Source of the DNA: Ensifer adhaerens
Lineage (GTDB): Bacteria; Pseudomonadota; Alphaproteobacteria; Rhizobiales; Rhizobiaceae
DNA length: 64,000 nt
Reading direction: 5' to 3'
Assembly: GCF_013283195.1 (NCBI RefSeq)
Contig: NZ_JABEKT010000002.1
Span: 124,001 to 188,000 of the forward strand
Shown: one piece after another, positions 1 to 64,000 of the stretch
Position numbering within the stretch: position 1 is the stretch's first letter
Layout of the letters: every line of letters starts with the position of its first letter
Notes under the pieces: model-generated
Database searches by the model: none
Told to the model about the DNA's origin: nothing
Seen by the model: only the letters and a program-made list of their open reading frames with translations
Translations under genes and position numbers: made by a program

Positions 1-1
1 C

Positions 2-1330
2 AGGTCACTCGGTGTCTCCCGCGACACCGTCGAGGCCGCCTATTGCCAACTCCATGCCGAGGGCTTTATCGACCGACGGGTGGGCAGCGGCAGTTTCGTC
101 GCCGAGGTGAAGGCATTCTCCGTGGGCCAAAAAGTTCCGCCGCGAGATGCGCTCCAGCGCCACAAGGAGCCAAGCCTCAGCAAACGCGGTGCCGCCATGT
201 TCCGCAGCGGCGGCGTCCGCGAACAACTTGTACCCCGGCCATTCGCACCGGGTGTGCCGGAGACGCGCAGCTTTCCGCTTTCGCTGTGGGAACGTCTGGA
301 GCGCCAGGTCCTGAAGGAAACGGGCACACAGGCTCTCCTTCATGGAGATCCACAAGGCGCAGAACCGCTTCGACGCGCGATTGCCGACTATGTCAACCTG
401 GAACGGGGTGCTCGCGCCAGCGCCGACCGTGTGCTGGTTCTCACGAGTTCACAACAGGCAATGGCACTTTGCGCCAATATGCTGCTCGATCCCGGTGACC
501 GCATCTTCATCGAAGATCCGGTATACTACGGCGCGCGCAAGGCATTCGACGCTGCCGGCCTCGAATGTGTTCCAATTCCCGTGGACCATCAGGGCATCAC
601 GGTCGAACGGATCTTGAGCCAACCTCACAAGGCCAAGGCCGTTTTCCTGACGCCTTCGCATCAGTTTCCGACCGGCGCGACGCTTGCGCTCGATCGACGA
701 CTTTCCCTGATCGAATGGGCAAGGAAGCACCAGACCTGGATCATCGAGGACGACTACGACAGCGAATTCCACTATGCCGGAAAACCAACAGCCTGCATGC
801 AGGGCCTCGACCCTCACGACCGGACCATTTACATCGGCACCTTCACCAAATCGCTCTTTCCCGGGCTGCGGATCGCTTATGTCGTGCTGCCTCCGCAATT
901 GGTCAAACCGATGACCGTTGCACGGACATTGCTTGACGGCCATACGGCTTCGATTGCGCAACTGACACTCGCCCGGTTCATGGATGGCGGGCATTTCGGC
1001 GCTTACGTTCGCACCATGCGCGGCGTCTACTGCGAACGTCTCGATGCTCTTGTCGGCCTCGTGCGGACCCACCTTTCGGCGTTCGTAGAGCCACGGATTC
1101 CGATCGGCGGTCTTCAGATGCCCTGCGTGCTGACCTGCGGCTTGCCAGAGTGCACGGCGATCGACGCGGCGCGGCGCGTTGGCGTCGAGCTGCTGGGCCT
1201 GTCGGCACTTCACGCATCCGGCGCTGGCGAGGCCGGATTCCTGATGGGATTCGCCGCCTATACGCCGATCGAGCTCGACGTCGCCGTCAGAAAGCTTGCA
1301 GGCGCTCTTAAGGCCGCGACAAGCCCTTAG
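2..1330 (+). CDS. MocR/PdxR-type GntR regulator with aminotransferase domain (5' truncated)
   Basis: The reading frame is open to the left edge, so the start and part of the winged helix lie outside the window. The first visible residues (LGVSRDTVEAAY, then DRRVGSGSFVA) are the recognition helix and wing of a GntR domain. The rest is a fold-type I aminotransferase domain. It has the cofactor Asp in IIEDDYDSEFHY and the PLP lysine in TFTKSLFPGLR (codon 848-850). MocR proteins are PLP- or amino-compound-sensing regulators that usually control a neighbouring metabolic gene. The likely target lies to the left and is not visible. The family call is secure; the ligand is unknown. Confidence 0.93.
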   Translation, partial: RSLGVSRDTVEAAYCQLHAEGFIDRRVGSGSFVAEVKAFSVGQKVPPRDALQRHKEPSLSKRGAAMFRSGGVREQLVPRPFAPGVPETRSFPLSLWERLERQVLKETGTQALLHGDPQGAEPLRRAIADYVNLERGARASADRVLVLTSSQQAMALCANMLLDPGDRIFIEDPVYYGARKAFDAAGLECVPIPVDHQGITVERILSQPHKAKAVFLTPSHQFPTGATLALDRRLSLIEWARKHQTWIIEDDYDSEFHYAGKPTACMQGLDPHDRTIYIGTFTKSLFPGLRIAYVVLPPQLVKPMTVARTLLDGHTASIAQLTLARFMDGGHFGAYVRTMRGVYCERLDALVGLVRTHLSAFVEPRIPIGGLQMPCVLTCGLPECTAIDAARRVGVELLGLSALHASGAGEAGFLMGFAAYTPIELDVAVRKLAGALKAATSP

Positions 1331-1340
1331 GGCCTTTCCT

Positions 1341-1363
1341 GGAAAAGTGCGGAGCGGTTTTCC
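1341..1363. repeat. Possible rhizobial intergenic palindromic repeat
   Basis: GGAAAA and TTTTCC flank an 11-nt GC-rich spacer (gtgcggagcgg) just after the MocR stop. Elements of this wording recur between genes in many Rhizobiaceae genomes, as far as I recall. Only one copy is visible here, so the repeat status is from memory and not shown by this window. Confidence 0.35.
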
Positions 1364-1445
1364 GTCAAAAGCTGTACGGCGAAACCGGCAAACAGAGCTG
1401 AAATGTGCCGCAACGGCATACGGCCGCAGTCTGCCTTTATCCGCT

Positions 1446-1472
1446 CGAAGCTTGTCGCTTCGGAATTTTTTT
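1446..1472 (+). terminator. Intrinsic terminator downstream of the MocR gene
   Basis: CGAAGC and GCTTCG form a perfect 6-bp stem with a 5-nt loop, followed by GAA and seven T residues. It lies about 115 nt after the MocR stop and before the AraC gene, so it separates the two transcripts. Confidence 0.7.
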
Positions 1473-1550
1473 CTCCTTGCGGCTGAAATGATCTCGCAAG
1501 AATATCCAGCTATCTCTAGTGTTTAGCTTGCGGCCAACGAGAGTCGCGAC

Positions 1551-2723
1551 ATGAACGGATGTATTCAGGAGTTGTGGCGGACATGCTTGGGTAAGCCAAT
1601 TGCCAGTTGTCAACTTATGACCATCAGTGCAGCGCAAGAACGAAGTTTTCCGACCATGTCAATTGATGCCACGTCAAGCTTGGACTCCTCGCCTATCGAT
1701 CACTTCGGATTGCCGCGCTCTCGATTCGACACGACAGCCATGCGGCAGCAAGACGCCCATTTGATGTGGCGCGAGTCGATCGGCGTTCTTTTCGACACAC
1801 GCCTTCGCGGTCCGTCCGACGAGCCTTTCTTCGCCAGCGTCGATGCGGCCCTGATCGGAGGTGTCGGGGTCGCGCGCACTCGATCGAGCGGTCAGGACTT
1901 CGATCGTTCCCGCTACAAGATCGCCCGGGACGGCATGGACGGGTATCTCGTGCAGTTTTATCTCAATGGTCAAAGCGGCAGCCGCGGCGGCTCCGACAGC
2001 ATTGCCCGCCCCGGTGACCTCTACGTGATCGATATGGCGCAGCCGCTCGCCACGTCCACAATCGATCACGAGCATCTCAGCCTGGTCATTCCGCGCCAGA
2101 TGCTGGCCCCCCGTCTGAAGCGCCCGGACGACAATCATGAATTGGTCCTACCGTCGAGCATGCCGCTCGTTTCGCTGTTGAGGGACACGCTCGGCAGCCT
2201 GCATAGGCAACTGGATCATATCTCCGTCGGCGACGCGGAAGCGGTCCTGTCTCCGCTGCTCGATCTCGCGGGCGCTGCGATCAACAGCCAGACGAGCGAG
2301 GGCAATGCAGCGAGCGTCGGCCATGCGCTGTCGATCGCGGTCAGGCGCTACATAACCGACCACTTGCTCGAACCCGATCTGACCGTGGAGCGCGTCATGG
2401 CCGCATTCGGTCTGTCGCGCCGAACGGTCTATCGGCTTCTGGAACTGGTTGGGGGATTTTCGGTTTTCCTGGCGCAGCAGCGCCTGCGGCGTGCCTTCAT
2501 CAATCTTCGAGCGCCGGAGTACAGGCACATGGCGATTGCAGACCTCGCCTCAGCACACGGCTTTACCAACGCGGCAAATTTCAGCCGTGCTTTTCGTCGG
2601 GAATTCGGCCTGTCGCCGCGGGAACTACGGCATCTTTCGGCGCACCATCCGGCCCTGCTGAAATCCGCACCCGGGCTGTCGGCGACCGACTGGTCGCAAT
2701 GGATCAGCCTGATCGGGCGATAG
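1551..2723 (+). CDS. AraC-family transcriptional regulator
   Basis: This is a 390-residue protein. The N-terminal ~270 residues resemble the AraC_binding_2 type sensor domain. The last ~110 residues carry two helix-turn-helix units: TVERVMAAFGLSRRTVYRLL, then IADLASAHGFTNAANFSRAF with the usual FGLSPRELR ending. The start is uncertain. ATG at 1551 gives the longest form; ATG at 1617 and 1656 are in frame, and none has a strong Shine-Dalgarno sequence. It sits alone, 180 nt upstream of the autotransporter gene on the same strand, so control of that adhesin is possible but unproven. Confidence 0.9.
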   Translation: MNGCIQELWRTCLGKPIASCQLMTISAAQERSFPTMSIDATSSLDSSPIDHFGLPRSRFDTTAMRQQDAHLMWRESIGVLFDTRLRGPSDEPFFASVDAALIGGVGVARTRSSGQDFDRSRYKIARDGMDGYLVQFYLNGQSGSRGGSDSIARPGDLYVIDMAQPLATSTIDHEHLSLVIPRQMLAPRLKRPDDNHELVLPSSMPLVSLLRDTLGSLHRQLDHISVGDAEAVLSPLLDLAGAAINSQTSEGNAASVGHALSIAVRRYITDHLLEPDLTVERVMAAFGLSRRTVYRLLELVGGFSVFLAQQRLRRAFINLRAPEYRHMAIADLASAHGFTNAANFSRAFRREFGLSPRELRHLSAHHPALLKSAPGLSATDWSQWISLIGR

Positions 2724-2862
2724 GGACCTCAGCGGCAAGTTGGTGTGGTGGCGAGACAGCCGATCTGGCAGTAAACGCAGGGTCATTGGCACGTGGTGCG
2801 CATTTCCACGCCTGACCGCCTCCACCAATTGAAGACGGCACTTTCTCCGAGCTAACACGAAG

Positions 2863-2886
2863 CGCGCCTGCCATGGCGCGGTTTTT
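2863..2886 (+). terminator. GC hairpin with T-run just upstream of the autotransporter start
   Basis: CGCGCC and GGCGCG pair perfectly around a TGCCAT loop and are followed by GTTTTT. The shape is that of an intrinsic terminator for the AraC gene. However, it ends only 17 nt before the autotransporter ATG, so it could instead be a 5'-UTR element of that gene. Confidence 0.45.
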
Positions 2887-2903
2887 GTTGAGAGAAATCC
2901 GTC

Positions 2904-5900
2904 ATGACAAGCTACCTATCGGCCACCGCCGCACGTTCCCGCAGCCCGGCCGTTCGTAGGGCAAGCGGCGGCAGAACCTCGGCGATGCTGTCTGACGACA
3001 TCGTCGAACGAGTGTGCGTCGCCACGCCGGTGGAGGCGTTGCCGAAGGCTGAAAGGTTGCGCCGGTTCTGGCGCAATCAGATCCGGCTGATGACGGCCCT
3101 GATCTTCCTTCTTTCCAGCCTCGTGGCCGTGGCGGGAGAAGCGTTCGCTGCGTCGAAAGGGTGTGAGGATATCGTTGCCGACCTGAACGGGAAGGACGTC
3201 CTAGCTCTCTCGAAGACCTACCCCAAGAGTGATTTTCTAACGACGGACCGGCTTCATATCGATTTGATCCGCAATCCATCCTACTGGGACAGCGCGTACT
3301 TCACCGCGATCTCTGAAACTGGCGTCGAATACTTCATGACCAGTTATGAAGCCGGTGTTGTAACTGGCAATGAATCCGCATCGATTTCCGGGCAAAACCT
3401 CGTTGACGGTGGAATCTATGTCGAATTCATAAACCAAAGCCCGACAACCGTTCCTTGGCGTATGGACGTCGTCTGCGTCACGAAAAGCAACCCGTTAGAC
3501 GCCGCACTTTCCGGTCTCGCCCTGTCGAGCGGCAACCTCGAGCCGGCCTTCGACACCAATACCCTGACCTATACGGCCGCGGTGGCCAACGGCGTTTCCA
3601 CCCTCGGCGTGACACCGTCAACGCCCGGAACCACCGCGACGGTGAAGATCAACGGGGTCAGCGCCGTATCGGGCACATCGACCGCCGTGCCACTCAATGT
3701 TGGCGACAACACACTCACCATTGCCGTGACGACCGAGGACCGCACGGTCACGCGGACCTATCGGGTGGTCGTCACGCGCAGCGCACCTCCCACGATCACC
3801 GGCGTCACGCCGTCGATTGGAAGCAGTGCCGGTGGACAATCCGTGACCATCACCGGCACCAACTTCATCGGTGTGAGTGCCGTTGCATTCGGCGGCGTTC
3901 CCGCCACCACGTTCACCGTCGATAGTGCCACCCGGATTACCGCCACTGCGCCGGCACGAGCGGCCGGCCCGGCCGATGTGACCGTGACGACCGTAGGCAA
4001 CAGTTCCGTGACGCGCGCAAACGGCTATACCTATGTCGCCGCGCCGGTTGTCACCGCCGTCAAACCGCTCAACACGCCCGCACGAACCTACGCGATCGGC
4101 GCCACGCTGCTGTTCGACGTGGAGTTCGATCAGCACATCGCTAGCAACGGGGGGCCGTACCTGAAGGCTGTCTTTGGGGCTGTCGAGCGGCGGATCAACC
4201 TGATCGGCGCCGTCTTTAACACCATGACGTTTTCCTACACTGTTGCCGAAAACGACCTCGACGAAGACGGAATCGCAATCTCGTCAATGGCGCGCGGGGG
4301 GGCAACGATCACGGACTACAACCGCCTAGTGGATGCAGATATCACACTGCGCAACATTGCCGATACATCAGGCATCAGGATCGACGGCGTCCGGCCCACG
4401 GTAACGTCAATCAAGCCCACCGCGACAGCCGCCACCTTCGACGTCACGTTTTCCGAACCGGTCACGGCCGTGGACATCGGCAAGTTCACCCTGGCGAAAA
4501 CAGGAACCGCGCAAGGCACGATCGACAGTGTGTCGGGATCGGGAGCGACCTATCAGGTGCAGATCGCGAATGTTTCGGGGGACGGCACCTTGGCTCTCAG
4601 CCTGTCCACCGGCACAGGCATCAAGGATAGCGCCGGCAACGAGATGACCAAGGCGTTCACCGGCGGTACGCCCATGATCGTCGCGCCGCCCTCGAGCGAC
4701 GCCAACCTCTCGGGCATCGGCGTTTCGAGCGGCACGCTTGCCCCGACCTTCGACGCCGCCACCACCAGCTATACTGTCTCGGTGGGCAATAGCGTTGCCA
4801 CCATCGCCGTTACTCCGGCCAGCGCACATCCCGGCGCCGTCGTCTCGGTCAACGGAACCGTCATCGCGGCGCCGGGCAGCCTTCCCGTCAACCTCCAGGT
4901 CGGCGACAACGCCGTAAGCATCGTGGTGACGGCGCAGGACACCGTTACCACGAAGACCTATGACATCGTCGTCAATCGCGCGGGCGCAGCCCCTGATGCG
5001 CCGACCGCCGTCAGCGCTGCGTCGGGTGACGGCGAGGCGACGGTCAGCTTCACCGCCCCTGTGAATGCAGGCACCACACCGATCAGCAGCTATACTGTGA
5101 CGGCTGATCCGGGCGGTGCCGCGGCAACCGGCGGATCAAGTCCCATCACCGTGAAAGGCCTTACCAACGGCACGGCCTACACCTTCAAAGTCACGGCCAC
5201 CAACAGCATCGGCCCCGGTCCGGCCTCCGATGCGTCCAGTTCGGTCACACCAAAGCCTGCGCCGATCGCCAACGCTGTGAGTGCGACGGTTGCAGCGAAC
5301 TCCACGGCCAATCCAATAACGCTCAGCCTCAGTGGCGGTGCGGCGGACACGCTTGCCATCGGCACCCAACCGACGCACGGTACATCTTCGGTGTCGGGAC
5401 TCGCGATCACCTACACCCCGACGCCGGGGTACTCCGGTTCCGACAGCTTCACCTACACCGCTACCAACGCGACCGGCAGGTCCGCCGCCGCGATCGTGAC
5501 GATCACCGTTTCTGCGCCGACCCTGGCCTTCTCTCCGCCCGCTGGCGCACTGGCGGGCGGAACGGCTGCGACCCCATACAGCGGCATTGCCGTCGCTGCA
5601 TCAGCCGGCACCGCGCCCTACATCTATGCCGTCAACGGCACGCTGCCGGACGGGCTGACACTCGATCCTGCGTCCGGTCTCATCTCGGGAACGCCGACAA
5701 CGGCCGGAGACTACAATTTCACCATCACGGCCACCGACGCCAACAACGCAACGGGGACGGCGGCCTACTCGATCACGATTGCGGTCGAGGCACCGACCGC
5801 CGGCGATGTGAGCGCAACGGTTGCGGCAAACTCCACGGCAAACCCGGTCACGCTCAATCTCAGCGGCGGGATCGCCGATAGGCTGGCCATAGGCATGCAG

Positions 5901-8900
5901 CCGACGCACGGCACCGCTTCGGTGTCTGGGCTTGCGATCACTTACTCACCGACGCCTGGGTACTCCGGCTCCGACAGCTTCACCTACTCCGCCGCCAACG
6001 TCACCGGAACGTCGACAGCCGCGACCGTGACGATCACCGTCACGGCACCTACCCTCAGCTTCTCGCCCGTAGCCGGCGCATTGGCCGGCGGGACCGCCAA
6101 ATCCGCCTACAGCGGCGTCACCGTCGCTGCATCGGCCGGCACTTCACCCTACACCTATGCCATAACCGGCACGCTGCCGGACGGGCTGACGCTCGATCCT
6201 GCGTCCGGTTTCATCTCGGGAACGCCGTCAACGGCCGGAGACTACAATTTCACCATCACGGCCACCGACGCCAACAACGCAACGGGGACGGCGGCCTACT
6301 CGATCGCGATTGCGGTCGAGGCACCGACCGCCGGCGATGTGAGCGCAACGGTCGCGGCAAACTCCACGGCGAACCCGGTCACGCTCAATCTCGGCGGCGG
6401 GATCGCAGATACGCTCGCGATCGGGACGCAGCCGACGCACGGCACCGCTTCGGTGTCTGGGCTTGCGATCACTTACTCACCGACGCCTGGATACTCCGGT
6501 TCCGACAGTTTCACCTACACCGCCACCAACGCGACCGGCACGTCGACAGCCGCGACCGTGACGATCACCGTCACGGCACCCACTCTCAGCTTTTCGCCTG
6601 CAGCCGGCACGTTGACCGGAGGTATCGTCGGGACGGTCTATGACCTGGTCACCATCTCCGCGTCGGCCGGCACCGCGCCCTATCGCTATGCCGTGGCTTC
6701 AGGCGCACTGCCTGCAGGCCTCGCGCTCGATGGCACCAACGGTCGCATCTCGGGAACGCCGACGACGGCCGGAACCGCCAATTTCACCGTGACGGCAACC
6801 GACGCCAACAATGCAACGGGAACCGCAAGCTACTCGATCGCCATCGTCATCCAGGCACCGACAGCCAACAATGTGCGTGCAACCGTCGCAGCAAACTCCG
6901 CGGCCAACCTGATCACGCTCGATCTGAGCGGCGGCGCAGCGAATACGGTTTCGGTCGAAACCCAGCCGGCGCACGGCACCACCGCGGTGTCCGGACTGGC
7001 GATCATCTATACCCCGACACCGGGCTATTCCGGTTCCGACAGCTTCACCTATGTGGCCACCAACGTCACCGGCACCTCGCCTGCCGCGACGGTGTCGATC
7101 ACAGTGACAGCACCGACGCTCACCTTCTCGCCACCGGCTGGCGCGCTGGCGACTGGAACCGCCGGAGCCGCCTATAGCGGCGGCGTCACCGCCTCGGCCG
7201 GAACCGCGCCTTATCGTTATGCCGTCACATCGGGCCAGCTTCCTGCGGGGCTCGCGCTCGATAGCGCCACCGGCGCGATCGGCGGCATCCCGACCCGAGC
7301 CGGAGACCACGATTTCACCGTGACGGCAACCGATGCCAACAACGCTGAGGGAACCGCACGCTATTCGATCGCGATTGCAGCCGCCCCAGTCGATTTCAGC
7401 TTCGAGCCACCCGCTGGAACGCTCACGGACGCCATGGCCGGAGAGGACTACAGCCAGCCGATTGCCGCCAAGGGCGGAACCGGGCCAATGCTCTATCGCC
7501 TGGCATCCGGCGCTTTGCCCAAAGGCATGGTCCTCAACGTCTCAACGGGTGAACTGACCGGCCCGCTGGCCGCGGACGCCGGAGGCAGTTACACCTTCGC
7601 GATCGAGGTTCGCGACAACAACGGCGCAACGGGAACGGCGAGCTATTCCGTGAAGGTCCAGGCCCGCGCGATCACCGTCACCGACAAGGTGGTCGATGTC
7701 CCGGCCGGATCGGCACCGCCGGATGTCTATCTCAATCGCGGCGCCACCGGCGGTCCGTTCATCGCGGCCGAGGCGACCTTTGTCGAGCCGGCCCAGGCCG
7801 GAACGGCGTCCATCATCCAGGGCGAACTGGCACAGGTTGGTCCGGCCGCCGCTCCGGTTGGCTGGTATCTGAAGTTCACGCCCAACAAGGCCTATTCCGG
7901 CCGGGTGCGCATCGGCTTCCGTATGGTCAGTGCGCTCGGCACCTCCAACACCGGGACCGTGACGTACAATCTCGCCTTCGATACCTCCGGGCAGGCCGCA
8001 GAGATCGACGCACTCGTGCGCGACTTCGTACGGACGCGGCAGAACCTGATCGCCTCGACCATCAAGGTGCCGGGCCTGATCGACCGGCGCCGGATGGCCG
8101 CGGGATCAGACACGGTCACCACCCGTATGACACCTTCAACCGATGGCGTTACACTTGGCTTTTCCACAAGCCTTGCCCAGATCGAGGCGGCGCGCGACAG
8201 GGCCGATGGCGTTGACCAGGCCGAAGCCTCGCCATTCAACATCTGGCTCGACAGCACGTTCCTAATGCACCGTCGCAAGGACGACGACGACAAGTGGGGC
8301 AACTTCGGCATGGTCTCGCTTGGCGCAGACTATCTGCTGTCTGAGAGAGCACTGCTCGGCCTGTCCTTCCACTATGACCGCATGACCGACCCGACCGACG
8401 AGGATGCAGAGCTTTCGGGCAATGGCTGGCTCGCCGGTCCCTATGCCTCCTTCGAACTCGGCAAGGGCATCTTCTGGGATTCGAGCCTGCTCTATGGCGG
8501 CTCGTCCAACACCATCGACATGAATGCCTGGGACGGCACATTCGACACGCGCCGCCTGCTCATGGACACTTCGGTCAAGGGGCAATGGCAGCTGGACGAG
8601 GCAACTGTGTTTACGCCGGCGCTGAGAGCCGTCTATTTCTCCGAAACGGTTGACGACTATGGGGTGAAGAACGGCGCCGGCGACATCGTCGACCTCAAGG
8701 GCTTCACCGAAGAGCAATTGCGGGTCAGCCTGAGGGCGGAGATTGCCCGGCAGTTCAGCCTCGAGAACGACATGGCGCTGACGCCCAAGCTCGCCGGTAC
8801 GATCGGCTATTCCGGGCTTGATGGCGCGGGCCTGTTCGGCTCGCTCTCGGCCGCGCTATCGCTGCAAACTGTAGAGAGCTGGTCGATCGACACCGGATTA

Positions 8901-8969
8901 CTGTTCAACATCGAAGGCGACGGCGAGACATCTGCCGGCGCAAAGGTTGGCATAAGCGGGCGGTTCTGA
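2904..8969 (+). CDS. Large autotransporter (type Va) adhesin with Ig-like repeats
   Basis: A 2021-residue secreted surface protein. The N terminus is long and basic, and its hydrophobic stretch (residues 63-76) ends in an AFA cleavage site near residue 82, an extended signal peptide. Passenger domains in order: cadherin-like sandwich (~198-292), IPT/TIG (~294-378), Ig-like region (~378-600), second cadherin-like sandwich (~600-692), fibronectin III-like (~697-785), then four alternating Big_9 plus He_PIG units (~790-1495) and a partial unit. A helical linker (near FVRTRQNLIAS, ~1700) precedes a beta-barrel of ~250 residues ending in Phe, as outer-membrane barrels do. The likely role is adhesion or cell-cell contact. 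ATG at 2904 has only a weak GAGAG site; later starts would shorten the signal region. Known autotransporter architecture; ligand unknown. Confidence 0.9.
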   Translation: MTSYLSATAARSRSPAVRRASGGRTSAMLSDDIVERVCVATPVEALPKAERLRRFWRNQIRLMTALIFLLSSLVAVAGEAFAASKGCEDIVADLNGKDVLALSKTYPKSDFLTTDRLHIDLIRNPSYWDSAYFTAISETGVEYFMTSYEAGVVTGNESASISGQNLVDGGIYVEFINQSPTTVPWRMDVVCVTKSNPLDAALSGLALSSGNLEPAFDTNTLTYTAAVANGVSTLGVTPSTPGTTATVKINGVSAVSGTSTAVPLNVGDNTLTIAVTTEDRTVTRTYRVVVTRSAPPTITGVTPSIGSSAGGQSVTITGTNFIGVSAVAFGGVPATTFTVDSATRITATAPARAAGPADVTVTTVGNSSVTRANGYTYVAAPVVTAVKPLNTPARTYAIGATLLFDVEFDQHIASNGGPYLKAVFGAVERRINLIGAVFNTMTFSYTVAENDLDEDGIAISSMARGGATITDYNRLVDADITLRNIADTSGIRIDGVRPTVTSIKPTATAATFDVTFSEPVTAVDIGKFTLAKTGTAQGTIDSVSGSGATYQVQIANVSGDGTLALSLSTGTGIKDSAGNEMTKAFTGGTPMIVAPPSSDANLSGIGVSSGTLAPTFDAATTSYTVSVGNSVATIAVTPASAHPGAVVSVNGTVIAAPGSLPVNLQVGDNAVSIVVTAQDTVTTKTYDIVVNRAGAAPDAPTAVSAASGDGEATVSFTAPVNAGTTPISSYTVTADPGGAAATGGSSPITVKGLTNGTAYTFKVTATNSIGPGPASDASSSVTPKPAPIANAVSATVAANSTANPITLSLSGGAADTLAIGTQPTHGTSSVSGLAITYTPTPGYSGSDSFTYTATNATGRSAAAIVTITVSAPTLAFSPPAGALAGGTAATPYSGIAVAASAGTAPYIYAVNGTLPDGLTLDPASGLISGTPTTAGDYNFTITATDANNATGTAAYSITIAVEAPTAGDVSATVAANSTANPVTLNLSGGIADRLAIGMQPTHGTASVSGLAITYSPTPGYSGSDSFTYSAANVTGTSTAATVTITVTAPTLSFSPVAGALAGGTAKSAYSGVTVAASAGTSPYTYAITGTLPDGLTLDPASGFISGTPSTAGDYNFTITATDANNATGTAAYSIAIAVEAPTAGDVSATVAANSTANPVTLNLGGGIADTLAIGTQPTHGTASVSGLAITYSPTPGYSGSDSFTYTATNATGTSTAATVTITVTAPTLSFSPAAGTLTGGIVGTVYDLVTISASAGTAPYRYAVASGALPAGLALDGTNGRISGTPTTAGTANFTVTATDANNATGTASYSIAIVIQAPTANNVRATVAANSAANLITLDLSGGAANTVSVETQPAHGTTAVSGLAIIYTPTPGYSGSDSFTYVATNVTGTSPAATVSITVTAPTLTFSPPAGALATGTAGAAYSGGVTASAGTAPYRYAVTSGQLPAGLALDSATGAIGGIPTRAGDHDFTVTATDANNAEGTARYSIAIAAAPVDFSFEPPAGTLTDAMAGEDYSQPIAAKGGTGPMLYRLASGALPKGMVLNVSTGELTGPLAADAGGSYTFAIEVRDNNGATGTASYSVKVQARAITVTDKVVDVPAGSAPPDVYLNRGATGGPFIAAEATFVEPAQAGTASIIQGELAQVGPAAAPVGWYLKFTPNKAYSGRVRIGFRMVSALGTSNTGTVTYNLAFDTSGQAAEIDALVRDFVRTRQNLIASTIKVPGLIDRRRMAAGSDTVTTRMTPSTDGVTLGFSTSLAQIEAARDRADGVDQAEASPFNIWLDSTFLMHRRKDDDDKWGNFGMVSLGADYLLSERALLGLSFHYDRMTDPTDEDAELSGNGWLAGPYASFELGKGIFWDSSLLYGGSSNTIDMNAWDGTFDTRRLLMDTSVKGQWQLDEATVFTPALRAVYFSETVDDYGVKNGAGDIVDLKGFTEEQLRVSLRAEIARQFSLENDMALTPKLAGTIGYSGLDGAGLFGSLSAALSLQTVESWSIDTGLLFNIEGDGETSAGAKVGISGRF
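5274..7389 (+). repeat. Four tandem ~531-bp coding repeats inside the autotransporter gene
   Basis: Units begin near 5274, 5805, 6336 and 6870, a period of 531, 531 and 534 nt (177-178 codons). Each encodes a Big_9-like module starting near SATVAANSTANP followed by a He_PIG-like module with ISGTPTTAG and TATDANNATGTA. The copies around 5699-5883 and 6230-6414 differ at only about six positions, so duplication or gene conversion is recent. The fourth copy is more diverged. Confidence 0.9.
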
Positions 8970-8985
8970 CCCCGGGCGACCGGGG
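8970..8985. other. Short GC hairpin between convergent genes
   Basis: CCCCGG and CCGGGG pair around a GCGA (GNRA-type) loop directly after the autotransporter stop. No T-run follows on either strand. It may be a Rho-type 3'-end structure for the autotransporter and the opposing AraC gene. Confidence 0.35.
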
Positions 8986-9004
8986 AAAAGAATATCAGAT
9001 CGTC

Positions 9005-9943
9005 TCAGGAAGCCAGTTTCTCCCTGACCGAGGTCTTGCTTCGATAGTGGCTTGGCGGTGCTCCGATGATCTTGCGGAAGGCGCGGCTGAACGAAGCCTC
9101 GGAATCATAGCCGAGGCGGCCGGCGACAAGGGCCACCCTCTGCCCTTCCTGCAGCCATTGATGCGCCTGGTGCATTCGCATGCGCGCGACATAGCGCGCC
9201 GGTGTCTCGCCCATGATGTCGACGAAACGCTGAGCGAAACCCGATCGCGACGCCCCCATCAGCTTTGCCAATTCGGGCACACTCCAATCCCGTGTTGGCT
9301 CAAGGTGGATGGCGGCAAGCACACGACCGAGTTCCGGATTGCGCACAGCCGCCAGCCAGCCGGTCGCCGTGCCGCAGCCATGCTCCACCCAGGTTCGAAT
9401 GAGCGTTGCGGTCAGCACGTCGGCGAGCCGCGCCAGAATGCCGCCCGAACCGACGCGCTGCATCTCGGCTTCCCGCGTCATGGCGTCGAGAAGTGGCGGG
9501 ATCGACGGTTCGCTCGACGCAAGATCGCTGGTGCGCATGACGGCCGGCATCAGTTGCAGGAGTGGATGCAGCCGATCGACATTGAACTGCATCACCGCGT
9601 AGAAGATGAGGTTCTTGCTGTCCGTCGACGGGCATTGCACGTCGATGATGCCGTCACACAGCTGCCTTTTCGGCAGGTCGGCGATCGAGACCGGCGGAAT
9701 GCCCGGCTTGCTCGCCAGTACATGCGCATCGCCTCTGGGCAACAGAACCGCATCGCCTTGCGAGAGTTCGATCCATTCGCCATCCGGCGCACGAAGGTGG
9801 GCGGAGCCTGATGCGAGAAAGTGGAACCGCGCGGGCTCCTGCGCCGGATAGGCCGTCGCCCAGGGCGCGCAGGGTTGGCAACGCCCGTATTCAACACCGT
9901 CGAGCCGCAGCCCGCGCAAGATTTCGGTCAATGCATCGCTCAT
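9005..9943 (-). CDS. AraC-family regulator with cupin_6 domain
   Basis: This 312-residue protein starts at MSDALTEILRGLRLDG. The upstream in-frame extension is non-protein-like and was dropped. The N-terminal half matches the AraC_binding/cupin_6 sensor seen in regulators next to exporters or oxidoreductases (FHFLASGSAHLRAPDG, then LSQGDAVLLPRGDAHVL). The C-terminal half is an AraC DNA-binding domain with LAKLMGASRSGFAQRFVDIM and RLGYDSEASFSRAFRKIIG. It is transcribed divergently from the MFS gene at 10054 with a 110-nt gap, the usual arrangement for a regulator and its target. Confidence 0.92.
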   Translation of the reverse strand: MSDALTEILRGLRLDGVEYGRCQPCAPWATAYPAQEPARFHFLASGSAHLRAPDGEWIELSQGDAVLLPRGDAHVLASKPGIPPVSIADLPKRQLCDGIIDVQCPSTDSKNLIFYAVMQFNVDRLHPLLQLMPAVMRTSDLASSEPSIPPLLDAMTREAEMQRVGSGGILARLADVLTATLIRTWVEHGCGTATGWLAAVRNPELGRVLAAIHLEPTRDWSVPELAKLMGASRSGFAQRFVDIMGETPARYVARMRMHQAHQWLQEGQRVALVAGRLGYDSEASFSRAFRKIIGAPPSHYRSKTSVREKLAS

Positions 9944-9986
9944 GAACCCACCGGCAAGTTTGGAGAAACGGCACAGTCTTTTGGAT

Positions 9987-10001
9987 TTTCTAGCATAGAA
10001 A
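9987..10001. promoter_or_regulatory. Palindrome in the AraC/MFS divergent promoter region
   Basis: TTTCTA and TAGAAA are perfect inverted arms around GCA, midway between the two divergent starts. It could be an operator or part of overlapping promoters. AraC proteins usually bind direct repeats, so assignment to this regulator is tentative. Confidence 0.35.
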
Positions 10002-10053
10002 CTCCTGAAGATCCCACCTATTTTCGCCATCAACAATCGCGGAGATCGAGAAT

Positions 10054-11253
10054 ATGGATGGCTTGGTGACAAAATCAGCGGCCCCGACGGACGACCGGAG
10101 CCGCGCGCGGTGGGGCGCCGTGGTGTCCCTTTCGCTTGGCGTGTTTGGCCTGGTGACGGCAGAGTTTCTACCAGCAAGCCTGCTGACGCCGATGTCGGCG
10201 GATCTAGGGGTCAGCGTCGGGGCGGCCGGGCAATCGGTGACGACGACGGCCGTCGTCGCGGCGGTCGCCGGCCCGGCGATCGTCGTCTACACGGGACGGT
10301 TCGACCGGCGAACGGTTCTTCTGGCTCTGACCGGCCTGCTCGTCGTCTCGAGCCTGATGGCGGGTTTTGCGCCGAACCTTCCCTTTCTGCTTGCGGCCCG
10401 AGTGCTGCTCGGCGTCGCGCTCGGCGGTTTCTGGGCCATGTCGCTGGCGCTCGCCATGCGGCTTGTTCCCGGCAGACTGATGCCGCGGGCCATGGCGATC
10501 GTGATGTCGGGCGTGTCGATCGCCACAGTGTGCGCGGCACCCGTCGGCGCCTGGATCGGCGCCACGCTCGGCTGGCGCTATGCGTTCCTGCTTGCAGCCG
10601 CAGTCGGGGTGATCACCTTTATCGTCCAGGCGCTGACTGTTCCATCGTTGCCGCCCATCGGGACCACCGGCCTCGACACGATCGCAAGGGTCCTGAAGCG
10701 CCCGGCGATCCGGCTGGGCCTTGCCACGATCCTGCTGGTTGTCACCGGTCACTTTGCTGGCTTCACCTATATCCGCCCCTATCTCGAACAGGTTCCGCGT
10801 TTTGACGTCGAGATGATCACCGCGATCCTGCTCGCCTTCGGTATCGGCGGCTTCTTCGGCAATATCGCCGGAGGTTTTCTGGCGGAGCGCAACACCCGCC
10901 TGTCGATGATGCTGGCGGCGGCCGGTATCGCCGCCACGGCTCTGCTTCTCGCCGTCGCCGGCGTGCTGCCGGCCGTTGCCGCGGCAGCCACGGCAGCCTG
11001 GGGGTTCGCCTTCGGCGCTCTGCCCGTCAGCGTCCAGTCCTTCATCAGCCGGGCTGCCGGCGACGAGGCGGAAGGTGCGGGCGCTGCGACACTGACGACA
11101 TTCCAGATCGCCATCTCGACGGGAGCAATCCTCGGCGGCGTGATCGTCGAACTCCAGGGACCGGCCGGTGTGTTCCTCTTCGCCGCACTGGCTGCGCTGC
11201 TGGGCGCCTCGCTCGTGGCGGTCTCCCGCAAGGTGGCCCTCCAGCCGGGCTGA
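10054..11253 (+). CDS. MFS drug/metabolite exporter, DHA1 (NepI/AraJ-like) type
   Basis: A 399-residue protein with about twelve hydrophobic segments. It contains the DHA1 loop sequence GRFDRRTVLLALTG between helices 2 and 3 and the motif RVLLGVALGGFWAMSLALAM typical of sugar-efflux/nucleoside-efflux members such as NepI and YdhP. It would be an inner-membrane proton-driven exporter. It is divergent from the AraC/cupin_6 regulator. The substrate cannot be read from the sequence. The start ATG follows GGAGATCGAGAAT, a fair ribosome-binding site. Confidence 0.88.
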   Translation: MDGLVTKSAAPTDDRSRARWGAVVSLSLGVFGLVTAEFLPASLLTPMSADLGVSVGAAGQSVTTTAVVAAVAGPAIVVYTGRFDRRTVLLALTGLLVVSSLMAGFAPNLPFLLAARVLLGVALGGFWAMSLALAMRLVPGRLMPRAMAIVMSGVSIATVCAAPVGAWIGATLGWRYAFLLAAAVGVITFIVQALTVPSLPPIGTTGLDTIARVLKRPAIRLGLATILLVVTGHFAGFTYIRPYLEQVPRFDVEMITAILLAFGIGGFFGNIAGGFLAERNTRLSMMLAAAGIAATALLLAVAGVLPAVAAAATAAWGFAFGALPVSVQSFISRAAGDEAEGAGAATLTTFQIAISTGAILGGVIVELQGPAGVFLFAALAALLGASLVAVSRKVALQPG

Positions 11254-11269
11254 GTTGAAAGCCCAATCG

Positions 11270-11317
11270 GTTGGCGGCCGAGATCCCGATTTCTCCAGAG
11301 TCGGAACGGCCGCCAAC
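11270..11317. terminator. Long-stem hairpin between convergent MFS and hydrolase genes
   Basis: GTTGGCGGCCG (11270-11280) pairs perfectly with CGGCCGCCAAC (11307-11317). A smaller CCGA/TCGG pairing lies in the 26-nt loop. There is no clear T-run. The position 17 nt after the MFS stop, facing the 3' end of the minus-strand hydrolase, fits a shared transcript 3' end. Confidence 0.4.
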
Positions 11318-11399
11318 TGCGCATCGATTAACGATCGCCGCCACCTACGTGATCAGTCGGCGGCGGCGTTTCTTGCAAGGCTGGCTGACCGTCAACGCC

Positions 11400-12020
11400 T
11401 CATTTGGCCGTCAGCGGCAGCGCCAGAAGCCGATCGGTCGTGACGATGTCGCCGAAGGTGTCGTCGATCGAGGCCAGAGCTGCGCGGTGCAGAGCGATAT
11501 GGCTAACGGTATTGCCATTCGCCATATCGAGGTCGCGCGTGGCGCAGGCGTCGTCGGCGACGATCACGCTGTAACCGAGCGGCACGGCATCGCGGGCGGC
11601 CCCGGCGACGCAGGCATGGGTCATGAGACCCGCGATGATCAGCGTATCGATGCCGGCCTCCTTCAGCCGTTGGTCGAGATCGGTGGTCGGAAACACACTG
11701 ACCGACGACTTGCTGATCACCGCATGGCTCGCGGATGGCTGGATCGCGTCGTGCAACCGGGACATCTCGCTGTCCTCGGCGAACACAGGGCTGCCCGCCG
11801 GTGTCACATGCTGCACGTGATAGACGCGCATGCCGTCCTGATCGGCCCGGGCGATAAGGCGCTTGGCATTCACGAGTGCCTTTTCGCCATCCGGGATCGG
11901 CATTCTGCCGCTGAAATACTCCTTCTGAAAATCGATCACCAGCAGGGCTGTCTTGTCAGGATCAAGACTTTGCGGCGCCGTGGCACCGGCGAGGGCGCGG
12001 ATGGTTGGGTGCTGTATCAT
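11400..12020 (-). CDS. Isochorismatase-family cysteine hydrolase
   Basis: 206 residues, the normal length for this family. The catalytic triad is visible: Asp30 in LLVIDFQKEYF, Lys104 in ISKSSVSVF and the nucleophile Cys137 in GLMTHACVAGAARDA. Family members hydrolyse amides or ether bonds (isochorismatase, nicotinamidase, N-carbamoylsarcosine amidase); the exact substrate is unclear. The start is set by AAAGGACATTTCC before ATG at 12020; a much longer upstream extension in this frame is antisense to the next gene and was discarded. It is divergent from the GlxA-type regulator, which probably controls it. Confidence 0.9.
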   Translation of the reverse strand: MIQHPTIRALAGATAPQSLDPDKTALLVIDFQKEYFSGRMPIPDGEKALVNAKRLIARADQDGMRVYHVQHVTPAGSPVFAEDSEMSRLHDAIQPSASHAVISKSSVSVFPTTDLDQRLKEAGIDTLIIAGLMTHACVAGAARDAVPLGYSVIVADDACATRDLDMANGNTVSHIALHRAALASIDDTFGDIVTTDRLLALPLTAK

Positions 12021-12146
12021 GGAAATGTCCTTTCGCGTCTTTGTTGGCCGCGGGAAAATCCCGCATAAGGCGGCCTCACGAAAGTGGCCGGAATGACAAT
12101 ATATGCTAGGTTCTGGCCAACTCTTCGAAACGGGATCACAGCACCG

Positions 12147-13118
12147 ATGCACACCATCGCCGTCATCGCCTTTGAAGGCATCAGCGCCTTCCACCTCTCG
12201 GTGCCCTGCATCGTGTTTGGCGACGAGTTGTTGAAACTTGGAGTGCCACGCTACCGGCTGCTGATCTGCGGCGAAAACACCGGATCGATCCCCACCGGTT
12301 CCGGCTTTCGCATCGAGGTGACACATGATCTGAGCTACCTGGGCGCGGCCGATACCGTCATCGTGCCGGCCTGGCGGGATCCGGACGAGCGGCCACCCGA
12401 AGCCTTGCTGCAGAGCCTGAGGGCTGCTCATGAGCGCGGCGCGCGGCTGGTGGGCCTGTGCCTCGGCACTTTCGTCCTGGCTGAAGCCGGCGTGCTCGAC
12501 GGGCGACCGGCTTCCACCCATTGGGCCTGGGCCGGAGAGTTCCAACGAAGCTACCCGCAGGTCGCCCTCGATCAGGATGCGCTCTACGTCGATGATGGCG
12601 ACATCCTCACATCGGCCGGAACGGCCGCCGCAATGGATTGCTGCCTCCATATCGTTCGCCGCGATCATGGAGCGGAAATTGCCAATCGCATTGCCCGGCG
12701 GCTGGTGGTGGCGCCGCATCGCCAAGGCGGCCAGACCCAATATATCGAAAAACCGATGCCGGCGGCCGTCAGCGAGGTTCAGCTCGGCGCGACGATCAAC
12801 TGGGCCATCGAACATCTGAGCGAACCCTTGTCGCTCGGTAAACTGGCGGAGCGGGCCGGAATGAGCCTGCGCAGCTTCACCCGGCATTTCCGCAAGGCGA
12901 CCGGCACCACATTTACACAATGGCTGCTCAATCAGCGCCTGGCGACCGCGCAACGCCTGCTCGAAACCGGCTCCTGTCCGATCGACCGGGTCGCCGAGAT
13001 CGCGGGTTTCGGCTCCACCGTCTCGCTGCGCCAGCACTTTGCCCGCGCCTTCTCGATCTCGCCGGCAAGCTACCGCCGGCAGTTCAGGAAGGGCCCTGCC
13101 ACCCTTGCACCTCAATGA
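12147..13118 (+). CDS. GlxA-family transcriptional regulator (DJ-1/PfpI domain plus AraC HTH)
   Basis: 323 residues from MHTIAVIAFEGISAFH. Residues ~1-180 form a DJ-1/PfpI-like amidotransferase fold with the elbow Cys105 in LVGLCLGTFVLAEAG. Residues ~220-320 are an AraC DNA-binding domain (LGKLAERAGMSLRSFTRHFR, then VAEIAGFGSTVSLRQHFARA). GlxA regulators such as ArgR/GbdR/CdhR of pseudomonads respond to amines or amino acids. An in-frame ATG at 12084 adds 21 residues with no family resemblance. It is divergent from the isochorismatase-like gene with a 126-nt gap. Confidence 0.92.
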   Translation: MHTIAVIAFEGISAFHLSVPCIVFGDELLKLGVPRYRLLICGENTGSIPTGSGFRIEVTHDLSYLGAADTVIVPAWRDPDERPPEALLQSLRAAHERGARLVGLCLGTFVLAEAGVLDGRPASTHWAWAGEFQRSYPQVALDQDALYVDDGDILTSAGTAAAMDCCLHIVRRDHGAEIANRIARRLVVAPHRQGGQTQYIEKPMPAAVSEVQLGATINWAIEHLSEPLSLGKLAERAGMSLRSFTRHFRKATGTTFTQWLLNQRLATAQRLLETGSCPIDRVAEIAGFGSTVSLRQHFARAFSISPASYRRQFRKGPATLAPQ

Positions 13119-13248
13119 AACATCCTAAACTGCTCGTTGCGTTGCCACGGATCGGACACACGTCGTTTCCTGCGCGTTTCGGAAACACAGCGTTCGGCCC
13201 CCAACCTCTGTTGCTCGGGGCAGTCCCATGCCATCTAGGAGACAAGCA

Positions 13249-13278
13249 ATGACACATCCCCAGGCGGCGCTATCGTGA
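13249..13278 (+). CDS. Possible 9-codon leader peptide overlapping the next start
   Basis: ATG at 13249 follows a good GGAGACAAGCA ribosome-binding site and reads MTHPQAALS then TGA. The TGA overlaps the GTG that starts the luciferase-like gene (GTGA). The best ribosome-binding site serves this mini-frame, so translation of the large gene may depend on termination-reinitiation. No conservation test was possible. Confidence 0.35.
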   Translation: MTHPQAALS

Positions 13279-14297
13279 AAAAAATCGGATTCCTTTCCTT
13301 CGGCCATTGGACCCCCTCCTCCCAGTCGCAGACCCGCTCGGCGGGTGACGCGCTGTTGCAGTCGATCGACCTTGCGGTCGCCGCCGAAGAGCTCGGCGCC
13401 GATGGCGCCTATTTCCGCGTACACCATTTCGCTCGGCAGCTGGCCTCTCCGTTCCCGCTGCTGGCCGCCGTCGGCGCCCGGACGAAGCGCATCGAGATCG
13501 GCACCGCCGTCATCGATATGCGTTACGAGAACCCGCTCTACATGGCCGAAGACGCCGGCGCCGCCGACCTCATCTCCGGTTCTCGCCTGCAGCTCGGTCT
13601 CAGCCGCGGATCGCCCGAGCAGGTGATCGATGGCTGGCGCTACTTCGGCTACGTGCCTGAGGACGGCGCATCGGATGCCGACATGGGCCGCAGCCACGCG
13701 GAAGTGTTTCTCGAAGCGCTGAAAGGCAACGGTTTCGGCCAGCCGAACCCGCGGCCGATGTTTCCGAACCCGCCGGGCCTGTTGCGGCTCGAGCCCCATT
13801 CGGAAGGACTGCGCGACCGCATCTGGTGGGGTTCCAGCTCGAACGCAACCGCCGTCTGGGCCGCCAAACTCGGCATGAACCTGCAGAGCTCGACGCTGAA
13901 GGACGACGAGACCGGCGAGCCGTTCCACGTGCAGCAGGCAGCCCAGATCCGTGCCTATCGGCAAGCATGGAAGGAAGCGGGGCACACCCGCACGCCCCGG
14001 GTCTCCGTCAGTCGCAGCATCTTTGCGATCGTCGACGATCGCGACCGCGCCTATTTCGGCCAGAGCGGCAAGGAACAGGACACGATCGGCTTCATCGACG
14101 AGAACACGCGGGCAATCTTCGGCCGCTCCTATGCGGCCGAACCGGATGTGCTGATCAAGCAGCTCGCCGGCGACGAAGCCGTAGCGGAAGCCGATACGCT
14201 GCTGTTGACCGTGCCCAACCAGCTCGGCGTCGATTACAATGCCCACGTCATCGAGGCGATCCTGAAGCACGTGGCACCAGCGCTCGGCTGGCGCTAA
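13275..14297 (+). CDS. Luciferase-like (LLM class) flavin-dependent oxidoreductase
   Basis: 340 residues starting with GTG. The N terminus KKIGFLSFGHW and the blocks ADGAYFRVHHFARQLASP, IEIGTAVIDMRYENP and RLQLGLSRGSPEQ are characteristic of bacterial-luciferase-like TIM barrels that use FMNH2 or F420. It is probably a flavin monooxygenase acting on a small organic substrate, otherwise unknown. The GTG start lies inside the stop of a 9-codon mini-frame with its own ribosome-binding site, and no separate site precedes the GTG. The neighbours give no pathway context. Confidence 0.9.
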   Translation: MKKIGFLSFGHWTPSSQSQTRSAGDALLQSIDLAVAAEELGADGAYFRVHHFARQLASPFPLLAAVGARTKRIEIGTAVIDMRYENPLYMAEDAGAADLISGSRLQLGLSRGSPEQVIDGWRYFGYVPEDGASDADMGRSHAEVFLEALKGNGFGQPNPRPMFPNPPGLLRLEPHSEGLRDRIWWGSSSNATAVWAAKLGMNLQSSTLKDDETGEPFHVQQAAQIRAYRQAWKEAGHTRTPRVSVSRSIFAIVDDRDRAYFGQSGKEQDTIGFIDENTRAIFGRSYAAEPDVLIKQLAGDEAVAEADTLLLTVPNQLGVDYNAHVIEAILKHVAPALGWR

Positions 14298-14409
14298 TCG
14301 ACGGGACGCCGCTTTCGCGGCGCGCCTGTCTATCTGAGATGGGCGCCCGCCTCATTTCCGGGCTCACGCTCATGCCGCGCTGATGCCAGTCATGCCCGGC
14401 TGATCCCGA

Positions 14410-14841
14410 TCATGCCAGGCTGACGTCGAGTGTGATGGGAACTGCACCAAGCGCCTTTGACACCGGGCATCCCGCTTTCGCCTTGTTGGCGAGTTCGGTG
14501 AATGTTGCGAGATCCGCGCCCGGCACACGTCCCTTCAGGGACAGATGGATCGCGGTGATGGCAAAGCCGTCGGCGACGGATTCGAGCGTGACCTTGGCGG
14601 TCGTTTCCATGCTCTCGGCCGTGAGCCCGGCCTCTCCCAGGATCAGCGACAATGCCATGGTGAAACAACCGGCATGAGCCGCGCCGATGAGTTCCTCCGG
14701 GTTTGTGCCCGGCACGCCCTCGAAACGAGCTGCAAAGCCGTAGGGATAGTCTTTCAAGGCCCCGCTCTGCGTCGAAATCTGCCCCTTGCCGTCCTTGAGA
14801 CCGCCGGCCCATTTTGCCTGTCCAGTGCGATTGATCTGCAT
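14410..14841 (-). CDS. osmC: OsmC/Ohr-family peroxiredoxin-like protein (OsmC subgroup)
   Basis: 143 residues. The two redox cysteines are Cys59 in GAAHAGCFTMAL and Cys125 in AKAGCPVSKAL, placed as in OsmC thiol peroxidases that reduce organic hydroperoxides. MQINRTGQAKWAG is the typical N terminus. GGAGGAG lies six bases before the ATG at 14841, while the in-frame ATG at 14847 abuts the site, so 14841 is preferred. It stands alone, convergent with the luciferase-like gene. The role is oxidative or osmotic stress protection by family. Confidence 0.92.
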   Translation of the reverse strand: MQINRTGQAKWAGGLKDGKGQISTQSGALKDYPYGFAARFEGVPGTNPEELIGAAHAGCFTMALSLILGEAGLTAESMETTAKVTLESVADGFAITAIHLSLKGRVPGADLATFTELANKAKAGCPVSKALGAVPITLDVSLA

Positions 14842-15105
14842 GCTCATCTCCTCCGGGTGACATCTACGGCCTTGCAGATAGGGCGGTATCGGCGGATTGG
14901 TATGACGCTGCACGGATTGGCTCGCCGACGCTCGAAAATGCGGCGGTGCACCGAAGCTCGCCCGCCTGCCGGGAAAATTATTCCGCCTATCATGCGTCGC
15001 GCGCGAAACGGTTGCTTAAACTCCCTTACAACCTTGACTAATTTGCCCTCGTTGCGGACGCTGCCTCCCTCACGCTCCGCTCCACCAATCAATCGAGTGT
15101 AAATC

Positions 15106-16464
15106 GTGTCCCAAGCTTCCATCAAATCCCCGCCGAAGCCGTTCTTCCTGTCGTTCGGCTTCCAGGTTCTCGCAGCCATGGTCATCGGTCTGCTGCTCGG
15201 CCTCATCGCCCGCAACATGGGCGTCGACGCGGCCGGCAACCCCAACTGGCTGACCGTGACATTGCAGACGATCGGCACCATCTTCGTGCAGCTTCTGCGC
15301 GCCCTGGTCCCGCCGCTGGTCTTCACCGCGATCGTCGCTTCGATCGCCAATCTGGCGACGCTTCAGAATGCGGCAAAGCTGGTCTGGCAAACGCTTCTCT
15401 GGTTCGCGATCACCTCGCTCATCGCCGTTGTCATCGCGATTGCGCTCGGCCTCATCATCGAGCCCGGCATAGGCTCGACCGTATCGCAGGAAGCTGCCAA
15501 GGCACCCTCCTATTCCGGGTCCTGGCTCGATTTCCTCAAGGGCCTTGTCCCCGCCAACATTCTGGGCCTGGAGGCAAGCACCAAGCTGACGGAGGGTAGC
15601 GCCAGCACGTCGCTGAATTTCAACGTCCTGCAGATCCTCGTCGTCTCGATCGTCTTCGGCACGGCCGCGTTGAAAGCGGGCGACGCAGCCAAGCCCTTTC
15701 TCGCCTTCAACCAGTCGCTGCTCGTCATCGTCCGCAAGATCCTTTGGTGGGTCATTCGGCTGACGCCGCTCGGCACCATCGGCCTGCTCGGCCGCGCCGT
15801 GGCGCAATATGGCTGGGGAACGCTGGCGCAGCTCGGCTGGTACGCCGCGGCCGTCTATATCGGCCTCGCCATCGTGCTGTTCGTCGTCTATCCGGCGCTG
15901 CTGGTCGCACATGGCCTGAAGCCCTCGCGCTTCTTCGCCGGCGCCTGGCCGGCAATCCAGCTGGCCTTCGTGTCGCGCTCGTCGGTCGGCACCCTTCCCG
16001 TCACCGAAACCGTGACGGAAAAGAGCCTCGGCGTGCCGCGCGAATATGCCGCCTTTGCCGTGCCGCTCGGCGCAACGACCAAGATGGACGGTTGCGCTGC
16101 CATCTATCCGGCGATCTCGGCTATCTTCATCGCGCAGTTCTTCGGCGTGCCGCTCGGCATCCAGGAATATGTCCTGATCGTCTTCGTCTCGGTGCTCGGC
16201 TCGGCAGCGACCGCCGGCCTCACCGGCGCAACGGTCATGCTGACGCTGACACTGTCGACGCTTGGGCTTCCCCTTGAGGGTGTGGGCCTTCTGCTCGCCA
16301 TCGACCCGATCCTCGACATGGGCCGCACCGCCGTCAATGTCGCCGGACAGGCACTGGTGCCGACGATCGTTGCCAAGCGCGAAGGCATTCTCGACGAGAC
16401 CGTATACAATGCCGGGAAGTCGATTGAAGATCCGGAGCCGGACGCAGTTCTTCAGGCCGCCTGA
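15106..16464 (+). CDS. Dicarboxylate/amino acid:cation symporter (DAACS, DctA/GltP-like)
   Basis: 452 residues with the eight-helix plus two-hairpin pattern of this family. The first hairpin carries SRSSVGTLPVTETV (usually SSSxATLP). The unwound helix 7 reads GATTKMDGCAAIYPAI, where most relatives have NMDG. Helix 8 has DMGRTAVNVAGQALVPTIVA with the substrate Arg and Asn. It is an inner-membrane proton- or sodium-coupled uptake carrier for dicarboxylates or acidic amino acids. The start is GTG (MSQASIKSPPKPFFLSF). It is a monocistronic unit closed by the terminator at 16501. Confidence 0.92.
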   Translation: MSQASIKSPPKPFFLSFGFQVLAAMVIGLLLGLIARNMGVDAAGNPNWLTVTLQTIGTIFVQLLRALVPPLVFTAIVASIANLATLQNAAKLVWQTLLWFAITSLIAVVIAIALGLIIEPGIGSTVSQEAAKAPSYSGSWLDFLKGLVPANILGLEASTKLTEGSASTSLNFNVLQILVVSIVFGTAALKAGDAAKPFLAFNQSLLVIVRKILWWVIRLTPLGTIGLLGRAVAQYGWGTLAQLGWYAAAVYIGLAIVLFVVYPALLVAHGLKPSRFFAGAWPAIQLAFVSRSSVGTLPVTETVTEKSLGVPREYAAFAVPLGATTKMDGCAAIYPAISAIFIAQFFGVPLGIQEYVLIVFVSVLGSAATAGLTGATVMLTLTLSTLGLPLEGVGLLLAIDPILDMGRTAVNVAGQALVPTIVAKREGILDETVYNAGKSIEDPEPDAVLQAA

Positions 16465-16500
16465 TTTTTTCAGGCTGCAAAATTGGTACAACGGACGACG

Positions 16501-16527
16501 AAGGCCGGCATTCTTGCCGGCCTTTTT
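16501..16527 (+). terminator. Strong intrinsic terminator after the symporter gene
   Basis: AAGGCCGGCA and TGCCGGCCTT form a perfect 10-bp stem with a TTCT loop, followed by TTT. A second, weaker stem (GCCTGA/TCAGGC around T residues) overlaps the symporter stop at about 16458-16475. Between this terminator and the next gene at 16794 the only clear signal is the TetR-type operator. Confidence 0.9.
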
Positions 16528-16757
16528 GCGCCCAACGGCGGGCAACCCTGCGCATGCCGAGCGACCCCCTTGATCGGCAGCTGAGGCCGGCGTCCCGGCG
16601 GTCCTGCGTTCGCAACGCGCCTTCCGAAGTCACGGGGCGACCCGGCGCGAACCGTGAGCGCGCGTCCTCCCGCATCGCTCCCCACGCCGTACCTCTTTCG
16701 GAGAGAGGCTCTTCGCCGTCACGCTGACAGACATTGACGGAAGACATGCAGCATGAG

Positions 16758-16779
16758 ACAAACCGACCGTTCGGTTTGT
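16758..16779. promoter_or_regulatory. TetR-type operator
   Basis: ACAAACCGA and TCGGTTTGT are perfect 9-bp inverted arms separated by CCGT. The form resembles the ACCGAC...GTCGGT operators bound by many TetR regulators, and it sits 15-36 nt before the TTG start of the membrane-protein gene. A TTGACG hexamer at 16734-16739 could be the -35 element. The TetR gene at 17580 is the obvious candidate regulator, probably acting on itself and its upstream partner. Confidence 0.75.
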
Positions 16780-16793
16780 GATGGAGATACCTG

Positions 16794-17369
16794 TTGAAGC
16801 CCATTGCCGTGCATCGCCACCTCCACGATGTCTTCGGGTTGCAGCAAACCCTGCCGGAACTGGCCGCGACAATCTCGTTCGGCATCGCTCTGCCTGTCGC
16901 CCTCGCCACCAGATTTCCGGATTTTCTGGCGTCGGTGCCGCTGTGGAGAAGCGCGTTGGCGCTGATCCTCGTGCTCGATATCGCTGCCGGTTGCGTCGCG
17001 AACTTCACGCGATCCACGAACGACTTTTACGCCGCTCGGCCGCGCAACCGGTGGATCTTCATCGCAATCCATGTCCACGTGATCATCGTCGCCCTTCTGC
17101 TGGGCACCGACTTCGCGGCCTCGTTGGTCGTGTGGGGCTACACGATCGCCGGTGCCGTTGTCGTCAACGTGTTGAAATCAAACCCGCTACAGACGTTTGC
17201 CGGTGGGTCTCTGCTGGCCGCGGGCCTGAGCTGGCTTGCGCTATACCCCGGCGTGTCCCCCTTCATGTCGATCGTTTTCGCCCTGTTCATGCTGAAGGTG
17301 CTCTTCAGCTTTGCAGTGGATCACTATTCCTGTTCCCAAGCGGCCTGCGCGCCAGAAGGACGGGCCTGA
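16794..17369 (+). CDS. Small multi-pass inner-membrane protein, function unknown
   Basis: 191 residues starting with TTG (MKPIAVHRHLHDVFGLQQ). About five hydrophobic segments follow, including SALALILVLDIAAGCVANF, WIFIAIHVHVIIVALLLG and PFMSIVFALFMLKVLFSFAV. I do not recognise the family. It sits directly downstream of the TetR-type operator and 210 nt before the TetR gene on the same strand, so both are probably one self-regulated unit. The TTG start has no convincing ribosome-binding site, but no better start exists near the operator. Confidence 0.6.
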   Translation: MKPIAVHRHLHDVFGLQQTLPELAATISFGIALPVALATRFPDFLASVPLWRSALALILVLDIAAGCVANFTRSTNDFYAARPRNRWIFIAIHVHVIIVALLLGTDFAASLVVWGYTIAGAVVVNVLKSNPLQTFAGGSLLAAGLSWLALYPGVSPFMSIVFALFMLKVLFSFAVDHYSCSQAACAPEGRA

Positions 17370-17579
17370 TCGATGGCGTCTTCATTCGAGATCTCGACAA
17401 GCTGGCATCAGGGCGCGGTCGAGCGATCCGGATACCAACCGCGTTCGCCCGGCACGGCGCTCGACAAAGGCTAGGGGGCAATGTCGTTGCGGATCTCCAG
17501 GGCGGTTTCAACAGGTTGGCCCCGGTCGATATCGGCGGACTTACGCCGAGGCCAAGTTCCGACCCATTGCGGAGACATC

Positions 17580-18170
17580 GTGAAAGACACCAAGACCTCC
17601 ATCATCGAGTGCGCATTCCGGCTGTTTCTGGAACGTGGATACGAGAATACCAGCATGTCGGATCTGGTCGAAGCATCCGGCCTGTCGAAGGGTGCCGTCT
17701 ATCACCACTTCAAGGACAAGGACGCGCTGCACGACGCCGCGATCGAGTATTTCTTTGTTCGCTTTTTTGAACCGGCAGAGACTGCGGCCCAGCCCGGAGG
17801 CGAGGCCAACCTTGAGCATGTGATCAATGAGCTGTGCGCCGGCTACGAGCGCCTCATTGCGGAAATCGCCACCGTCACACCCGATGTAAACGCCTATTAT
17901 CGCTTCATCTTCTCGATCTTGCCAAAGGTGAAGTCCGTGATAACGCAGCAGATCGCAACGGCCCGCGCTGAGATTGCCGCCGCCGTGCGGCAAGATCAGG
18001 AGGCGGGGCGACTGCGCTCTTGCCTGTTGCCGGAGGTCGTTGCCGACCAGTGCCTGGCATTGATCGAGGGCGGCGGACTTCTCTGCCTGCTCGAAGGAAA
18101 AGAGACCGTTAGCGCGGTCTTTCAGCGAACGATCCCGAGCTATCTTCGGTCGCTGAAAGATATCGCATGA
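17580..18170 (+). CDS. TetR/AcrR-family transcriptional regulator
   Basis: 196 residues starting at GTG 17580 with GGAG five bases upstream. The N-terminal helix-turn-helix is classic: ECAFRLFLERGYENTSMSDL, then EASGLSKGAVYHHFKDKDAL. The C-terminal ligand domain has no recognisable ligand signature. The palindrome at 16758 fits its expected operator type. An in-frame ATG at 17481 adds 33 residues outside the domain and was rejected. Confidence 0.93.
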   Translation: MKDTKTSIIECAFRLFLERGYENTSMSDLVEASGLSKGAVYHHFKDKDALHDAAIEYFFVRFFEPAETAAQPGGEANLEHVINELCAGYERLIAEIATVTPDVNAYYRFIFSILPKVKSVITQQIATARAEIAAAVRQDQEAGRLRSCLLPEVVADQCLALIEGGGLLCLLEGKETVSAVFQRTIPSYLRSLKDIA

Positions 18171-18409
18171 CGTGACGAGACACCCGGATCGGAAGAGCGG
18201 ATGCCTTGGCGCCGTACTCGAAACCGGCCATCGCCGACACCACTCAATTTTCAATTTGTACGTTTTAGATGAAACAAACGATACCGTAGAGTTGTTAATC
18301 TCCGAGGATTCGAATACTCAACAATCGGCGCTTCTGTGGCAGCAGCGCATTACAATCTTCTCCTCGGATCAATGCCGATTTGAGGAAATACAGGCAAAGC
18401 GGAGCTTGG

Positions 18410-18856
18410 ATGCCGGTCATCTTTCAGCGCATTACTGAGGGCCAGGCGTCACAGGCAGCGACGATCATCGTGCAGGCTTATGTGGAGCCGCCTTGGAATG
18501 AAGAGTGGTCGCTGGAGGGGGCGACGGCACGCATGGGCGAATTGTCGACCACACAGGGCTGGATAGGGGTCGGCGCCCTTGAGGCCGGACAATTGCTCGG
18601 GTTTGCCATCGGCCTCCCGCACACATCCGCTTCCGGCAGGGGCCTATACATACCCGAGATCGCCGTCCTTCCATCTCATCAAGGCAGGGGCATTGGAAAA
18701 CGGCTGCTTAAACTGCTTGAAGCAGAAGCTCACAACGCCGGTTTTTCAAGTGCTTGGCTCCTGTCGCAAAGCCAGGGAGCCGCTGCGGAATACTACAAGG
18801 CCAGCGACTACAAACAGGTTGCGAAGCTGAGGGTCTACTCGAAGTCCTTTGGATAG
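18410..18856 (+). CDS. GNAT-family N-acetyltransferase
   Basis: 148 residues from MPVIFQRITEGQAS; GGAG lies five bases before this ATG. The acetyl-CoA loop is visible as IPEIAVLPSHQGRGIGKRLL (the R/Q-x-x-G-x-G/A motif QGRGIG), followed by the helix LLKLLEAEAHNAGF and a strand with a Tyr pair (AAEYYKASDYKQV). Substrate unknown. The 240 nt upstream of it, around 18240-18400, are clearly richer in A and T than the surroundings and may hold its promoter or mark an insertion boundary. Confidence 0.88.
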   Translation: MPVIFQRITEGQASQAATIIVQAYVEPPWNEEWSLEGATARMGELSTTQGWIGVGALEAGQLLGFAIGLPHTSASGRGLYIPEIAVLPSHQGRGIGKRLLKLLEAEAHNAGFSSAWLLSQSQGAAAEYYKASDYKQVAKLRVYSKSFG

Positions 18857-19113
18857 CGCGAAAGGCTTGCGCGGGCCGCGCCAGCACCGATGGCCGCCTG
18901 ACAACGACGGGTCGCGCAACAATGGTCCTGCGCCATGCGTTACGCGCAGCGCAGGAACACCTCAAACCCGGTCGAAAGGTTCCCCGCCACCCCGATCCCA
19001 TTCGAGGATCAGGCAACAGCCCCTGAGAGGCGACGACGCCACAAAACCGAGGAAGCCGTCGCCACCGTTCGCATTGCGTCGGCAGCGAGCGAGCCCTGCT
19101 TCTACACCAGCGC
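18857..19113. other. Gene-free stretch between the GNAT gene and the small minus-strand gene
   Basis: I see no convincing gene, RNA, repeat or terminator here. Short open frames exist on both strands but their translations are Arg/Pro-rich shadows. Confidence 0.5.
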
Positions 19114-19332
19114 TTACCCCTCGTAGTGGCCAGACGACGCCGCGGCAGCCGATTTGACCACCAGCGCCACATCCGCACCCTTGATCACGCTCACCCCCGT
19201 TGCACGCAGATCTGCGACGGTCTTCAGTCCGCCTGACTTCGGCGTTTCGAGAGGCTCGACACTGCGAGCGTCCAGATCGACCACCCAAAGCCCCTTTTCA
19301 CCCTCGATACCGATCACAACAACTTTAGTCAT
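19114..19332 (-). CDS. Small conserved-looking hypothetical protein
   Basis: 72 residues beginning MTKVVVIGIEGEKGLWVVDL and ending AAAASSGHYEG. AGAGGGGAAG stands just before the ATG, a good ribosome-binding site. It begins with a beta-rich stretch and has a short Ala/Ser tail. It lies 31 nt downstream of the SARP/TPR-type regulator gene on the same strand, so the two are probably cotranscribed. I do not recognise it. Confidence 0.6.
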   Translation of the reverse strand: MTKVVVIGIEGEKGLWVVDLDARSVEPLETPKSGGLKTVADLRATGVSVIKGADVALVVKSAAAASSGHYEG

Positions 19333-19363
19333 TCACTTCCCCTCTCACGATGGATTGCTCCGG

Positions 19364-21313
19364 TTAAAATCCCGCCCTCTTCAAGCCGTCTCGATAGAGG
19401 TCCCTGTGCCATTGTTCCTTGCTCGGAACAGCCGCGAGCCACGTTTCCAGATCGAAGTTGGGGTTGGCTTCGCGCACGCGGCGAACAAAGACACGCGCCT
19501 TGTCCTTCTGGTCCAACATCGCCCAGTTCGCAGCCGAGAGCCTGTCGGCCAGGCTCGGATCGGCCATACGGCCGATATAGTCCAGCGAGGTCTCGAATTG
19601 GCTCAGCGCGTAGTTTGCGCCCGCGGCGGTCCAGAGATAGGAGTCCGGGCTCAAGGGATTGAGCTCGATCGCCCGTTCGATCTTCTGCAACGCCTTGCCG
19701 GGAAGAGAACAATGGACCAGCGTATCCGCATGATCGGCAATGATATCGGCGTAGTGCGGCCCCAGCGTCTCGGCCAGTTCCATCGCCTCGGCGCTTTCAT
19801 CGAATGCGCCCTGCAAAAGCTTGGCGACGCCAAGCTCTCGGTAGCCATCGGCCATGTTCCGGCGCGCATCGATTGCGCGCACCGCAAACCCCTCGGCGGA
19901 TTTCAGCAGCTCGATATCGCCCCGTGCGGTCAGCAACCATTCCTTGGAATAGGTTCTGGCGATCGAACTCAGCGCCGGAGCAAAATCGGTGCTCGCGTGC
20001 AGGGCCGTCTTCATTTCCTTGCGCGCACGCCGAAGGTCGGGCAGCGTGAGCCGGTTCAAATGCCGTCTTCCCACGAGATAACTGTGGTAGGCCGCCGGGT
20101 TCAGTTCCCTGTAAAGCCGCGTCGCCTCGTGCCGTTCGATCTCGCTTGAAACCGAAAGCGCGATGTTTCGTGCGATCACGCGGCGGGCAGCGACGAGGTC
20201 GGGTTGGCTCAGGCTGAACCGTTCCGCCCACACGACCTCGTTGTCGGGGAAAAAGACAAGCTGAACGAACAACGTTCCTTCGCTTGTCTGATTGCTGATC
20301 CGGCTGTCGAGGATGTAATTGAGAGCGTGGCGTTGAAAGAAATCCGCCTGGTCTTCGAGCTGATGGCCGATCTGGACGGCGGAATGGTGGGCGATGACCT
20401 GTAGACTGTTGAACGCGCAAAACCCGATCGTGATGTCCTCGATCAAGGCGTTCGCGATGAAGCGGCTGTCCGGGCGCCCGATATGATCGCTTGGAGGCAA
20501 CAGCACCAAACGAGGTACCGCATGCCGGCGCATGTCGTCAGGTTCAACATGAGGGCGTTGCTCTGATATGCTGACGAGCGAGGGATGGGCCTGTGCGCTC
20601 GCAGCTGTTTGTCTGGCATCCCGGTTCGCCGTGGCGTTGACCAGATCAGCACCGCGCGCCAGCGCGTTGCTCCGCTTCTCGAGAATTTTGCGGAGCTGGT
20701 CGACCTCTTCTTCGGCGTTGAAGACTTCGACAAGCAGCTGCAGAGTGTCCGGATCGGCGCGCTCCGCTCCGATGAGCAGTATCCCCGCATCCTTGAGAAT
20801 TTCGGCGTCTTCGTCCGAGCGCGCCACACGCGACACCCTCTTCAGCAGCGCTTTGAGAAGGGTATTCTGACGGTCTTTCTGCTCGGCAAACCATCCGTAG
20901 AAGTCACGGCTCTGGCAGCCGACAGGCCCCAGGAACGAACGATGCATCAGCGTCGCGAGATTGCGCAACTGACGCAAGGGGTCCGCCTCATCCTCATCGG
21001 CAACCCAGACCATGTCCGACGACACCGCCAGCCGTTCGACGTGGATCATATTGCTGGAAAAGGAGAGGAGCTGTGCACCGAGTTCGTCTTGGCGGAGCTT
21101 TATCCTGGATATCATCTTGCGCATGTTGACGAGGGACACGGCGTTGTCCTCGTCTCCCCACAGGAATGCGGCCATGGCGGCGCGATGCTCGGCCCCTTCC
21201 CTGATCGTCAGCAGATAGGCCAGAAGCAACAAACCTTTTTCGGGGTAGGCAACTTGCCGCCCCTCTGAGTCGACGAGCTTCAAGCCACCAAAGGTTTGCA
21301 GAAAGAAGGTCAT
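19364..21313 (-). CDS. SARP/BTAD-like transcriptional activator with TolB-N-like and TPR domains
   Basis: 649 residues. The N terminus (MTFFLQTFGGLKLVDSEGRQ, then AYPEKGLLLLAYLL and RAAMAAFLWGDEDNAVSLVN) is the winged-helix plus bacterial transcriptional activator domain of SARP-type regulators. A middle segment (~265-400) with DSRFIANALIEDITIGFCAF resembles the TolB-N-type module seen in adenylate-cyclase-like regulators. Residues ~410-620 form TPR-like helices (AELAETLGPHYADII, IERAIELNPLSPDSYLW). No transmembrane segment is seen, so it is cytoplasmic. Rhizobial members control surface or metabolic genes; the target here is unknown. The 72-residue gene follows it. Confidence 0.85.
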   Translation of the reverse strand: MTFFLQTFGGLKLVDSEGRQVAYPEKGLLLLAYLLTIREGAEHRAAMAAFLWGDEDNAVSLVNMRKMISRIKLRQDELGAQLLSFSSNMIHVERLAVSSDMVWVADEDEADPLRQLRNLATLMHRSFLGPVGCQSRDFYGWFAEQKDRQNTLLKALLKRVSRVARSDEDAEILKDAGILLIGAERADPDTLQLLVEVFNAEEEVDQLRKILEKRSNALARGADLVNATANRDARQTAASAQAHPSLVSISEQRPHVEPDDMRRHAVPRLVLLPPSDHIGRPDSRFIANALIEDITIGFCAFNSLQVIAHHSAVQIGHQLEDQADFFQRHALNYILDSRISNQTSEGTLFVQLVFFPDNEVVWAERFSLSQPDLVAARRVIARNIALSVSSEIERHEATRLYRELNPAAYHSYLVGRRHLNRLTLPDLRRARKEMKTALHASTDFAPALSSIARTYSKEWLLTARGDIELLKSAEGFAVRAIDARRNMADGYRELGVAKLLQGAFDESAEAMELAETLGPHYADIIADHADTLVHCSLPGKALQKIERAIELNPLSPDSYLWTAAGANYALSQFETSLDYIGRMADPSLADRLSAANWAMLDQKDKARVFVRRVREANPNFDLETWLAAVPSKEQWHRDLYRDGLKRAGF

Positions 21314-21859
21314 TTGTACCTTAGGGCCGTTCCGCCAATATTGATCAGCACCCCTGCGCCAAAAGAAGACCCAACGGCAGTGTGTAAGCCTCTCGGCCTG
21401 TAATCTAGGGAGCGTGTGGACAAACGATTGCGAGACGGAGTTTGTCGTAATAGCGCGCAGAATTCAACCGGGAACTCACGCGAGGCAAAGCAGAGGTTGT
21501 CATAGCGCCCCAACACCGCTCGATCGTCTGACGACAGCTATTCTATGCTTCATTTCAGGTTCTGACCAAACTTGCAGCGCGATGACCGAAAACGACCTTC
21601 TGCCGCGGGCCGAATGACCGCAGCGCCCCTATACTTCGCCTTTGTTTTCGCGGGTCGCGGGCAGCCGCCAATCGTCTCGCCCTTCTTTCGACCGCGACCA
21701 AAAGCGCCGCGATCACTGCGAGGAAACACCAAGCCAGCACTGATCCCCGGAGTGCGGTTGGCGTTGATCTGCACCTGCATATCGTCCATGCGGCCGGGGT
21801 GCGCTTCGTTGGGACAGTGACTGTCGTGTGAGCCGGATCGGCTGCCCGGCTCGCCGCGG
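21314..21859. other. 545-nt interval with no firm gene
   Basis: It must contain the promoter of the SARP-like gene at its left end. The only coding candidate is a 61-codon minus-strand frame at 21555-21740, listed separately. I see no terminator with a T-run, no repeat and no RNA gene. Confidence 0.5.
21555..21740 (-). CDS. Candidate single-pass small membrane protein
   Basis: 61 residues starting with GTG: MLAWCFLAVIAALLVAVERR, then a basic tail. One hydrophobic helix followed by Arg-rich sequence gives a plausible inner-membrane small protein with the tail inside. GGGG lies four bases before the GTG. The tail is Arg-rich like a shadow frame, so this is weak. Confidence 0.25.
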   Translation of the reverse strand: MLAWCFLAVIAALLVAVERRARRLAAARDPRKQRRSIGALRSFGPRQKVVFGHRAASLVRT

Positions 21860-22195
21860 TTATGCGGTGGAGGACCCGGCCGGATTGCCGGCTGGCGGCA
21901 ACGCGGTTTCCGGCTCTTCTGACGCATGACCTTTCTCCAGCTCGACAACCTCCAGGCGACCCCAGGCTGCGGCCCGATCCATCAGCAAACGCATCTCGGC
22001 GTTGAGGGCATGCGATCGCCGGATCTGATCGGCGTGGGCGACATTGGTCCGCGGATCGTAGAAACCGCCGATGTCTTCACCTGTGACACGCCTGGCCTGT
22101 TCGAGTGCCGCCCGCAGCGCGGACAGCTCGGCCTTTGCCACGAAATATCGTCTCATCGCGTCGATGAGTTCGCGGTCGCGCGCCTTCGTCTTCAT
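21860..22195 (-). CDS. Hypothetical protein with predicted coiled coil
   Basis: 111 residues from MKTKARDRELIDAMRRYFV; GGGAGGCATCC precedes the ATG, a strong ribosome-binding site. The body is helical and charged (AKAELSALRAALEQARRVTG, LNAEMRLLMDRAAAWGRLEV), which suggests a coiled coil. The C-terminal 20 residues are Pro/Ala-rich. It is divergent from the hypothetical gene at 22420. I do not recognise the family. Confidence 0.65.
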   Translation of the reverse strand: MKTKARDRELIDAMRRYFVAKAELSALRAALEQARRVTGEDIGGFYDPRTNVAHADQIRRSHALNAEMRLLMDRAAAWGRLEVVELEKGHASEEPETALPPAGNPAGSSTA

Positions 22196-22419
22196 GGATG
22201 CCTCCCTTGCAACAGGCAGTCGGCGTGATCCCACAAGATGGCGAAATCTGGGTCCTCCCCAAAGGTCAGGCATGTTGCCTGTGGACGCAACGTCGCCGCA
22301 TCGTCTCGAAGGCGGATCAGGGGGCGTCATCGTGATTGGACTTCACGCCCGACAAGAGTCACGCTCACTCCAGGGAAAAGGGTTGGCGCAGCGCATCTAT
22401 CGTCCAAATGGAGGCGACA

Positions 22420-22857
22420 ATGAAGCACCATACACGCGAGCAATTGCAGGTCTTCGCGCAGATCGAACCGGACGTCCGTCCGCTGAACATGTCCCACAGC
22501 GAGCGCCTGGAACGCTGGGCGGAGCTTCTCGAGCAGAGCCCGACCCGCCATCTAGCGACGCTCTATGAAACCGAGCACCAGTCGGCCGCCGTGCGCGATA
22601 CCTTGCGCAGCGACGGTTCGCCAATTTCCGTGGCGTTCAACGACCCGATGCTGCGGGCCGCCGGCCTGGAAGACGATACCTACGGCGAGGCGCTCCGGTT
22701 CTTCGGGCTACGCGACTGGCAGCTTCACGGCGTGATCTGCTACTGCCACTTCGGTGCAACGGTGCATGCCGCGACGGCAGCCGGGCTCGTCCGGTCGATT
22801 CTGAACGGCGAACGCAGCGGCCTGCTGGCCCGCATGCGCGCCTTGTTCTTCGGCTGA
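22420..22857 (+). CDS. Hypothetical protein
   Basis: 145 residues from MKHHTREQLQVFAQIEPDVR; GGAGG lies six bases upstream of the ATG. It has one conserved-looking core (MSHSERLERWAELLEQSPTR, LRFFGLRDWQLHGVICYCHF) with a Cys-Tyr-Cys-His cluster. The N terminus reads like a stand-alone cytoplasmic protein. I do not recognise the family. Confidence 0.65.
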   Translation: MKHHTREQLQVFAQIEPDVRPLNMSHSERLERWAELLEQSPTRHLATLYETEHQSAAVRDTLRSDGSPISVAFNDPMLRAAGLEDDTYGEALRFFGLRDWQLHGVICYCHFGATVHAATAAGLVRSILNGERSGLLARMRALFFG

Positions 22858-22994
22858 CACTGGCCCCGGAATGCGTGACGCTGTGCATGTCGACATGGGC
22901 TGGTGGCAGCCTGCCGGGGCCGCCGGGCGCAAAGTGCGGCCTTGCCACCCGGCTTCCTTCACGTCTTCGTCACGCGGTTTCGGTGTCGCGAGGC

Positions 22995-24209
22995 TTAACG
23001 GCCGGCATCCGTGATGGCAGCGACCGTCGCAGCGGAGAGCCCGACCTCCGCCAGCACCTCGGCCGTGTGCTCCCCGAGACCCGGCGCCGGCAGCCGGAAG
23101 CGCCCCGGCGTTTCGGACAGTCGCGGCACGATGTTGTGCATGGGCAGCGGCCCGTGCTCCGCATCGTCGAGCGATACGATCACCTCGCGCTCGGAAAAAT
23201 GCGCGTCCTCGGTCGCGTCGGCAATGTTGTAGATCGGTCCGACCGTTGCGCCGCTGTCTCGCATAACGGCGAGCGCCTCGTCGTGGGAACGAACAGCAAA
23301 CCAGGCACCGATCGCCTCATCGACCAGATCGCGATGCTTGAGGCGCTCGCTGTTGGAACGAAACCGCGGATCCTCGTTCATGTCGGCGCGGCCGATGATC
23401 TCGAAGATCCGTCGGGCGACGGCGGGCGTCGAGCCCGAGAGCGCGACGTACTTGCCGTCGGCGCATTGATAGACGTTGCGCGGGCAGGCGGTGTTCGAGG
23501 CGCTGCCGATGCGCTCCTTGACGGTGCCGTTGAGCGCATAGATCGCGGCCTCTGGGCCGAGAACCGAGAAGATCGGCTCCAGCAGCGACAGGTCGATGAC
23601 CTGTCCGCGTGCCCTGCCCTTTTCGCGCGCAAACAGCGCGGTCATCGTCGCCGACATGCCGTATACGCCGGCGATCATGTCGGCGAGCGCCAAGGGCGGC
23701 AGCACCGGCTCCCGGTCGGGAAAGCCGGTGCGGTAGGCGTAGCCGCTCATGCCTTCGACGATAGTGCCGAAGCCGGGAAATGCCGCATAGGGACCGGTCT
23801 GGCCGAAGCCGGACACGCGCACGACGACGAGATCGGGATTGCGTGCGAGAAGCACGTCCGGGCCGAAGCCCATCTGTTCCAGTGTTCCCGGGCGGAAATT
23901 CTCGATGAAAACGTCGGCGCTCGCGACCAGTGCCCAGAGTGCCTCGCGATCGGCCGTTTCCCTGAGGTTGAGGATCACCGAGCGCTTGTTGCGCCCATAG
24001 GTCTTCCAGAACAACGACAGGCCTTCGTCCTTCCACTCGCGCAGCGGGTCGCCCGCCGGCGGCTCGATCTTGATCACGTCGGCGCCGAAATCGGCAAGCT
24101 GCAGCGACAGCATGTTGCCGGCGACCAGACGCGAAAGGTCAAGCACCTTGATCCCCTGAAGCGGCCCTTCGGCATCAGGATCCCAGTGCTTTCTGACGAA
24201 ATCGTTCAT
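22995..24209 (-). CDS. Class III (CaiB/BaiF/Frc-type) CoA-transferase
   Basis: 404 residues. [46 protein letters not shown] and [12 protein letters not shown] are the hallmark blocks of family III CoA-transferases. The catalytic Asp is probably Asp177 in [12 protein letters not shown]. The enzyme moves CoA between two carboxylic acids through an aspartyl-CoA intermediate. It is the last gene of the LacI-led operon; its start overlaps the ATPase stop by four bases (ATGA), so translation is coupled. Its presence implies that the imported compound yields an organic acid that needs CoA activation. Donor and acceptor are unknown. Confidence 0.93.
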
Positions 24210-25261
24210 TGGAGGCGCCCGCCCGTCTTGTCGTCGAACAAAAGCACATTGGCCGTGTCGAAGCCGATTGTCACCTTCGCGCCCGACTGCAGAAGCGCGC
24301 TTTCGCCAAGAACCATTGTGATGTCGGTGGTCTCGACCCGAAGCATCACCTCCTGCGCATCCCCGGTCGGCTCGACCAGCACGACCTCGGCCGCGATGCC
24401 ACTGTCGGCAAGGTGGATGTGCTGCGGGCGGATGCCGTAAACGATCTTGCGCCCCGAAACGAGCCCGTGACCTGTGGGCAGCGGCAGCCGGGCGCCATCG
24501 GCAAGCCGCAGCATCTGGCCATCGACCTCGCCGCGCAAGAGGTTGATCTCAGGCGAGCCGATGAAGCTGGCGACGAACAGGTTCTGCGGGTTCTTGTAGA
24601 GCTCCAGCGGCGGCCCCATCTGCTCGATCTTGCCGCCGTTCAGAACCACGATCTTGTCGGCCATGGTCATGGCTTCCGTCTGGTCGTGGGTGACGTAGAT
24701 CGTCGTCTTGCCGAGGCGCTGATGCAGCTTCTTGATCTCGCCGCGCATCTTCACCCGAAGCTTTGCATCGAGGTTGGAAAGCGGCTCGTCGAAGAGGAAG
24801 GCGCGCGGGTCGCGCACGATGGCGCGCCCCATGGCCACACGCTGGCGCTGGCCGCCCGACAGTTCGCGCGGCAGCCGTTCGAGCAGGTGCCCGAGCCCGA
24901 GGATGTCGGCGGCCTCGTCGACGCGACGCTTGATCTCGCTCTTCGACACGCCGGCAAGTTTCAGCGCGAAGCTCATATTGTCGGCGACCTTCATGTGCGG
25001 ATAGAGCGCGTAGCTCTGGAACACCATGGCAAGGTCACGTTCCTTGGCCGGCATGTCGTTGACGATGCGGCCACCGATGGTGATCTCGCCGGCACTGATG
25101 TCCTCGAGCCCGGCGATCATGCGCAGCAAGGTCGACTTGCCGCAACCGGACGGACCGACCAGGACGACGAATTCGCCGCTGCCCATGTCGAGCGAAATAT
25201 CATCGAGCACCGACATGCTGCCGTAGCTCTTTCCCACATTCCTGAGTTCGATCTCGGACAT
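24206..25261 (-). CDS. Sugar-type ABC importer ATPase (MalK/UgpC-like)
   Basis: 351 residues from [24 protein letters not shown] precedes the ATG. Walker [11 protein letters not shown]-loop [11 protein letters not shown], signature [14 protein letters not shown], Walker [13 protein letters not shown] and the switch His in VTHDQTEAM are all intact. The C-terminal OB/TOBE domain ([21 protein letters not shown]) is of the carbohydrate class. It energises the two permeases at 30121 and 31017 of the same operon. Placement after the hydrolase genes rather than next to the permeases is unusual for Lpl-type systems, which often share an ATPase encoded elsewhere. Confidence 0.95.
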
Positions 25262-25349
25262 GGTCTCTCCTCCCATTTGATGCGCCGGTGCGGCTCTTGG
25301 CGCCGCCCGCCGGCCCGTTTCACAGGCCGGCGGGCGGGAACTAGACCGC

Positions 25350-27458
25350 TCAGGCAGTCTCGACGATCTCGATGGTTCCGACGCTCATGCGACCGAGCGC
25401 ACCCAGGCGAAGACCGGCCATGCCATAGACGAACTGGTCATCGCTCGCCTCGATCAGCGGCTTGCCGTCGATGGCGAAGGACAATGCATCACCCTTGAGG
25501 GTGAACGCGAAGCCGTAGCTCTTGCCAAGTTCGCGCTTGAACGGTGCGCGCGCCAGAACGGTGGTGCCGAAATCCTCCTTGAGGATGACCACCTCATCGC
25601 CGTCGAAGCCTGCGGCATAGAACCGGCTCGTGCCGTGAACACGCGCCGTCACCAGCTGCGACGGCCCGGCGAGCGGCTTGACATCCGCCAGCACCTCGAC
25701 GTCGCGGGCGTAGTAATGGCCCGTCCACAGATCGGCATCATTGGCCGTATGAGCGTGGATGCGGCCATCCTGCAGGGTCCAGTGACCACGGTTCCAGGTG
25801 AAGCGCGAAATCGAACCCCATTCCTGCACTTCGCCCCTGGGATCGATGACGGTGTGGCCAGCGCCCTCGACCTTGAAATCGGCGAGGAACAGGCGGCCGA
25901 GGAATTTCAGCCGGCCGAAATACTCGACCTGGATGCCGATCTCGTCGATCGCCTCGGCGCCTTCCGGCACGGTGAAGGAATAGTCCTGCCAACCCTCATG
26001 ATTGGGCACGTGCCACGCGCCGGTCTCCTCGATCGCGCCGGACATGGCGCGGCGGATATAGGGCGCGACGCGCAGGTTGCCGTCACCGTTCCACGGATCG
26101 AGCCATAGCTTGAACGACACCGTCTGGCCGGCATCGACCAGTGGCGAGAACATCGGGCGGTAGCGCTCGTCGTCGAAATCGGAGCGGCGATAGAAGGGCT
26201 TCCAGAAGATGCGTCCGCCCTGGCCACGCTCGAGCCGGTCGAGTTGGATTTCAAGCGAACCGCGCGAGCCTTCGGCCTGCTTTTCGGTCGAACCCTTGAG
26301 GCTGATCTGGTTGAAGCCTTCGGTGCGGAAACCGTGGGTCGATCCGGGCAGATCGAAGTCGAAGCGGACGCCACGGCGGGTGAAGTCTTCCAACCAGAGA
26401 GCCGGCACGTCGTCACCACGCAGTTGCAGCGCCAGCACCGTCAGTTCCCGGGCAAAGGACGGGATGTCGACGATATTGATCGAGCCGACGACTCCGGAGG
26501 CAACGATGAAGTCGTTGATCGGCTTTCTGTACTTGTCCCAACCCGGCTGAAGCCCCTGGAAGGTGCCGACGATGGCACCGGCATTGCCGGCGTTGCAGTC
26601 GGTGTCCCAGCCGGCCATGGTGGCGATCTCGGCAGTGCGCGGCAGGTCGCCTTCGCCATAGAGGATCGCCATGACGGTCACGCCGGCATTGGGGATGATG
26701 TGGCAGACTCCGGGATAACGGTCATAGCCCCAATCGGCAGTCAGCATGTCGCGGCAGGCGCGCCAGTTGCCGGGATTGGCCTTGTGGAAGTCGATCACCG
26801 CCTGCGCCACGCGGGCATAGGTGGATTTCGCGTCGATGGTCGCCATGGCGGCGGCGATCACCTCGGCGATCGAGGTCGCCTCGAAAGCCCCAGCGATGGC
26901 GGCGGCGCAGAAGCGCGCGCCGTTCAGGCCGTCGCCGTCATGAGCAACGCTTGCAGCGCGAGCCGAAGCGTCGGCTGCCTTCTGCGGCTCACCCGGATGC
27001 ACCCAGCCCCAGCTGTCGATGAAGATCTGCCCGCCGATCTGCTCGGCAACAGTCGCGCCGTTCTGAGCGATCGATCCGGATTGCGGCGCAGGAATGCCGG
27101 CACGCAGGTTGCGATAGGCGGTGTGTTCGGTCGATACGCCGAAGCCGCCCCACCAGTACATGCCGTGCTCTTCGGCAGCATAGTTCACCCAGGTCTTGCC
27201 GACATCGGCAGCACTCGCCTTCAGACCGTAGTCGCGCAGAGCGCGAATGAAGTAGACCGGGCCGTTGGTGTCGTCGTCAGCGGCGAAATTCTTGAAGTCC
27301 CGCAGATACTGGGTGACTTCGCCATAGGTCTTCTGGACGCGCTCATAGCTCCAGATCGTCGGTTCGACCGGGGCGCCCAGGCGAACGCCAATGGCCTTGC
27401 CGATGAAACCGGCATAGATCTTCTCGTAAATCGTCTCTTTGCTGAGCTTGGGCATCAT
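25350..27458 (-). CDS. ADP-ribosylglycohydrolase-fold protein with C-terminal carbohydrate-binding-like domains
   Basis: 702 residues, no signal peptide, so cytoplasmic. Residues ~1-360 are a DraG/ARH-type all-helical fold: [17 protein letters not shown], the first metal site in [11 protein letters not shown] and the second in [18 protein letters not shown]. Canonical members have T/S where this one has Cys after DTD. Residues ~380-530 look like a galactose-binding-type beta sandwich ([33 protein letters not shown]). Residues ~545-700 look like a ConA/LamG- or DUF1080-like sandwich ([31 protein letters not shown]). The extra domains suggest the substrate is a larger glycoside. It may hydrolyse a ribosyl or related glycosidic bond; macromolecular ADP-ribose removal cannot be excluded. 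Confidence 0.88.
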
Positions 27459-27475
27459 GCGTCTTTCGTTATCGA

Positions 27476-28660
27476 TCAGAATGTGAGGGCGGCGCGGAAG
27501 CTGGCCCGCCGGTCGGCGGCCGCCTGGTCGGCGGCAAGCATGGTCGTTGCCACTTCGGTGAAGCGATCGGCCGAAGCGCTGAGGTCGAGCCGGTTCGCCC
27601 GGTCGAGGAGGGCATGGTCGGCGTCGTCGATGACACCTTCGCCATGCATCGCGCCGAGGATCGCACCGGCCATGACGCCGATGGAGTCAGTATCGCGACC
27701 GGAATTGATGCCGTCCTCGATCGAGCGGCGGAAGTCGCCGTCGTTGAACAGGCAGAAACCGAGCGCCAGCGGCAGCTCTTCGATCGAGCCGAGGCGGCTC
27801 GGCTGATAGGCAGCCGTCAGACGACCTGCCTTGGCGGGTGTGTGGTTGACGTCGTCGCCCATGGGAGAATAGGGCGCGATCGCCGCATGGAAGGCGGCAA
27901 CGACCGTCTGATGATCAGCACCTTGCACCTTGAGCTTGCGGGCAACGTCTGCGATGTCGGCAATGGCGTTGCGCGTCCCGTCCTTGGCCAATGCCAGAAC
28001 GGCTTCGATCACGCCTTCGATATCAGTTCCCGGAACGAACGCCGCGGCAACCGCAGCGGCAAACACGCCCGCCGCCTCAAGCCCGAAACTCTCCTGGTGG
28101 CCGGAGGCAAACGCGATCGCCTCGTCATAGGCGGCCCTCGGATCGCAGGCGTTGACGACGCCGATTGGCGCGACATACATCGCGGCACCACAATTGACCA
28201 TGTTGCCGATGCCGCCCTGGCGCGGATCGCACGATGTCAGCTGGTGGCGCTGGAAGATCCATTTCTCCGGATAGAAAAGGCGCTCGATCAGCATCGCTTC
28301 GCGCTGCAGTTCCGGCACGTAGCGCGGCACCCAGGCGATCTGCCTGACCATACCGTCGGCCATGTCCCAGGCATCGAGATGCCGGCCGACGTCACCATAG
28401 ATATCCATGAGGCAGAGCGTCATCAGCGTGTCGTCGGTGACGATGCCGTTGCCGCGCACCCGGCCGTTGCGGGCGGTAGCGTCAAGCGACATCTTGTGCC
28501 ACTCGGTGTCCAGCGAGCTGACCCGGCCATATCGCTTAGCGATTTCGGCGGCCGGCAGTTTTTCGACCGGCGCCCCCATGGCGTCGCCAAGCGCGACGCC
28601 ATGGATGAGCGCGCGGACTCTCCCTTTGAGAGAGAGCCCTTGAACGCTACTTTTGTGCAT
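27476..28660 (-). CDS. ADP-ribosylglycohydrolase-family protein (canonical metal motifs)
   Basis: 394 residues from MHKSSVQGLSLKGRVRALI. The family motifs are complete: GVALGDAMGAPVEK, the first Mg site VTDDTLMTLCLMDIY and the second site GRDTDSIGVMAGAILGA. It is cytoplasmic. The start at 28660 overlaps the 3' end of the binding-protein gene by 14 nt and uses AAGGA inside that gene; ATG at 28678 is the alternative. Family members cleave the N- or O-glycosidic bond of ADP-ribose adducts, and some act on small ribosides. Here it sits between an importer gene and a second, divergent paralogue, which argues for small-molecule catabolism rather than protein repair. Confidence 0.92.
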   Translation of the reverse strand: MHKSSVQGLSLKGRVRALIHGVALGDAMGAPVEKLPAAEIAKRYGRVSSLDTEWHKMSLDATARNGRVRGNGIVTDDTLMTLCLMDIYGDVGRHLDAWDMADGMVRQIAWVPRYVPELQREAMLIERLFYPEKWIFQRHQLTSCDPRQGGIGNMVNCGAAMYVAPIGVVNACDPRAAYDEAIAFASGHQESFGLEAAGVFAAAVAAAFVPGTDIEGVIEAVLALAKDGTRNAIADIADVARKLKVQGADHQTVVAAFHAAIAPYSPMGDDVNHTPAKAGRLTAAYQPSRLGSIEELPLALGFCLFNDGDFRRSIEDGINSGRDTDSIGVMAGAILGAMHGEGVIDDADHALLDRANRLDLSASADRFTEVATTMLAADQAAADRRASFRAALTF

Positions 28661-30071
28661 CGAGAACAGTCCTTGCATACTCGTTGAGGCGTTTGCCACC
28701 GGCCGCTTCCCACTCCGCGACGTACTGATCCCACTGATCCATCTTGGCGGCGCCGGAGATGAACTTGTAGACCCAGGAGCGGTAGACGTTTTCGGTGGCG
28801 TCGAGATCGGCGGCGTAATCGGCCGGCCAGACAAAGGTATTGTCCGGCTTGAAGTCCTTCTGGATCGTCGCCAGCGACTGCTGGGCCGCTTCCGACTGCC
28901 AGACAACGGGCGGGGTCCAGTTGGCCGCCACCATGAAGCGGGCATACCAGGTGGCGATCTTGTCGGTGACCTTATAGGCGTCGCCGTCCTTGGTGTATTC
29001 CTGGCCTTCGAAGCCGAGGCGGTCGAACATCTGGCCTTCTGGGCTTGCCATGAAGTCCAGCAGCTTCATCACTTCGGCCTTGTGTTCCGACACCGACGAG
29101 ATCGCAAATCCGCGCGATTCCTTGGAGACGTCGACGGCGGCGAGACCCTGGCCGCCCGGTCCCTTCGGCGGCGACAGGAGCACGAGCTCGGTGCCCGGAT
29201 GCACCTGACGCATCTTGCCGCCATAGATGTCGATGACCTCGCCGGAGGAGCCGAAGATCACGCCGGCGCGGCCGGTGTAGAACTTGTCTTCCTTCACGTC
29301 GAACTTGGTGGTGATGTATTCGGGATCGTAGAGGCCCTGTTCGCGCAGCGATGCGTAGAAGGCGATCTTGTCCTTCTCCTGCGTGGTGGTGCGCGCATGC
29401 ACCCATTCGCCGCCCGCGTTCTTCATCCAGGTGCCGGTGATGCCGAATGCCTGGTTGAAGATGGAATCGAGCTCGTTAGTGTTATCGGCCGTGGTCACGC
29501 CATAGCTGTCGGCGACACCGTTGCCGTCGAGATCGCCGTCCTTGATCGCCTTGAACAGGGTGACATAGTCTTCGACGGTTTCAGGCGCCTTGAGGCCGGT
29601 CTTTTCCAGCCAGTCCTTGCGGATCACCGGCTGGGGCCCGCGCACCGGATAGACATAGAGAAGGTAGGGGTAGTTCTTGAGGCGCTCGACATTGTGCGGC
29701 CACAGCGCGTCCTTCAGGTACTTGGTGTCGGCCAGCATCGGGCCGAGATCCTCGAGCACGCCCTGCTCGACCATCTTGGCGTCGCCGCCTTGGAAATAGA
29801 TCAGGTCCGGAATATCGCCCGACAGCAGCATCACCGACAGCTTGTCGGCATAGCCTGAAGACGGCAGGTCGACGAGTTCGATGTCCAGATCGGTGCCCTG
29901 CGCCCGGAGCGCTTCCTCAATGCGCTTGAGGTGCTTGACGTCGTCGGGGTTGGACGGGGTGAAGTCCTTGGACACCACCCGGATCTTGACCGGTTCGGCC
30001 AATGTCGGGGCGGCAGCACCGAGGCTGAGTGCTAGCGCAGTCGATGCCAGCAGGACCATTTTTCTAAGCAT
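28647..30071 (-). CDS. ABC solute-binding protein, family 1 (LplA/YtcQ-like)
   Basis: 474 residues. The signal peptide MLRKMVLLASTALALSLGAA ends near TLAEP, so the protein is periplasmic. The body is the large two-lobed family-1 fold with PDLIYFQGGDAKMVEQGVLE, the calcium-loop-like DGDLDGNGVADSYGVTTADN and the C-terminal block near VAEWEAAGGKRLNEY. Lpl-type binding proteins handle oligosaccharides or glycosides. The ribosome-binding site GGAGGAGACGAA precedes the ATG. It is the recognition component for the two permeases upstream in the operon. Confidence 0.93.
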   Translation of the reverse strand: MLRKMVLLASTALALSLGAAAPTLAEPVKIRVVSKDFTPSNPDDVKHLKRIEEALRAQGTDLDIELVDLPSSGYADKLSVMLLSGDIPDLIYFQGGDAKMVEQGVLEDLGPMLADTKYLKDALWPHNVERLKNYPYLLYVYPVRGPQPVIRKDWLEKTGLKAPETVEDYVTLFKAIKDGDLDGNGVADSYGVTTADNTNELDSIFNQAFGITGTWMKNAGGEWVHARTTTQEKDKIAFYASLREQGLYDPEYITTKFDVKEDKFYTGRAGVIFGSSGEVIDIYGGKMRQVHPGTELVLLSPPKGPGGQGLAAVDVSKESRGFAISSVSEHKAEVMKLLDFMASPEGQMFDRLGFEGQEYTKDGDAYKVTDKIATWYARFMVAANWTPPVVWQSEAAQQSLATIQKDFKPDNTFVWPADYAADLDATENVYRSWVYKFISGAAKMDQWDQYVAEWEAAGGKRLNEYARTVLDAQK

Positions 30072-30120
30072 TTCGTCTCCTCCGTTTAGATAGGCTTCTT
30101 TGTTTGAACGCGTGTCTTCG

Positions 30121-31017
30121 TCACCCCTTGAGCGCGCCGCTCATGGTTCCCTTGGTGAAGAATTTCAGGATCAGCGGGTAGATCGCCAGGATCGGCACGA
30201 TGGTGAGCAGGATCATGCCGGCTTTCAGCGATCTCAGATCGATCTGGCTGGCGCCGGTGTTGTTGCTGGCGTTGTTGGCGCCAACGATCGCGACCTTGTC
30301 GCCATCGATGACGAACTGGCGCAGCACCACCTGCAACGGCCATTTGCCCTGATCGTTCAGATAGATCATCGCGCGGAAGAACTCGTTCCAGTGAAAGACG
30401 AGATAGAACAGCGAGATGGTGGCGAGCGCCGGCTTGGCGAGCGGCAGCACCAGATGCCAGAACACCTGGAACGGGTTGGCGCCATCCAGTTCGGCAGCCT
30501 CCAGCAGTTCCTGCGGGATCTCCTCGAAGAAACGGATGAGGATGATCAGATACCAGGCATTGACCGCCTTGAAGAGGATCACCGACCAGTAGCTGTCGAG
30601 GAGGCCCAGGCGCTTGTTGACGAAATAGTCGGGAATGATGCCCGGCTCGAACACGATGGTGACGAGCACGAGGATAAACAGCGCCTTGCGACCCGGCAGG
30701 CCGGGCCTTGAAAGCCCCCAGGCCATCAGCGCGGTACCGACCACGCCGATCACGGTGCTGACAGCGGTGATGAAGATCGAGTTGAAGATGCCGCGCTGCA
30801 CATTGGGGTGCTGCAGCAGAACACTCCAGACCTCGAAGGAGAACCCTCGAGGGATGATGGTCAGCCCGCTCATGCCCGGCACCTTTGCCGGGTTCGACAG
30901 CGAGACGGCGAGCAGGTTGAGGATCGGCTGGACGGTGACGACGACGAGCAGCAGCAGCGTCGAGACGATGATCGCATATTCGATGCGTTCGATCGGGGTC
31001 TTGCGCGACAGGGCCAT
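30121..31017 (-). CDS. ABC importer permease, LplC/YtcP type
   Basis: 298 residues with six hydrophobic helices. The EAA coupling loop reads IPQELLEAAELDGANPFQVF, and WHLVLPLAKPALATISLFYL follows. The terminal FFTKGTMSGALKG is the signature end of CUT1 Lpl-type permeases. Its ATG overlaps the TAA of the preceding permease by one base (TAATG), which couples translation. It forms the channel with the gene at 31017. Confidence 0.95.
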   Translation of the reverse strand: MALSRKTPIERIEYAIIVSTLLLLVVVTVQPILNLLAVSLSNPAKVPGMSGLTIIPRGFSFEVWSVLLQHPNVQRGIFNSIFITAVSTVIGVVGTALMAWGLSRPGLPGRKALFILVLVTIVFEPGIIPDYFVNKRLGLLDSYWSVILFKAVNAWYLIILIRFFEEIPQELLEAAELDGANPFQVFWHLVLPLAKPALATISLFYLVFHWNEFFRAMIYLNDQGKWPLQVVLRQFVIDGDKVAIVGANNASNNTGASQIDLRSLKAGMILLTIVPILAIYPLILKFFTKGTMSGALKG

Positions 31018-31994
31018 TACCAGACTCCCTTTCCGGTCAGACGCTTGGAAACGAAATGGGCGATCACGATCATCATCGTGCCGAGCACGGCCTTGAAGAG
31101 GCCTGCGGCCGTTGCCAGCGAGTATTCGCCGGTCTGCAGCCCGATGCGGTAGACATAGGTGTCGACGATATCGATCTTGCTGCGCACCACGTCGTTAGAG
31201 AGGTTGATCACCTGATTGAGGTCGGCGTTGAGGAACATGCCGGCATTGAGGATGAACAGCGTCGCGATCGTCGGTACGATGCCGGGCAGCGTGACGTGGC
31301 GGATCTTCTGCCAGCGGTTGGCGCCGTCGATCTCGGCGGCATCATAAAGCTGCTGGTCGATGGCGATGATGGCGGCGAGATAAAGCAGGCTGTCCCAACC
31401 GGCCGAACGCCAGATCTCGGTGAACACCAGCACCCAGCGGATGGCGCCGGTATCGGTCATGAACGAACGCGGCGCGATGCCGGCCATGCCCATGATATTG
31501 TTGACGGCGCCATCGGTCGGCGACAGCGCTGCGATGAAGATGCCGGCGATCACCACCCAGGACAGGAAGTGAGGCAGATAGATCGCCGACTGGATGAACT
31601 TGCGCAGCGAACCGCCGCGAACCTCGTTCAAAAGTAGCGCGACGATGATCGGCACCGGTAGGAAGAACACCATCTTCATGGCCGAGATGATCAAGGTGTT
31701 GGCCAGCACCTGCCAGAACACCGGCGAGGAGAACAGCACCTGGAAATGCTTGATGCCGACCCAGATGTTGGGTGGCACGATGCGGACCTGTTCGAAGGCA
31801 ATGCGCGCCTCCCAGATCGGCAGGTAATGGAAGATGAGGAAGAACAGGATGCCCGGCGCCATCATGACGTAATAGGGCCACCACCGGCGCCAGCCATCGG
31901 CAGCGACCGCAACGCGCCCCTGCCTGCGGCGCGCGCTCGATTTGGGAACGTTCCCAAATTTAGGCGACATCACCGCCTCGTCACGATTGGTCAT
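31017..31994 (-). CDS. ABC importer permease, LplB/YteP type
   Basis: 325 residues with six hydrophobic helices, starting MTNRDEAVMSPKFGNVPKSS. The coupling loop is LYDAAEIDGANRWQKIRHVT, followed by LPGIVPTIATLFILNAGMFL. The start at 31994 is supported by a GGAGGGGG site overlapping the lacI stop, only three bases upstream. Codons 12-19 are a perfect DNA palindrome (see 31940-31959). The protein therefore has an odd polar N-terminal tail before the first helix. Confidence 0.93.
   Translation of the reverse strand: MTNRDEAVMSPKFGNVPKSSARRRQGRVAVAADGWRRWWPYYVMMAPGILFFLIFHYLPIWEARIAFEQVRIVPPNIWVGIKHFQVLFSSPVFWQVLANTLIISAMKMVFFLPVPIIVALLLNEVRGGSLRKFIQSAIYLPHFLSWVVIAGIFIAALSPTDGAVNNIMGMAGIAPRSFMTDTGAIRWVLVFTEIWRSAGWDSLLYLAAIIAIDQQLYDAAEIDGANRWQKIRHVTLPGIVPTIATLFILNAGMFLNADLNQVINLSNDVVRSKIDIVDTYVYRIGLQTGEYSLATAAGLFKAVLGTMMIVIAHFVSKRLTGKGVW
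31940..31959. promoter_or_regulatory. LacI-type operator inside the permease coding start
   Basis: ATTTGGGAAC is followed directly by its reverse complement GTTCCCAAAT, a perfect 20-bp palindrome with the central CG typical of LacI/GalR operators. It lies 36-55 nt into the first permease gene and 39 nt beyond the lacI stop. It shares the core GGGAACGTT with the site at 33072. A repressor bound here could block read-through from lacI or control an internal promoter. Confidence 0.75.
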
Positions 31995-31997
31995 TGC

Positions 31998-33044
31998 TTA
32001 CCCCCTCCCGGAGCTTGCTGCGCGTCTGGGCTGGTTGAGCGACAGATCGGCCAATGAGCCGCGCTCGATCAGCCGGCATGGCATGAACACCCGCCCATGC
32101 TCCGGGCGGCCGGCGATTTCATCAAACAGGCAATCGACGGCGCGCACGCCGATCTCGCGCCCAGGCTTGGCGACCGTCGTCAGTCCCGGCCAGGAAAATG
32201 CGCCTGCGGGAATGCCGTCGAAGCCGAGGATGGAGACGTCTTCCGGGCAACGCAGACCGGCTTCGCGCACGGCGACCATGGCGCCGAGCGCCATCAGATC
32301 GTTGGCCGCGAAAACCGCGAGATGGCCGACCCGGTCGCGTGCAAGCAGCCGCATCATCGCGGTTCGCCCGCCTTCGACGGTATATTCGCCATCTTCCATC
32401 GGCAGTGCTGCCGGGTCGATGTCGCGCTCGACGCAATGTTCATGAAAAGTGCGCAGAAACCGGGCCCGCGCGATACGCGATTTCGGCCCGAGGATCAGCG
32501 CCGGCGCGTGATGCCCCTTGGACACCAGATGGTCCATGCCGAGCCTGACCGCCTGGGCAATATCGGAACCGACGGAAGAATTGGCCGGAAAACGTTCAGC
32601 ACTCGAACCGATCAGCACGAAGGGCAGCCCGAACCTGTCGAGATCGTCGAAGCTGTCGGCAACCGGATTGATGATGGCGCCATCGACCCGCGCCTGCCGC
32701 AGGGCACGCAGATGGCTCGCCTCGCGGCCATGATCCCAATCGGAGGAAAACACCAGGAGCGAAGTGCCGTTTTCGGCCGCGCGGTCCTGCGCACCGCGCG
32801 CCACCTCGGCCCAGAACGGATTGGTGATATCAGGAATGACAAGGCCGAGCAGACCTGTGCGGCCGGAGCGCATGCCGACGGCCAGATCGTTGCGCTCATA
32901 GCCGACGGCACGGGCGGCCTCGAGCACACGCTCGCGCGCCTCGTCCGTAACATTGGACGCGCCGGAGAGTGCCCGGCCGGCGGTGCTCTTCGACACCCCC
33001 GCCTTTCGCGCGACGTCAATGATCGTCGGCCGCCTCCGCTGCAT
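31998..33044 (-). CDS. LacI/GalR-family transcriptional regulator
   Basis: 348 residues from MQRRRPTIIDVARKAGVSKS; GGGAGGG precedes the ATG at 33044. The helix-turn-helix and hinge (VSKSTAGRALSGASNVTDEA, YERNDLAVGM) are canonical. The periplasmic-binding-like core follows (GLLGLVIPDITNPFWAEVAR, VFAANDLMALGAM, ILGFDGIPAGAFSWPGLTTV). It is the first gene of the operon, three bases from the permease gene. It probably represses the operon and itself through the two palindromes at 33072 and 31940 until a sugar-like inducer binds. Confidence 0.94.
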   Translation of the reverse strand: MQRRRPTIIDVARKAGVSKSTAGRALSGASNVTDEARERVLEAARAVGYERNDLAVGMRSGRTGLLGLVIPDITNPFWAEVARGAQDRAAENGTSLLVFSSDWDHGREASHLRALRQARVDGAIINPVADSFDDLDRFGLPFVLIGSSAERFPANSSVGSDIAQAVRLGMDHLVSKGHHAPALILGPKSRIARARFLRTFHEHCVERDIDPAALPMEDGEYTVEGGRTAMMRLLARDRVGHLAVFAANDLMALGAMVAVREAGLRCPEDVSILGFDGIPAGAFSWPGLTTVAKPGREIGVRAVDCLFDEIAGRPEHGRVFMPCRLIERGSLADLSLNQPRRAASSGRG

Positions 33045-33071
33045 TCCACACGCCCTCCCATGGCATGAATT

Positions 33072-33089
33072 CGTGGGAACGTTACCACG
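33072..33089. promoter_or_regulatory. LacI-type operator upstream of lacI
   Basis: CGTGGGAAC and GTTACCACG are inverted arms around a central CG with one mismatch. The core GGGAACGTT is shared with the perfect palindrome at 31940. It lies 28-45 nt upstream of the lacI ATG, so autoregulation is likely. Confidence 0.75.
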
Positions 33090-33152
33090 GAGATTTCGAG
33101 TCCGCAAGTCCACCCGATTTCGGACGTGGTTTTGCCGGTCTTGTTGTGGTGT

Positions 33153-33186
33153 CAAAAAGAAAAAGGCCACCGTAGAACCGGCGGCC
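33153..33186 (-). terminator. Strong intrinsic terminator, minus strand
   Basis: On the minus strand the arms GGCCGCCG and CGGTGGCC (33165-33172 and 33179-33186) pair, with one G-U wobble, and are followed by TTTTTCTTTTT. It reads toward lacI and ends about 110 nt before it, but no minus-strand gene ends here. It therefore seems to terminate the small transcript described at 33187-33234 or an older, lost unit. Confidence 0.8.
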
Positions 33187-33234
33187 TCAAAGTGAGAGAT
33201 ATGACCTCCACGCAAAGCGAGAGGTGTAACCTCC
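33187..33234 (-). ncRNA. Tandem hairpin repeat in front of a terminator: candidate small RNA or IS-end remnant
   Basis: Two 23-nt units with a 25-nt period read, on the minus strand, GGAGGTTACACCTCTCGCTT and GGAGGTCATATCTCTCACTT, each ending TTG plus one base; 18 of 23 positions match. Each folds into a small hairpin (GAGGT-ACCTC and GAGGT-ATCTC), and the differing base is compensated by a G-U pair. A strong terminator follows directly. No open frame of interest covers it. It could be a structured small RNA, or binding-site repeats from the end of a decayed IS21-like element. Confidence 0.4.
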
Positions 33235-33754
33235 AGAGGGAACATCGCTCTCGCAGCCGGGAGGATGGCTGCACATCAAGCGACCGTCATAATGTGACAG
33301 CACGGCGCCCGGTTCTCAATCAATGCAAAACCAGAACTGAAGCCCGAGAGGGATCGCTCTTCCAAGATTCGCATGACCGCCGCGATTTTTTGCTACTCCT
33401 CATTTTCTCGTACGTTCTGGCGCCGCGCATGCCCCGTTCGGGAAGCCGCATCGATGACCGAAAGCCACGCCGGAGAGTGCGGCGCTTGCGCACACCGGGC
33501 CCATCGCCTTGACTTATGCGCCGTCGCATTTACGATAGTGGCATGCTGATCGTGACTTCATATGCCCTTCGAGAACCCGTGCGCCTCAAAGCGGGATCGT
33601 AACCCGGCCGCGGCTTTTACCGTGCGCGACCGGGGCATGTCACGCCATCCCAGCTATCTCCCTGTTAGCTGAGACGATGAAATCGATCGCCGCCTCGCAC
33701 CGCCATAAGCGGACTTCCTGATAGCGAGCAGGCCTTAGCTCTCGACAGCATGTA
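33235..33754. other. 520-nt gene-free interval
   Basis: Open frames on both strands are short and Arg/Pro/Ser-rich, typical of shadows. I see no tRNA, repeat or T-tailed hairpin. It must hold the promoter of the hypothetical gene at 33755 and any promoter of the minus-strand element at 33187. Confidence 0.5.
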
Positions 33755-34573
33755 ATGAAAAATCTTCCCCAAACTGCCGGCTGGCGCTCCGGCCTGCTTA
33801 CCGCGTTCGACATCGCAACCGCGCTCGGCGAAAGCCGGGCGGCGCTCGCCGAGCTGTTCGATTGCAACACGCTGAAAAGCACACGACGGGCTGCTTGCGC
33901 AGACGGCCCAGAGCAATTCGAGCTCGACGCGGCGGCACGCACCAGCCTCGCCATCATCCATTCGCTTCGCTGCGACGCCGACCTGAAATGCCACGTTGCC
34001 GAGCAGGCGCTTTCGAACTGGCCGCAGATCCCCGTGTCGGTCGCCCGCATTGTCGACTTCGAGCCCGAAACGTCGCACGACACCGGCGCGCGCTTTGAAC
34101 CGGCATCCGCCGCCGACCCGTTCCAGTTTTTTGGACCATTTGCCGCAGAACCGCTGCCCGTCGCCATGCTCGACGACTACATCGACCTGATCGACGGACG
34201 ATATCTGCTGTGGCGCAGACCGAAGTGCGATCCACATGGCATTGCGACCGCGATCCATGCCAGCCAGGAACGCCTTCGCCTCGACCCGCAGGATGCGGCC
34301 GCGCAAGCGGATTTTCTTGAGGCTGCCGCCGTCCTGAGGCAAAAGGCCGAACACGAATTGATCTGGCTAGGCTCGATCAGGGGCGAAGAGTTCTGCCCGA
34401 CACCGGCTGCCAACCAATCTTCGTTGCCCGAACAACTGCCCACCGCACCGATGATCGGCGAGGCGGGTAACGTCGGCACGTTGGCCATGAACTATCGCTC
34501 CAAAAGCTCGGTCAATATCTCGCTTGCCGCCCGCGCCATGAAGCGGCGGGCGCTGGGGCTAACCGTCAGATAA
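33755..34573 (+). CDS. Hypothetical protein, 272 residues
   Basis: Starts MKNLPQTAGWRSGLLTAFDI and ends MKRRALGLTVR. The composition is protein-like and soluble, with no signal peptide or membrane helix. Acidic and aromatic patches are visible (LDDYIDLIDGRYLLWRR, FQFFGPFAAEPLPVAML), and one late segment (LAMNYRSKSSVNISLAARAM) is basic. It lies 61 nt upstream of nspC on the same strand and may share its transcript. I do not recognise the family. Confidence 0.6.
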   Translation: MKNLPQTAGWRSGLLTAFDIATALGESRAALAELFDCNTLKSTRRAACADGPEQFELDAAARTSLAIIHSLRCDADLKCHVAEQALSNWPQIPVSVARIVDFEPETSHDTGARFEPASAADPFQFFGPFAAEPLPVAMLDDYIDLIDGRYLLWRRPKCDPHGIATAIHASQERLRLDPQDAAAQADFLEAAAVLRQKAEHELIWLGSIRGEEFCPTPAANQSSLPEQLPTAPMIGEAGNVGTLAMNYRSKSSVNISLAARAMKRRALGLTVR

Positions 34574-34634
34574 CCCTGGCCTGCCCACCGACAGCCCAAG
34601 CATCCGAAGACATCTTAAAGACACAAGGCACATC

Positions 34635-35732
34635 ATGATCCAGACCCCCTACTATCTGATCGACAAGGCGAAGCTCCTTCGCAACATGGAGAAGATCGCC
34701 TATGTGCGCGAAAAATCCGGCGCCAAGGCGCTGCTCGCGCTCAAATGCTTCGCCACATGGTCGGTCTTCGATCTGATGCGCGAATACATGGATGGTACGA
34801 CGTCCTCCTCACTCTACGAGGTGCGGCTCGGCCGCGAAAAATTCGGCGGCGAAACCCATGCCTATAGCGTCGCCTATGGCGACAATGAAATTGACGAGGT
34901 GATCGGCCATGCCGACAAGATCATCTTCAACTCGATCGGCCAGCTCGACCGCTTCGCCGACAAGGCGTCCGGCATTGCCCGCGGGCTGCGCCTCAATCCG
35001 GGCATGAGCTCATCCAGCTTCGACCTCGCCGACCCCGCCCGCCCCTTCAGCCGGCTCGGCGAATGGGATGCGGCGCGGATCGAGACCGTAATGGACCGCA
35101 TCAGCGGCTTCATGATCCACAACAACTGCGAGAACAGGGATTTCGGCCTGTTCGACCGGATGCTGGGCGAGATCGAGGAAAGGTTCGGCGGACTGCTTTC
35201 CCGCGCCGACTGGGTCAGTCTCGGTGGCGGCATTCATTTTACCGGCGACGACTATCCGGTCGACGCCTTCTGCGAGCGCTTGAAGGCCTTTTCCGGCCGT
35301 CACGGCGTCCAGGTCTATCTGGAGCCCGGCGAAGCAGCGATCACCCGCAGCACGACGCTTGAGACCACCGTCCTCGACACGCTCAACAACGGCAAGGACC
35401 TCGCCATCGTCGACAGCTCGATCGAGGCGCACATGCTCGACCTCCTGATCTACCGCGAAAGCGCCAAGGTCGAGCCGAATGCCGGACCGCACAGCATCAT
35501 GGTCTGCGGCAAATCGTGCCTTGCCGGCGATATCTTCGGCGAGTTCCGCTTTCCAGAGCCCCTGAAAGTCGGAGACCGCGTCTCGTTCCAGGATGCGGCC
35601 GGCTACACCATGGTCAAGAAGAACTGGTTCAACGGCGTCGGCATGCCGTCGATCGCCGTCAGAGAGCTTGACGGCAGCGTCAGGCTCGTCCGCGAATTTT
35701 CATTCGCCGACTACGAACAGAGCCTCTCCTAA
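34635..35732 (+). CDS. nspC: Carboxynorspermidine/carboxyspermidine decarboxylase
   Basis: 365 residues, fold-type III PLP enzyme related to diaminopimelate decarboxylase. The PLP lysine is Lys37 in ALLALKCFATW. Other family marks are IHNNCENRDFGLF, LGGGIHFTGDDYPVD, LEPGEAAITRSTTL and the active-site Cys in VCGKSCLAGD. It decarboxylates carboxyspermidine (or carboxynorspermidine) to the triamine in the alternative polyamine pathway used by many Rhizobiales. The partner reductase gene follows 41 nt downstream. Confidence 0.96.
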   Translation: MIQTPYYLIDKAKLLRNMEKIAYVREKSGAKALLALKCFATWSVFDLMREYMDGTTSSSLYEVRLGREKFGGETHAYSVAYGDNEIDEVIGHADKIIFNSIGQLDRFADKASGIARGLRLNPGMSSSSFDLADPARPFSRLGEWDAARIETVMDRISGFMIHNNCENRDFGLFDRMLGEIEERFGGLLSRADWVSLGGGIHFTGDDYPVDAFCERLKAFSGRHGVQVYLEPGEAAITRSTTLETTVLDTLNNGKDLAIVDSSIEAHMLDLLIYRESAKVEPNAGPHSIMVCGKSCLAGDIFGEFRFPEPLKVGDRVSFQDAAGYTMVKKNWFNGVGMPSIAVRELDGSVRLVREFSFADYEQSLS

Positions 35733-35773
35733 GGCTCGTCATACCCCCATAAAAGAAGGAAAAATCACCCGAA

Positions 35774-37015
35774 ATGAAGAAGAACGTTCTCATCATCGGC
35801 GCCGGTGGCGTGGCTCAGGTCGTGGCGCATAAGTGCGCGCAGAACTGCGATGTACTGGGAGACATCCATATCGCATCCAGAACGGTCGAAAAGTGCCGCG
35901 CGATCGTCGCCTCGGTCCGCGAAAAGAAGAGCCTGAAGACCGACGTGACACTCGAAGCCCATGCGCTTGATGCCATGGATGTCGAGGCAACGAAGGCGCT
36001 GATCGAAAAGACCCGGGCCGGCATCGTCATCAATGTCGGCTCCGCCTTCGTCAACATGTCGGTGCTGCGCGCCTGCATGGATACCGGTGCTGCCTATATG
36101 GACACCGCGATCCACGAAGACCCGAAGAAGATCTGCGAAACGCCGCCGTGGTACGGAAACTACGAATGGCAGCGTGCGCAGGAGTGCAAGGAAAAAGGCA
36201 TCACCGCCATCCTCGGCGTCGGCTTCGACCCGGGCGTGGTCAACGCCTATGCACGCCTCGCCAAGGATGAGTATTTCGACAAGGTCACCGCCGTCGATAT
36301 CGTCGATATCAATGCCGGCAGCCATGGCAAATACTTCGCCACCAACTTCGACCCCGAGATCAACTTCCGCGAATTCACCGGCGTCGTCTATTCCTGGCAG
36401 AACGGCCAGTGGCAGACCAATTCGATGTTCGAGGTCGGCAAGGAATATGACCTGCCGGTGGTCGGCAAGTGCAAGGCCTACATGACCGGCCACGACGAGG
36501 TTCATTCGCTGGCAAAGCACATGGACGGCGCCGACGTCCGCTTTTGGATGGGTTTTGGCGATCACTACATCAACGTCTTCACCGTCCTGAAAAACCTCGG
36601 CCTCCTGTCCGAGCAGCCGGTGAAAACTGCCGAAGGCCTCGAGGTCGTGCCGCTCAAGGTGGTCAAGGCCGTGCTGCCGGATCCGTCGTCGCTGGCACCG
36701 AACTACCAGGGCAAGACCTGCATCGGCGATTTCGTGAAGGGATTGAAGGACGGCGAGGAACGCGAAGTCTTCATCTACAACGTGGCCGATCATAAGGAAG
36801 CCTTCGAAGAAGTCGGATCGCAGGGCATCTCCTACACCGCCGGCGTACCGCCGGTCGCTGCCGCCATGCTGATTGCATCGGGCGAATGGGACGTGAAGCA
36901 GATGGTCAACGTCGAGGAACTGCCGCCGCGCCCGTTCCTCGACATCCTCAACCGGATCGGACTTCCCACCCGCATCAAGGATGCGGACGGCGACCGCGCC
37001 TTGACGTTCTCCTGA
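35774..37015 (+). CDS. Carboxynorspermidine/carboxyspermidine synthase (saccharopine dehydrogenase-like)
   Basis: 413 residues. The NADPH fold opens with NVLIIGAGGVAQVVAHKCAQ, and the saccharopine-dehydrogenase-like core shows GVGFDPGVVNAYARLAKDE and ISYTAGVPPVAAAMLIASGE. It condenses putrescine or diaminopropane with aspartate semialdehyde and reduces the imine to carboxyspermidine or carboxynorspermidine, the substrate of NspC. It is in an operon with nspC and ends at the hairpin near 37077. Often called CASDH or Lys1-like. Confidence 0.95.
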   Translation: MKKNVLIIGAGGVAQVVAHKCAQNCDVLGDIHIASRTVEKCRAIVASVREKKSLKTDVTLEAHALDAMDVEATKALIEKTRAGIVINVGSAFVNMSVLRACMDTGAAYMDTAIHEDPKKICETPPWYGNYEWQRAQECKEKGITAILGVGFDPGVVNAYARLAKDEYFDKVTAVDIVDINAGSHGKYFATNFDPEINFREFTGVVYSWQNGQWQTNSMFEVGKEYDLPVVGKCKAYMTGHDEVHSLAKHMDGADVRFWMGFGDHYINVFTVLKNLGLLSEQPVKTAEGLEVVPLKVVKAVLPDPSSLAPNYQGKTCIGDFVKGLKDGEEREVFIYNVADHKEAFEEVGSQGISYTAGVPPVAAAMLIASGEWDVKQMVNVEELPPRPFLDILNRIGLPTRIKDADGDRALTFS

Positions 37016-37076
37016 GACCATAGACGGTCGATCTCCAGCAGCTATCCCTCTGCGATAGCCCGCTAACCTGAAGACG

Positions 37077-37106
37077 AGGCCCGGCCGCCGTGAGGTGACC
37101 GGGCCT
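37077..37106 (+). terminator. GC-rich hairpin after the polyamine operon
   Basis: AGGCCCGG and CCGGGCCT are perfect 8-bp arms with a 14-nt loop, followed by a T and a weak pyrimidine stretch. It lies 62 nt beyond the synthase stop, so it is a likely terminator despite the short T-run. Confidence 0.55.
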
Positions 37107-37185
37107 TGCCGCTTTCGGGCCCAGCCTTTCGCGTAGCGCCCACCCCACGCCCTGTGTGCAACGCAGCAACGATTGGCGCTTGCTT

Positions 37186-37246
37186 TGTTTATAAAAATAC
37201 TGTTCACTAAACATATTGCTAAACATGACACGTGAGGAGTTCATGT
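37186..37246 (+). promoter_or_regulatory. AT-rich promoter/operator region of the importer-kinase cluster
   Basis: An AT-rich island with TGTTTA at 37186, then two direct copies of CTAAACAT at 37207 and 37219 (12-nt period). ACATGA/TCATGT arms at 37223-37228 and 37241-37246 follow. TGTTTA and TAAACA are inverted with respect to each other. The pattern suggests repressor or activator sites over the promoter of the 13-gene cluster. A GAGGAG site then heads a possible four-codon frame, GTG AGC ATT CAT TGA. No recognisable regulator gene of DeoR or LacI type lies next to it. Confidence 0.5.
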
Positions 37247-37317
37247 GAGCATTCATTGAAGTCGATACCGTTTCGACGCTGGCGGGGAGCCGGCTTTTTC
37301 AGTTCTGGGAGGAACTC

Positions 37318-38643
37318 ATGCAGATGAAATTGAAAGCCCTTCTCGGGCTCGCCTCGGCGCTTGCCCTGTCGTCAGCGTTGCCGAATGCGGCCAAGGCCGA
37401 ACAACTGACACTGTGCTGGGCCGCCTGGGACCCGGCAAATGCTCTGGTCGAGCTGTCCAAGGATTTCACCGCCAAGACCAAGATCGACATGAAGTTCGAA
37501 TTCGTGCCGTGGACCAGCTATGCCGACCGCTTTCTCAACGAACTCAACTCCCAAGGCAAACTCTGCGACCTGATCATCGGCGACAGCCAGTGGATCGGCG
37601 GCGCGGCGGAGAACGGCCACTACGTCAAGCTCAACGAGTTCTTCGACAAGGAAGGCATCAAGATGGATGACTTCGTGCCGGCGACCGTTGTCGGCTATTC
37701 CGAATGGCCGAAGAACACGCCGAATTACTGGGCGCTACCGGCAATGGGCGACGTCGTCGGCTGGACCTACCGCAAGGACTGGTTCGAAAAGCCGGAACTG
37801 CAGAAGGAATTCAAGGAGAAATACGGTTGGGATCTCGGCCCGCCGAAAACCTACGATCAGCTGAAGCAGATCGCCGAATTCTTCCAGAAGCGCGAAGTCG
37901 ACGGCAAGACCGTCTATGGTGCCTCGATTTATACCGAGCGCGGCTCGGAAGGCATCACCATGGGTGTCACCAACGTGCTTTACGACTGGGGTTTCCAGTA
38001 TGAGAACCCGAAGAAGCCCTACGAGATGGAAGGCTTCGTCAATTCTCCCGACGCGGTGAAGGGCCTCGAATTCTACAAGGCGCTCTACGATTGCTGCACA
38101 CCGCCCGGCAGCTCCAACGTCTACATGGTCGAATCCGCCGATGCCTTCAAATCGGGGCAGGTGGCAATGCAGATGAACTTCGCCTTCACCTGGCCCGGTC
38201 TCTACAAGGACGAGAAGGTCGGTGGCGATCGCATCGGCTTCTTCCCCAATCCGGCCGAAAAAGCACATTTCGCCCAACTCGGCGGACAGGGCATATCGGT
38301 CGTGTCCTACTCTGAAAAGCGCGATGCAGCGCTGCAATACATCAAGTGGTTCGCCCAGCCTGACGTGCAGGCCAAGTGGTGGGAACTCGGCGGCTACTCC
38401 TGCCTGAAGGCTGTCGTCAACGCACCGGGCTTTGCCTCCAGCCAGCCCTACGCCCAGGCGTTCCTCGACTCCATGGCGATCGTCAAGGATTTCTGGGCCG
38501 AGCCGAGCTACGCCTCCCTGCTCCAGGACATGCAGAAACGCGTGCACAACTATGTCGTCGCCGGCAACGGCACCGCCAAGGAAGCGCTCGACGGCCTGGT
38601 GAAGGATTGGACCGAGGTGTTCGAGGAAGACGGCAAGATCTAG
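37318..38643 (+). CDS. ABC solute-binding protein, family 1
   Basis: 441 residues with a signal peptide (KALLGLASALALSSALPNAA, cleavage near KAEQL), so periplasmic. The CUT1-type fold shows CDLIIGDSQWIGGAAENGHY, VKLNEFFDKEG and YWALPAMGDVVGWTYRKDWF. GGGAGGAACTC before ATG is a strong ribosome-binding site. It is the first gene of the cluster and defines the imported solute. Linkage to dihydroxyacetone-kinase genes points to dihydroxyacetone, glycerol, erythrulose or a similar short polyol/ketose, an inference. Confidence 0.93.
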   Translation: MQMKLKALLGLASALALSSALPNAAKAEQLTLCWAAWDPANALVELSKDFTAKTKIDMKFEFVPWTSYADRFLNELNSQGKLCDLIIGDSQWIGGAAENGHYVKLNEFFDKEGIKMDDFVPATVVGYSEWPKNTPNYWALPAMGDVVGWTYRKDWFEKPELQKEFKEKYGWDLGPPKTYDQLKQIAEFFQKREVDGKTVYGASIYTERGSEGITMGVTNVLYDWGFQYENPKKPYEMEGFVNSPDAVKGLEFYKALYDCCTPPGSSNVYMVESADAFKSGQVAMQMNFAFTWPGLYKDEKVGGDRIGFFPNPAEKAHFAQLGGQGISVVSYSEKRDAALQYIKWFAQPDVQAKWWELGGYSCLKAVVNAPGFASSQPYAQAFLDSMAIVKDFWAEPSYASLLQDMQKRVHNYVVAGNGTAKEALDGLVKDWTEVFEEDGKI

Positions 38644-38744
38644 TCCGGGCTCTAAACCCGGAGATCTCGTGCCGCTAAGGGCGGCCCCATCGGCAATCGC
38701 TGCGGGCCGCCTCGAAATCCCGACCCAAAAGACCAGGTGATACC

Positions 38745-39701
38745 TTGACCCTTTCCCATTCCTCCATCGCCGAGACGGCCGCGATGGCAACGCCGGCGCC
38801 CATTGCCCGGCGGGTACGCGGCCTCTCCGACAGGGCGATCGCCTGGGCTTTCATCGCCCCTGCCATCACCCTGCTGCTGGCGATCAATATTTTCCCGCTG
38901 CTCTGGGCAATCTATCTGTCCTTCACCAACTATCGGGCCAATCGCCCGAACGCAGTCGTCGAAGGCGTCGGCCTCAGGAACTACCAACGCGTCCTGACCG
39001 ACCCCGATATCTGGCAGGCGATGCAGACGACGGCCCATTTCGTCTTCTGGACGATCGTGCTGCAGACCGTCATCGGCTTTGCGCTCGCCTATCTCATCGA
39101 CCGCAAGTTTCGCGGCCACGCCTTCTGGACGACGATCATCCTGATCCCGATGATGCTTTCGCCGGCCGTGGTCGGCAATTTCTGGCGCTTCCTCTATGAG
39201 CCGCAGATCGGCCTGTTCGCCTATGCCGCCTCGATGGTCACCGGCATTCCGACCTCCGAGATCCGGATGCTCGGCGACGTCTCGCTGGCGCCCTGGGCGA
39301 TCATCATCGTCGATACCTGGATGTGGACCCCTTATGTGATGCTGATCTGCCTCGCCGGGCTGCGCTCGATCCCGGACTACATCTACGAGGCTGCCGAAGT
39401 CGACCGCGCCTCCAGCTGGCGGCAGTTCTGGTCGATTACCGTGCCGATGGCCCTTCCCTTCATCATGCTCGCTGTTCTTTTCCGCGGCATCGAGAATTTC
39501 AAGATGTTCGACATGGTAACGCTGCTGACCGGCGGCGGCCCAGGGTCCGTCACCGAAGTCGCTTCGATCACACTCAAGCGTGCGGCGTTCGAGAGCTGGG
39601 CAACCGGCCGGGCGTCCGCCTTCGCGATCATTCTTTTCGTTGCGGTGTTCGGCCTTGCCAACATCTACGTCAAAGCCCTCAACAAGGTGAAACAACGATG
39701 A
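38745..39701 (+). CDS. ABC importer permease (MalF-type)
   Basis: 318 residues with six hydrophobic helices. The coupling loop is YIYEAAEVDRASSWRQFWSI followed by TVPMALPFIMLAVLF, and the block GGGPGSVTEVASITLKRAAF is characteristic of polyol/sugar permeases. The start is TTG at 38745 with AGGTG upstream. The stop overlaps the next start (ATGA). Confidence 0.93.
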   Translation: MTLSHSSIAETAAMATPAPIARRVRGLSDRAIAWAFIAPAITLLLAINIFPLLWAIYLSFTNYRANRPNAVVEGVGLRNYQRVLTDPDIWQAMQTTAHFVFWTIVLQTVIGFALAYLIDRKFRGHAFWTTIILIPMMLSPAVVGNFWRFLYEPQIGLFAYAASMVTGIPTSEIRMLGDVSLAPWAIIIVDTWMWTPYVMLICLAGLRSIPDYIYEAAEVDRASSWRQFWSITVPMALPFIMLAVLFRGIENFKMFDMVTLLTGGGPGSVTEVASITLKRAAFESWATGRASAFAIILFVAVFGLANIYVKALNKVKQR

Positions 39702-40651
39702 GCTCCGCCAACACCGCCCATTCGGTCGTCGCGCCGAGCGACACCAGCAAACGCGTGGCCGGCACGATCGTCATCGTCTACGCCCTGATCACGCTGATCC
39801 CGCTCGTCTGGATCTTCCTGACCAGCATCAAGTCGCCGCCGGATTCGATCAGCTATCCGCCCAAGATCGTCTTCACCCCAACGCTCGAAGGCTATTGCAA
39901 CCTGTTCACGACGAGGACGCGGCAGACGCCTGATTACATCGCCGCCCTGCCGGAACCGACCAGCACGTGCGACGAGGTCACGCGCAAACGCAACATGGTG
40001 ATCGCCGGTCCGTCGAACTTCCTGCCGCGCTTCGTCAATTCGCTGGTGATCGCGTTCGGCTCGACCTTCCTTGCCGTCTTCCTCGGAACGCTGGCCGCCT
40101 ACGGCTTCTCGCGCTTCAAGGTGCCGCTTGCCGACGACCTGCTGTTCTTCATCCTGTCGACGCGCATGATGCCGCCGATCGCCGTCGCGATCCCGATCTA
40201 CCTTATGTACCGCGAGCTCGGGCTCTCCGATACAGCGCTCGGCATGATCCTGCTCTACACGGCCGTCAACGTCTCGCTCGCCGTCTGGCTGTTGAAAGGC
40301 TTCATCGACGAAATCCCGCGGGAATACGAGGAAGCAGCGATGATCGACGGCTATACCCGGCTGCAGGCGTTTCGAAAGGTGGTGTTGCCGCAGGCAACCA
40401 CCGGCATCGCGGCAACCGCCATCTTCTGCCTGATCTTCGCCTGGAACGAATATGCCTTCGCGGCACTCCTGACCTCGGGCCAGGCACAGACCGCGCCGCC
40501 GTTCATCCCGACGATCATCGGCGAAGGCGGCCAGGACTGGCCGGCCGTTGCGGCCGGCACGACGATCTTCCTGGTCCCGATCCTGGTTTTCACCATTCTC
40601 CTACGCAAGCAATTGCTGCGCGGCATCACCTTTGGAGCGGTGCGCAAATGA
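39698..40651 (+). CDS. ABC importer permease (MalG-type)
   Basis: 317 residues from MSSANTAHSVVAPSDTSKRV, with six helices and the coupling loop IPREYEEAAMIDGYTRLQAF. An unusually long periplasmic loop (~residues 55-105, with YCNLFTTRTRQTPDYIAALP) separates the first two helices and contains two cysteines. It overlaps the previous gene by four bases and the next one by four, so the block is translationally coupled. Confidence 0.93.
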   Translation: MSSANTAHSVVAPSDTSKRVAGTIVIVYALITLIPLVWIFLTSIKSPPDSISYPPKIVFTPTLEGYCNLFTTRTRQTPDYIAALPEPTSTCDEVTRKRNMVIAGPSNFLPRFVNSLVIAFGSTFLAVFLGTLAAYGFSRFKVPLADDLLFFILSTRMMPPIAVAIPIYLMYRELGLSDTALGMILLYTAVNVSLAVWLLKGFIDEIPREYEEAAMIDGYTRLQAFRKVVLPQATTGIAATAIFCLIFAWNEYAFAALLTSGQAQTAPPFIPTIIGEGGQDWPAVAAGTTIFLVPILVFTILLRKQLLRGITFGAVRK

Positions 40652-40860
40652 CAGATCTGACCCGGACACCTACCAAGACCTCTCCAAAGCGGCCGTTCTT
40701 CTTCCGGCGCGGCCCAATGGAAAACATCGCGACCGTGCTGATCGCCACCGGCTTTCTGATGCTGTTCCAGCCGTTTGCGCTGGTGCTCTACACCTACTCG
40801 CTCGTAACGCTGCTTGCCGGCACGGTGATGTTCATCATCGTTTCGAAATTTCCGGAGTGA
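40648..40860 (+). CDS. Small two-helix membrane protein of the importer
   Basis: 70 residues, MTDLTRTPTKTSPKRPFFFR then two helices (ENIATVLIATGFLMLFQPFA and VLYTYSLVTLLAGTVMFIIV). Its ATG overlaps the permease stop (ATGA) and its TGA is three bases before the ATPase start. Such small subunits (DUF2160 type, GlpU-like) occur at the equivalent place in the rhizobial glycerol ABC operon. Position and topology match; sequence homology was not tested. Confidence 0.8.
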   Translation: MTDLTRTPTKTSPKRPFFFRRGPMENIATVLIATGFLMLFQPFALVLYTYSLVTLLAGTVMFIIVSKFPE

Positions 40861-40863
40861 CCG

Positions 40864-41961
40864 ATGGCCGAGATCAGAATTGAAAACCTGCGCAAGGAAT
40901 TCGCCGATTTCGTCGCGGTCAAGGAGTCGAGCTTCGTCGTCAACGACGGCGAGTTCCTGGCGCTTCTCGGACCCTCTGGATGCGGCAAGACGACGACGCT
41001 GCGCATGATCGCCGGGCTCGAATTGCCGACGAGCGGCAAGATCTATCTCGACGGCGAGGACGTCACCTTCAACCGGGCCAGCGCCCGCGACATCGCCTTC
41101 GTCTTTCAGCTCTTTGCGCTCTACCCGCATATGAACGTGCGCAAGAACATCGGCTTCCCGCTGCTGTCCCAGGGCATGCCCAGGGCGGAAATCCGCGAGC
41201 GCGTCGAAGAGACCGCACGGCTCCTGCAGATCAGCCATATCCTCGACCGCTCCGTCTCGGGCCTTGCCGGTGGCGACCGGCAGCGCGTCGCCCTCGGTCG
41301 GGCGATCGTGCGGCGGCCGAAATGCTTTCTGATGGACGAGCCACTCGGTACGCTCGATGCGGAGTTCCGCGAGGTGATGGTCCATGAGCTGAGAGAGCTG
41401 CACAACCGCGTGCACGCAACGACGGTCTATGTCACCCACGACCAGCACGAAGCCATGGCGATGGCCGACAAGATCGCGGTGATGAACCATGGGGTCATCG
41501 AGCAATTCGGCACGCCACAGGAGATCTACCGCAAGCCGGCGAGCATGTACGTCGCCGACTTCATCGGCTCGCCGCCGATGAACTTTCTACGTTTCACATC
41601 CGGCCTGAAAAGGGGCGCATCCGCAATTTCGCTCAACGGCGTCGACGTCATCGTGCCGGAGATCCATCAGGATGTTGCGGTCGGTGAACTCGCGCTCGGC
41701 GTGCGGCCGGAGCATATCCGCTTCAGCGATGCCTCACCGCTGCGCGGGGCTGTCTACGGCAGCGAGTATCTCGGAACCAATCAGGTCGTAGCTATCGAAA
41801 CTGGTAACGGGCTGATCAAGGCGCGCGTGCCGGCGAACCGCAATTTCCAGATCGGCGAAACCGTCGGACTGGAATTCACCCCCGCCAACCTCACGCTCTT
41901 CGATTGCAAGTCCGGTCGCGCGGTCGCCTCATCGCTTTATTCGGGAGGCCAGCATGGCTGA
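40864..41961 (+). CDS. ABC importer ATPase, first of two (GlpS/GlpT-like)
   Basis: 365 residues. Walker A GPSGCGKTT, Walker B FLMDEPLGTLDA and switch VTHDQHEAMAM are intact. The signature is degenerate: LAGGDRQRVALGRA rather than LSGGQ, and the Q-loop reads VFQLFALYPHM. The TOBE domain follows (GVRPEHIRFSD, GLEFTPANLTLFD). The pair of different ATPases suggests a heterodimeric motor with one consensus and one modified signature, as in the rhizobial glycerol importer. The 3' end overlaps the next gene by eight bases. Confidence 0.93.
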   Translation: MAEIRIENLRKEFADFVAVKESSFVVNDGEFLALLGPSGCGKTTTLRMIAGLELPTSGKIYLDGEDVTFNRASARDIAFVFQLFALYPHMNVRKNIGFPLLSQGMPRAEIRERVEETARLLQISHILDRSVSGLAGGDRQRVALGRAIVRRPKCFLMDEPLGTLDAEFREVMVHELRELHNRVHATTVYVTHDQHEAMAMADKIAVMNHGVIEQFGTPQEIYRKPASMYVADFIGSPPMNFLRFTSGLKRGASAISLNGVDVIVPEIHQDVAVGELALGVRPEHIRFSDASPLRGAVYGSEYLGTNQVVAIETGNGLIKARVPANRNFQIGETVGLEFTPANLTLFDCKSGRAVASSLYSGGQHG

Positions 41962-42961
41962 CGTTGTTCTCAAAGGTCTCAACAAGCGCTTCGGCGACAA
42001 CCAGGCCATCAGCGGCCTCGATCTTGCGATCCGCGACGGCGAGTTCGTCGTGCTCTTGGGCCCGACAGGAGCCGGCAAAACGACGACGCTTCGGCTCATC
42101 GCCGGCCTCGAGAAGCCGGACAATGGCCGCGTCGAGCTCGGCGGCCGGGACGTCGCCGGTCAGGCACCGGCCGAACGGGATGTCGCGTTCGTCTTCCAGC
42201 AGTATTCGCTCTACCCGCACATGACAGTTTACGAAAACCTGGCCTTCCCCCTAAAGGCACCGGTCCGCAAACTGTCCAACGAGGAGATAGACCGGCGGGT
42301 GCGCGAGATTGCCCGCATGGTGCGGATCGACCACAAGCTGGAAAGCCGCTCGACGCGGCTTTCCGGTGGCGAGATGCAGCGCGTTGCCATCGGTCGCGCT
42401 CTGGTGCGCAGACCGTCGATCTATCTCATGGACGAGCCCCTCTCCTCGCTCGACGCCAAGCTGCGCTCGGAACTGCGGCTGGAGCTGAAGCGCATCCAGA
42501 AGGAGTTGGGCTCGACATTGCTCTACGTCACCCATGACCAGGTGGAGGCGATGACCATGGCCGACCGTATCGGCATTCTGGCGGAGGGAAAGCTGATGCA
42601 GGTCGGCACCCCGCGGGAAATCTACTCCAATCCCGCCAACCTGCATGTCGCGGCCCGGCTCGGCCAGCCGCACATCAACCTGTTGCCTGCCGACCTGCTC
42701 GAAGGCGCCGCACCACCCGCGGGCACGAAGACGATCGGGGCAAGGACCGAACATCTCGAGATCGCCGTCAGCCAGAATGCCAATGCGCAGGTCGACTGGA
42801 TCGAGCATCTGGGCGACCAGAACCATCTGCACATCCGCGTTCGCGATCACAAGCTCGTCACCCTCGCCGATCCCTATATCGAGATCAGGCCGGGCGACCG
42901 GATCAATCTGACGCTTCGCGATCCGCTCTATTTCGATGCGGGTGGACAACGGCTCGTCTGA
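41954..42961 (+). CDS. ABC importer ATPase, second of two
   Basis: 335 residues from MADVVLKGLNKRFGDN. Walker A GPTGAGKTT, Q-loop VFQQYSLYPHM, signature LSGGEMQRVAIGRA, Walker B YLMDEPLSSLDA and switch VTHDQVEAMTM are all consensus. The C-terminal domain (IGARTEHLEIA, IEHLGDQNHLHIRV) is shorter than in the partner. It probably pairs with the ATPase at 40864 whose signature is altered. Confidence 0.93.
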   Translation: MADVVLKGLNKRFGDNQAISGLDLAIRDGEFVVLLGPTGAGKTTTLRLIAGLEKPDNGRVELGGRDVAGQAPAERDVAFVFQQYSLYPHMTVYENLAFPLKAPVRKLSNEEIDRRVREIARMVRIDHKLESRSTRLSGGEMQRVAIGRALVRRPSIYLMDEPLSSLDAKLRSELRLELKRIQKELGSTLLYVTHDQVEAMTMADRIGILAEGKLMQVGTPREIYSNPANLHVAARLGQPHINLLPADLLEGAAPPAGTKTIGARTEHLEIAVSQNANAQVDWIEHLGDQNHLHIRVRDHKLVTLADPYIEIRPGDRINLTLRDPLYFDAGGQRLV

Positions 42962-43016
42962 GCCGCAAAGGTCAAACAAAGACGGCATGCAACGACAAAC
43001 AGACGGGTATCATTCC

Positions 43017-44657
43017 ATGAAACATTTCTTCAATCGTCGGGAAAACATCGTCACCGAAGCGGTCGATGGTCTGCTTTTGACCAGCGGTGCGGGACGCCTT
43101 GCCCGTCTGGATACCTTCCCCGAGATCAAGGTGATCCTGCGCGCCGACTGGGACAAGTCGAAGGTGGCGATCATTTCCGGCGGCGGCGCCGGACACGAAC
43201 CCTCGCATGCGGGTTTCGTCGGCAAGGGCATGCTGACAGCGGCCGTGTCGGGCGAAATCTTTGCCTCGCCAAGCGTCGACGCGGTGCTGACAGCGATCCG
43301 GGCGGTCACCGGTCCGAAGGGCGCCTTGCTGATCGTCAAGAACTATACCGGCGACCGGCTGAATTTCGGCCTTGCGGCGGAAAAGGCACGGGCCGAAGGC
43401 TTCGACGTCGACATGGTCATTGTCGCCGACGATATCGCCATACCGGATATCAACCAGCCGCGCGGCGTCGCCGGCACGCTGTTCGTCCACAAGATCGCCG
43501 GCTTTCATGCCGAGGCGGGCGAGGACCTGGCATCGGTCGCAGCCCACGCCGCTAGCGCCGCCGGCGACATCATTTCGCTCGGCATGTCGCTCAGCACCTG
43601 CAGCGTGCCCGGCCAGGCGCACGAAGATCGCCTCGGCGAGGCTGAAGGCGAGCTGGGGCTCGGCATCCACGGCGAGCCGGGCGTCGAACGCATCGCGCTT
43701 CAGCCGGTCGCCGATATCGTCGCCACCATGACTGCGCGACTTGCGGCAGCGCAGCGCGAGGCAGGGCCGCACGCGCTGTTGATCAACAATCTCGGCGCCG
43801 TGCCACCGCTGGAAATGAGCGTTATTGCCAATGCCGTGCTGTCGTCCCCGCTTGCCGCCAGCGTCAAGCTGATCATCGGGCCGGCGCCGATGATGACGGC
43901 GCTCAACATGAACGGCTTCTCGCTCTCGCTCATTGCGCTGGACGACAGCCGTGAGGCAGCGCTTGCGGCAGCGGTCGCGCCGCATGCCTGGATTCCCGTT
44001 GTCGAGCGCCACGCCATCGTCGTGCTTCCCGCACCGAAGGTCGCCGCCAAATCCAATGGCGCGGCTGCGGCCAGCGACGACGAGCGCACGAAGCGGCTGA
44101 TCGCGGCGCTCTGCGAACATCTGGTCTCGCTCGAGGGCGAACTCAACAGGCTCGACGGCCGTGTCGGCGATGGCGACACCGGTTCGACGGTTGCCACCGG
44201 AGCGCGCAGCGTCCTGGCCCGGCTGTCGGGTCTGCCGCTAAAGCAGCCGGCAGCAACACTGGCGTCGATCGGCGATATCCTCAGCACCAGCATGGGCGGC
44301 TCAAGTGGCGTGCTTCTGTCGATCTTCTTCACCGCTGCCGCCAAGGCGATGACGGAAAAGGCGGATATCGCAGCGGCGCTGCTTGCCGGGCTTGACCGGA
44401 TGACGTTCTATGGTGGCGCCGAGGTCGGCGATCGCACCATGGTCGACGCGCTTGCCCCGGCACTCAAGGCCCTGACCTCGGGAAGCGTTGCGGCAGCGGC
44501 AGAAGCTGCGGCCGCCGGCGCGGAATCGACCAGGACCATGAAGAAGGCCAAGGCCGGCCGCGCTTCCTATGTCGGCGAGAAGGATCTCGAAGGCGTGCCG
44601 GATCCGGGCGCGGTGGCGGTTGCCGGCGTGTTCGAGGTCGCGGCGGCCATGGCATAA
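43017..44657 (+). CDS. Dihydroxyacetone kinase, DhaK-DhaL fusion
   Basis: 546 residues from MKHFFNRRENIVTEAVDGLL. Residues 1-~330 are a DhaK domain: SGGGAGHEPSHAGFVGKGML and the substrate-binding His218 in LGIHGEPGVER. After an Ala/Ser linker, residues ~355-546 are a DhaL domain with the nucleotide-binding VGDGDTGSTVATGA, STSMGGSSGVLLS and GDRTMVDAL. Fused forms in other organisms use ATP directly on dihydroxyacetone, glyceraldehyde or tetruloses. Here a free DhaL, DhaM and second DhaK also occur. An in-frame ATG at 42936 inside the ATPase gene was rejected. Confidence 0.94.
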   Translation: MKHFFNRRENIVTEAVDGLLLTSGAGRLARLDTFPEIKVILRADWDKSKVAIISGGGAGHEPSHAGFVGKGMLTAAVSGEIFASPSVDAVLTAIRAVTGPKGALLIVKNYTGDRLNFGLAAEKARAEGFDVDMVIVADDIAIPDINQPRGVAGTLFVHKIAGFHAEAGEDLASVAAHAASAAGDIISLGMSLSTCSVPGQAHEDRLGEAEGELGLGIHGEPGVERIALQPVADIVATMTARLAAAQREAGPHALLINNLGAVPPLEMSVIANAVLSSPLAASVKLIIGPAPMMTALNMNGFSLSLIALDDSREAALAAAVAPHAWIPVVERHAIVVLPAPKVAAKSNGAAAASDDERTKRLIAALCEHLVSLEGELNRLDGRVGDGDTGSTVATGARSVLARLSGLPLKQPAATLASIGDILSTSMGGSSGVLLSIFFTAAAKAMTEKADIAAALLAGLDRMTFYGGAEVGDRTMVDALAPALKALTSGSVAAAAEAAAAGAESTRTMKKAKAGRASYVGEKDLEGVPDPGAVAVAGVFEVAAAMA

Positions 44658-44684
44658 GGCGGCGACGCGGCTGGGAGGACGCTG

Positions 44685-45299
44685 GTGCAGACGGAACCGA
44701 AGCTGATTGCCGGCTTGATCGAAGTTTGCCGCGCGACTATTGCGGCCAACAGCGACCATCTGTGCGCGCTCGATCGCGCCATCGGCGACGGAGACCACGG
44801 CACCAACATGCGGCGCGGCTGCGAGGCAGTCAGCGCCGAGGAAGCCAATCTTTCCAGCCTGCCTTTGCCCGATGCCGTCGAGAAGATCGGCTTGACGCTG
44901 GTGATGAACATCGGCGGCGCAGCCGGGCCGCTCTATGGGACATTGCTTATGGAAATGGGCCGCGAACTTCGCACCCAGGAGGCAGGTGGTGCGTTTCCGA
45001 TCATCCTGAAGCGCGCTATCGATGCAGTGGCGCGGCGGGGCCGGGCGACCGCCGGCGACAAGACCCTGCTCGACGTGCTCTATCCGGTGCAGGATGCACT
45101 TGCACACCGCTCCCGGCTGTCGGATATAGCCAGCCGGGCCGAACTGTCCGCCAACGACACCGCCCCGATGAAGGCGATGCGCGGCCGCGCGGCCTATCTC
45201 GGCGACCGATCGATCGGCCATGTCGATCCGGGTGCGTCGAGTTGCGCCCTGCTGACCGTAGCCATTTGCCGGTACCTTGAGGAGAACCGCCCGGAATGA
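44685..45299 (+). CDS. dhaL: Dihydroxyacetone kinase subunit DhaL
   Basis: 204 residues starting with GTG after GGGAGGACGCTG. RAIGDGDHGTNMRRGCEAV is the ADP/Mg-binding motif, followed by MNIGGAAGPLYGTLLMEMGR and GRAAYLGDRSIGHVDPGASS. In PEP-dependent systems DhaL carries permanently bound ADP that is rephosphorylated by DhaM and passes phosphate to the ketose on DhaK. The stop overlaps the dhaM start (ATGA). Confidence 0.95.
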   Translation: MQTEPKLIAGLIEVCRATIAANSDHLCALDRAIGDGDHGTNMRRGCEAVSAEEANLSSLPLPDAVEKIGLTLVMNIGGAAGPLYGTLLMEMGRELRTQEAGGAFPIILKRAIDAVARRGRATAGDKTLLDVLYPVQDALAHRSRLSDIASRAELSANDTAPMKAMRGRAAYLGDRSIGHVDPGASSCALLTVAICRYLEENRPE

Positions 45300-45694
45300 C
45301 CGCAACGACCATGAACGTGGGCATCGTCATCGTCTCTCACTCGCCGCTGGTGGCGCGGGGCATCGCCGACATGGTCAGGCAGATGGTGGGCGATAGCGTG
45401 CCGCTAGCCTGGTCCGGCGGCAATGTTCACGGAGAACTCGGCACCGATGCCGCCGGCATTCTGCGGGCGATCGAAAGCGCCTGGTCGGAGGCCGGCGTTG
45501 CCGTCTTCGTCGATCTCGGCGGTGCCGAGACCAACAGCGAAATGGCCATCGAAATGCTGGGGGCGCCCCGTTCTGCCAGGGTGTCGATCTGCAACGCGCC
45601 GCTTGTCGAGGGTGCGGTCATGGCCGCGGCCGAAGCCTCGGGCGGCGCCTCGCTTTCCAAGGTCGTCGCGACTGCCGAGGAGCTATCGCCCTGA
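45296..45694 (+). CDS. dhaM: PTS-dependent dihydroxyacetone kinase phosphotransferase subunit DhaM (EIIA domain)
   Basis: 132 residues, a single EIIA-Man-like domain. The phospho-His is in VGIVIVSHSPLVARGIADM, and FVDLGGAETNSEMAIEML is the family fold mark. Unlike the E. coli protein it is not fused to HPr and enzyme I domains; those are the next two genes. It relays phosphate from HPr to DhaL. Confidence 0.93.
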   Translation: MTATTMNVGIVIVSHSPLVARGIADMVRQMVGDSVPLAWSGGNVHGELGTDAAGILRAIESAWSEAGVAVFVDLGGAETNSEMAIEMLGAPRSARVSICNAPLVEGAVMAAAEASGGASLSKVVATAEELSP

Positions 45695-46035
45695 TGAGCG
45701 GATCGAGGCTAACCATAGGAGAGGTCGAACCATTGGCTGCCAAGTGCCAGACGGAAATCGAGGTCAAGCATGGCGTGGGGCTGCATGCGCGCCCGTCCGT
45801 GACCTTTACCCGGCTTGCGAAGTCATTTCCCTGTTCGATCGAAGTCGCCGTCAACGGCAGCGACATATGGCTGAACGGCAAGAGCATCATCAAGATCATG
45901 GGCGCGAGGATCAGGAAGGGTTCGATCCTCAGGATCCGGGCGGATGGCGTTCTCGCCGAGGAAGCGATCCGCGCGCTCAAGGAACTCATCGAGCGAAACT
46001 TCGATGAAGACAAGAAGCATGGCCGCACCACGTAA
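45694..46035 (+). CDS. HPr-type phosphocarrier protein
   Basis: 113 residues with the phospho-His31 in VKHGVGLHARPSVTF. The helix with IWLNGKSIIKIMGARIRKGS has a Ser where the regulatory serine of HPr lies. The ATG overlaps the dhaM stop. A TTG at 45733 with a much better AGGAGAGG site would give a 100-residue protein closer to normal HPr length, so the true start may be there. It carries phosphate from the enzyme I encoded next to DhaM. Confidence 0.92.
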   Translation: MSGSRLTIGEVEPLAAKCQTEIEVKHGVGLHARPSVTFTRLAKSFPCSIEVAVNGSDIWLNGKSIIKIMGARIRKGSILRIRADGVLAEEAIRALKELIERNFDEDKKHGRTT

Positions 46036-47611
46036 GCTCCAGGCGACAGGCGCCTCCCCCGGCACAGCATCCGGCCCGGTCTATCTCGCGGAAAGGCCGA
46101 CATTGGTCCCCATGCCTGTTGCGCCACGGGCATCCGACCCAGGTACGCTGGCGCAGGCCGTCGAAACCGCGGTCGCTGCACTTCAGGATCTTGCCGATCG
46201 AGTGGACGGCGACAGCAGGGGTATCATCGATTTCCAGATCGAGGTCTTGCGTGATCCGACGATTGCAGAAATGACCGAGGAACGCGTCAGCGCCGGAGAG
46301 CACAGCGTCTTCGCCTGGGTGGCCGCCATCGATGCCCATGTTGCCGAACTCGAGGGTGCCGATGAGGAAGAAGTGCGCGCCCGAGCCGTCGATATCCTCG
46401 ACATCAAGAACCGCGTGCTCGGCATATGGTCCGGCACACCCATCGAAGACTTTCCAGCCGGCTCGATCTTCGTCGGCAAGGACATCGAGCCGAGCCGGTT
46501 TCTGGGCCATGATTGGTCCGCAGGGGGCGGCATCGTGCTTTTTGGCGGCAGCGCCGCCGGCCATGTCGCGCTGCTTGCCCGCGCGAAATCCATCCCGATG
46601 GTGGTCGGCTGCGATCGATTTGACGTGGCCACGGACAGCCAGGTGCGGATTGACGGCGATGCCGGCATGGTCTTTCTCGATGAACAAGCTGAGGGTCTGT
46701 CGTCGGCGCCGGCGCGCGTGCCATCACAGACCCACGCAGCTGCGATTGACCATGGCAAGCTGCAGACATCGGACGGCGTCCCCATCCTGCTGTCGATCAA
46801 TGTCAACGACCCCTCGGAGATCGACGGCATCGGCGCGACGACGACTGCGGGGATCGGATTGATGCGCTCGGAATTCGCCGTGCGCTCGCTTGCGGACGCA
46901 GCCAACGAAGACAAGCAGTTCCGGATCTATCGGCGCGCGCTGGAATGGGCGTGTGGCGAGCCCGTGACGATCCGCATGCTCGACATCGGTGGCGACAAAC
47001 CGCTCGCTGGCCTCGACGACGGTACGGGCGCCATGGGCATGCGCGGGATCCGGCTGCTTCTCGCCAGGCCGGAAATCGCCCGGGTTCAGGCCCGGGCCCT
47101 CCTGCGTGCCGCCCCTTTCGGCAACCTGCGTGTGCTACTGCCGATGGTGACTTTTCCTTCCGAGATCGACGGCATGCGGCAGATCTTTGCCCAGGAAGCC
47201 GAGTTGCTGCTTCACCGCAAGATAGCCCATCGCATTCCACAGATCGGCATGATGGTGGAAGTGCCGGCCGCAGCCCTGATGCTCGATACATTCGACAACG
47301 CCGAGTTCTTTTCCTTCGGCACCAACGATCTTGCGCAGTACCTGGCGGCATCGGCTCGCGATGGCTCCGACATCAGGGATTATCGCGACAAGGCGGCTGC
47401 GGCTGTTCTGCGCCTCATTGCCCAAGCAATGGCGCTGAGCGCCGGCAAGCCCGCCAGTATTTGCGGGGACATGGCCGGCAATCCGTCCTTCCTGCCGGCG
47501 CTGCTCGCTGCCGGGCTCAGACATTTTTCCGTGGCGCCGGCACAACGTCCCGCGATAGGATCGGTGCTTGTCGGGCTGAATGCCGACGGGACCAGGGCAG
47601 CCGGAGACTAG
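46019..47611 (+). CDS. PTS enzyme I (phosphoenolpyruvate-protein phosphotransferase)
   Basis: 530 residues from MAAPRKLQATGASPGTASGP, typical length for enzyme I without a GAF domain. The phospho-His182 lies in LFGGSAAGHVALLARAKSIP (usual form GGxxSH). The PEP site shows TAGIGLMRSEFAVRSL, MLDIGGDKPLAGL, MGMRGIRLLLARPEIARVQA, FFSFGTNDLAQYLAA and the catalytic Cys in SICGDMAGNP. It overlaps the HPr gene; ATG at 46004 is an alternative start. A dedicated enzyme I is unusual because most Rhizobiales rely on the nitrogen PTS enzyme encoded elsewhere. Confidence 0.94.
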   Translation: MAAPRKLQATGASPGTASGPVYLAERPTLVPMPVAPRASDPGTLAQAVETAVAALQDLADRVDGDSRGIIDFQIEVLRDPTIAEMTEERVSAGEHSVFAWVAAIDAHVAELEGADEEEVRARAVDILDIKNRVLGIWSGTPIEDFPAGSIFVGKDIEPSRFLGHDWSAGGGIVLFGGSAAGHVALLARAKSIPMVVGCDRFDVATDSQVRIDGDAGMVFLDEQAEGLSSAPARVPSQTHAAAIDHGKLQTSDGVPILLSINVNDPSEIDGIGATTTAGIGLMRSEFAVRSLADAANEDKQFRIYRRALEWACGEPVTIRMLDIGGDKPLAGLDDGTGAMGMRGIRLLLARPEIARVQARALLRAAPFGNLRVLLPMVTFPSEIDGMRQIFAQEAELLLHRKIAHRIPQIGMMVEVPAAALMLDTFDNAEFFSFGTNDLAQYLAASARDGSDIRDYRDKAAAAVLRLIAQAMALSAGKPASICGDMAGNPSFLPALLAAGLRHFSVAPAQRPAIGSVLVGLNADGTRAAGD

Positions 47612-47612
47612 A

Positions 47613-48023
47613 ATGGCGCGCGAAGACAACGAAGACGCCATCATCGCCTACAAATCCATTCTGGCGCAGATCATCGACAACCGGCCATCCGGGACCCGCC
47701 AGCGGCTCGCGACCGAGCTTGGAAAACACCGCAGCTTCGTCACGCAGATCACCAGTCCGACCTATGCGACGCCGCTGCCTGCCCGTCATCTCGCGACGAT
47801 CTTTCGCGTCTGCCATTTCAGCGCTGCCGAGCAGGAACGGTTCCTTGCTGCCTACCAGAATGCGCATCCCGGAAAACTGCCGGAGCTCGGGTCGTCGGAA
47901 AAGCTGCGTCACCTGTCGCTGATGGTCCCCGATTTTGGTGACGAGCGACGGAACCGGTTGCTGGAGGAGGCGATCTCCGAACTCGTGCAGAAGATCGCCG
48001 CGATCTCGGGTGGACCGGAATGA
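47613..48023 (+). CDS. Small HTH-like protein in the kinase cluster
   Basis: 136 residues from MAREDNEDAIIAYKSILAQI, one base after the enzyme I stop. The segment GTRQRLATELGKHRSFVTQI looks like a Cro/XRE-type helix-turn-helix, followed by LATIFRVCHFSAAEQERFLA. It may regulate the cluster, possibly reporting on phosphorelay or ketose state. No such role is documented in the sequence itself. Confidence 0.75.
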   Translation: MAREDNEDAIIAYKSILAQIIDNRPSGTRQRLATELGKHRSFVTQITSPTYATPLPARHLATIFRVCHFSAAEQERFLAAYQNAHPGKLPELGSSEKLRHLSLMVPDFGDERRNRLLEEAISELVQKIAAISGGPE

Positions 48024-48082
48024 CGTCCACATACAGGCCCACCGCTGAACAGTAAGACAGTCGTCGCCTTGGGAGGGGCTCG

Positions 48083-49075
48083 ATGAAGAAGTTTATGAAC
48101 ACTGCGGAAACCATGGCGGCCGAAAGCGTCGAAGGCTTCGTGCGTGCCCATGAGACGTTCGTCGTGTTCGGAGCGGACAAAAGATGCGTTCGGCGGCGGC
48201 ATCTTCAGCCCGGCAAGGTCGCCGTCATCTCCGGCGGCGGCGCCGGCCACGAGCCGATGCACATCGGCTTTGTCGGCCAGGGTATGCTGGACGCCGCCTG
48301 CGTCGGCCACGTCTTCACCTCGCCGACGCCGAGCCAGATCATCAGCGCCATCGAAGAGACGGACAGCGGCAATGGCTGCCTGCTGATCGTCAAGAATTAC
48401 GATGGCGACATCATGAACTTCGAGATGGCGATGGAGATGGCGGCGGGCCGCCACGACATCGCAACCGTGATCGTTGCCGACGACATCGAAACGGCGCGGG
48501 TCGGCGAAGGGCATGGGCGGCGCGGCGTTGCCGGAACGCTCGTCGTCGAGAAACTGCTAGGCGCGGCCGCCGAGCAGGGCATGCCCTTGCAGGCGTTGAA
48601 ACAGCTCGGAGACGGATTGAGCGCGCGGATACGATCGATGGGCGTCGCACTCAACGGCGTGACTGTTCCGCACACGCAACGCACCACCTTCGCACTCGGC
48701 GCGGGCGAAATGGAAGTCGGGATCGGCATCCATGGCGAGCCCGGGCATTCGAGGCAGCCCTTCGCCGCCTCGGACGCAATCGTCCACCAACTCTGCGAAA
48801 CCATCGTCGGCGACATCGCGATGCAGCCCGGCGCCAAGGCGCTGCTCTTCGTCAACGGCCTTGGCGGAACCCCACCTGCCGAACTTTACCTGGCGTACAA
48901 CGCCGCCCGCCATTTCATGGAGAAACAGGGCATTGTCATCGAGCGCTCACTGGTCGGGACCTATGTCACGTCGCTCGACATGCAGGGTCTGTCGATCACG
49001 CTCGCTCTTCTGACGGCGGAAGAGCTGCAATTGTGGGACTTCCCCGTAATGACTGCAGCGCTGCGGTGGTCGTAA
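48083..49075 (+). CDS. dhaK: Dihydroxyacetone kinase subunit DhaK (stand-alone)
   Basis: 330 residues. SGGGAGHEPMHIGFVGQGML forms the substrate pocket, and His217 in VGIGIHGEPGHS is the residue that binds the ketose covalently. VKNYDGDIMNFEMAMEMAA and GHGRRGVAGTLVVEK are typical. GGGAGGGGCTCG precedes the ATG. With DhaL and DhaM it completes a PEP-dependent kinase in addition to the DhaKL fusion. The pocket N-terminal strand reads FGADKRCVRRRHLQPGKVA, which is more basic than usual. Confidence 0.95.
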   Translation: MKKFMNTAETMAAESVEGFVRAHETFVVFGADKRCVRRRHLQPGKVAVISGGGAGHEPMHIGFVGQGMLDAACVGHVFTSPTPSQIISAIEETDSGNGCLLIVKNYDGDIMNFEMAMEMAAGRHDIATVIVADDIETARVGEGHGRRGVAGTLVVEKLLGAAAEQGMPLQALKQLGDGLSARIRSMGVALNGVTVPHTQRTTFALGAGEMEVGIGIHGEPGHSRQPFAASDAIVHQLCETIVGDIAMQPGAKALLFVNGLGGTPPAELYLAYNAARHFMEKQGIVIERSLVGTYVTSLDMQGLSITLALLTAEELQLWDFPVMTAALRWS

Positions 49076-49244
49076 ACCCGAGCCTTGGGACTTCCTGTCA
49101 CGCATGAAGATTGGCCGCCTCTGCCGCATGGTACGCACAGGCGCGTTGCAATCTCTGACCGGCGAAACGCTTCATTAACGCGATTCACTTAGCTGCCCGT
49201 ACCCCGGCGTCTCGCCGGCTAACCACGTATGAGTTGCAAGTGAC

Positions 49245-49637
49245 ATGCCCCCATTGACTGCCCCGGTTCACAATTTTCATCAAAAGATTGAATCGTTCTG
49301 CGAGCTGCGGCTCGCCCGCGCCCTTCCCAAGCACGACTACGACAACCTGCGCCATTACATGCTGGATTTCGTGGTCAGGCGCGCAATGCCGCCCCAGACC
49401 GGCAACAAGCTCGACTGGAAGGAAATTGGCCTCGCCTGCGATCTCGATGACGACAGCCTGCGGATCACGAAACGCCTCGCCAAACACGGCTTCGAGGCCA
49501 TCATCCGCTGGCTGAAGGGGCCAAGCGCCAGCAAGCCAGACAGAAAAGTGCCGACCGGCCAAGGCTGGGTCAAGGCGCCGGCGGCACCGGCGCGCAGGAT
49601 CGGTCTGGAACAGCGACGCTTCGCCACCACGCGGTAA
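49245..49637 (+). CDS. Hypothetical protein, possible DNA-binding
   Basis: 130 residues from MPPLTAPVHNFHQKIESFCE. The N-terminal two thirds are helical and charged (LRLARALPKHDYDNLRHYML), with a helix-turn-helix-like segment (LDWKEIGLACDLDDDSLRIT). The C-terminal 40 residues are basic and Pro-rich. It stands alone between the kinase cluster and a minus-strand LysR gene. I do not recognise the family; an orphan recombinase or regulator fragment is possible. Confidence 0.55.
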   Translation: MPPLTAPVHNFHQKIESFCELRLARALPKHDYDNLRHYMLDFVVRRAMPPQTGNKLDWKEIGLACDLDDDSLRITKRLAKHGFEAIIRWLKGPSASKPDRKVPTGQGWVKAPAAPARRIGLEQRRFATTR

Positions 49638-49728
49638 TTGTCCGCCCACAGCGTCCTCACAGGCGGGGACGCTCCAGCCGCTAATGGCGGCGGACACGAC
49701 CTCCAAAAATGAGTCGCGCCCGCAGTCC

Positions 49729-50637
49729 TCAGGACGCCGCAAGTTCGATCTTCGGCCATGTCTTTTGTGCCGACATGTCGGATTCAGTTGAGACTGCGTG
49801 CCGCTCACGGAAGGCGGCAGCTAGAGTTTGCAGGGCCTTGCGGGACCGCGCGTCGGTCAAAGTCGAATGCAGAACGATCTCCGAGGACGGAAGCGGCGGC
49901 AGGCCAAACTGCTTGCTGACTTCGATCGTATCGGAAGGCGCAAGGCGGCAGGAGAACGGGCCGACCGCGAGGCCCGCCGAGACGGCGGCGTTGACGGCGG
50001 TCGACACGCCGACGAACACCTCCACCCAGGGAACGCCGGCCGCATCGAGCGCGCGTGTCGCGATATCGCGCACACCACAGAGCGGCGCCAGCGCTGCAAG
50101 GCGAAGCGGTTCGCCAGGCGCGCGCTTGAAACCGGGTGACGCGAACCAGCCGAAATGTTCCGGCCCAAGCGTCTCGCCGTCGCGCCGATCCTCGTCGCGC
50201 CGGATGATGACGGCATCGAGCTCTCCGCGGTCGAAGGCGCCAAGCAGATTTCGCGACGTTTCCAGCCGAACCTCGATGCACAGCCCCGGATCATGGGCAT
50301 AAAGACGCGCCAGCAATGTCGGCACTTCCGGCCCGGCCACATGGGCCGCGATACCGAGGCCGAAGCGGCGCCGCGTGGACGAAAGCCCGGCAAGCGCCCG
50401 CTCGTGCGCCGCAAGGAACTCCCGTGCGCCCTCTATGAAGACGGCGCCCTGTGCCGAGAGACGCACCTGCCTTGGCGTGCGTTCCAGCAGCCGCACGCCG
50501 AGCCGATCTTCAAGCCGCTTCAGCTTGACGCTGATCGCCCCTTGCGTGCTGCCGAGAAACTCCGCCGCGCGGGTAAAGCTCTGGAAATCGGCGATCGCGA
50601 CAAAGGCCTGTACCGCATCCACATCCAGCGTCATCAT
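49729..50637 (-). CDS. LysR-family transcriptional regulator
   Basis: 302 residues, MMTLDVDAVQAFVAIADFQS; the second Met is an equally good start. The helix-turn-helix is SFTRAAEFLGSTQGAISVKL followed by KRLEDRLGVRLLERTPRQVR. The substrate-binding-like domain follows normally. It is divergent from the 14-helix exporter gene at 50800 with a 162-nt gap that holds a palindrome, so regulation of that exporter is likely. Confidence 0.93.
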   Translation of the reverse strand: MMTLDVDAVQAFVAIADFQSFTRAAEFLGSTQGAISVKLKRLEDRLGVRLLERTPRQVRLSAQGAVFIEGAREFLAAHERALAGLSSTRRRFGLGIAAHVAGPEVPTLLARLYAHDPGLCIEVRLETSRNLLGAFDRGELDAVIIRRDEDRRDGETLGPEHFGWFASPGFKRAPGEPLRLAALAPLCGVRDIATRALDAAGVPWVEVFVGVSTAVNAAVSAGLAVGPFSCRLAPSDTIEVSKQFGLPPLPSSEIVLHSTLTDARSRKALQTLAAAFRERHAVSTESDMSAQKTWPKIELAAS

Positions 50638-50678
50638 TGCATCTATCCGATTTTGTTATCTCTGAAATAGCTATCCAT

Positions 50679-50691
50679 ACAATTCAGTTGT
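50679..50691. promoter_or_regulatory. Candidate LysR box between lysR-like and exporter genes
   Basis: ACAA and TTGT arms around TTCAG lie 42 nt from the LysR start and 109 nt before the MFS start. The dyad has the T-N11-A type size expected for LysR proteins. Assignment is by position only. Confidence 0.35.
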
Positions 50692-50799
50692 GATCAAGGC
50701 CCGATTATGGTGCCCCTGCCAATCGAGATCAAATCGCGCGGAGCGCATGGAAGAGCCGGCGTCGGCGCGTCCTTCATCCCGCCGCAGCATTGAAAGATC

Positions 50800-52341
50800 A
50801 TGAGAATGAACGAACCCATCAACCGCCGCAGCGCGTTGGCACTGGCAGCCGTCTGCCTCTCCACCGCGATGTTCGGCCTGGAGATATCGAGCATCCCGGC
50901 GATCCTGCCAACGCTGGAGCAGGTCCTCGGCGCTGACTTCAAACAGCTGCAATGGATCATGAACGCCTACACTATCGCCGTCACCGCCGTGCTGATGGCC
51001 GCGGGAACGCTGGCCGATCGCTACGGCCGCAAGCGCATCTTCGTCGCCGGCATTGTCGCCTTCGGCATCGCTTCGCTGATCTGCGGGCTGACCGACAACG
51101 CCTCAGTGTTGATCATCGCACGCTTTCTCCAGGGCATGGCCGGCGGCGTAATGCTGATCTGCCAGATCGCCGTCCTTTCGCACCAGTTTCCATCCGGCCG
51201 TCAGCGCGGCATCGCGTTCAGCTGGTGGGGTACCATCTTCGGTCTGGGCCTCGGCTTCGGCCCGATCATCGGCGGCGCAACAGTCGCGCTCCTGAGCTGG
51301 GAATGGGTGTTTCTCGTCCACGTCGTGCTTGCGGGCGTCGCGGTGGCGCTGGCGCTCGCAGGTGTACAGGAATCGCGCGATCCGGGTGCCGAGCGCCTCG
51401 ACATCGCCGGCATCGTCACCCTGTCAGTCGCGGTCTTCTGCCTCGCCTATTTCATCACGCAAGGGCCCGAACTCGGATTTGCCAGCCCGACCGCATTGTC
51501 GATCCTTGGCCTTGCCGTCGTCAGCCTGATCGGCTTCGTCATTGCCGAAAAAGTCAGTGCCCGGCCGATGTTCGATTTTTCGGTGTTCCGCGTCCGCAGC
51601 TTCTCCGGTGCCCTGTTCGGATCGATGGGCATGAACATCAGCTTCTGGCCGTTCATGATCTATCTGCCGATCTGGTTTCAGGCGGGCCTCGGCTATGACG
51701 GCGTCACCGCGAGCGTGGCACTTCTCGCCTATACGCTTCCCCCGCTCGTCGTCCCGCCTTTTGCCGAACGCCTGATGCTGCGCTTCCGTCCCGGGATCGT
51801 GATCCCAGCCGGCCTGTTCACGATCGGCCTCGGCTTCCTGATGATGAAGATCGGCAGCAGCCATGCCGACGCCAGCTGGCTGACGATGCTTCCAGGATGC
51901 ATGGTCGCGGGCATCGGCATCGGCCTGACCAACACCACCGTCACCAACGCCGCGACCGGTGCTGTCGCCGCCGAACGGGTTGGCATGGCCTCGGGGATAG
52001 ACACCAGTGCCCGGATGATTTCGCTCGCGATCAACATCGCCCTGATGGGCCTGATATTGGTCGAAGGCGTATTATCCTCGCTGCAAAGCTCATTTGCCGG
52101 ACAAATAACCGTAAGCGAACTGCGCGGCCTCGCCGAAAAGATCTCCGCAGGCGGCACGCTGGACGCCGGCTACGGCGTGTCGGAGACCGTCATCCATGCG
52201 GCGCTCAGTGAGGGATTTGGCTGGGTCATGCTCTACGGCATGGTCGGTGTCTGGCTATCGGCCGCCGCAAGCCTGTTCGTCTTCGGTCTTCGCCCGAAGG
52301 CGGAAACGGCACTTGCCTGTTCAACGGCGAAATCGTCGTAA
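50800..52341 (+). CDS. MFS exporter, DHA2 (EmrB/QacA-like, 14 helices)
   Basis: 513 residues. The N terminus carries AMFGLEISSIPAILPTLEQ and the loop motif GTLADRYGRKRIFVAG, and helix 5 shows GLGFGPIIGGATVALLSWEW (motif C of exporters). About fourteen hydrophobic segments follow, with a loop before the last (residues ~430-470). By family it is a proton-coupled drug or metabolite exporter in the inner membrane, without an adjacent HlyD-type partner. Divergent LysR regulator at 49729. Confidence 0.92.
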   Translation: MRMNEPINRRSALALAAVCLSTAMFGLEISSIPAILPTLEQVLGADFKQLQWIMNAYTIAVTAVLMAAGTLADRYGRKRIFVAGIVAFGIASLICGLTDNASVLIIARFLQGMAGGVMLICQIAVLSHQFPSGRQRGIAFSWWGTIFGLGLGFGPIIGGATVALLSWEWVFLVHVVLAGVAVALALAGVQESRDPGAERLDIAGIVTLSVAVFCLAYFITQGPELGFASPTALSILGLAVVSLIGFVIAEKVSARPMFDFSVFRVRSFSGALFGSMGMNISFWPFMIYLPIWFQAGLGYDGVTASVALLAYTLPPLVVPPFAERLMLRFRPGIVIPAGLFTIGLGFLMMKIGSSHADASWLTMLPGCMVAGIGIGLTNTTVTNAATGAVAAERVGMASGIDTSARMISLAINIALMGLILVEGVLSSLQSSFAGQITVSELRGLAEKISAGGTLDAGYGVSETVIHAALSEGFGWVMLYGMVGVWLSAAASLFVFGLRPKAETALACSTAKSS

Positions 52342-52477
52342 CGTCCGCGACAGACCACGAACCGCCTTCGCCGCGTCGACAAAACCCGTCGGCGCGGCGA
52401 AAAGACCATTCACGGTAGTGGCGGCGATGCGTTATAGCGGGACTATCGTTGACGCAGATATATTGGACACTTTGCCC

Positions 52478-53710
52478 ATGACCGACACTGTTATCGATCG
52501 CTTCCTTCGCTACGTCGTTATCGACACCCAATCGGATGCCAAGTCGAAAACCACGCCCACCACCGAGAAGCAGAAGACGCTCGGCCGGTTGCTGGTCGAC
52601 GAACTCCAGGCGATGGGCGTGTCGGACGCGCATCTCGACGAACACGGCTATGTCTACGCCACCATTCCGTCGAACGTCGACAAGCCGGTCCCGGTCATCT
52701 GCTTCTGCTCGCACATGGATACGGCGCCGGATTTCACCGGCACCAACGTCAAGCCGCAGATCGTCAGGAATTACCAGGGCGGCGACATCCGCCTCACCGG
52801 CGACCCGCAACAGGTCATCCGCGTCAGCGAGCACCCTGTTCTGCTCGACCAGATCGGCAACGACATCATCACCACCGACGGGACGACGCTTCTGGGTGCC
52901 GACGACAAGGCCGGCGTTGCCGAGATCATGTCGGCAGCACAGGTCCTGATGGACAATCCGGGTATCAAACACGGCACCATCCGCATCCTCTTCACGCCCG
53001 ACGAGGAGGTCGGCCGCGGGGCCGACAAGGTCGACCTCAAGAAGCTCGGCGCCCAGTTCGGCTACACGATCGACGGTGAGACCGCCGGCCATATTGAGGA
53101 TGAGACCTTCTCCGCCGACGGCGTCGAGATCACCATCGCCGGTGTTGCCATCCATCCGGGCTTTGCCAAGGGCAAGATGGAAAACGCCATCAAGATCGCC
53201 GGCGCCATCATCGATCGCCTGCCGAAAGACATCGCGCCTGAAAGCACCGAGGGCCGCGAAGGCTTCATCCACCCGACCGGCGTCACCGGCACGATGGAAA
53301 AGGCGAGCCTCAGCCTGATCGTGCGCGATTTCGAGGACGAGGGCCTTGCGACGAAGGAGGCCCTGATCGAAGGCATCGTCAAAGACGTGATCGCGGCCTA
53401 TCCGGGCTCGTCCTACACTTTCGAGGTCAAGCAGCAGTATCGCAACATGAAGGCGATCCTCGCCCGCAATCCCGAGATCACCGAAAATGCCCTGGAAGCG
53501 GTGCGCCGTGCGGGCATGACGCCGGTGCGCGGCAGCATCCGCGGCGGCACCGACGGTTCACGCCTGTCGTTCATGGGACTGCCCTGCCCCAACATCTTCG
53601 CCGGTGGCCATGCCTTCCACTCGCCGCTCGAATGGGTGAGCCGCCAGGACATGGAGAGCGCCGTCAAAACACTGGTCGAACTCACCAAGGTCTGGGAAGA
53701 GCGCGCCTGA
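52478..53710 (+). CDS. pepT: Peptidase T (tripeptide aminopeptidase)
   Basis: 410 residues, normal for this M20B metallopeptidase. Zinc and catalytic residues are visible: His79 and Asp81 in CFCSHMDTAPDF, the bridging Asp in LLGADDKAGVAEI, the Glu pair in FTPDEEVGRGADKVD, and the last His in FAGGHAFHSPLEWVS. It releases the N-terminal residue from tripeptides in the cytoplasm. ATG at 52478 is the family start; the longer in-frame upstream region overlaps the exporter gene and is not protein-like. Confidence 0.96.
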   Translation: MTDTVIDRFLRYVVIDTQSDAKSKTTPTTEKQKTLGRLLVDELQAMGVSDAHLDEHGYVYATIPSNVDKPVPVICFCSHMDTAPDFTGTNVKPQIVRNYQGGDIRLTGDPQQVIRVSEHPVLLDQIGNDIITTDGTTLLGADDKAGVAEIMSAAQVLMDNPGIKHGTIRILFTPDEEVGRGADKVDLKKLGAQFGYTIDGETAGHIEDETFSADGVEITIAGVAIHPGFAKGKMENAIKIAGAIIDRLPKDIAPESTEGREGFIHPTGVTGTMEKASLSLIVRDFEDEGLATKEALIEGIVKDVIAAYPGSSYTFEVKQQYRNMKAILARNPEITENALEAVRRAGMTPVRGSIRGGTDGSRLSFMGLPCPNIFAGGHAFHSPLEWVSRQDMESAVKTLVELTKVWEERA

Positions 53711-53763
53711 CGCCGGTCGTCCGAACCGCCGCAACGGTTTCGAGATAAGATGATCAACAAAGA

Positions 53764-53796
53764 AAGGGCCGAAGCACATAACGCGCTTCGGCCCTT
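53764..53796 (-). terminator. Shared terminator between pepT and the ABC-F gene
   Basis: AAGGGCCGAAGC and GCTTCGGCCCTT form a perfect 12-bp stem with a 9-nt loop. On the minus strand it is followed by TTTCTTTGTT, so it should stop the ABC-F transcript strongly. It may also serve pepT from the other side. Confidence 0.85.
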
Positions 53797-53840
53797 GTCG
53801 TTTCAGACCATTGTCGCGGCGTGGCCGCGATCGATCGAAA

Positions 53841-55463
53841 TCAGCTACGCAGCCCCGGCGCTTCCTGGCCGGTGCGTGCGACATATTCGGTATAACCGCC
53901 GCCATACTGATGCACGCCCTCGGGCGTCAGCTCCAGCACGCGGTTGGACAGGGCCGCCAGGAAGTGGCGGTCGTGCGAGACGAACAGCATCGTGCCCTCG
54001 TACTGCTCCAGCGCCTTGATCAGCATTTCCTTGGTGTCAAGATCGAGGTGGTTGGTAGGCTCGTCGAGCACCAGCAGGTTCGGCGGATCGAACAGCATCA
54101 TCGCCATGACCAGCCGTGCCTTCTCGCCACCCGAAAGCACCCGGCAGCGCTTCTCGACGTCGTCGCCGGAAAAGCCGAAGCAGCCGGCAAGCGCGCGGAG
54201 CGGTCCTTGGCCGGCCTGCGGGAAGGCATCTTCGAGCGATTGGAACACCGTGCGCTCGCCGTCGAGCAGGTCCATGGCGTGCTGGGCGAAATAGCCCATC
54301 TTCACGCTGGCGCCGAGCGCGACGCTGCCTTCGTCCGGATCGGTCGAGCCCGTCACCAGCTTCAGAAGCGTAGACTTGCCGGCGCCGTTGATACCCATGA
54401 TGCACCAGCGCTCGCGGCGACGCACCATGAAGTCGAGGCCTTCGTAGATGCTGCGCTCGCCGTACTTCTTGTGCACGTTCTTGAAGTTGATGACGTCTTC
54501 GCCCGAGCGCGGCGCCGGGCGGAACTCGAACGACACGGCTTGCCGGCGCTTGGGCGGCTCGACCCGGTCGATCTTGTCGAGCTTCTTGACCCGGCTCTGC
54601 ACCTGGGCTGCGTGCGAGGCGCGCGCCTTGAAGCGCTCGATGAACTTGATTTCCTTGGCGAGCATCGCCTGCTGGCGTTCGAACTGCGCCAGCTGGTGCT
54701 TTTCGTTCTGCGCCCGCTGCTGTTCGTAGAAGCCATAGTCGCCGGAATAGCTGTTGAGCTGGCCGCCGTCGATTTCCACCACCTTGGTGATGATCCGGTT
54801 CATGAACTCGCGGTCGTGCGAGGTCATCAGCAGTGCGCCTTCGTAGCCCTTGAGGAAGGCCTCGAGCCAGATCAGGCTTTCGAGATCCAGGTGGTTGCTC
54901 GGCTCATCGAGCAGCATCACGTCAGGGCGCATCAACAGAATGCGCGCCAACGCAACGCGCATCTTCCAGCCGCCAGAAAGCGCGCCGACGTCGCCGTCCA
55001 TCATCTCCTGGGAGAAGCTGAGGCCCGCAAGCACTTCGCGCGCGCGGCCTTCGAGCGCATAACCGTCGAGTTCCTCGTAGCGCGCCTGCACTTCGCCGTA
55101 GCGCTCGATGATCGCGTCCATCTCGTCGAGACGATCGGGATCGACCATGGCGGCTTCAAGTTCGTGCAGTTCGGCGGCAACGGTGCTCACCGGCCCGGCG
55201 CCGTTCATCACCTCGGCCACGGCGCTGCCGCCCGCCATTTCGCCGACGTCCTGATTGAAGTAACCGATCGTCACGCCCTTATCGACGGCGACCTGGCCTT
55301 CATCGGGCATCTCTTCACCCGTTATCATCCGGAAGAGAGACGTCTTGCCCGCACCGTTGGGGCCGACGAGGCCGACCTTCTCGCCCTTGTTGAGGGCCGC
55401 GGATGCCTCGATGAAGAGGATCCGGTGGCTGAGCTGCTTGCTGATATTCTCGATACGAATCAT
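53841..55463 (-). CDS. ABC-F family ATPase (YbiT/Uup-like translation factor)
   Basis: 540 residues with two nucleotide-binding domains and no membrane helices. Domain 1: GLVGPNGAGKTSLF, signature ALSGGWKMRVALARI, Walker B MLLDEPSNHLD. Domain 2: GINGAGKSTLLKLV, signature LSGGEKARLVMAMM, Walker B LVLDEPTNHLD. The linker (EQQRAQNEKHQLAQFERQ, IKFIERFKARASHAAQVQSR) is the P-site-tRNA-interaction motif region. ABC-F proteins act on stalled or initiating ribosomes; drug resistance is not implied. Confidence 0.95.
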   Translation of the reverse strand: MIRIENISKQLSHRILFIEASAALNKGEKVGLVGPNGAGKTSLFRMITGEEMPDEGQVAVDKGVTIGYFNQDVGEMAGGSAVAEVMNGAGPVSTVAAELHELEAAMVDPDRLDEMDAIIERYGEVQARYEELDGYALEGRAREVLAGLSFSQEMMDGDVGALSGGWKMRVALARILLMRPDVMLLDEPSNHLDLESLIWLEAFLKGYEGALLMTSHDREFMNRIITKVVEIDGGQLNSYSGDYGFYEQQRAQNEKHQLAQFERQQAMLAKEIKFIERFKARASHAAQVQSRVKKLDKIDRVEPPKRRQAVSFEFRPAPRSGEDVINFKNVHKKYGERSIYEGLDFMVRRRERWCIMGINGAGKSTLLKLVTGSTDPDEGSVALGASVKMGYFAQHAMDLLDGERTVFQSLEDAFPQAGQGPLRALAGCFGFSGDDVEKRCRVLSGGEKARLVMAMMLFDPPNLLVLDEPTNHLDLDTKEMLIKALEQYEGTMLFVSHDRHFLAALSNRVLELTPEGVHQYGGGYTEYVARTGQEAPGLRS

Positions 55464-55607
55464 GTTTTAGGGGCCCGAAACGTTGCGGCGCCCTTATGTC
55501 ACGGGTGACGGCCACGCCGCAAACGTTGATTCGCGGCGTCTGCCCATCCAAAAATGCAAGGGGGAACGGGGCATCAAATTGCTTTGGCGCCCCGTCGAGC
55601 CACAGGC

Positions 55608-57632
55608 CTACTGCTCGGAATAGAAGCCGTAGAGGACAGGCATCAGCCCGACCAGCGCCTCGAAGCGCTTGAAATTCTTGCGCTCCGGGCAGGTCCAGCC
55701 GGTTTCGGCCAGTGCCGAGAGCCGCGGAAACACCAGCCGGTCGAACACGCCGCGATCGGTCATCGGCTCCGACCAGATGCAGCATTGCAATCCGCGCAGA
55801 TGCTTTTTTTGGGCCTCAGTCCAGCCTTCGATCGGATCGAACAGGTAGAGTTTTTCCGGATCCGACCACCCGGCCCAGCTGCCGCCGGGCTCGGACCAGG
55901 CCGGGCTGTTGGCCATGTCGAGATAATAAACCTGCCCCGGGCAGACGACGATGTCGTAGCCTTCACCGGCAAGCTCGGCATTGGCCTCGACCGTCCGCCA
56001 GCCGAACAGCAACGACTTTTGCTTGTCGATCACGTTGCCATGGGCGGCCTCCTGCCAACCGCCGGTGACACAGCCGCGGCTTGCAAGGAACCCCTGGACG
56101 CGCGCGAGAAACTCCGCCTGCAGCACGGCAGCACCCGACCCGTCGATCTCGTCGGCGCCATGCGTGTTGGTGACGACGTTCAGCCGTTTGGCGTGAGCCT
56201 CCGCCATCTCGTCGCCGGCGACGGTCCGCAGACGTTCAAGCGCCTCAGGCGAACCCGACCACGCGCCAAGCGGCACTTCGTCGGCACCGACATGGATGAT
56301 CTTCGACGGGAAGAGGTCGATCAGTTCGTCGAAGACGACTTCGAGCACACGATAGGTTTCCTCGCGCACCGGGTTCAGGCAATTGTCCGGGAACCCCTGC
56401 ACCGAATAGTAGCTGCCTGCCTCTTCAGGATCGCGCAGCTCGGGAATGGCCTGCAGCATGGCGAAGGAATGGCCGGGGACGTCGATCTCCGGCATCACCT
56501 CGATACCCAGGGTCGCGGCAAGCGCGACGATCTCGCGGACGGCGGCCTTGGTGTAGTAGCCGCCGGTGACATCAGGGCCGGAGCCGAGCAGCGGCGGGAT
56601 CTTGCGGCCATGGCCGCGCCACGCACCCACGTCGGTCAATGCCGGATAGGCATCGATCTCGATCCGCCAGGCCTCGTCGTCGGAGAGGTGCCAGTGGAAG
56701 CGGTTGAGCTTGTTCCAGGCCATCAGCCGCAGGAACCGCGAGACCTCGGCGGTGCTGTAGAACTGACGGGCAACGTCGAGATGCGTGCCGCGCCAGCCGA
56801 GCGCCGGTTCGTCCCGGATCTCACCGCCGGCCGGAAACAGGAACGTTCCTGGATGGAGCCGCGCGCCGCGCAGAATCTGGCCGAGCGTGATCAGGCCATA
56901 GAGCAGACCAGTGCGCGTGCCGCCGGTCACCGCAACGCCGGCCGGCGAGAACCGGATGACATAGCCTTCCTCCGCAAGGTCACCTGCGAGCGCGAGCGTT
57001 GCCGGAAGGCCGCCTTCCGCGACCGGGCGCACAATTCCTTCGACCGGAAACAGGCTGGCTGTGAGGTCCGCAAATGCTTCCGCCGCGGCCGCGGCCTCTG
57101 GCCCCTCCGGCGCCAGATCGAGCCCAAGCGGCGGCGTCAGGCGACCGGAGACGGATACCTCCTGCGGCCAGGGCACGATGGAAACGGCGACCGGCGCGAC
57201 CTTCGGCACAGGATAGATGACCGCGCCGCGCTTCAGCTCGGCATTGTCGCCATGGGCCCGCGACGGCACGACGGAGATCGGCGCCGTGCTGCCATCGGCA
57301 AGAACGAGATAGGCGGAGTTGGCACCGTCGGTCCAGTGTTGCGGCGCGAAGCTCATGCCATGGGCCTTCACGGTCCACACAGATCCCGGCTGCAGCACCA
57401 GGTCGGCCGGCGGCGCAAACTCGGAATGATTGGATAGCCGGCTCAGTAAAGCACCGCCTTCGACGGTGGCAGCCGGGTCGATGCGGGCAGGCCCGGAAAC
57501 GCAAAGGCGGAAGTCCTTCAGCGGGCGATCGGAGGCGTTCGTCAATGTCAGCGAGTAAATCGCTTGGGTATCCGTCTTTGCCGGCGTCCAGAGTGTTTCC
57601 AGCCGAAATTCCGGTTTGGTGGCGATCGTCAT
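55608..57632 (-). CDS. Beta-N-acetylhexosaminidase, GH20
   Basis: 674 residues with no signal peptide, so cytoplasmic. After a beta-sandwich of ~155 residues and a GH20b-like domain (~155-275), the TIM barrel shows LGWRGTHLDVARQF, LNRFHWHLSDDEAWRIEI, MPEIDVPGHSFAML and the catalytic Asp451-Glu452 pair in IHVGADEVPLGAW. GH20 enzymes remove GlcNAc or GalNAc from the non-reducing end by substrate assistance. ATG at 57632 gives good spacing from GGAG; two more ATG codons precede it. Last gene of the peptide-type importer operon, so imported chito-oligosaccharides or related glycans are the likely substrate. Confidence 0.94.
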   Translation of the reverse strand: MTIATKPEFRLETLWTPAKTDTQAIYSLTLTNASDRPLKDFRLCVSGPARIDPAATVEGGALLSRLSNHSEFAPPADLVLQPGSVWTVKAHGMSFAPQHWTDGANSAYLVLADGSTAPISVVPSRAHGDNAELKRGAVIYPVPKVAPVAVSIVPWPQEVSVSGRLTPPLGLDLAPEGPEAAAAAEAFADLTASLFPVEGIVRPVAEGGLPATLALAGDLAEEGYVIRFSPAGVAVTGGTRTGLLYGLITLGQILRGARLHPGTFLFPAGGEIRDEPALGWRGTHLDVARQFYSTAEVSRFLRLMAWNKLNRFHWHLSDDEAWRIEIDAYPALTDVGAWRGHGRKIPPLLGSGPDVTGGYYTKAAVREIVALAATLGIEVMPEIDVPGHSFAMLQAIPELRDPEEAGSYYSVQGFPDNCLNPVREETYRVLEVVFDELIDLFPSKIIHVGADEVPLGAWSGSPEALERLRTVAGDEMAEAHAKRLNVVTNTHGADEIDGSGAAVLQAEFLARVQGFLASRGCVTGGWQEAAHGNVIDKQKSLLFGWRTVEANAELAGEGYDIVVCPGQVYYLDMANSPAWSEPGGSWAGWSDPEKLYLFDPIEGWTEAQKKHLRGLQCCIWSEPMTDRGVFDRLVFPRLSALAETGWTCPERKNFKRFEALVGLMPVLYGFYSEQ

Positions 57633-57649
57633 CATCATCTCCTGCAGGG

Positions 57650-58126
57650 CTATTCGTCGATCTTGAGCATGCCGGCGTAAATGCCGGGCGCGGAATTGGG
57701 GATCGGCATCGCATCGACGGTCTTCTCGTAGAACTCCGACGGCCCGACATCGCCGATGATGGCGTAGGCGTAGCCCATCGTCTTCAAATCGAGCAGAGAG
57801 GCAAGCAGCAACGCGTGCCCGATGCCTTCGCCGCGGGCCGCCTCATCGACGCCGGTCGGACCGAAGAACCCACGCGCGATCGATTCATGGCAGGCAAAGC
57901 CAAGGAGACGCCCGTTTCGCGTGGCGAGAAAGCAGGTCGGAGGCTGACGGGCGAGAGCAACGGCGGTCTCGCCAGCCCAGCCCGCACCGAATTTTTCCCG
58001 AACCCACGCGGTCACCAGTTCGAACTCGGGCGCCAAAGCGCGCCTGATCGTCACCCCGGCCGCCGCCATCCGCAGGTCGAGGTCGGGATTTGGTCGAAGC
58101 AGAGATAGATTGACGAGATAATCCAT
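57650..58126 (-). CDS. GNAT-family N-acetyltransferase
   Basis: 158 residues from MDYLVNLSLLRPNPDLDLRM. The acetyl-CoA loop is TGVDEAARGEGIGHALLLAS (R-G-E-G-I-G), followed by YAYAIIGDVGPSEFYEKTVD with the usual Tyr. It lies between the GH20 and ATPase genes on the same strand, so it may act on an amino sugar released in this pathway, an inference from position. The long in-frame extension upstream is antisense-like and was dropped. Confidence 0.9.
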   Translation of the reverse strand: MDYLVNLSLLRPNPDLDLRMAAAGVTIRRALAPEFELVTAWVREKFGAGWAGETAVALARQPPTCFLATRNGRLLGFACHESIARGFFGPTGVDEAARGEGIGHALLLASLLDLKTMGYAYAIIGDVGPSEFYEKTVDAMPIPNSAPGIYAGMLKIDE

Positions 58127-58149
58127 GAGCAAACCTGTTGTACTGAGCG

Positions 58150-59088
58150 TTAGGCGGCGCCAAGCGCGCGCACGAAGTGGTTGGAGCCGACCTGTTCGAC
58201 CACGCTGGAGACCGGGCGGCTGATGCGACGGACTTCCTCGGCATGACCGAGAAAGCGGGCGCTGGCGCCCGGCACAAAGGGGCGATCGGGATCGGGAACT
58301 GCAGAGAGCAGCAGTTGCGTATAGGGGTGACGCGCATCGCCGATCACCGCTTCCGTCTCGCCCCATTCGACCATCTGGCCCGCAAACATCACCACCACGT
58401 CTTCGGCAATGTGCGCGGCCGTCGCAATATCGTGGGTGATGTAGAGCATGGCGAGAGCGCGATCGCGTTTGATGCCGGCCAGCAGTTCGAGGATATCCAG
58501 TCGGATCGAGACGTCGAGCATCGATGTCGGCTCGTCGGCGACGAGGACGTCGGGCCGAACGGCGAGCGCCCGGGCGATGTTGACGCGCTGGCGTTGGCCA
58601 CCGGAAAGCGCATGCGGAAACTTGTGCGCGGTCAGGGCCGGGTCGAGACCGACATCGCTCAACAGCGTGTCGACGGCCTGCCGCAACTGCGCCCTGCCCC
58701 TGGCGTGACCGTGCAGGGCGAGCGGTCTTGCCAGGTGATGATAGACCGTGAAGACAGGATTGAGCGATGCGAATGGATCCTGGAACACCATCTGGACGGC
58801 GCGGCGATAGGCTTTCTCATCGGCAGCGTTCCCGACGGTGGTGATATCGCGGCCGCGAAACTGCATCGATCCCGCGGTCGGAGCATCCATGCGCGCGATG
58901 ATGCGGGCGCATGTCGTCTTGCCGCAGCCGGATTCGCCGACCAGAGCCAGCGCACGGCCCGGTCTCAGCGCCAGCGAGATGCCGCGGAGCGCCTCGACAT
59001 GACCAAAACTGCGCGCGATCGCCTCGAGCTGGACGATCGCGTCGGTTGGCGTCGGCACGACAGGTGAAGCGACGGGCATGACGTTCAT
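58150..59088 (-). CDS. Dpp/Opp-type ABC importer ATPase (DppF-like)
   Basis: 312 residues. Walker A GESGCGKTT, Q-loop MVFQDPFASLNPVFTVYHH, signature [14 protein letters not shown], Walker B VADEPTSMLDVS and switch ITHDIATAA. The end lacks the cysteine cluster of classical OppF but has the peptide-family tail with HPYTQLLLSAVPDPD. It overlaps the partner ATPase gene by four bases. Confidence 0.94.
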   Translation of the reverse strand: MNVMPVASPVVPTPTDAIVQLEAIARSFGHVEALRGISLALRPGRALALVGESGCGKTTCARIIARMDAPTAGSMQFRGRDITTVGNAADEKAYRRAVQMVFQDPFASLNPVFTVYHHLARPLALHGHARGRAQLRQAVDTLLSDVGLDPALTAHKFPHALSGGQRQRVNIARALAVRPDVLVADEPTSMLDVSIRLDILELLAGIKRDRALAMLYITHDIATAAHIAEDVVVMFAGQMVEWGETEAVIGDARHPYTQLLLSAVPDPDRPFVPGASARFLGHAEEVRRISRPVSSVVEQVGSNHFVRALGAA

Positions 59089-59900
59089 TCTACGGCCCCC
59101 AATCTCCTGACGGAAGCGGGCAACTGCGGGATCGCCCCCCAGAGCCTGCGCGTATAGTCATGCGCGGGCGTCCGGCTGATCTGCCTGACGTCACCGACCT
59201 CGACCAGTTCGCCATTCAGCATTACCCCGATGCGATGGCAGAGCTGCGCCATCAGATGCAGGTCGTGGGTGATGAACAGCACCGAGAAACCGTGCGTGCT
59301 TTGCAGGTCGACGACCTGCTCGAGAATTTCGCGCTGCACAACCACGTCGAGCGCCGTCGTCGGCTCGTCCATGATGATCAGCTGTGGCCGAAGCGCCAGG
59401 CAGATCGCGATGACGATGCGCTGGCGCATGCCGCCGCTGAACTGGTGCGGGTAGTCATCGAGCCGGCTGGCCGGAATGCCGACCAGGCGAAACATCTCCT
59501 CGGCGCGTGCCCGCGATTGTGCCCGCGTCGCGCCGGTGTGCCGGGCAAGCACGTCATGGAACTGCGCCTCCACCCGCATCAACGGATTGAGCGAGTTCAT
59601 CGCGCTTTGGAACACCATGCCGATGCGCCGCCAGCGCACATCCTGGAGGGCCGTTTCCGACATCTGCAGCAGGTCGCGGCCTTCGAGCAGGATCTCGCCT
59701 CCCGCCACCCAGGCCGGCGGCTTCGACAGGCGGGTGATCGCAAACGCGATGGTGCTCTTGCCGCAACCGGATTCGCCGGCAAGCCCGAACAATTCGCCGC
59801 GTTTGATATCGAACGAGACATTCCGGACGGCGCGAAAGGCGCCGTCGTCGGTGAGGTAATCGACATCCAGATTGCGCACCTGCAGCAGCGGTTCGCTCAT
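59085..59900 (-). CDS. Dpp/Opp-type ABC importer ATPase (DppD-like)
   Basis: 271 residues from MSEPLLQVRNLDVDYLTDDG. Walker A GESGCGKST, Q-loop MVFQSAMNSLNPLMRVEAQF, signature FSGGMRQRIVIAICLA, Walker B IMDEPTTALDV, switch ITHDLHLM. It pairs with the DppF-like protein. ATGA overlap with the permease gene upstream. Confidence 0.94.
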   Translation of the reverse strand: MSEPLLQVRNLDVDYLTDDGAFRAVRNVSFDIKRGELFGLAGESGCGKSTIAFAITRLSKPPAWVAGGEILLEGRDLLQMSETALQDVRWRRIGMVFQSAMNSLNPLMRVEAQFHDVLARHTGATRAQSRARAEEMFRLVGIPASRLDDYPHQFSGGMRQRIVIAICLALRPQLIIMDEPTTALDVVVQREILEQVVDLQSTHGFSVLFITHDLHLMAQLCHRIGVMLNGELVEVGDVRQISRTPAHDYTRRLWGAIPQLPASVRRLGAVE

Positions 59901-60799
59901 TGTCCCACCTCCAGCGCCCGATTGCGCCGCCGGTTCAGCCGTAGCCAACGGCTAAGCGCAGGGCCTGAACGAAGCTGCGGATTGGCGATCTCGTCGAATG
60001 TGAAGTTGAGAAGAGCGAGACCAAGACCGACGAGCGCGATGCCGGCAGCCGGCGCGCCGATATCCCACCAGGCGCCGATGATGATCGCCGACGAGTTCTG
60101 GGCGTTGTAGAGCATCGTGCCCCAGGTGACGCGCAGGGGATCGCCGAAGCCGAGATATTCGAGCGTCGTCTGGGCGACGATGGCGTAGATGATGCTGCCG
60201 ACGACGTTGATGCCGATCAGCGGCACGAGATTGGGCAGGATCTCGACGAAAATCACCCGCCAGTGCGGTTCGCCGACCATGCGGGCGGCGACGACGAATT
60301 CACGGTTGCGCAGCGCCAGCGTCTGCGAGCGCGTCATGCGCGCGCCCCAGGGCCATGAGGTGAGCGCGATGATCGCCATGATCGCCAGTGGCCCGACTGT
60401 GCCCGCAAAGGAGGCGAGCAAGATCAGGAGCGGGATGTTGGGAATGACGAGCACGGCGTTGGTCGCGAGATCGAGCGTTGCGTCGGTACGCCCGCCGAAG
60501 TAGCCGGCGACCAGCCCGACGATCGTGCCGAGCGCGGTGATCGCGAGGCCGGTGGCGAAACCGACGGCAAGCGAAGGGCGCGCGCCCCAGACGAACTGGG
60601 AATAGACGTCGCGTCCCATCTTGGTGGTGCCGAACACATGTTCGACGGTCGGTGGCTGATGCGAGCGTCCGACCCGTTCGCCGGGGTCGCCCGGCGCGAT
60701 TACCGGCGCCAGCAGCGCCATCAGGCAAAGTGCGACGATGATGGCGAGACCGGCGACGGCCTTCTTCTGCCGCCACAATAATGCGAGACCTGAGGTCAT
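59897..60799 (-). CDS. Dpp/Opp-type ABC permease (DppC-like)
   Basis: 300 residues with six helices. The N-terminal DppC block PGDPGERVGRSHQPPTVEHV with FGTTKMGRDVYSQFVWGARP is characteristic, and the coupling loop is RNREFVVAARMVGEPHWRVI. Overlaps both neighbours by four bases. Confidence 0.94.
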   Translation of the reverse strand: MTSGLALLWRQKKAVAGLAIIVALCLMALLAPVIAPGDPGERVGRSHQPPTVEHVFGTTKMGRDVYSQFVWGARPSLAVGFATGLAITALGTIVGLVAGYFGGRTDATLDLATNAVLVIPNIPLLILLASFAGTVGPLAIMAIIALTSWPWGARMTRSQTLALRNREFVVAARMVGEPHWRVIFVEILPNLVPLIGINVVGSIIYAIVAQTTLEYLGFGDPLRVTWGTMLYNAQNSSAIIIGAWWDIGAPAAGIALVGLGLALLNFTFDEIANPQLRSGPALSRWLRLNRRRNRALEVGQ

Positions 60800-61779
60800 G
60801 CCCGCCCCTCCCGAATGCGCGGATCGACGACGCCATAGAGGATGTCGACAAGCAGGTTTGCCCCGAGCGTCGCCAAGGTCATCAGCAGCAGCTGGCCCTG
60901 GATGACGGGGTAGTCGCGCGCGACGCTGGCGGTATAGAGCGTGAGGCCGAGGCCGGGATAGTTGAAGACGATCTCGGTGACTATCGACCCGCCGAACACC
61001 GCGCCGAGCATCAGCGCCAGATTGGTCAAGACCGGCAGCATGGCGTTGCGGGCGGCATAGCCGAACATCACGGCGGTTTCCGACAGCCCCTTGGCTCTCC
61101 CCATGGTGACATAATCCTCGCCGAGCACCGAGATCATGCTGGAGCGCATGGTCGTCTGGAACTCACCGATCAGGTAGGGCGAAAGGGTGAGAACCGGCAT
61201 GATCGCATGCAGGAAAACGCTGCCGAAGAACGTGAAATTGAGCCCTGGATCGAGGTTCGGGTCATAGGCATAGCCGACCGGCAGCAGGCGCAACGTGACG
61301 CCGAAGATAAACAGCGTCGCCAGCGCGATGATGACGGGCGGCACCGCGATCATCACCACCGAAAACGGCGAGACGAAGCTGTCGAAACGGCCACCGCGAC
61401 GCCAGGCGGCAAGTGCCCCTAGCGAAACCCCGATCGACAGTGAAAAAACGATGGCGGTCACGACGAGGAACGCCGTCCAGCCGGCCGACCGGCCAAGGAC
61501 CTCCAGCACTGTCTGGGGATAATATTTCACCGACACGCCGAGATCGAAATGCGCCAGCCCGACGATATAGTCGACGAACTGCTGCCACATCGGCTGCTCG
61601 ATGGCGCCGAAACGCGCCTTGATCGCCGCGATGGCCGCGGGCGTTGCCCGCGGGCCGAGTTGGGCGATCATGCTGTCGACGGGGCTCCCCGGCATCAGCC
61701 GGGGAACCGCAAAGTTCATCACGATCGCAAACAGGAACGCGACGCAGTAGACGGCAAGCCGTCGGCGGGGAAGCCGCAT
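60796..61779 (-). CDS. Dpp/Opp-type ABC permease (DppB-like)
   Basis: 327 residues with six helices. The N terminus is typical of DppB (FAVPRLMPGSPVDSMIAQLG). The central region includes LGVSVKYYPQTVLEVLGRSA, the coupling loop GEDYVTMGRAKGLSETAVMF and the end YPLGL-type block FNYPGLGLTLYTASVARDYP. It forms the channel with the DppC-like protein. Confidence 0.94.
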   Translation of the reverse strand: MRLPRRRLAVYCVAFLFAIVMNFAVPRLMPGSPVDSMIAQLGPRATPAAIAAIKARFGAIEQPMWQQFVDYIVGLAHFDLGVSVKYYPQTVLEVLGRSAGWTAFLVVTAIVFSLSIGVSLGALAAWRRGGRFDSFVSPFSVVMIAVPPVIIALATLFIFGVTLRLLPVGYAYDPNLDPGLNFTFFGSVFLHAIMPVLTLSPYLIGEFQTTMRSSMISVLGEDYVTMGRAKGLSETAVMFGYAARNAMLPVLTNLALMLGAVFGGSIVTEIVFNYPGLGLTLYTASVARDYPVIQGQLLLMTLATLGANLLVDILYGVVDPRIREGRA

Positions 61780-61799
61780 CCGTCAGCCCTTCCCTGGCT

Positions 61800-63521
61800 C
61801 TATTCGACCGGCTTCAGCCGCAGCAAATGCACCAGCCGCATGCGGTTGTTGTCGTGATCCTCAGGATTCATCGCCGGTTCTTCCTTCGAGACCCAGCCGG
61901 TGAAGCGCTTGGTCGAGAACTGATACCAGGTTGGACCGTTGAAGACGGGAACGACGGGTAGATTGTCAGCGACGATCAGTTGCACCTGGTCAAACAGCTT
62001 CTTGCGGTCCTCGTCCGTCGTCGCCCGTCGGTAGTTATCGAACACCTTGTCGAGTTCCGGATTGGAATAACGCGAGGGCGCGCTGGTGATGCGTCCGCCG
62101 AAAGCGGTCGACAACGACTGGAAGTAACCACGGAACGGTGTCGGTCCGTCAGCACGCGAATTCATTACCGCTTCAAACGAGCCGTCGAGGATCTGCTTCT
62201 GCCATTGCTCGTATTCCGGTGTCGCCACCGAAGCATTGATGCCAATCTTTCGCAGGCCCTCGGTCGCGATCTGGACCGCGTCGATCCAGTCGGTCCAGCC
62301 GTTGGGCACGATGATCGGGAAGGTGATCGGCTTGCCGCTCGGCGTCGTGCGGAAGCCTTCGCCGTCCTTCTTGTAGCCGGCATCGTCAAGCAGCTTGTTG
62401 GCTCGGTCGATATCATAGGCGAGCCATTCGTCCTGGGCCGCCTCGGCCGCCTTGTTGCGCCAGCTATCGAAACGCGGCGGCAGCCCGCTCGCATGCGCAT
62501 TGACGACGGGGTAGCCGAAGCCGGCAATATCGACCATCGATGTGCGGTCCATCGCCAGGCTGAAGGCGCGGCGGAAGGTTATGTCATTGAACGCTTCAGC
62601 GTTACCGGCATTGGCCGACTTGAGGTTCATCTGGAACGAGACGGTTTCGGCCGGCGGCTGCCAATAGGCGTTGTGTTCCGGATCGAGGCCGACATAGGTC
62701 TTGTCGATCTGCGGCAGGAACGAGCCGAACCAGTCGAGGCCGCCTTCGGGCAGGAGCGCCAGCATCTGATCGTTGCCGGCAATCTGCGGCAGCTTGAGGC
62801 AATCGACCTTCAGCGTCGCTGCGTCCCAGTAATTGGGATTGCGGCATTGCTCGTAGACCTGCGGCGTGAAGCGGCGGATCTCGGTCATCGGGCCGGAACC
62901 GACAGGCTTCTCGTTCTTGAAGGCGAGCGGATCGCCGACGTCCTTCCAGATATGCTCGGGCACCACAGGAAAGTCGGCGAGTGATTCCGGGAAGTGGGTA
63001 TCGACGTCCTTGAGATTGATCTTGACCTCGGTCGGCGACACCGCCTCGACGGAGGCGACGCTCTCACCGACGCCGACGATATCGACGGCCGGGTTCTTCA
63101 GCATCAGTTCAAGTGTGAATTTCATATCGGCCGATGTCAGCGGCTTGCCGTCCGACCACTTCACGCCGTCGCGCAGCGTGTAGGTGATCGACTTCAGGTC
63201 GTCGGCAAACTTGTAGCCGGTCGCCAGCCGCCAGACGGGCTTGCCGCCGTCGTAGTCGTTGAAGATGACGAGCGGCTCGTAGACGAAGTCCATGGTGCTC
63301 TGGCGCCGCCCGCCGAGATCGAACGGGTTAAAATTCTGCACCCAGCTCGTCTGCTCTTCGATGTGCATGGTCAGAACGGACTCGGCCTGTACCTGGCCCG
63401 CCGCAAGCAGGGCCAACGATGCGGCCATGGCCCCACCGAACAACCTTGCCGTCACTGAATGAATGATCCCTCCGGTCCCTCCTGCAATTGGTCTGGACCG
63501 CATTTCCTCGACTGCCGACAT
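61800..63521 (-). CDS. ABC solute-binding protein, family 5 (peptide/oligosaccharide type)
   Basis: 573 residues. A basic N-terminal region is followed by a hydrophobic segment (LFGGAMAASLALLAAGQVQA) with cleavage after QA, so periplasmic. Family-5 blocks include YTLRDGVKWSDGKPLTSADM, FRRAFSLAMDRTSMVDIAG and ANKLLDDAGYKKDGEGF. Family-5 proteins bind peptides, but several bind cello- or chito-oligosaccharides; operon linkage to GH20 favours the latter. GGAGGGG lies upstream of ATG 63521. First gene of its operon. Confidence 0.94.
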   Translation of the reverse strand: MSAVEEMRSRPIAGGTGGIIHSVTARLFGGAMAASLALLAAGQVQAESVLTMHIEEQTSWVQNFNPFDLGGRRQSTMDFVYEPLVIFNDYDGGKPVWRLATGYKFADDLKSITYTLRDGVKWSDGKPLTSADMKFTLELMLKNPAVDIVGVGESVASVEAVSPTEVKINLKDVDTHFPESLADFPVVPEHIWKDVGDPLAFKNEKPVGSGPMTEIRRFTPQVYEQCRNPNYWDAATLKVDCLKLPQIAGNDQMLALLPEGGLDWFGSFLPQIDKTYVGLDPEHNAYWQPPAETVSFQMNLKSANAGNAEAFNDITFRRAFSLAMDRTSMVDIAGFGYPVVNAHASGLPPRFDSWRNKAAEAAQDEWLAYDIDRANKLLDDAGYKKDGEGFRTTPSGKPITFPIIVPNGWTDWIDAVQIATEGLRKIGINASVATPEYEQWQKQILDGSFEAVMNSRADGPTPFRGYFQSLSTAFGGRITSAPSRYSNPELDKVFDNYRRATTDEDRKKLFDQVQLIVADNLPVVPVFNGPTWYQFSTKRFTGWVSKEEPAMNPEDHDNNRMRLVHLLRLKPVE

Positions 63522-63556
63522 GACGAACTCCCCTCCAGGTTTCGATGACGCATTAA

Positions 63557-63577
63557 TAAGTCAAGTAATTTGACTTA
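63557..63577. promoter_or_regulatory. Palindromic operator upstream of the GH20/Dpp operon
   Basis: TAAGTCAA and TTGACTTA are perfect 8-bp arms around GTAAT, 36-56 nt before the first start. The AT-rich dyad fits a GntR-, ROK- or MarR-type repressor site over the promoter. No regulator gene is adjacent inside the window. Confidence 0.65.
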
Positions 63578-63715
63578 ATGATATGTCCAGGATTGAAGGC
63601 GTGTCAATCTGCGTCTTTTAGCTACGACGAAGGATGAAGATGCAACCGAAGGAAGGCGCGCACCTTCGGCTTTCAACTGCTTCGTTGCGAAGATCTTCTT
63701 TTATCAGAAACGTCT

Positions 63716-63740
63716 GCGGGCCGGCGTGTCGGCGGCCCGC
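63716..63740 (-). terminator. GC hairpin downstream of the aminotransferase gene
   Basis: GCGGGCC and GGCCCGC form a 7-bp stem with an 11-nt loop, 30 nt after the aminotransferase stop on the minus strand. The following bases are only weakly T-rich, so termination is likely but unproven. Confidence 0.5.
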
Positions 63741-63769
63741 TATCTGACGTAGGCCCGACATGGAGGCCC

Positions 63770-64000
63770 TTATGCCGCTGCCTGCTGACCGAGCTCGCCA
63801 AGGCTCGCCTCGACGATATCGAACATCTCGTCGATCTCGGCCGCGGTGATGATCATCGGTGGGCAAAAGGCGATGGAATCGCCGATATTGCGGCAGATCA
63901 GCCCGTTCCTCTGCAGGATCGCTCCTACCCGGGCGCCGGTTGCGCCAGCGGCCGCGCCATCCGCCGCCTCAAGCTCAAGCGCACCGATGAGGCCGATGCC
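63770..64000 (-). CDS. Class III (omega) aminotransferase, C-terminal fragment
   Basis: The last 76 codons of a gene that continues past the right edge. The visible residues (GIGLIGALELEA, then RNIGDSIAFCPPMIITAAEI and DEMFDIVEASLGEL) are the C-terminal small domain of PLP-dependent omega-amino acid:pyruvate or aspartate-type aminotransferases. The RNIGDSIAFCPP block is very typical of rhizobial members. Substrate not determinable from this fragment. Confidence 0.9.
   Translation of the reverse strand, partial: GIGLIGALELEAADGAAAGATGARVGAILQRNGLICRNIGDSIAFCPPMIITAAEIDEMFDIVEASLGELGQQAAA

Follow-up and report, generated by a model that had tools for sequence, protein, structure and literature searches.

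Proteins of the ADP-ribosylglycohydrolase (ARH) fold are known, and annotated, mostly for reversing the ADP-ribosylation of protein or DNA. The only related operon recognised in the ADP-ribosylglycohydrolase literature, among the matches listed and as judged by titles and the beginnings of abstracts, is yegTUV of E. coli. It encodes the MFS transporter YegT and two putative enzymes, the ARH-fold protein YegU and the sugar-kinase-like YegV, is controlled by a dedicated GntR-family repressor with two binding sites, one of them within the transporter gene, and has been linked to ADP-glucose (PMC10819704). The itaconate degradation cluster combines a CoA-transferase, a hydratase and a citramalyl-CoA lyase (PMC12290011). 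Among the matches listed for ARH proteins in catabolic operons, nothing concerned the present gene set. In Ensifer adhaerens this set forms what is, on balance, probably an operon under LacI repression that serves to break down a small acidic glycoside, with import, ARH cleavage, CoA activation and lyase steps. If true, catabolic digestion would be a new job for the ARH enzyme family.

Operon layout, operators and conservation

The operon is real and comprises eight genes, all on the minus strand, in a window of 64,000 nucleotides (the whole stretch of DNA that was analysed). Its genes, together with two operators predicted from sequence, are as follows.

33074..33087, no strand assigned: operator O1, a 14-base palindrome upstream of lacI
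31998..33044, minus strand: lacI, LacI-family regulator (PF00356, PF13377; start checked)
31943..31956, no strand assigned: operator O2, a perfect palindrome inside permA, 38 nt past the permA start
31017..31994, minus strand: permA, ABC permease (PF00528, BPD_transp_1)
30121..31017, minus strand: permB, ABC permease (PF00528, BPD_transp_1)
28647..30071, minus strand: solute-binding protein (PF01547, SBP_bac_1)
27476..28660, minus strand: ARH1, ADP-ribosylglycohydrolase-fold protein, 394 aa (PF03747)
25350..27458, minus strand: ARH2, ADP-ribosylglycohydrolase-fold domain with two additional beta-sandwich regions, 702 aa (PF03747)
24206..25276, minus strand: UgpC/MalK-type importer ATPase (PF00005; PRK11650)
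22995..24209, minus strand: class III CoA-transferase (PF02515, 388 bits)

Profile matches bear out the order given in the original prediction: lacI, two permeases, binding protein, two PF03747 proteins, ATPase and PF02515 protein. The description of the genes as packed with stop/start overlaps was overstated, as overlap occurs at only three of the seven junctions (permA-permB, 1 nt; binding protein-ARH1, 14 nt; ATPase-CoA-transferase, 4 nt) and the remaining four gaps measure 3, 49, 17 and 73 nt. The open frame of lacI extends to 33245, but the start at 33044 is preferable, as already proposed, because the protein then begins just upstream of its helix-turn-helix. The window has no gene for a ribokinase-like kinase.

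O1 and O2 form a LacI-type operator pair that is conserved among relatives. An exact copy of the operator lies upstream of lacI in two spirochaetes, and none was found in seven clostridial lacI upstream regions. A third exact match in the genome (C1:1084378) was rejected as a regulon member, being located within the coding sequence of another gene.

Conservation was surveyed by tblastn in 68 alphaproteobacterial loci retrieved with ARH2 as query. ARH1 adjoins ARH2 in 67/67 evaluable loci and the class III CoA-transferase is present in 61 of the 62 evaluable ones, so that neither the hydrolases nor the transferase, whose association the original prediction had asserted, is commonly absent; the binding protein is adjacent in 61/61. 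When 397 genomes were searched independently of the hydrolases, using the binding protein as query, all eight strong orthologues lay inside the operon, and seven of the eight were accompanied by CitE. The same gene order was observed in records of Ensifer, Aminobacter, Devosia, Pelagibacterium and Rhodobacteraceae. Since this order is repeated across several genera, the arrangement is not due to chance, and chance assembly was rejected, the binding-protein orthologues and co-occurrence counts being in agreement. Exceptions were L027 (G175) and L105 (G040), with importer and both hydrolases and no match to the CoA-transferase or CitE. A sister operon in nine loci (L106-L114) combines an importer with a single ARH2-like protein, with no match to ARH1 or the CoA-transferase.

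The hydrolases and the importer

The two ARH proteins score 163.2 and 138.8 bits against PF03747 (cut-off 26.2), and no other protein encoded by the genome (7.07 Mb) matches this family at E <= 0.001. Both retain the acidic metal-site residues of the family. Seven metal-site positions are invariant in 15/15 aligned ARH2 sequences, and Asp76, Asp77, Thr78, Asp323 and Asp325 are invariant in 15/15 sequences of ARH1 and ARH1', the second hydrolase of Clostridia and spirochaetes; Glu33 and Thr324 of ARH1 are kept in 8/15, these being the alphaproteobacterial members. We take the positions listed to be metal-binding. ARH1' shares only 22-23% identity with ARH1 and thus represents a different subfamily. 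The last of the two beta-sandwich regions of ARH2, at its C-terminus, resembles CBM66 both by sequence profile (E 2.9e-10) and by fold (4b1m_C, TMt 0.82, rmsd 1.9). CBM66 is a fructan-binding type of module whose ligand is fructofuranose ends.

The fold and metal-site residues match those of DraG and ARH3, and the two proteins might accordingly be read as ADP-ribosylhydrolases that regulate the importer or operon enzymes, or reverse ADP-ribosylation, with the sugar genes as mere neighbours. This is extremely improbable given the strict linkage to an importer across three phyla and the CBM66-like domain on ARH2. Furthermore, ARH1 fell below the cut-offs of the protein ADP-ribosylhydrolase equivalogs DraG (46.6 vs 337.05) and Tri1 (19.6 vs 490), an NCBIfam search with ARH2 gave no match, and no ADP-ribosyltransferase was observed among the scanned operon and flanking genes.

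Of the importer components, the ATPase scores above the PRK11650/UgpC cut-off (479 vs 432 bits) and the binding protein has a hydrophobic, signal-peptide-like N-terminus. By sequence similarity alone, the solved structures nearest to the binding protein are AlgQ1 and AlgQ2 (AlgQ1, E 4.8e-21), and proteins of the 5gub/5xs8 type, the ligands of which are presumably glycosaminoglycan disaccharides, are also among its closest solved relatives. These relatives, together with the carbohydrate-binding-type domains of ARH2, are what would be expected if an ordinary acidic oligosaccharide of the unsaturated uronate type were imported, ARH proteins cut a furanosyl link, and the CoA-transferase and CitE handled an acid decorating the sugar, for example in ester linkage. 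However, polysaccharide lyase, uronate pathway and esterase genes were not seen among the annotated conserved neighbours, and the CoA-transferase and CitE are linked to the hydrolases no less strictly than the importer is, making this explanation unlikely.

The acid module and the proposed pathway

Asp177 of the CoA-transferase, which by reference to formyl-CoA transferase we take to be the catalytic aspartate, is present in 11/11 aligned sequences. Against equivalogs of known substrate (succinate-glutarate, oxalate, mesaconate and others) the enzyme reached at best 250 vs 750, and three of its relatives were likewise below the cut-offs. A CitE-like acyl-CoA lyase is the usual final gene of the operon in alphaproteobacterial relatives (54/60 evaluable) and is missing from the operons of E. 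adhaerens and its clade. A decayed CitE in the 64-kb window was rejected as a candidate, the best match having an E of 0.27 across 26 residues. The E. adhaerens genome carries a CitE paralogue about 204 kb from the operon on the same contig, and genomes of the same clade also have a CitE paralogue outside the operon. Across 16 genomes of the genus, CitE in trans was found in 7/7 lacking an in-operon copy vs 2/9 possessing one. A second CoA-transferase is absent from three of these seven, E. adhaerens included, so that in them the CoA-transferase/CitE pair is divided between two places; the pattern may represent a single event in a single clade. All CitE-like proteins scanned were below the citE and RipC cut-offs, and the identity of the acid is therefore not established. 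In G1140, another uptake cluster places a CoA-transferase of 72% identity next to genes for CitE, a 2-hydroxyacid dehydrogenase and an RraA-type protein.

In Clostridia, CitD, CitE and CitF take the place of the CoA-transferase, as a different means to activate and cleave a citrate-like acid, in five of ten loci (5/7 of those with enough sequence), adjoining the same importer and hydrolases; no CitDEF match was obtained in L088 and L098, the other two evaluable loci. Both CitF proteins scanned exceed the equivalog cut-off (563.8 and 579.1 vs 501.45), CitD of L096 matches PF06857 with 103.1 bits and has homologues in L089, L091, L092 and L099, and the single clostridial CitE scanned, at 296.6, does not reach its cut-off of 443.4. 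A ribokinase-like kinase is encoded directly 3' of ARH2 in 6/10 clostridial loci and another within the L084 operon, suggesting that the sugar is phosphorylated. TIGR02152, the ribokinase equivalog, was the best kinase model for the three kinases scored, all of which are below its cut-off (248.8, 226.1 and 234.4 vs 299.65), so ribose is not established. The system is rare in these groups: the clostridial binding protein was found in 2/345 genomes from a single order, and ARH2 in 3/198 from the phylum of the spirochaete locus.

These data bear on two further explanations. Housekeeping enzymes might oxidise the sugar released by the ARH proteins, with the CoA-transferase and CitE-like lyase cleaving the resulting sugar acid rather than an aglycone, in keeping with the absence of other sugar-degrading enzymes from the operon in most relatives and with a GFO/IDH-AKR fusion gene immediately downstream in L068 and L073. 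Yet the kinases point to sugar phosphorylation, and the known substrates of CitDEF are citrate and citramalate rather than sugar acids; we regard this route as quite unlikely. A heterocyclic acid riboside, for example that of nicotinic acid, would fit the ribokinase-like kinase of some relatives and a LacI protein whose top-scoring models are RbsR and CytR, though both are below cut-off. Such a nucleoside-like substrate, raised in the original prediction, did not gain support and is very improbable: there is no obvious part for a citrate/citramalate-type acyl-CoA lyase, whether CitE-like or CitDEF, in breaking down a heterocyclic acid, and the nearest solved binding proteins are of the oligosaccharide type.

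The sequences establish which genes the operon holds, their synteny, the operators and the conserved residues; the compound imported, the linkage cut, the individual activities and the order in which they act are inferred, and together make up the following proposed pathway. Import of a sugar-acid compound would be the task of the AlgQ-like binding protein with the two permeases and the ATPase; the compound would consist of a sugar (probably a furanose, perhaps ribose) linked to a hydroxy acid with two or three carboxyl groups, of the citrate, citramalate or malate kind. Cleavage of one or more glycosidic bonds would follow in the cytoplasm, carried out through metal-dependent ARH chemistry by ARH1 and by ARH2 with its CBM66-like module, and the freed sugar would be phosphorylated, in some relatives by the ribokinase-like enzyme of the operon. 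The CoA-transferase would form the CoA ester of the acid, which the CitE-like lyase would cleave to give an oxo acid and an acyl-CoA; in E. adhaerens the distant paralogue would supply this step. The sequence of import, glycosidic cleavage and CoA activation put forward earlier remains the best reading, with putative activities, and gains support from co-occurrence; the CitE-like lyase and the clostridial CitDEF lend further weight to its acid step. A ribosyl bond, also suggested then, receives only indirect support, from the kinases and the CBM66-like domain. A loosely aimed literature search returned no riboside of a citrate-like acid among the matches listed.

More tentatively, bacteria from three or more phyla may have in common a pathway for a class of natural products as yet undescribed, in which a citrate-like hydroxy acid forms a furanoside, probably a riboside. 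ARH-fold proteins would act in it as catabolic glycosidases, one with a fructan-type module, and the acid would be processed by any of three exchangeable sets of proteins: CoA-transferase with CitE, CitDEF, or AtuA with DUF4387. A DUF4387 family search of 41 genomes gave a single match, in G202, where the AtuA/DUF4387 pair lies beside another ABC transporter and two CoA-transferases, a hint of an acyl-CoA context; a literature search on DUF4387 found nothing.

The operon points to an acid-sugar compound that soil rhizobia, Devosia, Clostridia and spirochaetes would use, and that might be traced through the binding protein or through the repressor with its two operators. A conserved uptake operon with two ARH proteins, one of them fused to a module of carbohydrate-binding type, would render catabolic glycosidase activity of the fold directly testable and correct annotations.

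Comparison with known systems

Like DraG, ARH1, ARH3 and MJ1187 (PF03747), the present hydrolases have the fold and its acidic metal-site residues. They differ in their low identity (14-21% among the ARH-type fold matches listed), in their catabolic context without equivalog match, and in the extra beta-sandwich domains of ARH2. With AlgQ/Lpl-type ABC importers the operon shares its nearest solved binding proteins, the two permeases and the UgpC-type ATPase, whereas alginate or rhamnogalacturonan genes were not seen in it.

The yegTUV operon is similar in placing an ARH-fold gene in an operon with a transporter and a sugar kinase, and in its two repressor sites, one intragenic; it differs in having an MFS transporter rather than an ABC importer, a GntR-family rather than a LacI-family regulator, and neither CoA-transferase nor lyase. 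The itaconate cluster likewise pairs a CoA-transferase with a CitE/RipC-type lyase (PMC12290011). As described there, it contains no glycosidase or sugar importer, while the present operon has no hydratase and its CitE-like relatives are below the RipC cut-off. Finally, the citrate/citramalate lyase CitDEF resembles the present acid module in adjoining the same importer and hydrolases in the five clostridial loci; it is absent from the window, where a class III CoA-transferase is encoded instead, the CitE paralogue of E. adhaerens lying at a distance.

Operon layout and its conservation in relatives

The eight minus-strand genes of the original prediction, lacI through the class III CoA-transferase, were confirmed by profile matches and coordinates in the window (bases 124001-188000 of contig C12; genome size 7.07 Mb). 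The predicted packing with overlaps holds at three of the seven junctions (1, 14 and 4 nt), the other four being spaced by 3, 49, 17 and 73 nt. At E ≤ 0.001, the only PF03747 matches in the whole 7.07-Mb genome were the two operon genes for the ADP-ribosylglycohydrolase-fold proteins ARH1 and ARH2. The neighbouring pair on the opposite strand we take to be probably carboxynorspermidine decarboxylase and synthase.

Features of the window, the window genome and a related genome
22995-24209, minus strand: class III CoA-transferase, last gene of the eight-gene operon
31943-31956: O2, same 14-base palindrome as O1, perfectly symmetrical, inside permA
31998-33044, minus strand: lacI, first gene of the eight-gene operon
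33074-33087: O1, 14-base palindrome, 29 bases upstream of the lacI start
34635-37015, strand opposite to the operon: Orn/DAP/Arg decarboxylase-type and saccharopine-dehydrogenase-like proteins
9327-10175 of locus L120 (G000:C12:343001-362500): trans CitE of the window genome
7584-16325 of locus L198: uptake cluster of genome G1140, with IclR, binding protein (SBP), permease, ATPase, CoA-transferase, CitE, 2-hydroxyacid dehydrogenase and RraA-like protein

A scan of genome contigs with ARH2 as query confirmed 154 loci; locus counts rest on the best 80 of these, which record titles divide into 10 clostridial, 2 spirochaetal and 68 treated as alphaproteobacterial, among the last a bin with the label Planctomycetota. 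A locus was evaluable for a gene if that side held enough sequence or the gene was present. Among these 80, the nearest named records for ARH2 (97-98% identity) were Sinorhizobium sp. A49, Ensifer oleiphilus and a 'Rhizobiales bacterium'. The genome search originally proposed for co-occurrence came out in favour of a conserved gene set, with ARH1 and the CoA-transferase nearly always retained at the evaluable alphaproteobacterial loci.

Genes present at evaluable loci among the 68 alphaproteobacterial loci (best 80 of 154)
LacI: 55/55
PermA: 57/57
PermB: 58/58
SBP: 61/61
ARH1: 67/67
ATPase: 54/64
CoA-transferase: 61/62
CitE-like lyase: 54/60

Because ARH2 was itself the query, a second, independent search was run with the binding protein. 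Across 397 genomes of the order, any match was found in 129 and a strong one in 8 (51-100% identity, E < 1e-150; next best 28%), and all eight strong orthologues lie inside the operon, seven with CitE. In a family sample of 199 genomes, 20 had an ARH2-like match: seven at 52-100% identity, five with an adjoining CoA-transferase and two without (G175, G040); nine at 34-42%; and four distant ones at 27-29%. The nine belong to a sister operon (L106-L114, L108 being cut by a contig end) with a LacI-like regulator, an importer, a single ARH2-like protein and, in 8/9, an ATPase match; no CoA-transferase match was found at these nine loci, where the ARH fold would serve sugar uptake with no acid module attached.

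Further ARH arrangements were seen. In L115-L117 distant ARH proteins (26-27%) have a ribokinase-like gene nearby on the other strand, and in an Inquilinus limosus bin ARH2 is followed directly by another ARH2-like sequence (40%; L077:4660-6823). FGE-sulfatase-domain proteins occur near the operon in five alphaproteobacterial loci (L068, L074, L082, L083, L157; 641-662 aa where measured) and one clostridial locus (L096:474-1169; 231 aa).

Exchange of the putative acid module

In most relatives the gene after the CoA-transferase encodes a CitE-like lyase (PF03328), which falls below the cut-offs of its top NCBIfam models, RipC and citE. Among the 60 evaluable loci it is absent from L027 and from L023, L024, L025, L062 and L069 of the window clade, and no CitE remnant was detected in the window by tblastn. 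All 16 searched genomes of the genus have ARH2, and by coordinates CitE adjoins the operon CoA-transferase in nine. In the other seven, the window clade, CitE is not beside the operon, and each genome has one match elsewhere at E ≤ 1e-50 (trans CitE; 82-100% identical to the window genome's copy), also present at 79% in two of the nine. Trans CitE is associated with the missing in-operon CitE across the 16 genomes (Fisher p 0.003, relatedness ignored), so the pattern may reflect a single event. In six genus genomes trans CitE adjoins a further CoA-transferase that shares 72% identity with that of the window. No such second gene was found at E ≤ 1e-100 in G000 (the window genome), G1131 and G1141; these three thus each keep a single CoA-transferase, that of the ARH operon, and a single CitE at another place.

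The second pair of G1140, the one read of six clusters, adjoins IclR, an ABC transporter, a 2-hydroxyacid dehydrogenase and an RraA-type protein. This setting fits a citrate- or citramalate-like acid, without naming it, and L198 is perhaps a free-acid version of the operon's acid module. In L120, trans CitE adjoins IclR, an NMT1-type ABC transporter and a protein that we take to be GlcG-like; nearby genes for RuBisCO-like, IF-2B (MtnA-like) and APH (MtnK-like) proteins look like methylthioribose salvage.

The ten clostridial loci (best 80 of 154) combine an importer of the same kind with ARH2 and a divergent ARH1' (22-23% identical to ARH1). CitD, CitE and CitF adjoin ARH1' in five (L089, L091, L092, L096, L099); none of the three was found at L088 and L098, where sequence reaches at least 2.5 kb past ARH1', and L090, L097 and L100 are too short for a call. 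Both clostridial CitF proteins that were scanned pass the citrate-lyase alpha equivalog; CitE of the clostridial loci shares just 28-33% identity with the alphaproteobacterial query. In six of the ten (L088, L092, L096, L097, L098, L099) ARH2 is followed by a ribokinase-like gene. L084, outside these ten, has one between ATPase and CoA-transferase. Both spirochaete loci encode LacI, AtuA-like and DUF4387 proteins, permeases, SBP, ARH2 and ARH1'; DUF4387 also stands at the contig end of L167, from the order of L099. An AtuA-DUF4387 pair in L189 (G202, 629-12198) has as neighbours a different ABC transporter, a thiolase-like protein and two CoA-transferase matches; this context suggests that the target of AtuA/DUF4387 is an acid processed via CoA esters.

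Across phyla, importer and hydrolases are thus kept while the enzymes for an acid are swapped, and the reading of the compound as a sugar joined to a hydroxy-polycarboxylic acid rests chiefly on this exchange. The general pathway originally proposed, of import, glycosidic cleavage and CoA activation, is backed by comparative evidence beyond the window; its nucleoside-like substrate is not supported.

Probable operators and hydrolase models

Among 54 usable regions upstream of lacI (of the 68 alphaproteobacterial loci, best 80 of 154), O1 was exact in 31, with one mismatch in 18, two in four and three in one; 3000 shuffles of one such region gave one mismatch in 4, at most two in 26 and at most three in 302. 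O2, without a shuffle control of its own, was exact in 29 of 55 usable permA starts, with one mismatch in 21 and two in five. In the window genome the exact pattern turns up three times, the third time in unrelated coding sequence; G1140, G071 and G1131 each have two copies ~1.13-1.17 kb apart, and G395 has a single one. The backwards control pattern gave one hit each in G1140 and G1131 and none in the other three of these five genomes. Both spirochaete loci have an exact copy ahead of lacI, and in seven clostridial upstream regions the best match was no better than four mismatches. By sequence, this is likely a two-operator, self-regulated LacI operon, in which DNA may loop between the operators.

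The ARH1 model (394 aa, mean pLDDT 82.1) matched MJ1187, DraG and ARH3 in Foldseek (best E 4.6e-07); among the matches listed, query-normalised TM was 0.47-0.60 with large rmsd, and the match is therefore one of family level, not a close one. In the ARH2 model (702 aa, mean pLDDT 79.2), the ARH domain resembles ARH3 structure 6g1q_A (TMt 0.68), the middle beta-sandwich region weakly matches CBM22-type modules (4xuo_A, TMt 0.65, rmsd 4.4), and the C-terminal domain matches the Bacillus subtilis levanase CBM66 both in profile (E 2.9e-10) and in fold (4b1m_C, TMt 0.82, rmsd 1.9). Glu32, Asp61-63, Asp285, Thr286 and Asp287 are invariant in 15/15 ARH2 sequences, as are Asp76, Asp77, Thr78, Asp323 and Asp325 in 15/15 ARH1/ARH1' sequences, of which only the eight alphaproteobacterial ones keep Glu33 and Thr324; we take the conserved positions to be the metal-binding positions of the family. 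By a simple measure, N-terminal hydropathy maxima (1.34 for ARH1 and 1.47 for ARH2, versus 2.19 for the binding protein) are consistent with cytoplasmic hydrolases. Loops that could shape the pocket fall among the residues with pLDDT < 50 (48 in ARH1, 58 in ARH2), and the models therefore carry no substrate claim.

Comparison with known systems

Among the matches listed from the open-access literature, none was recognised as an account of this gene set. Itaconate degradation includes a CoA-transferase and a citramalyl-CoA lyase (PMC12290011). A Prevotella hemin-uptake locus contains an ARH family gene, in a context that differs from that of the window operon (PMC10434189). The closest known system among the matches listed is E. 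coli yegTUV, which unites an ARH-fold gene, a transporter and a kinase gene in one operon; its repression acts at two sites, one of them within yegT (PMC10819704). What seems new is the pairing of ARH-fold enzymes, as apparent glycosidases of a catabolic pathway, with a citrate-like acid module that can be exchanged.
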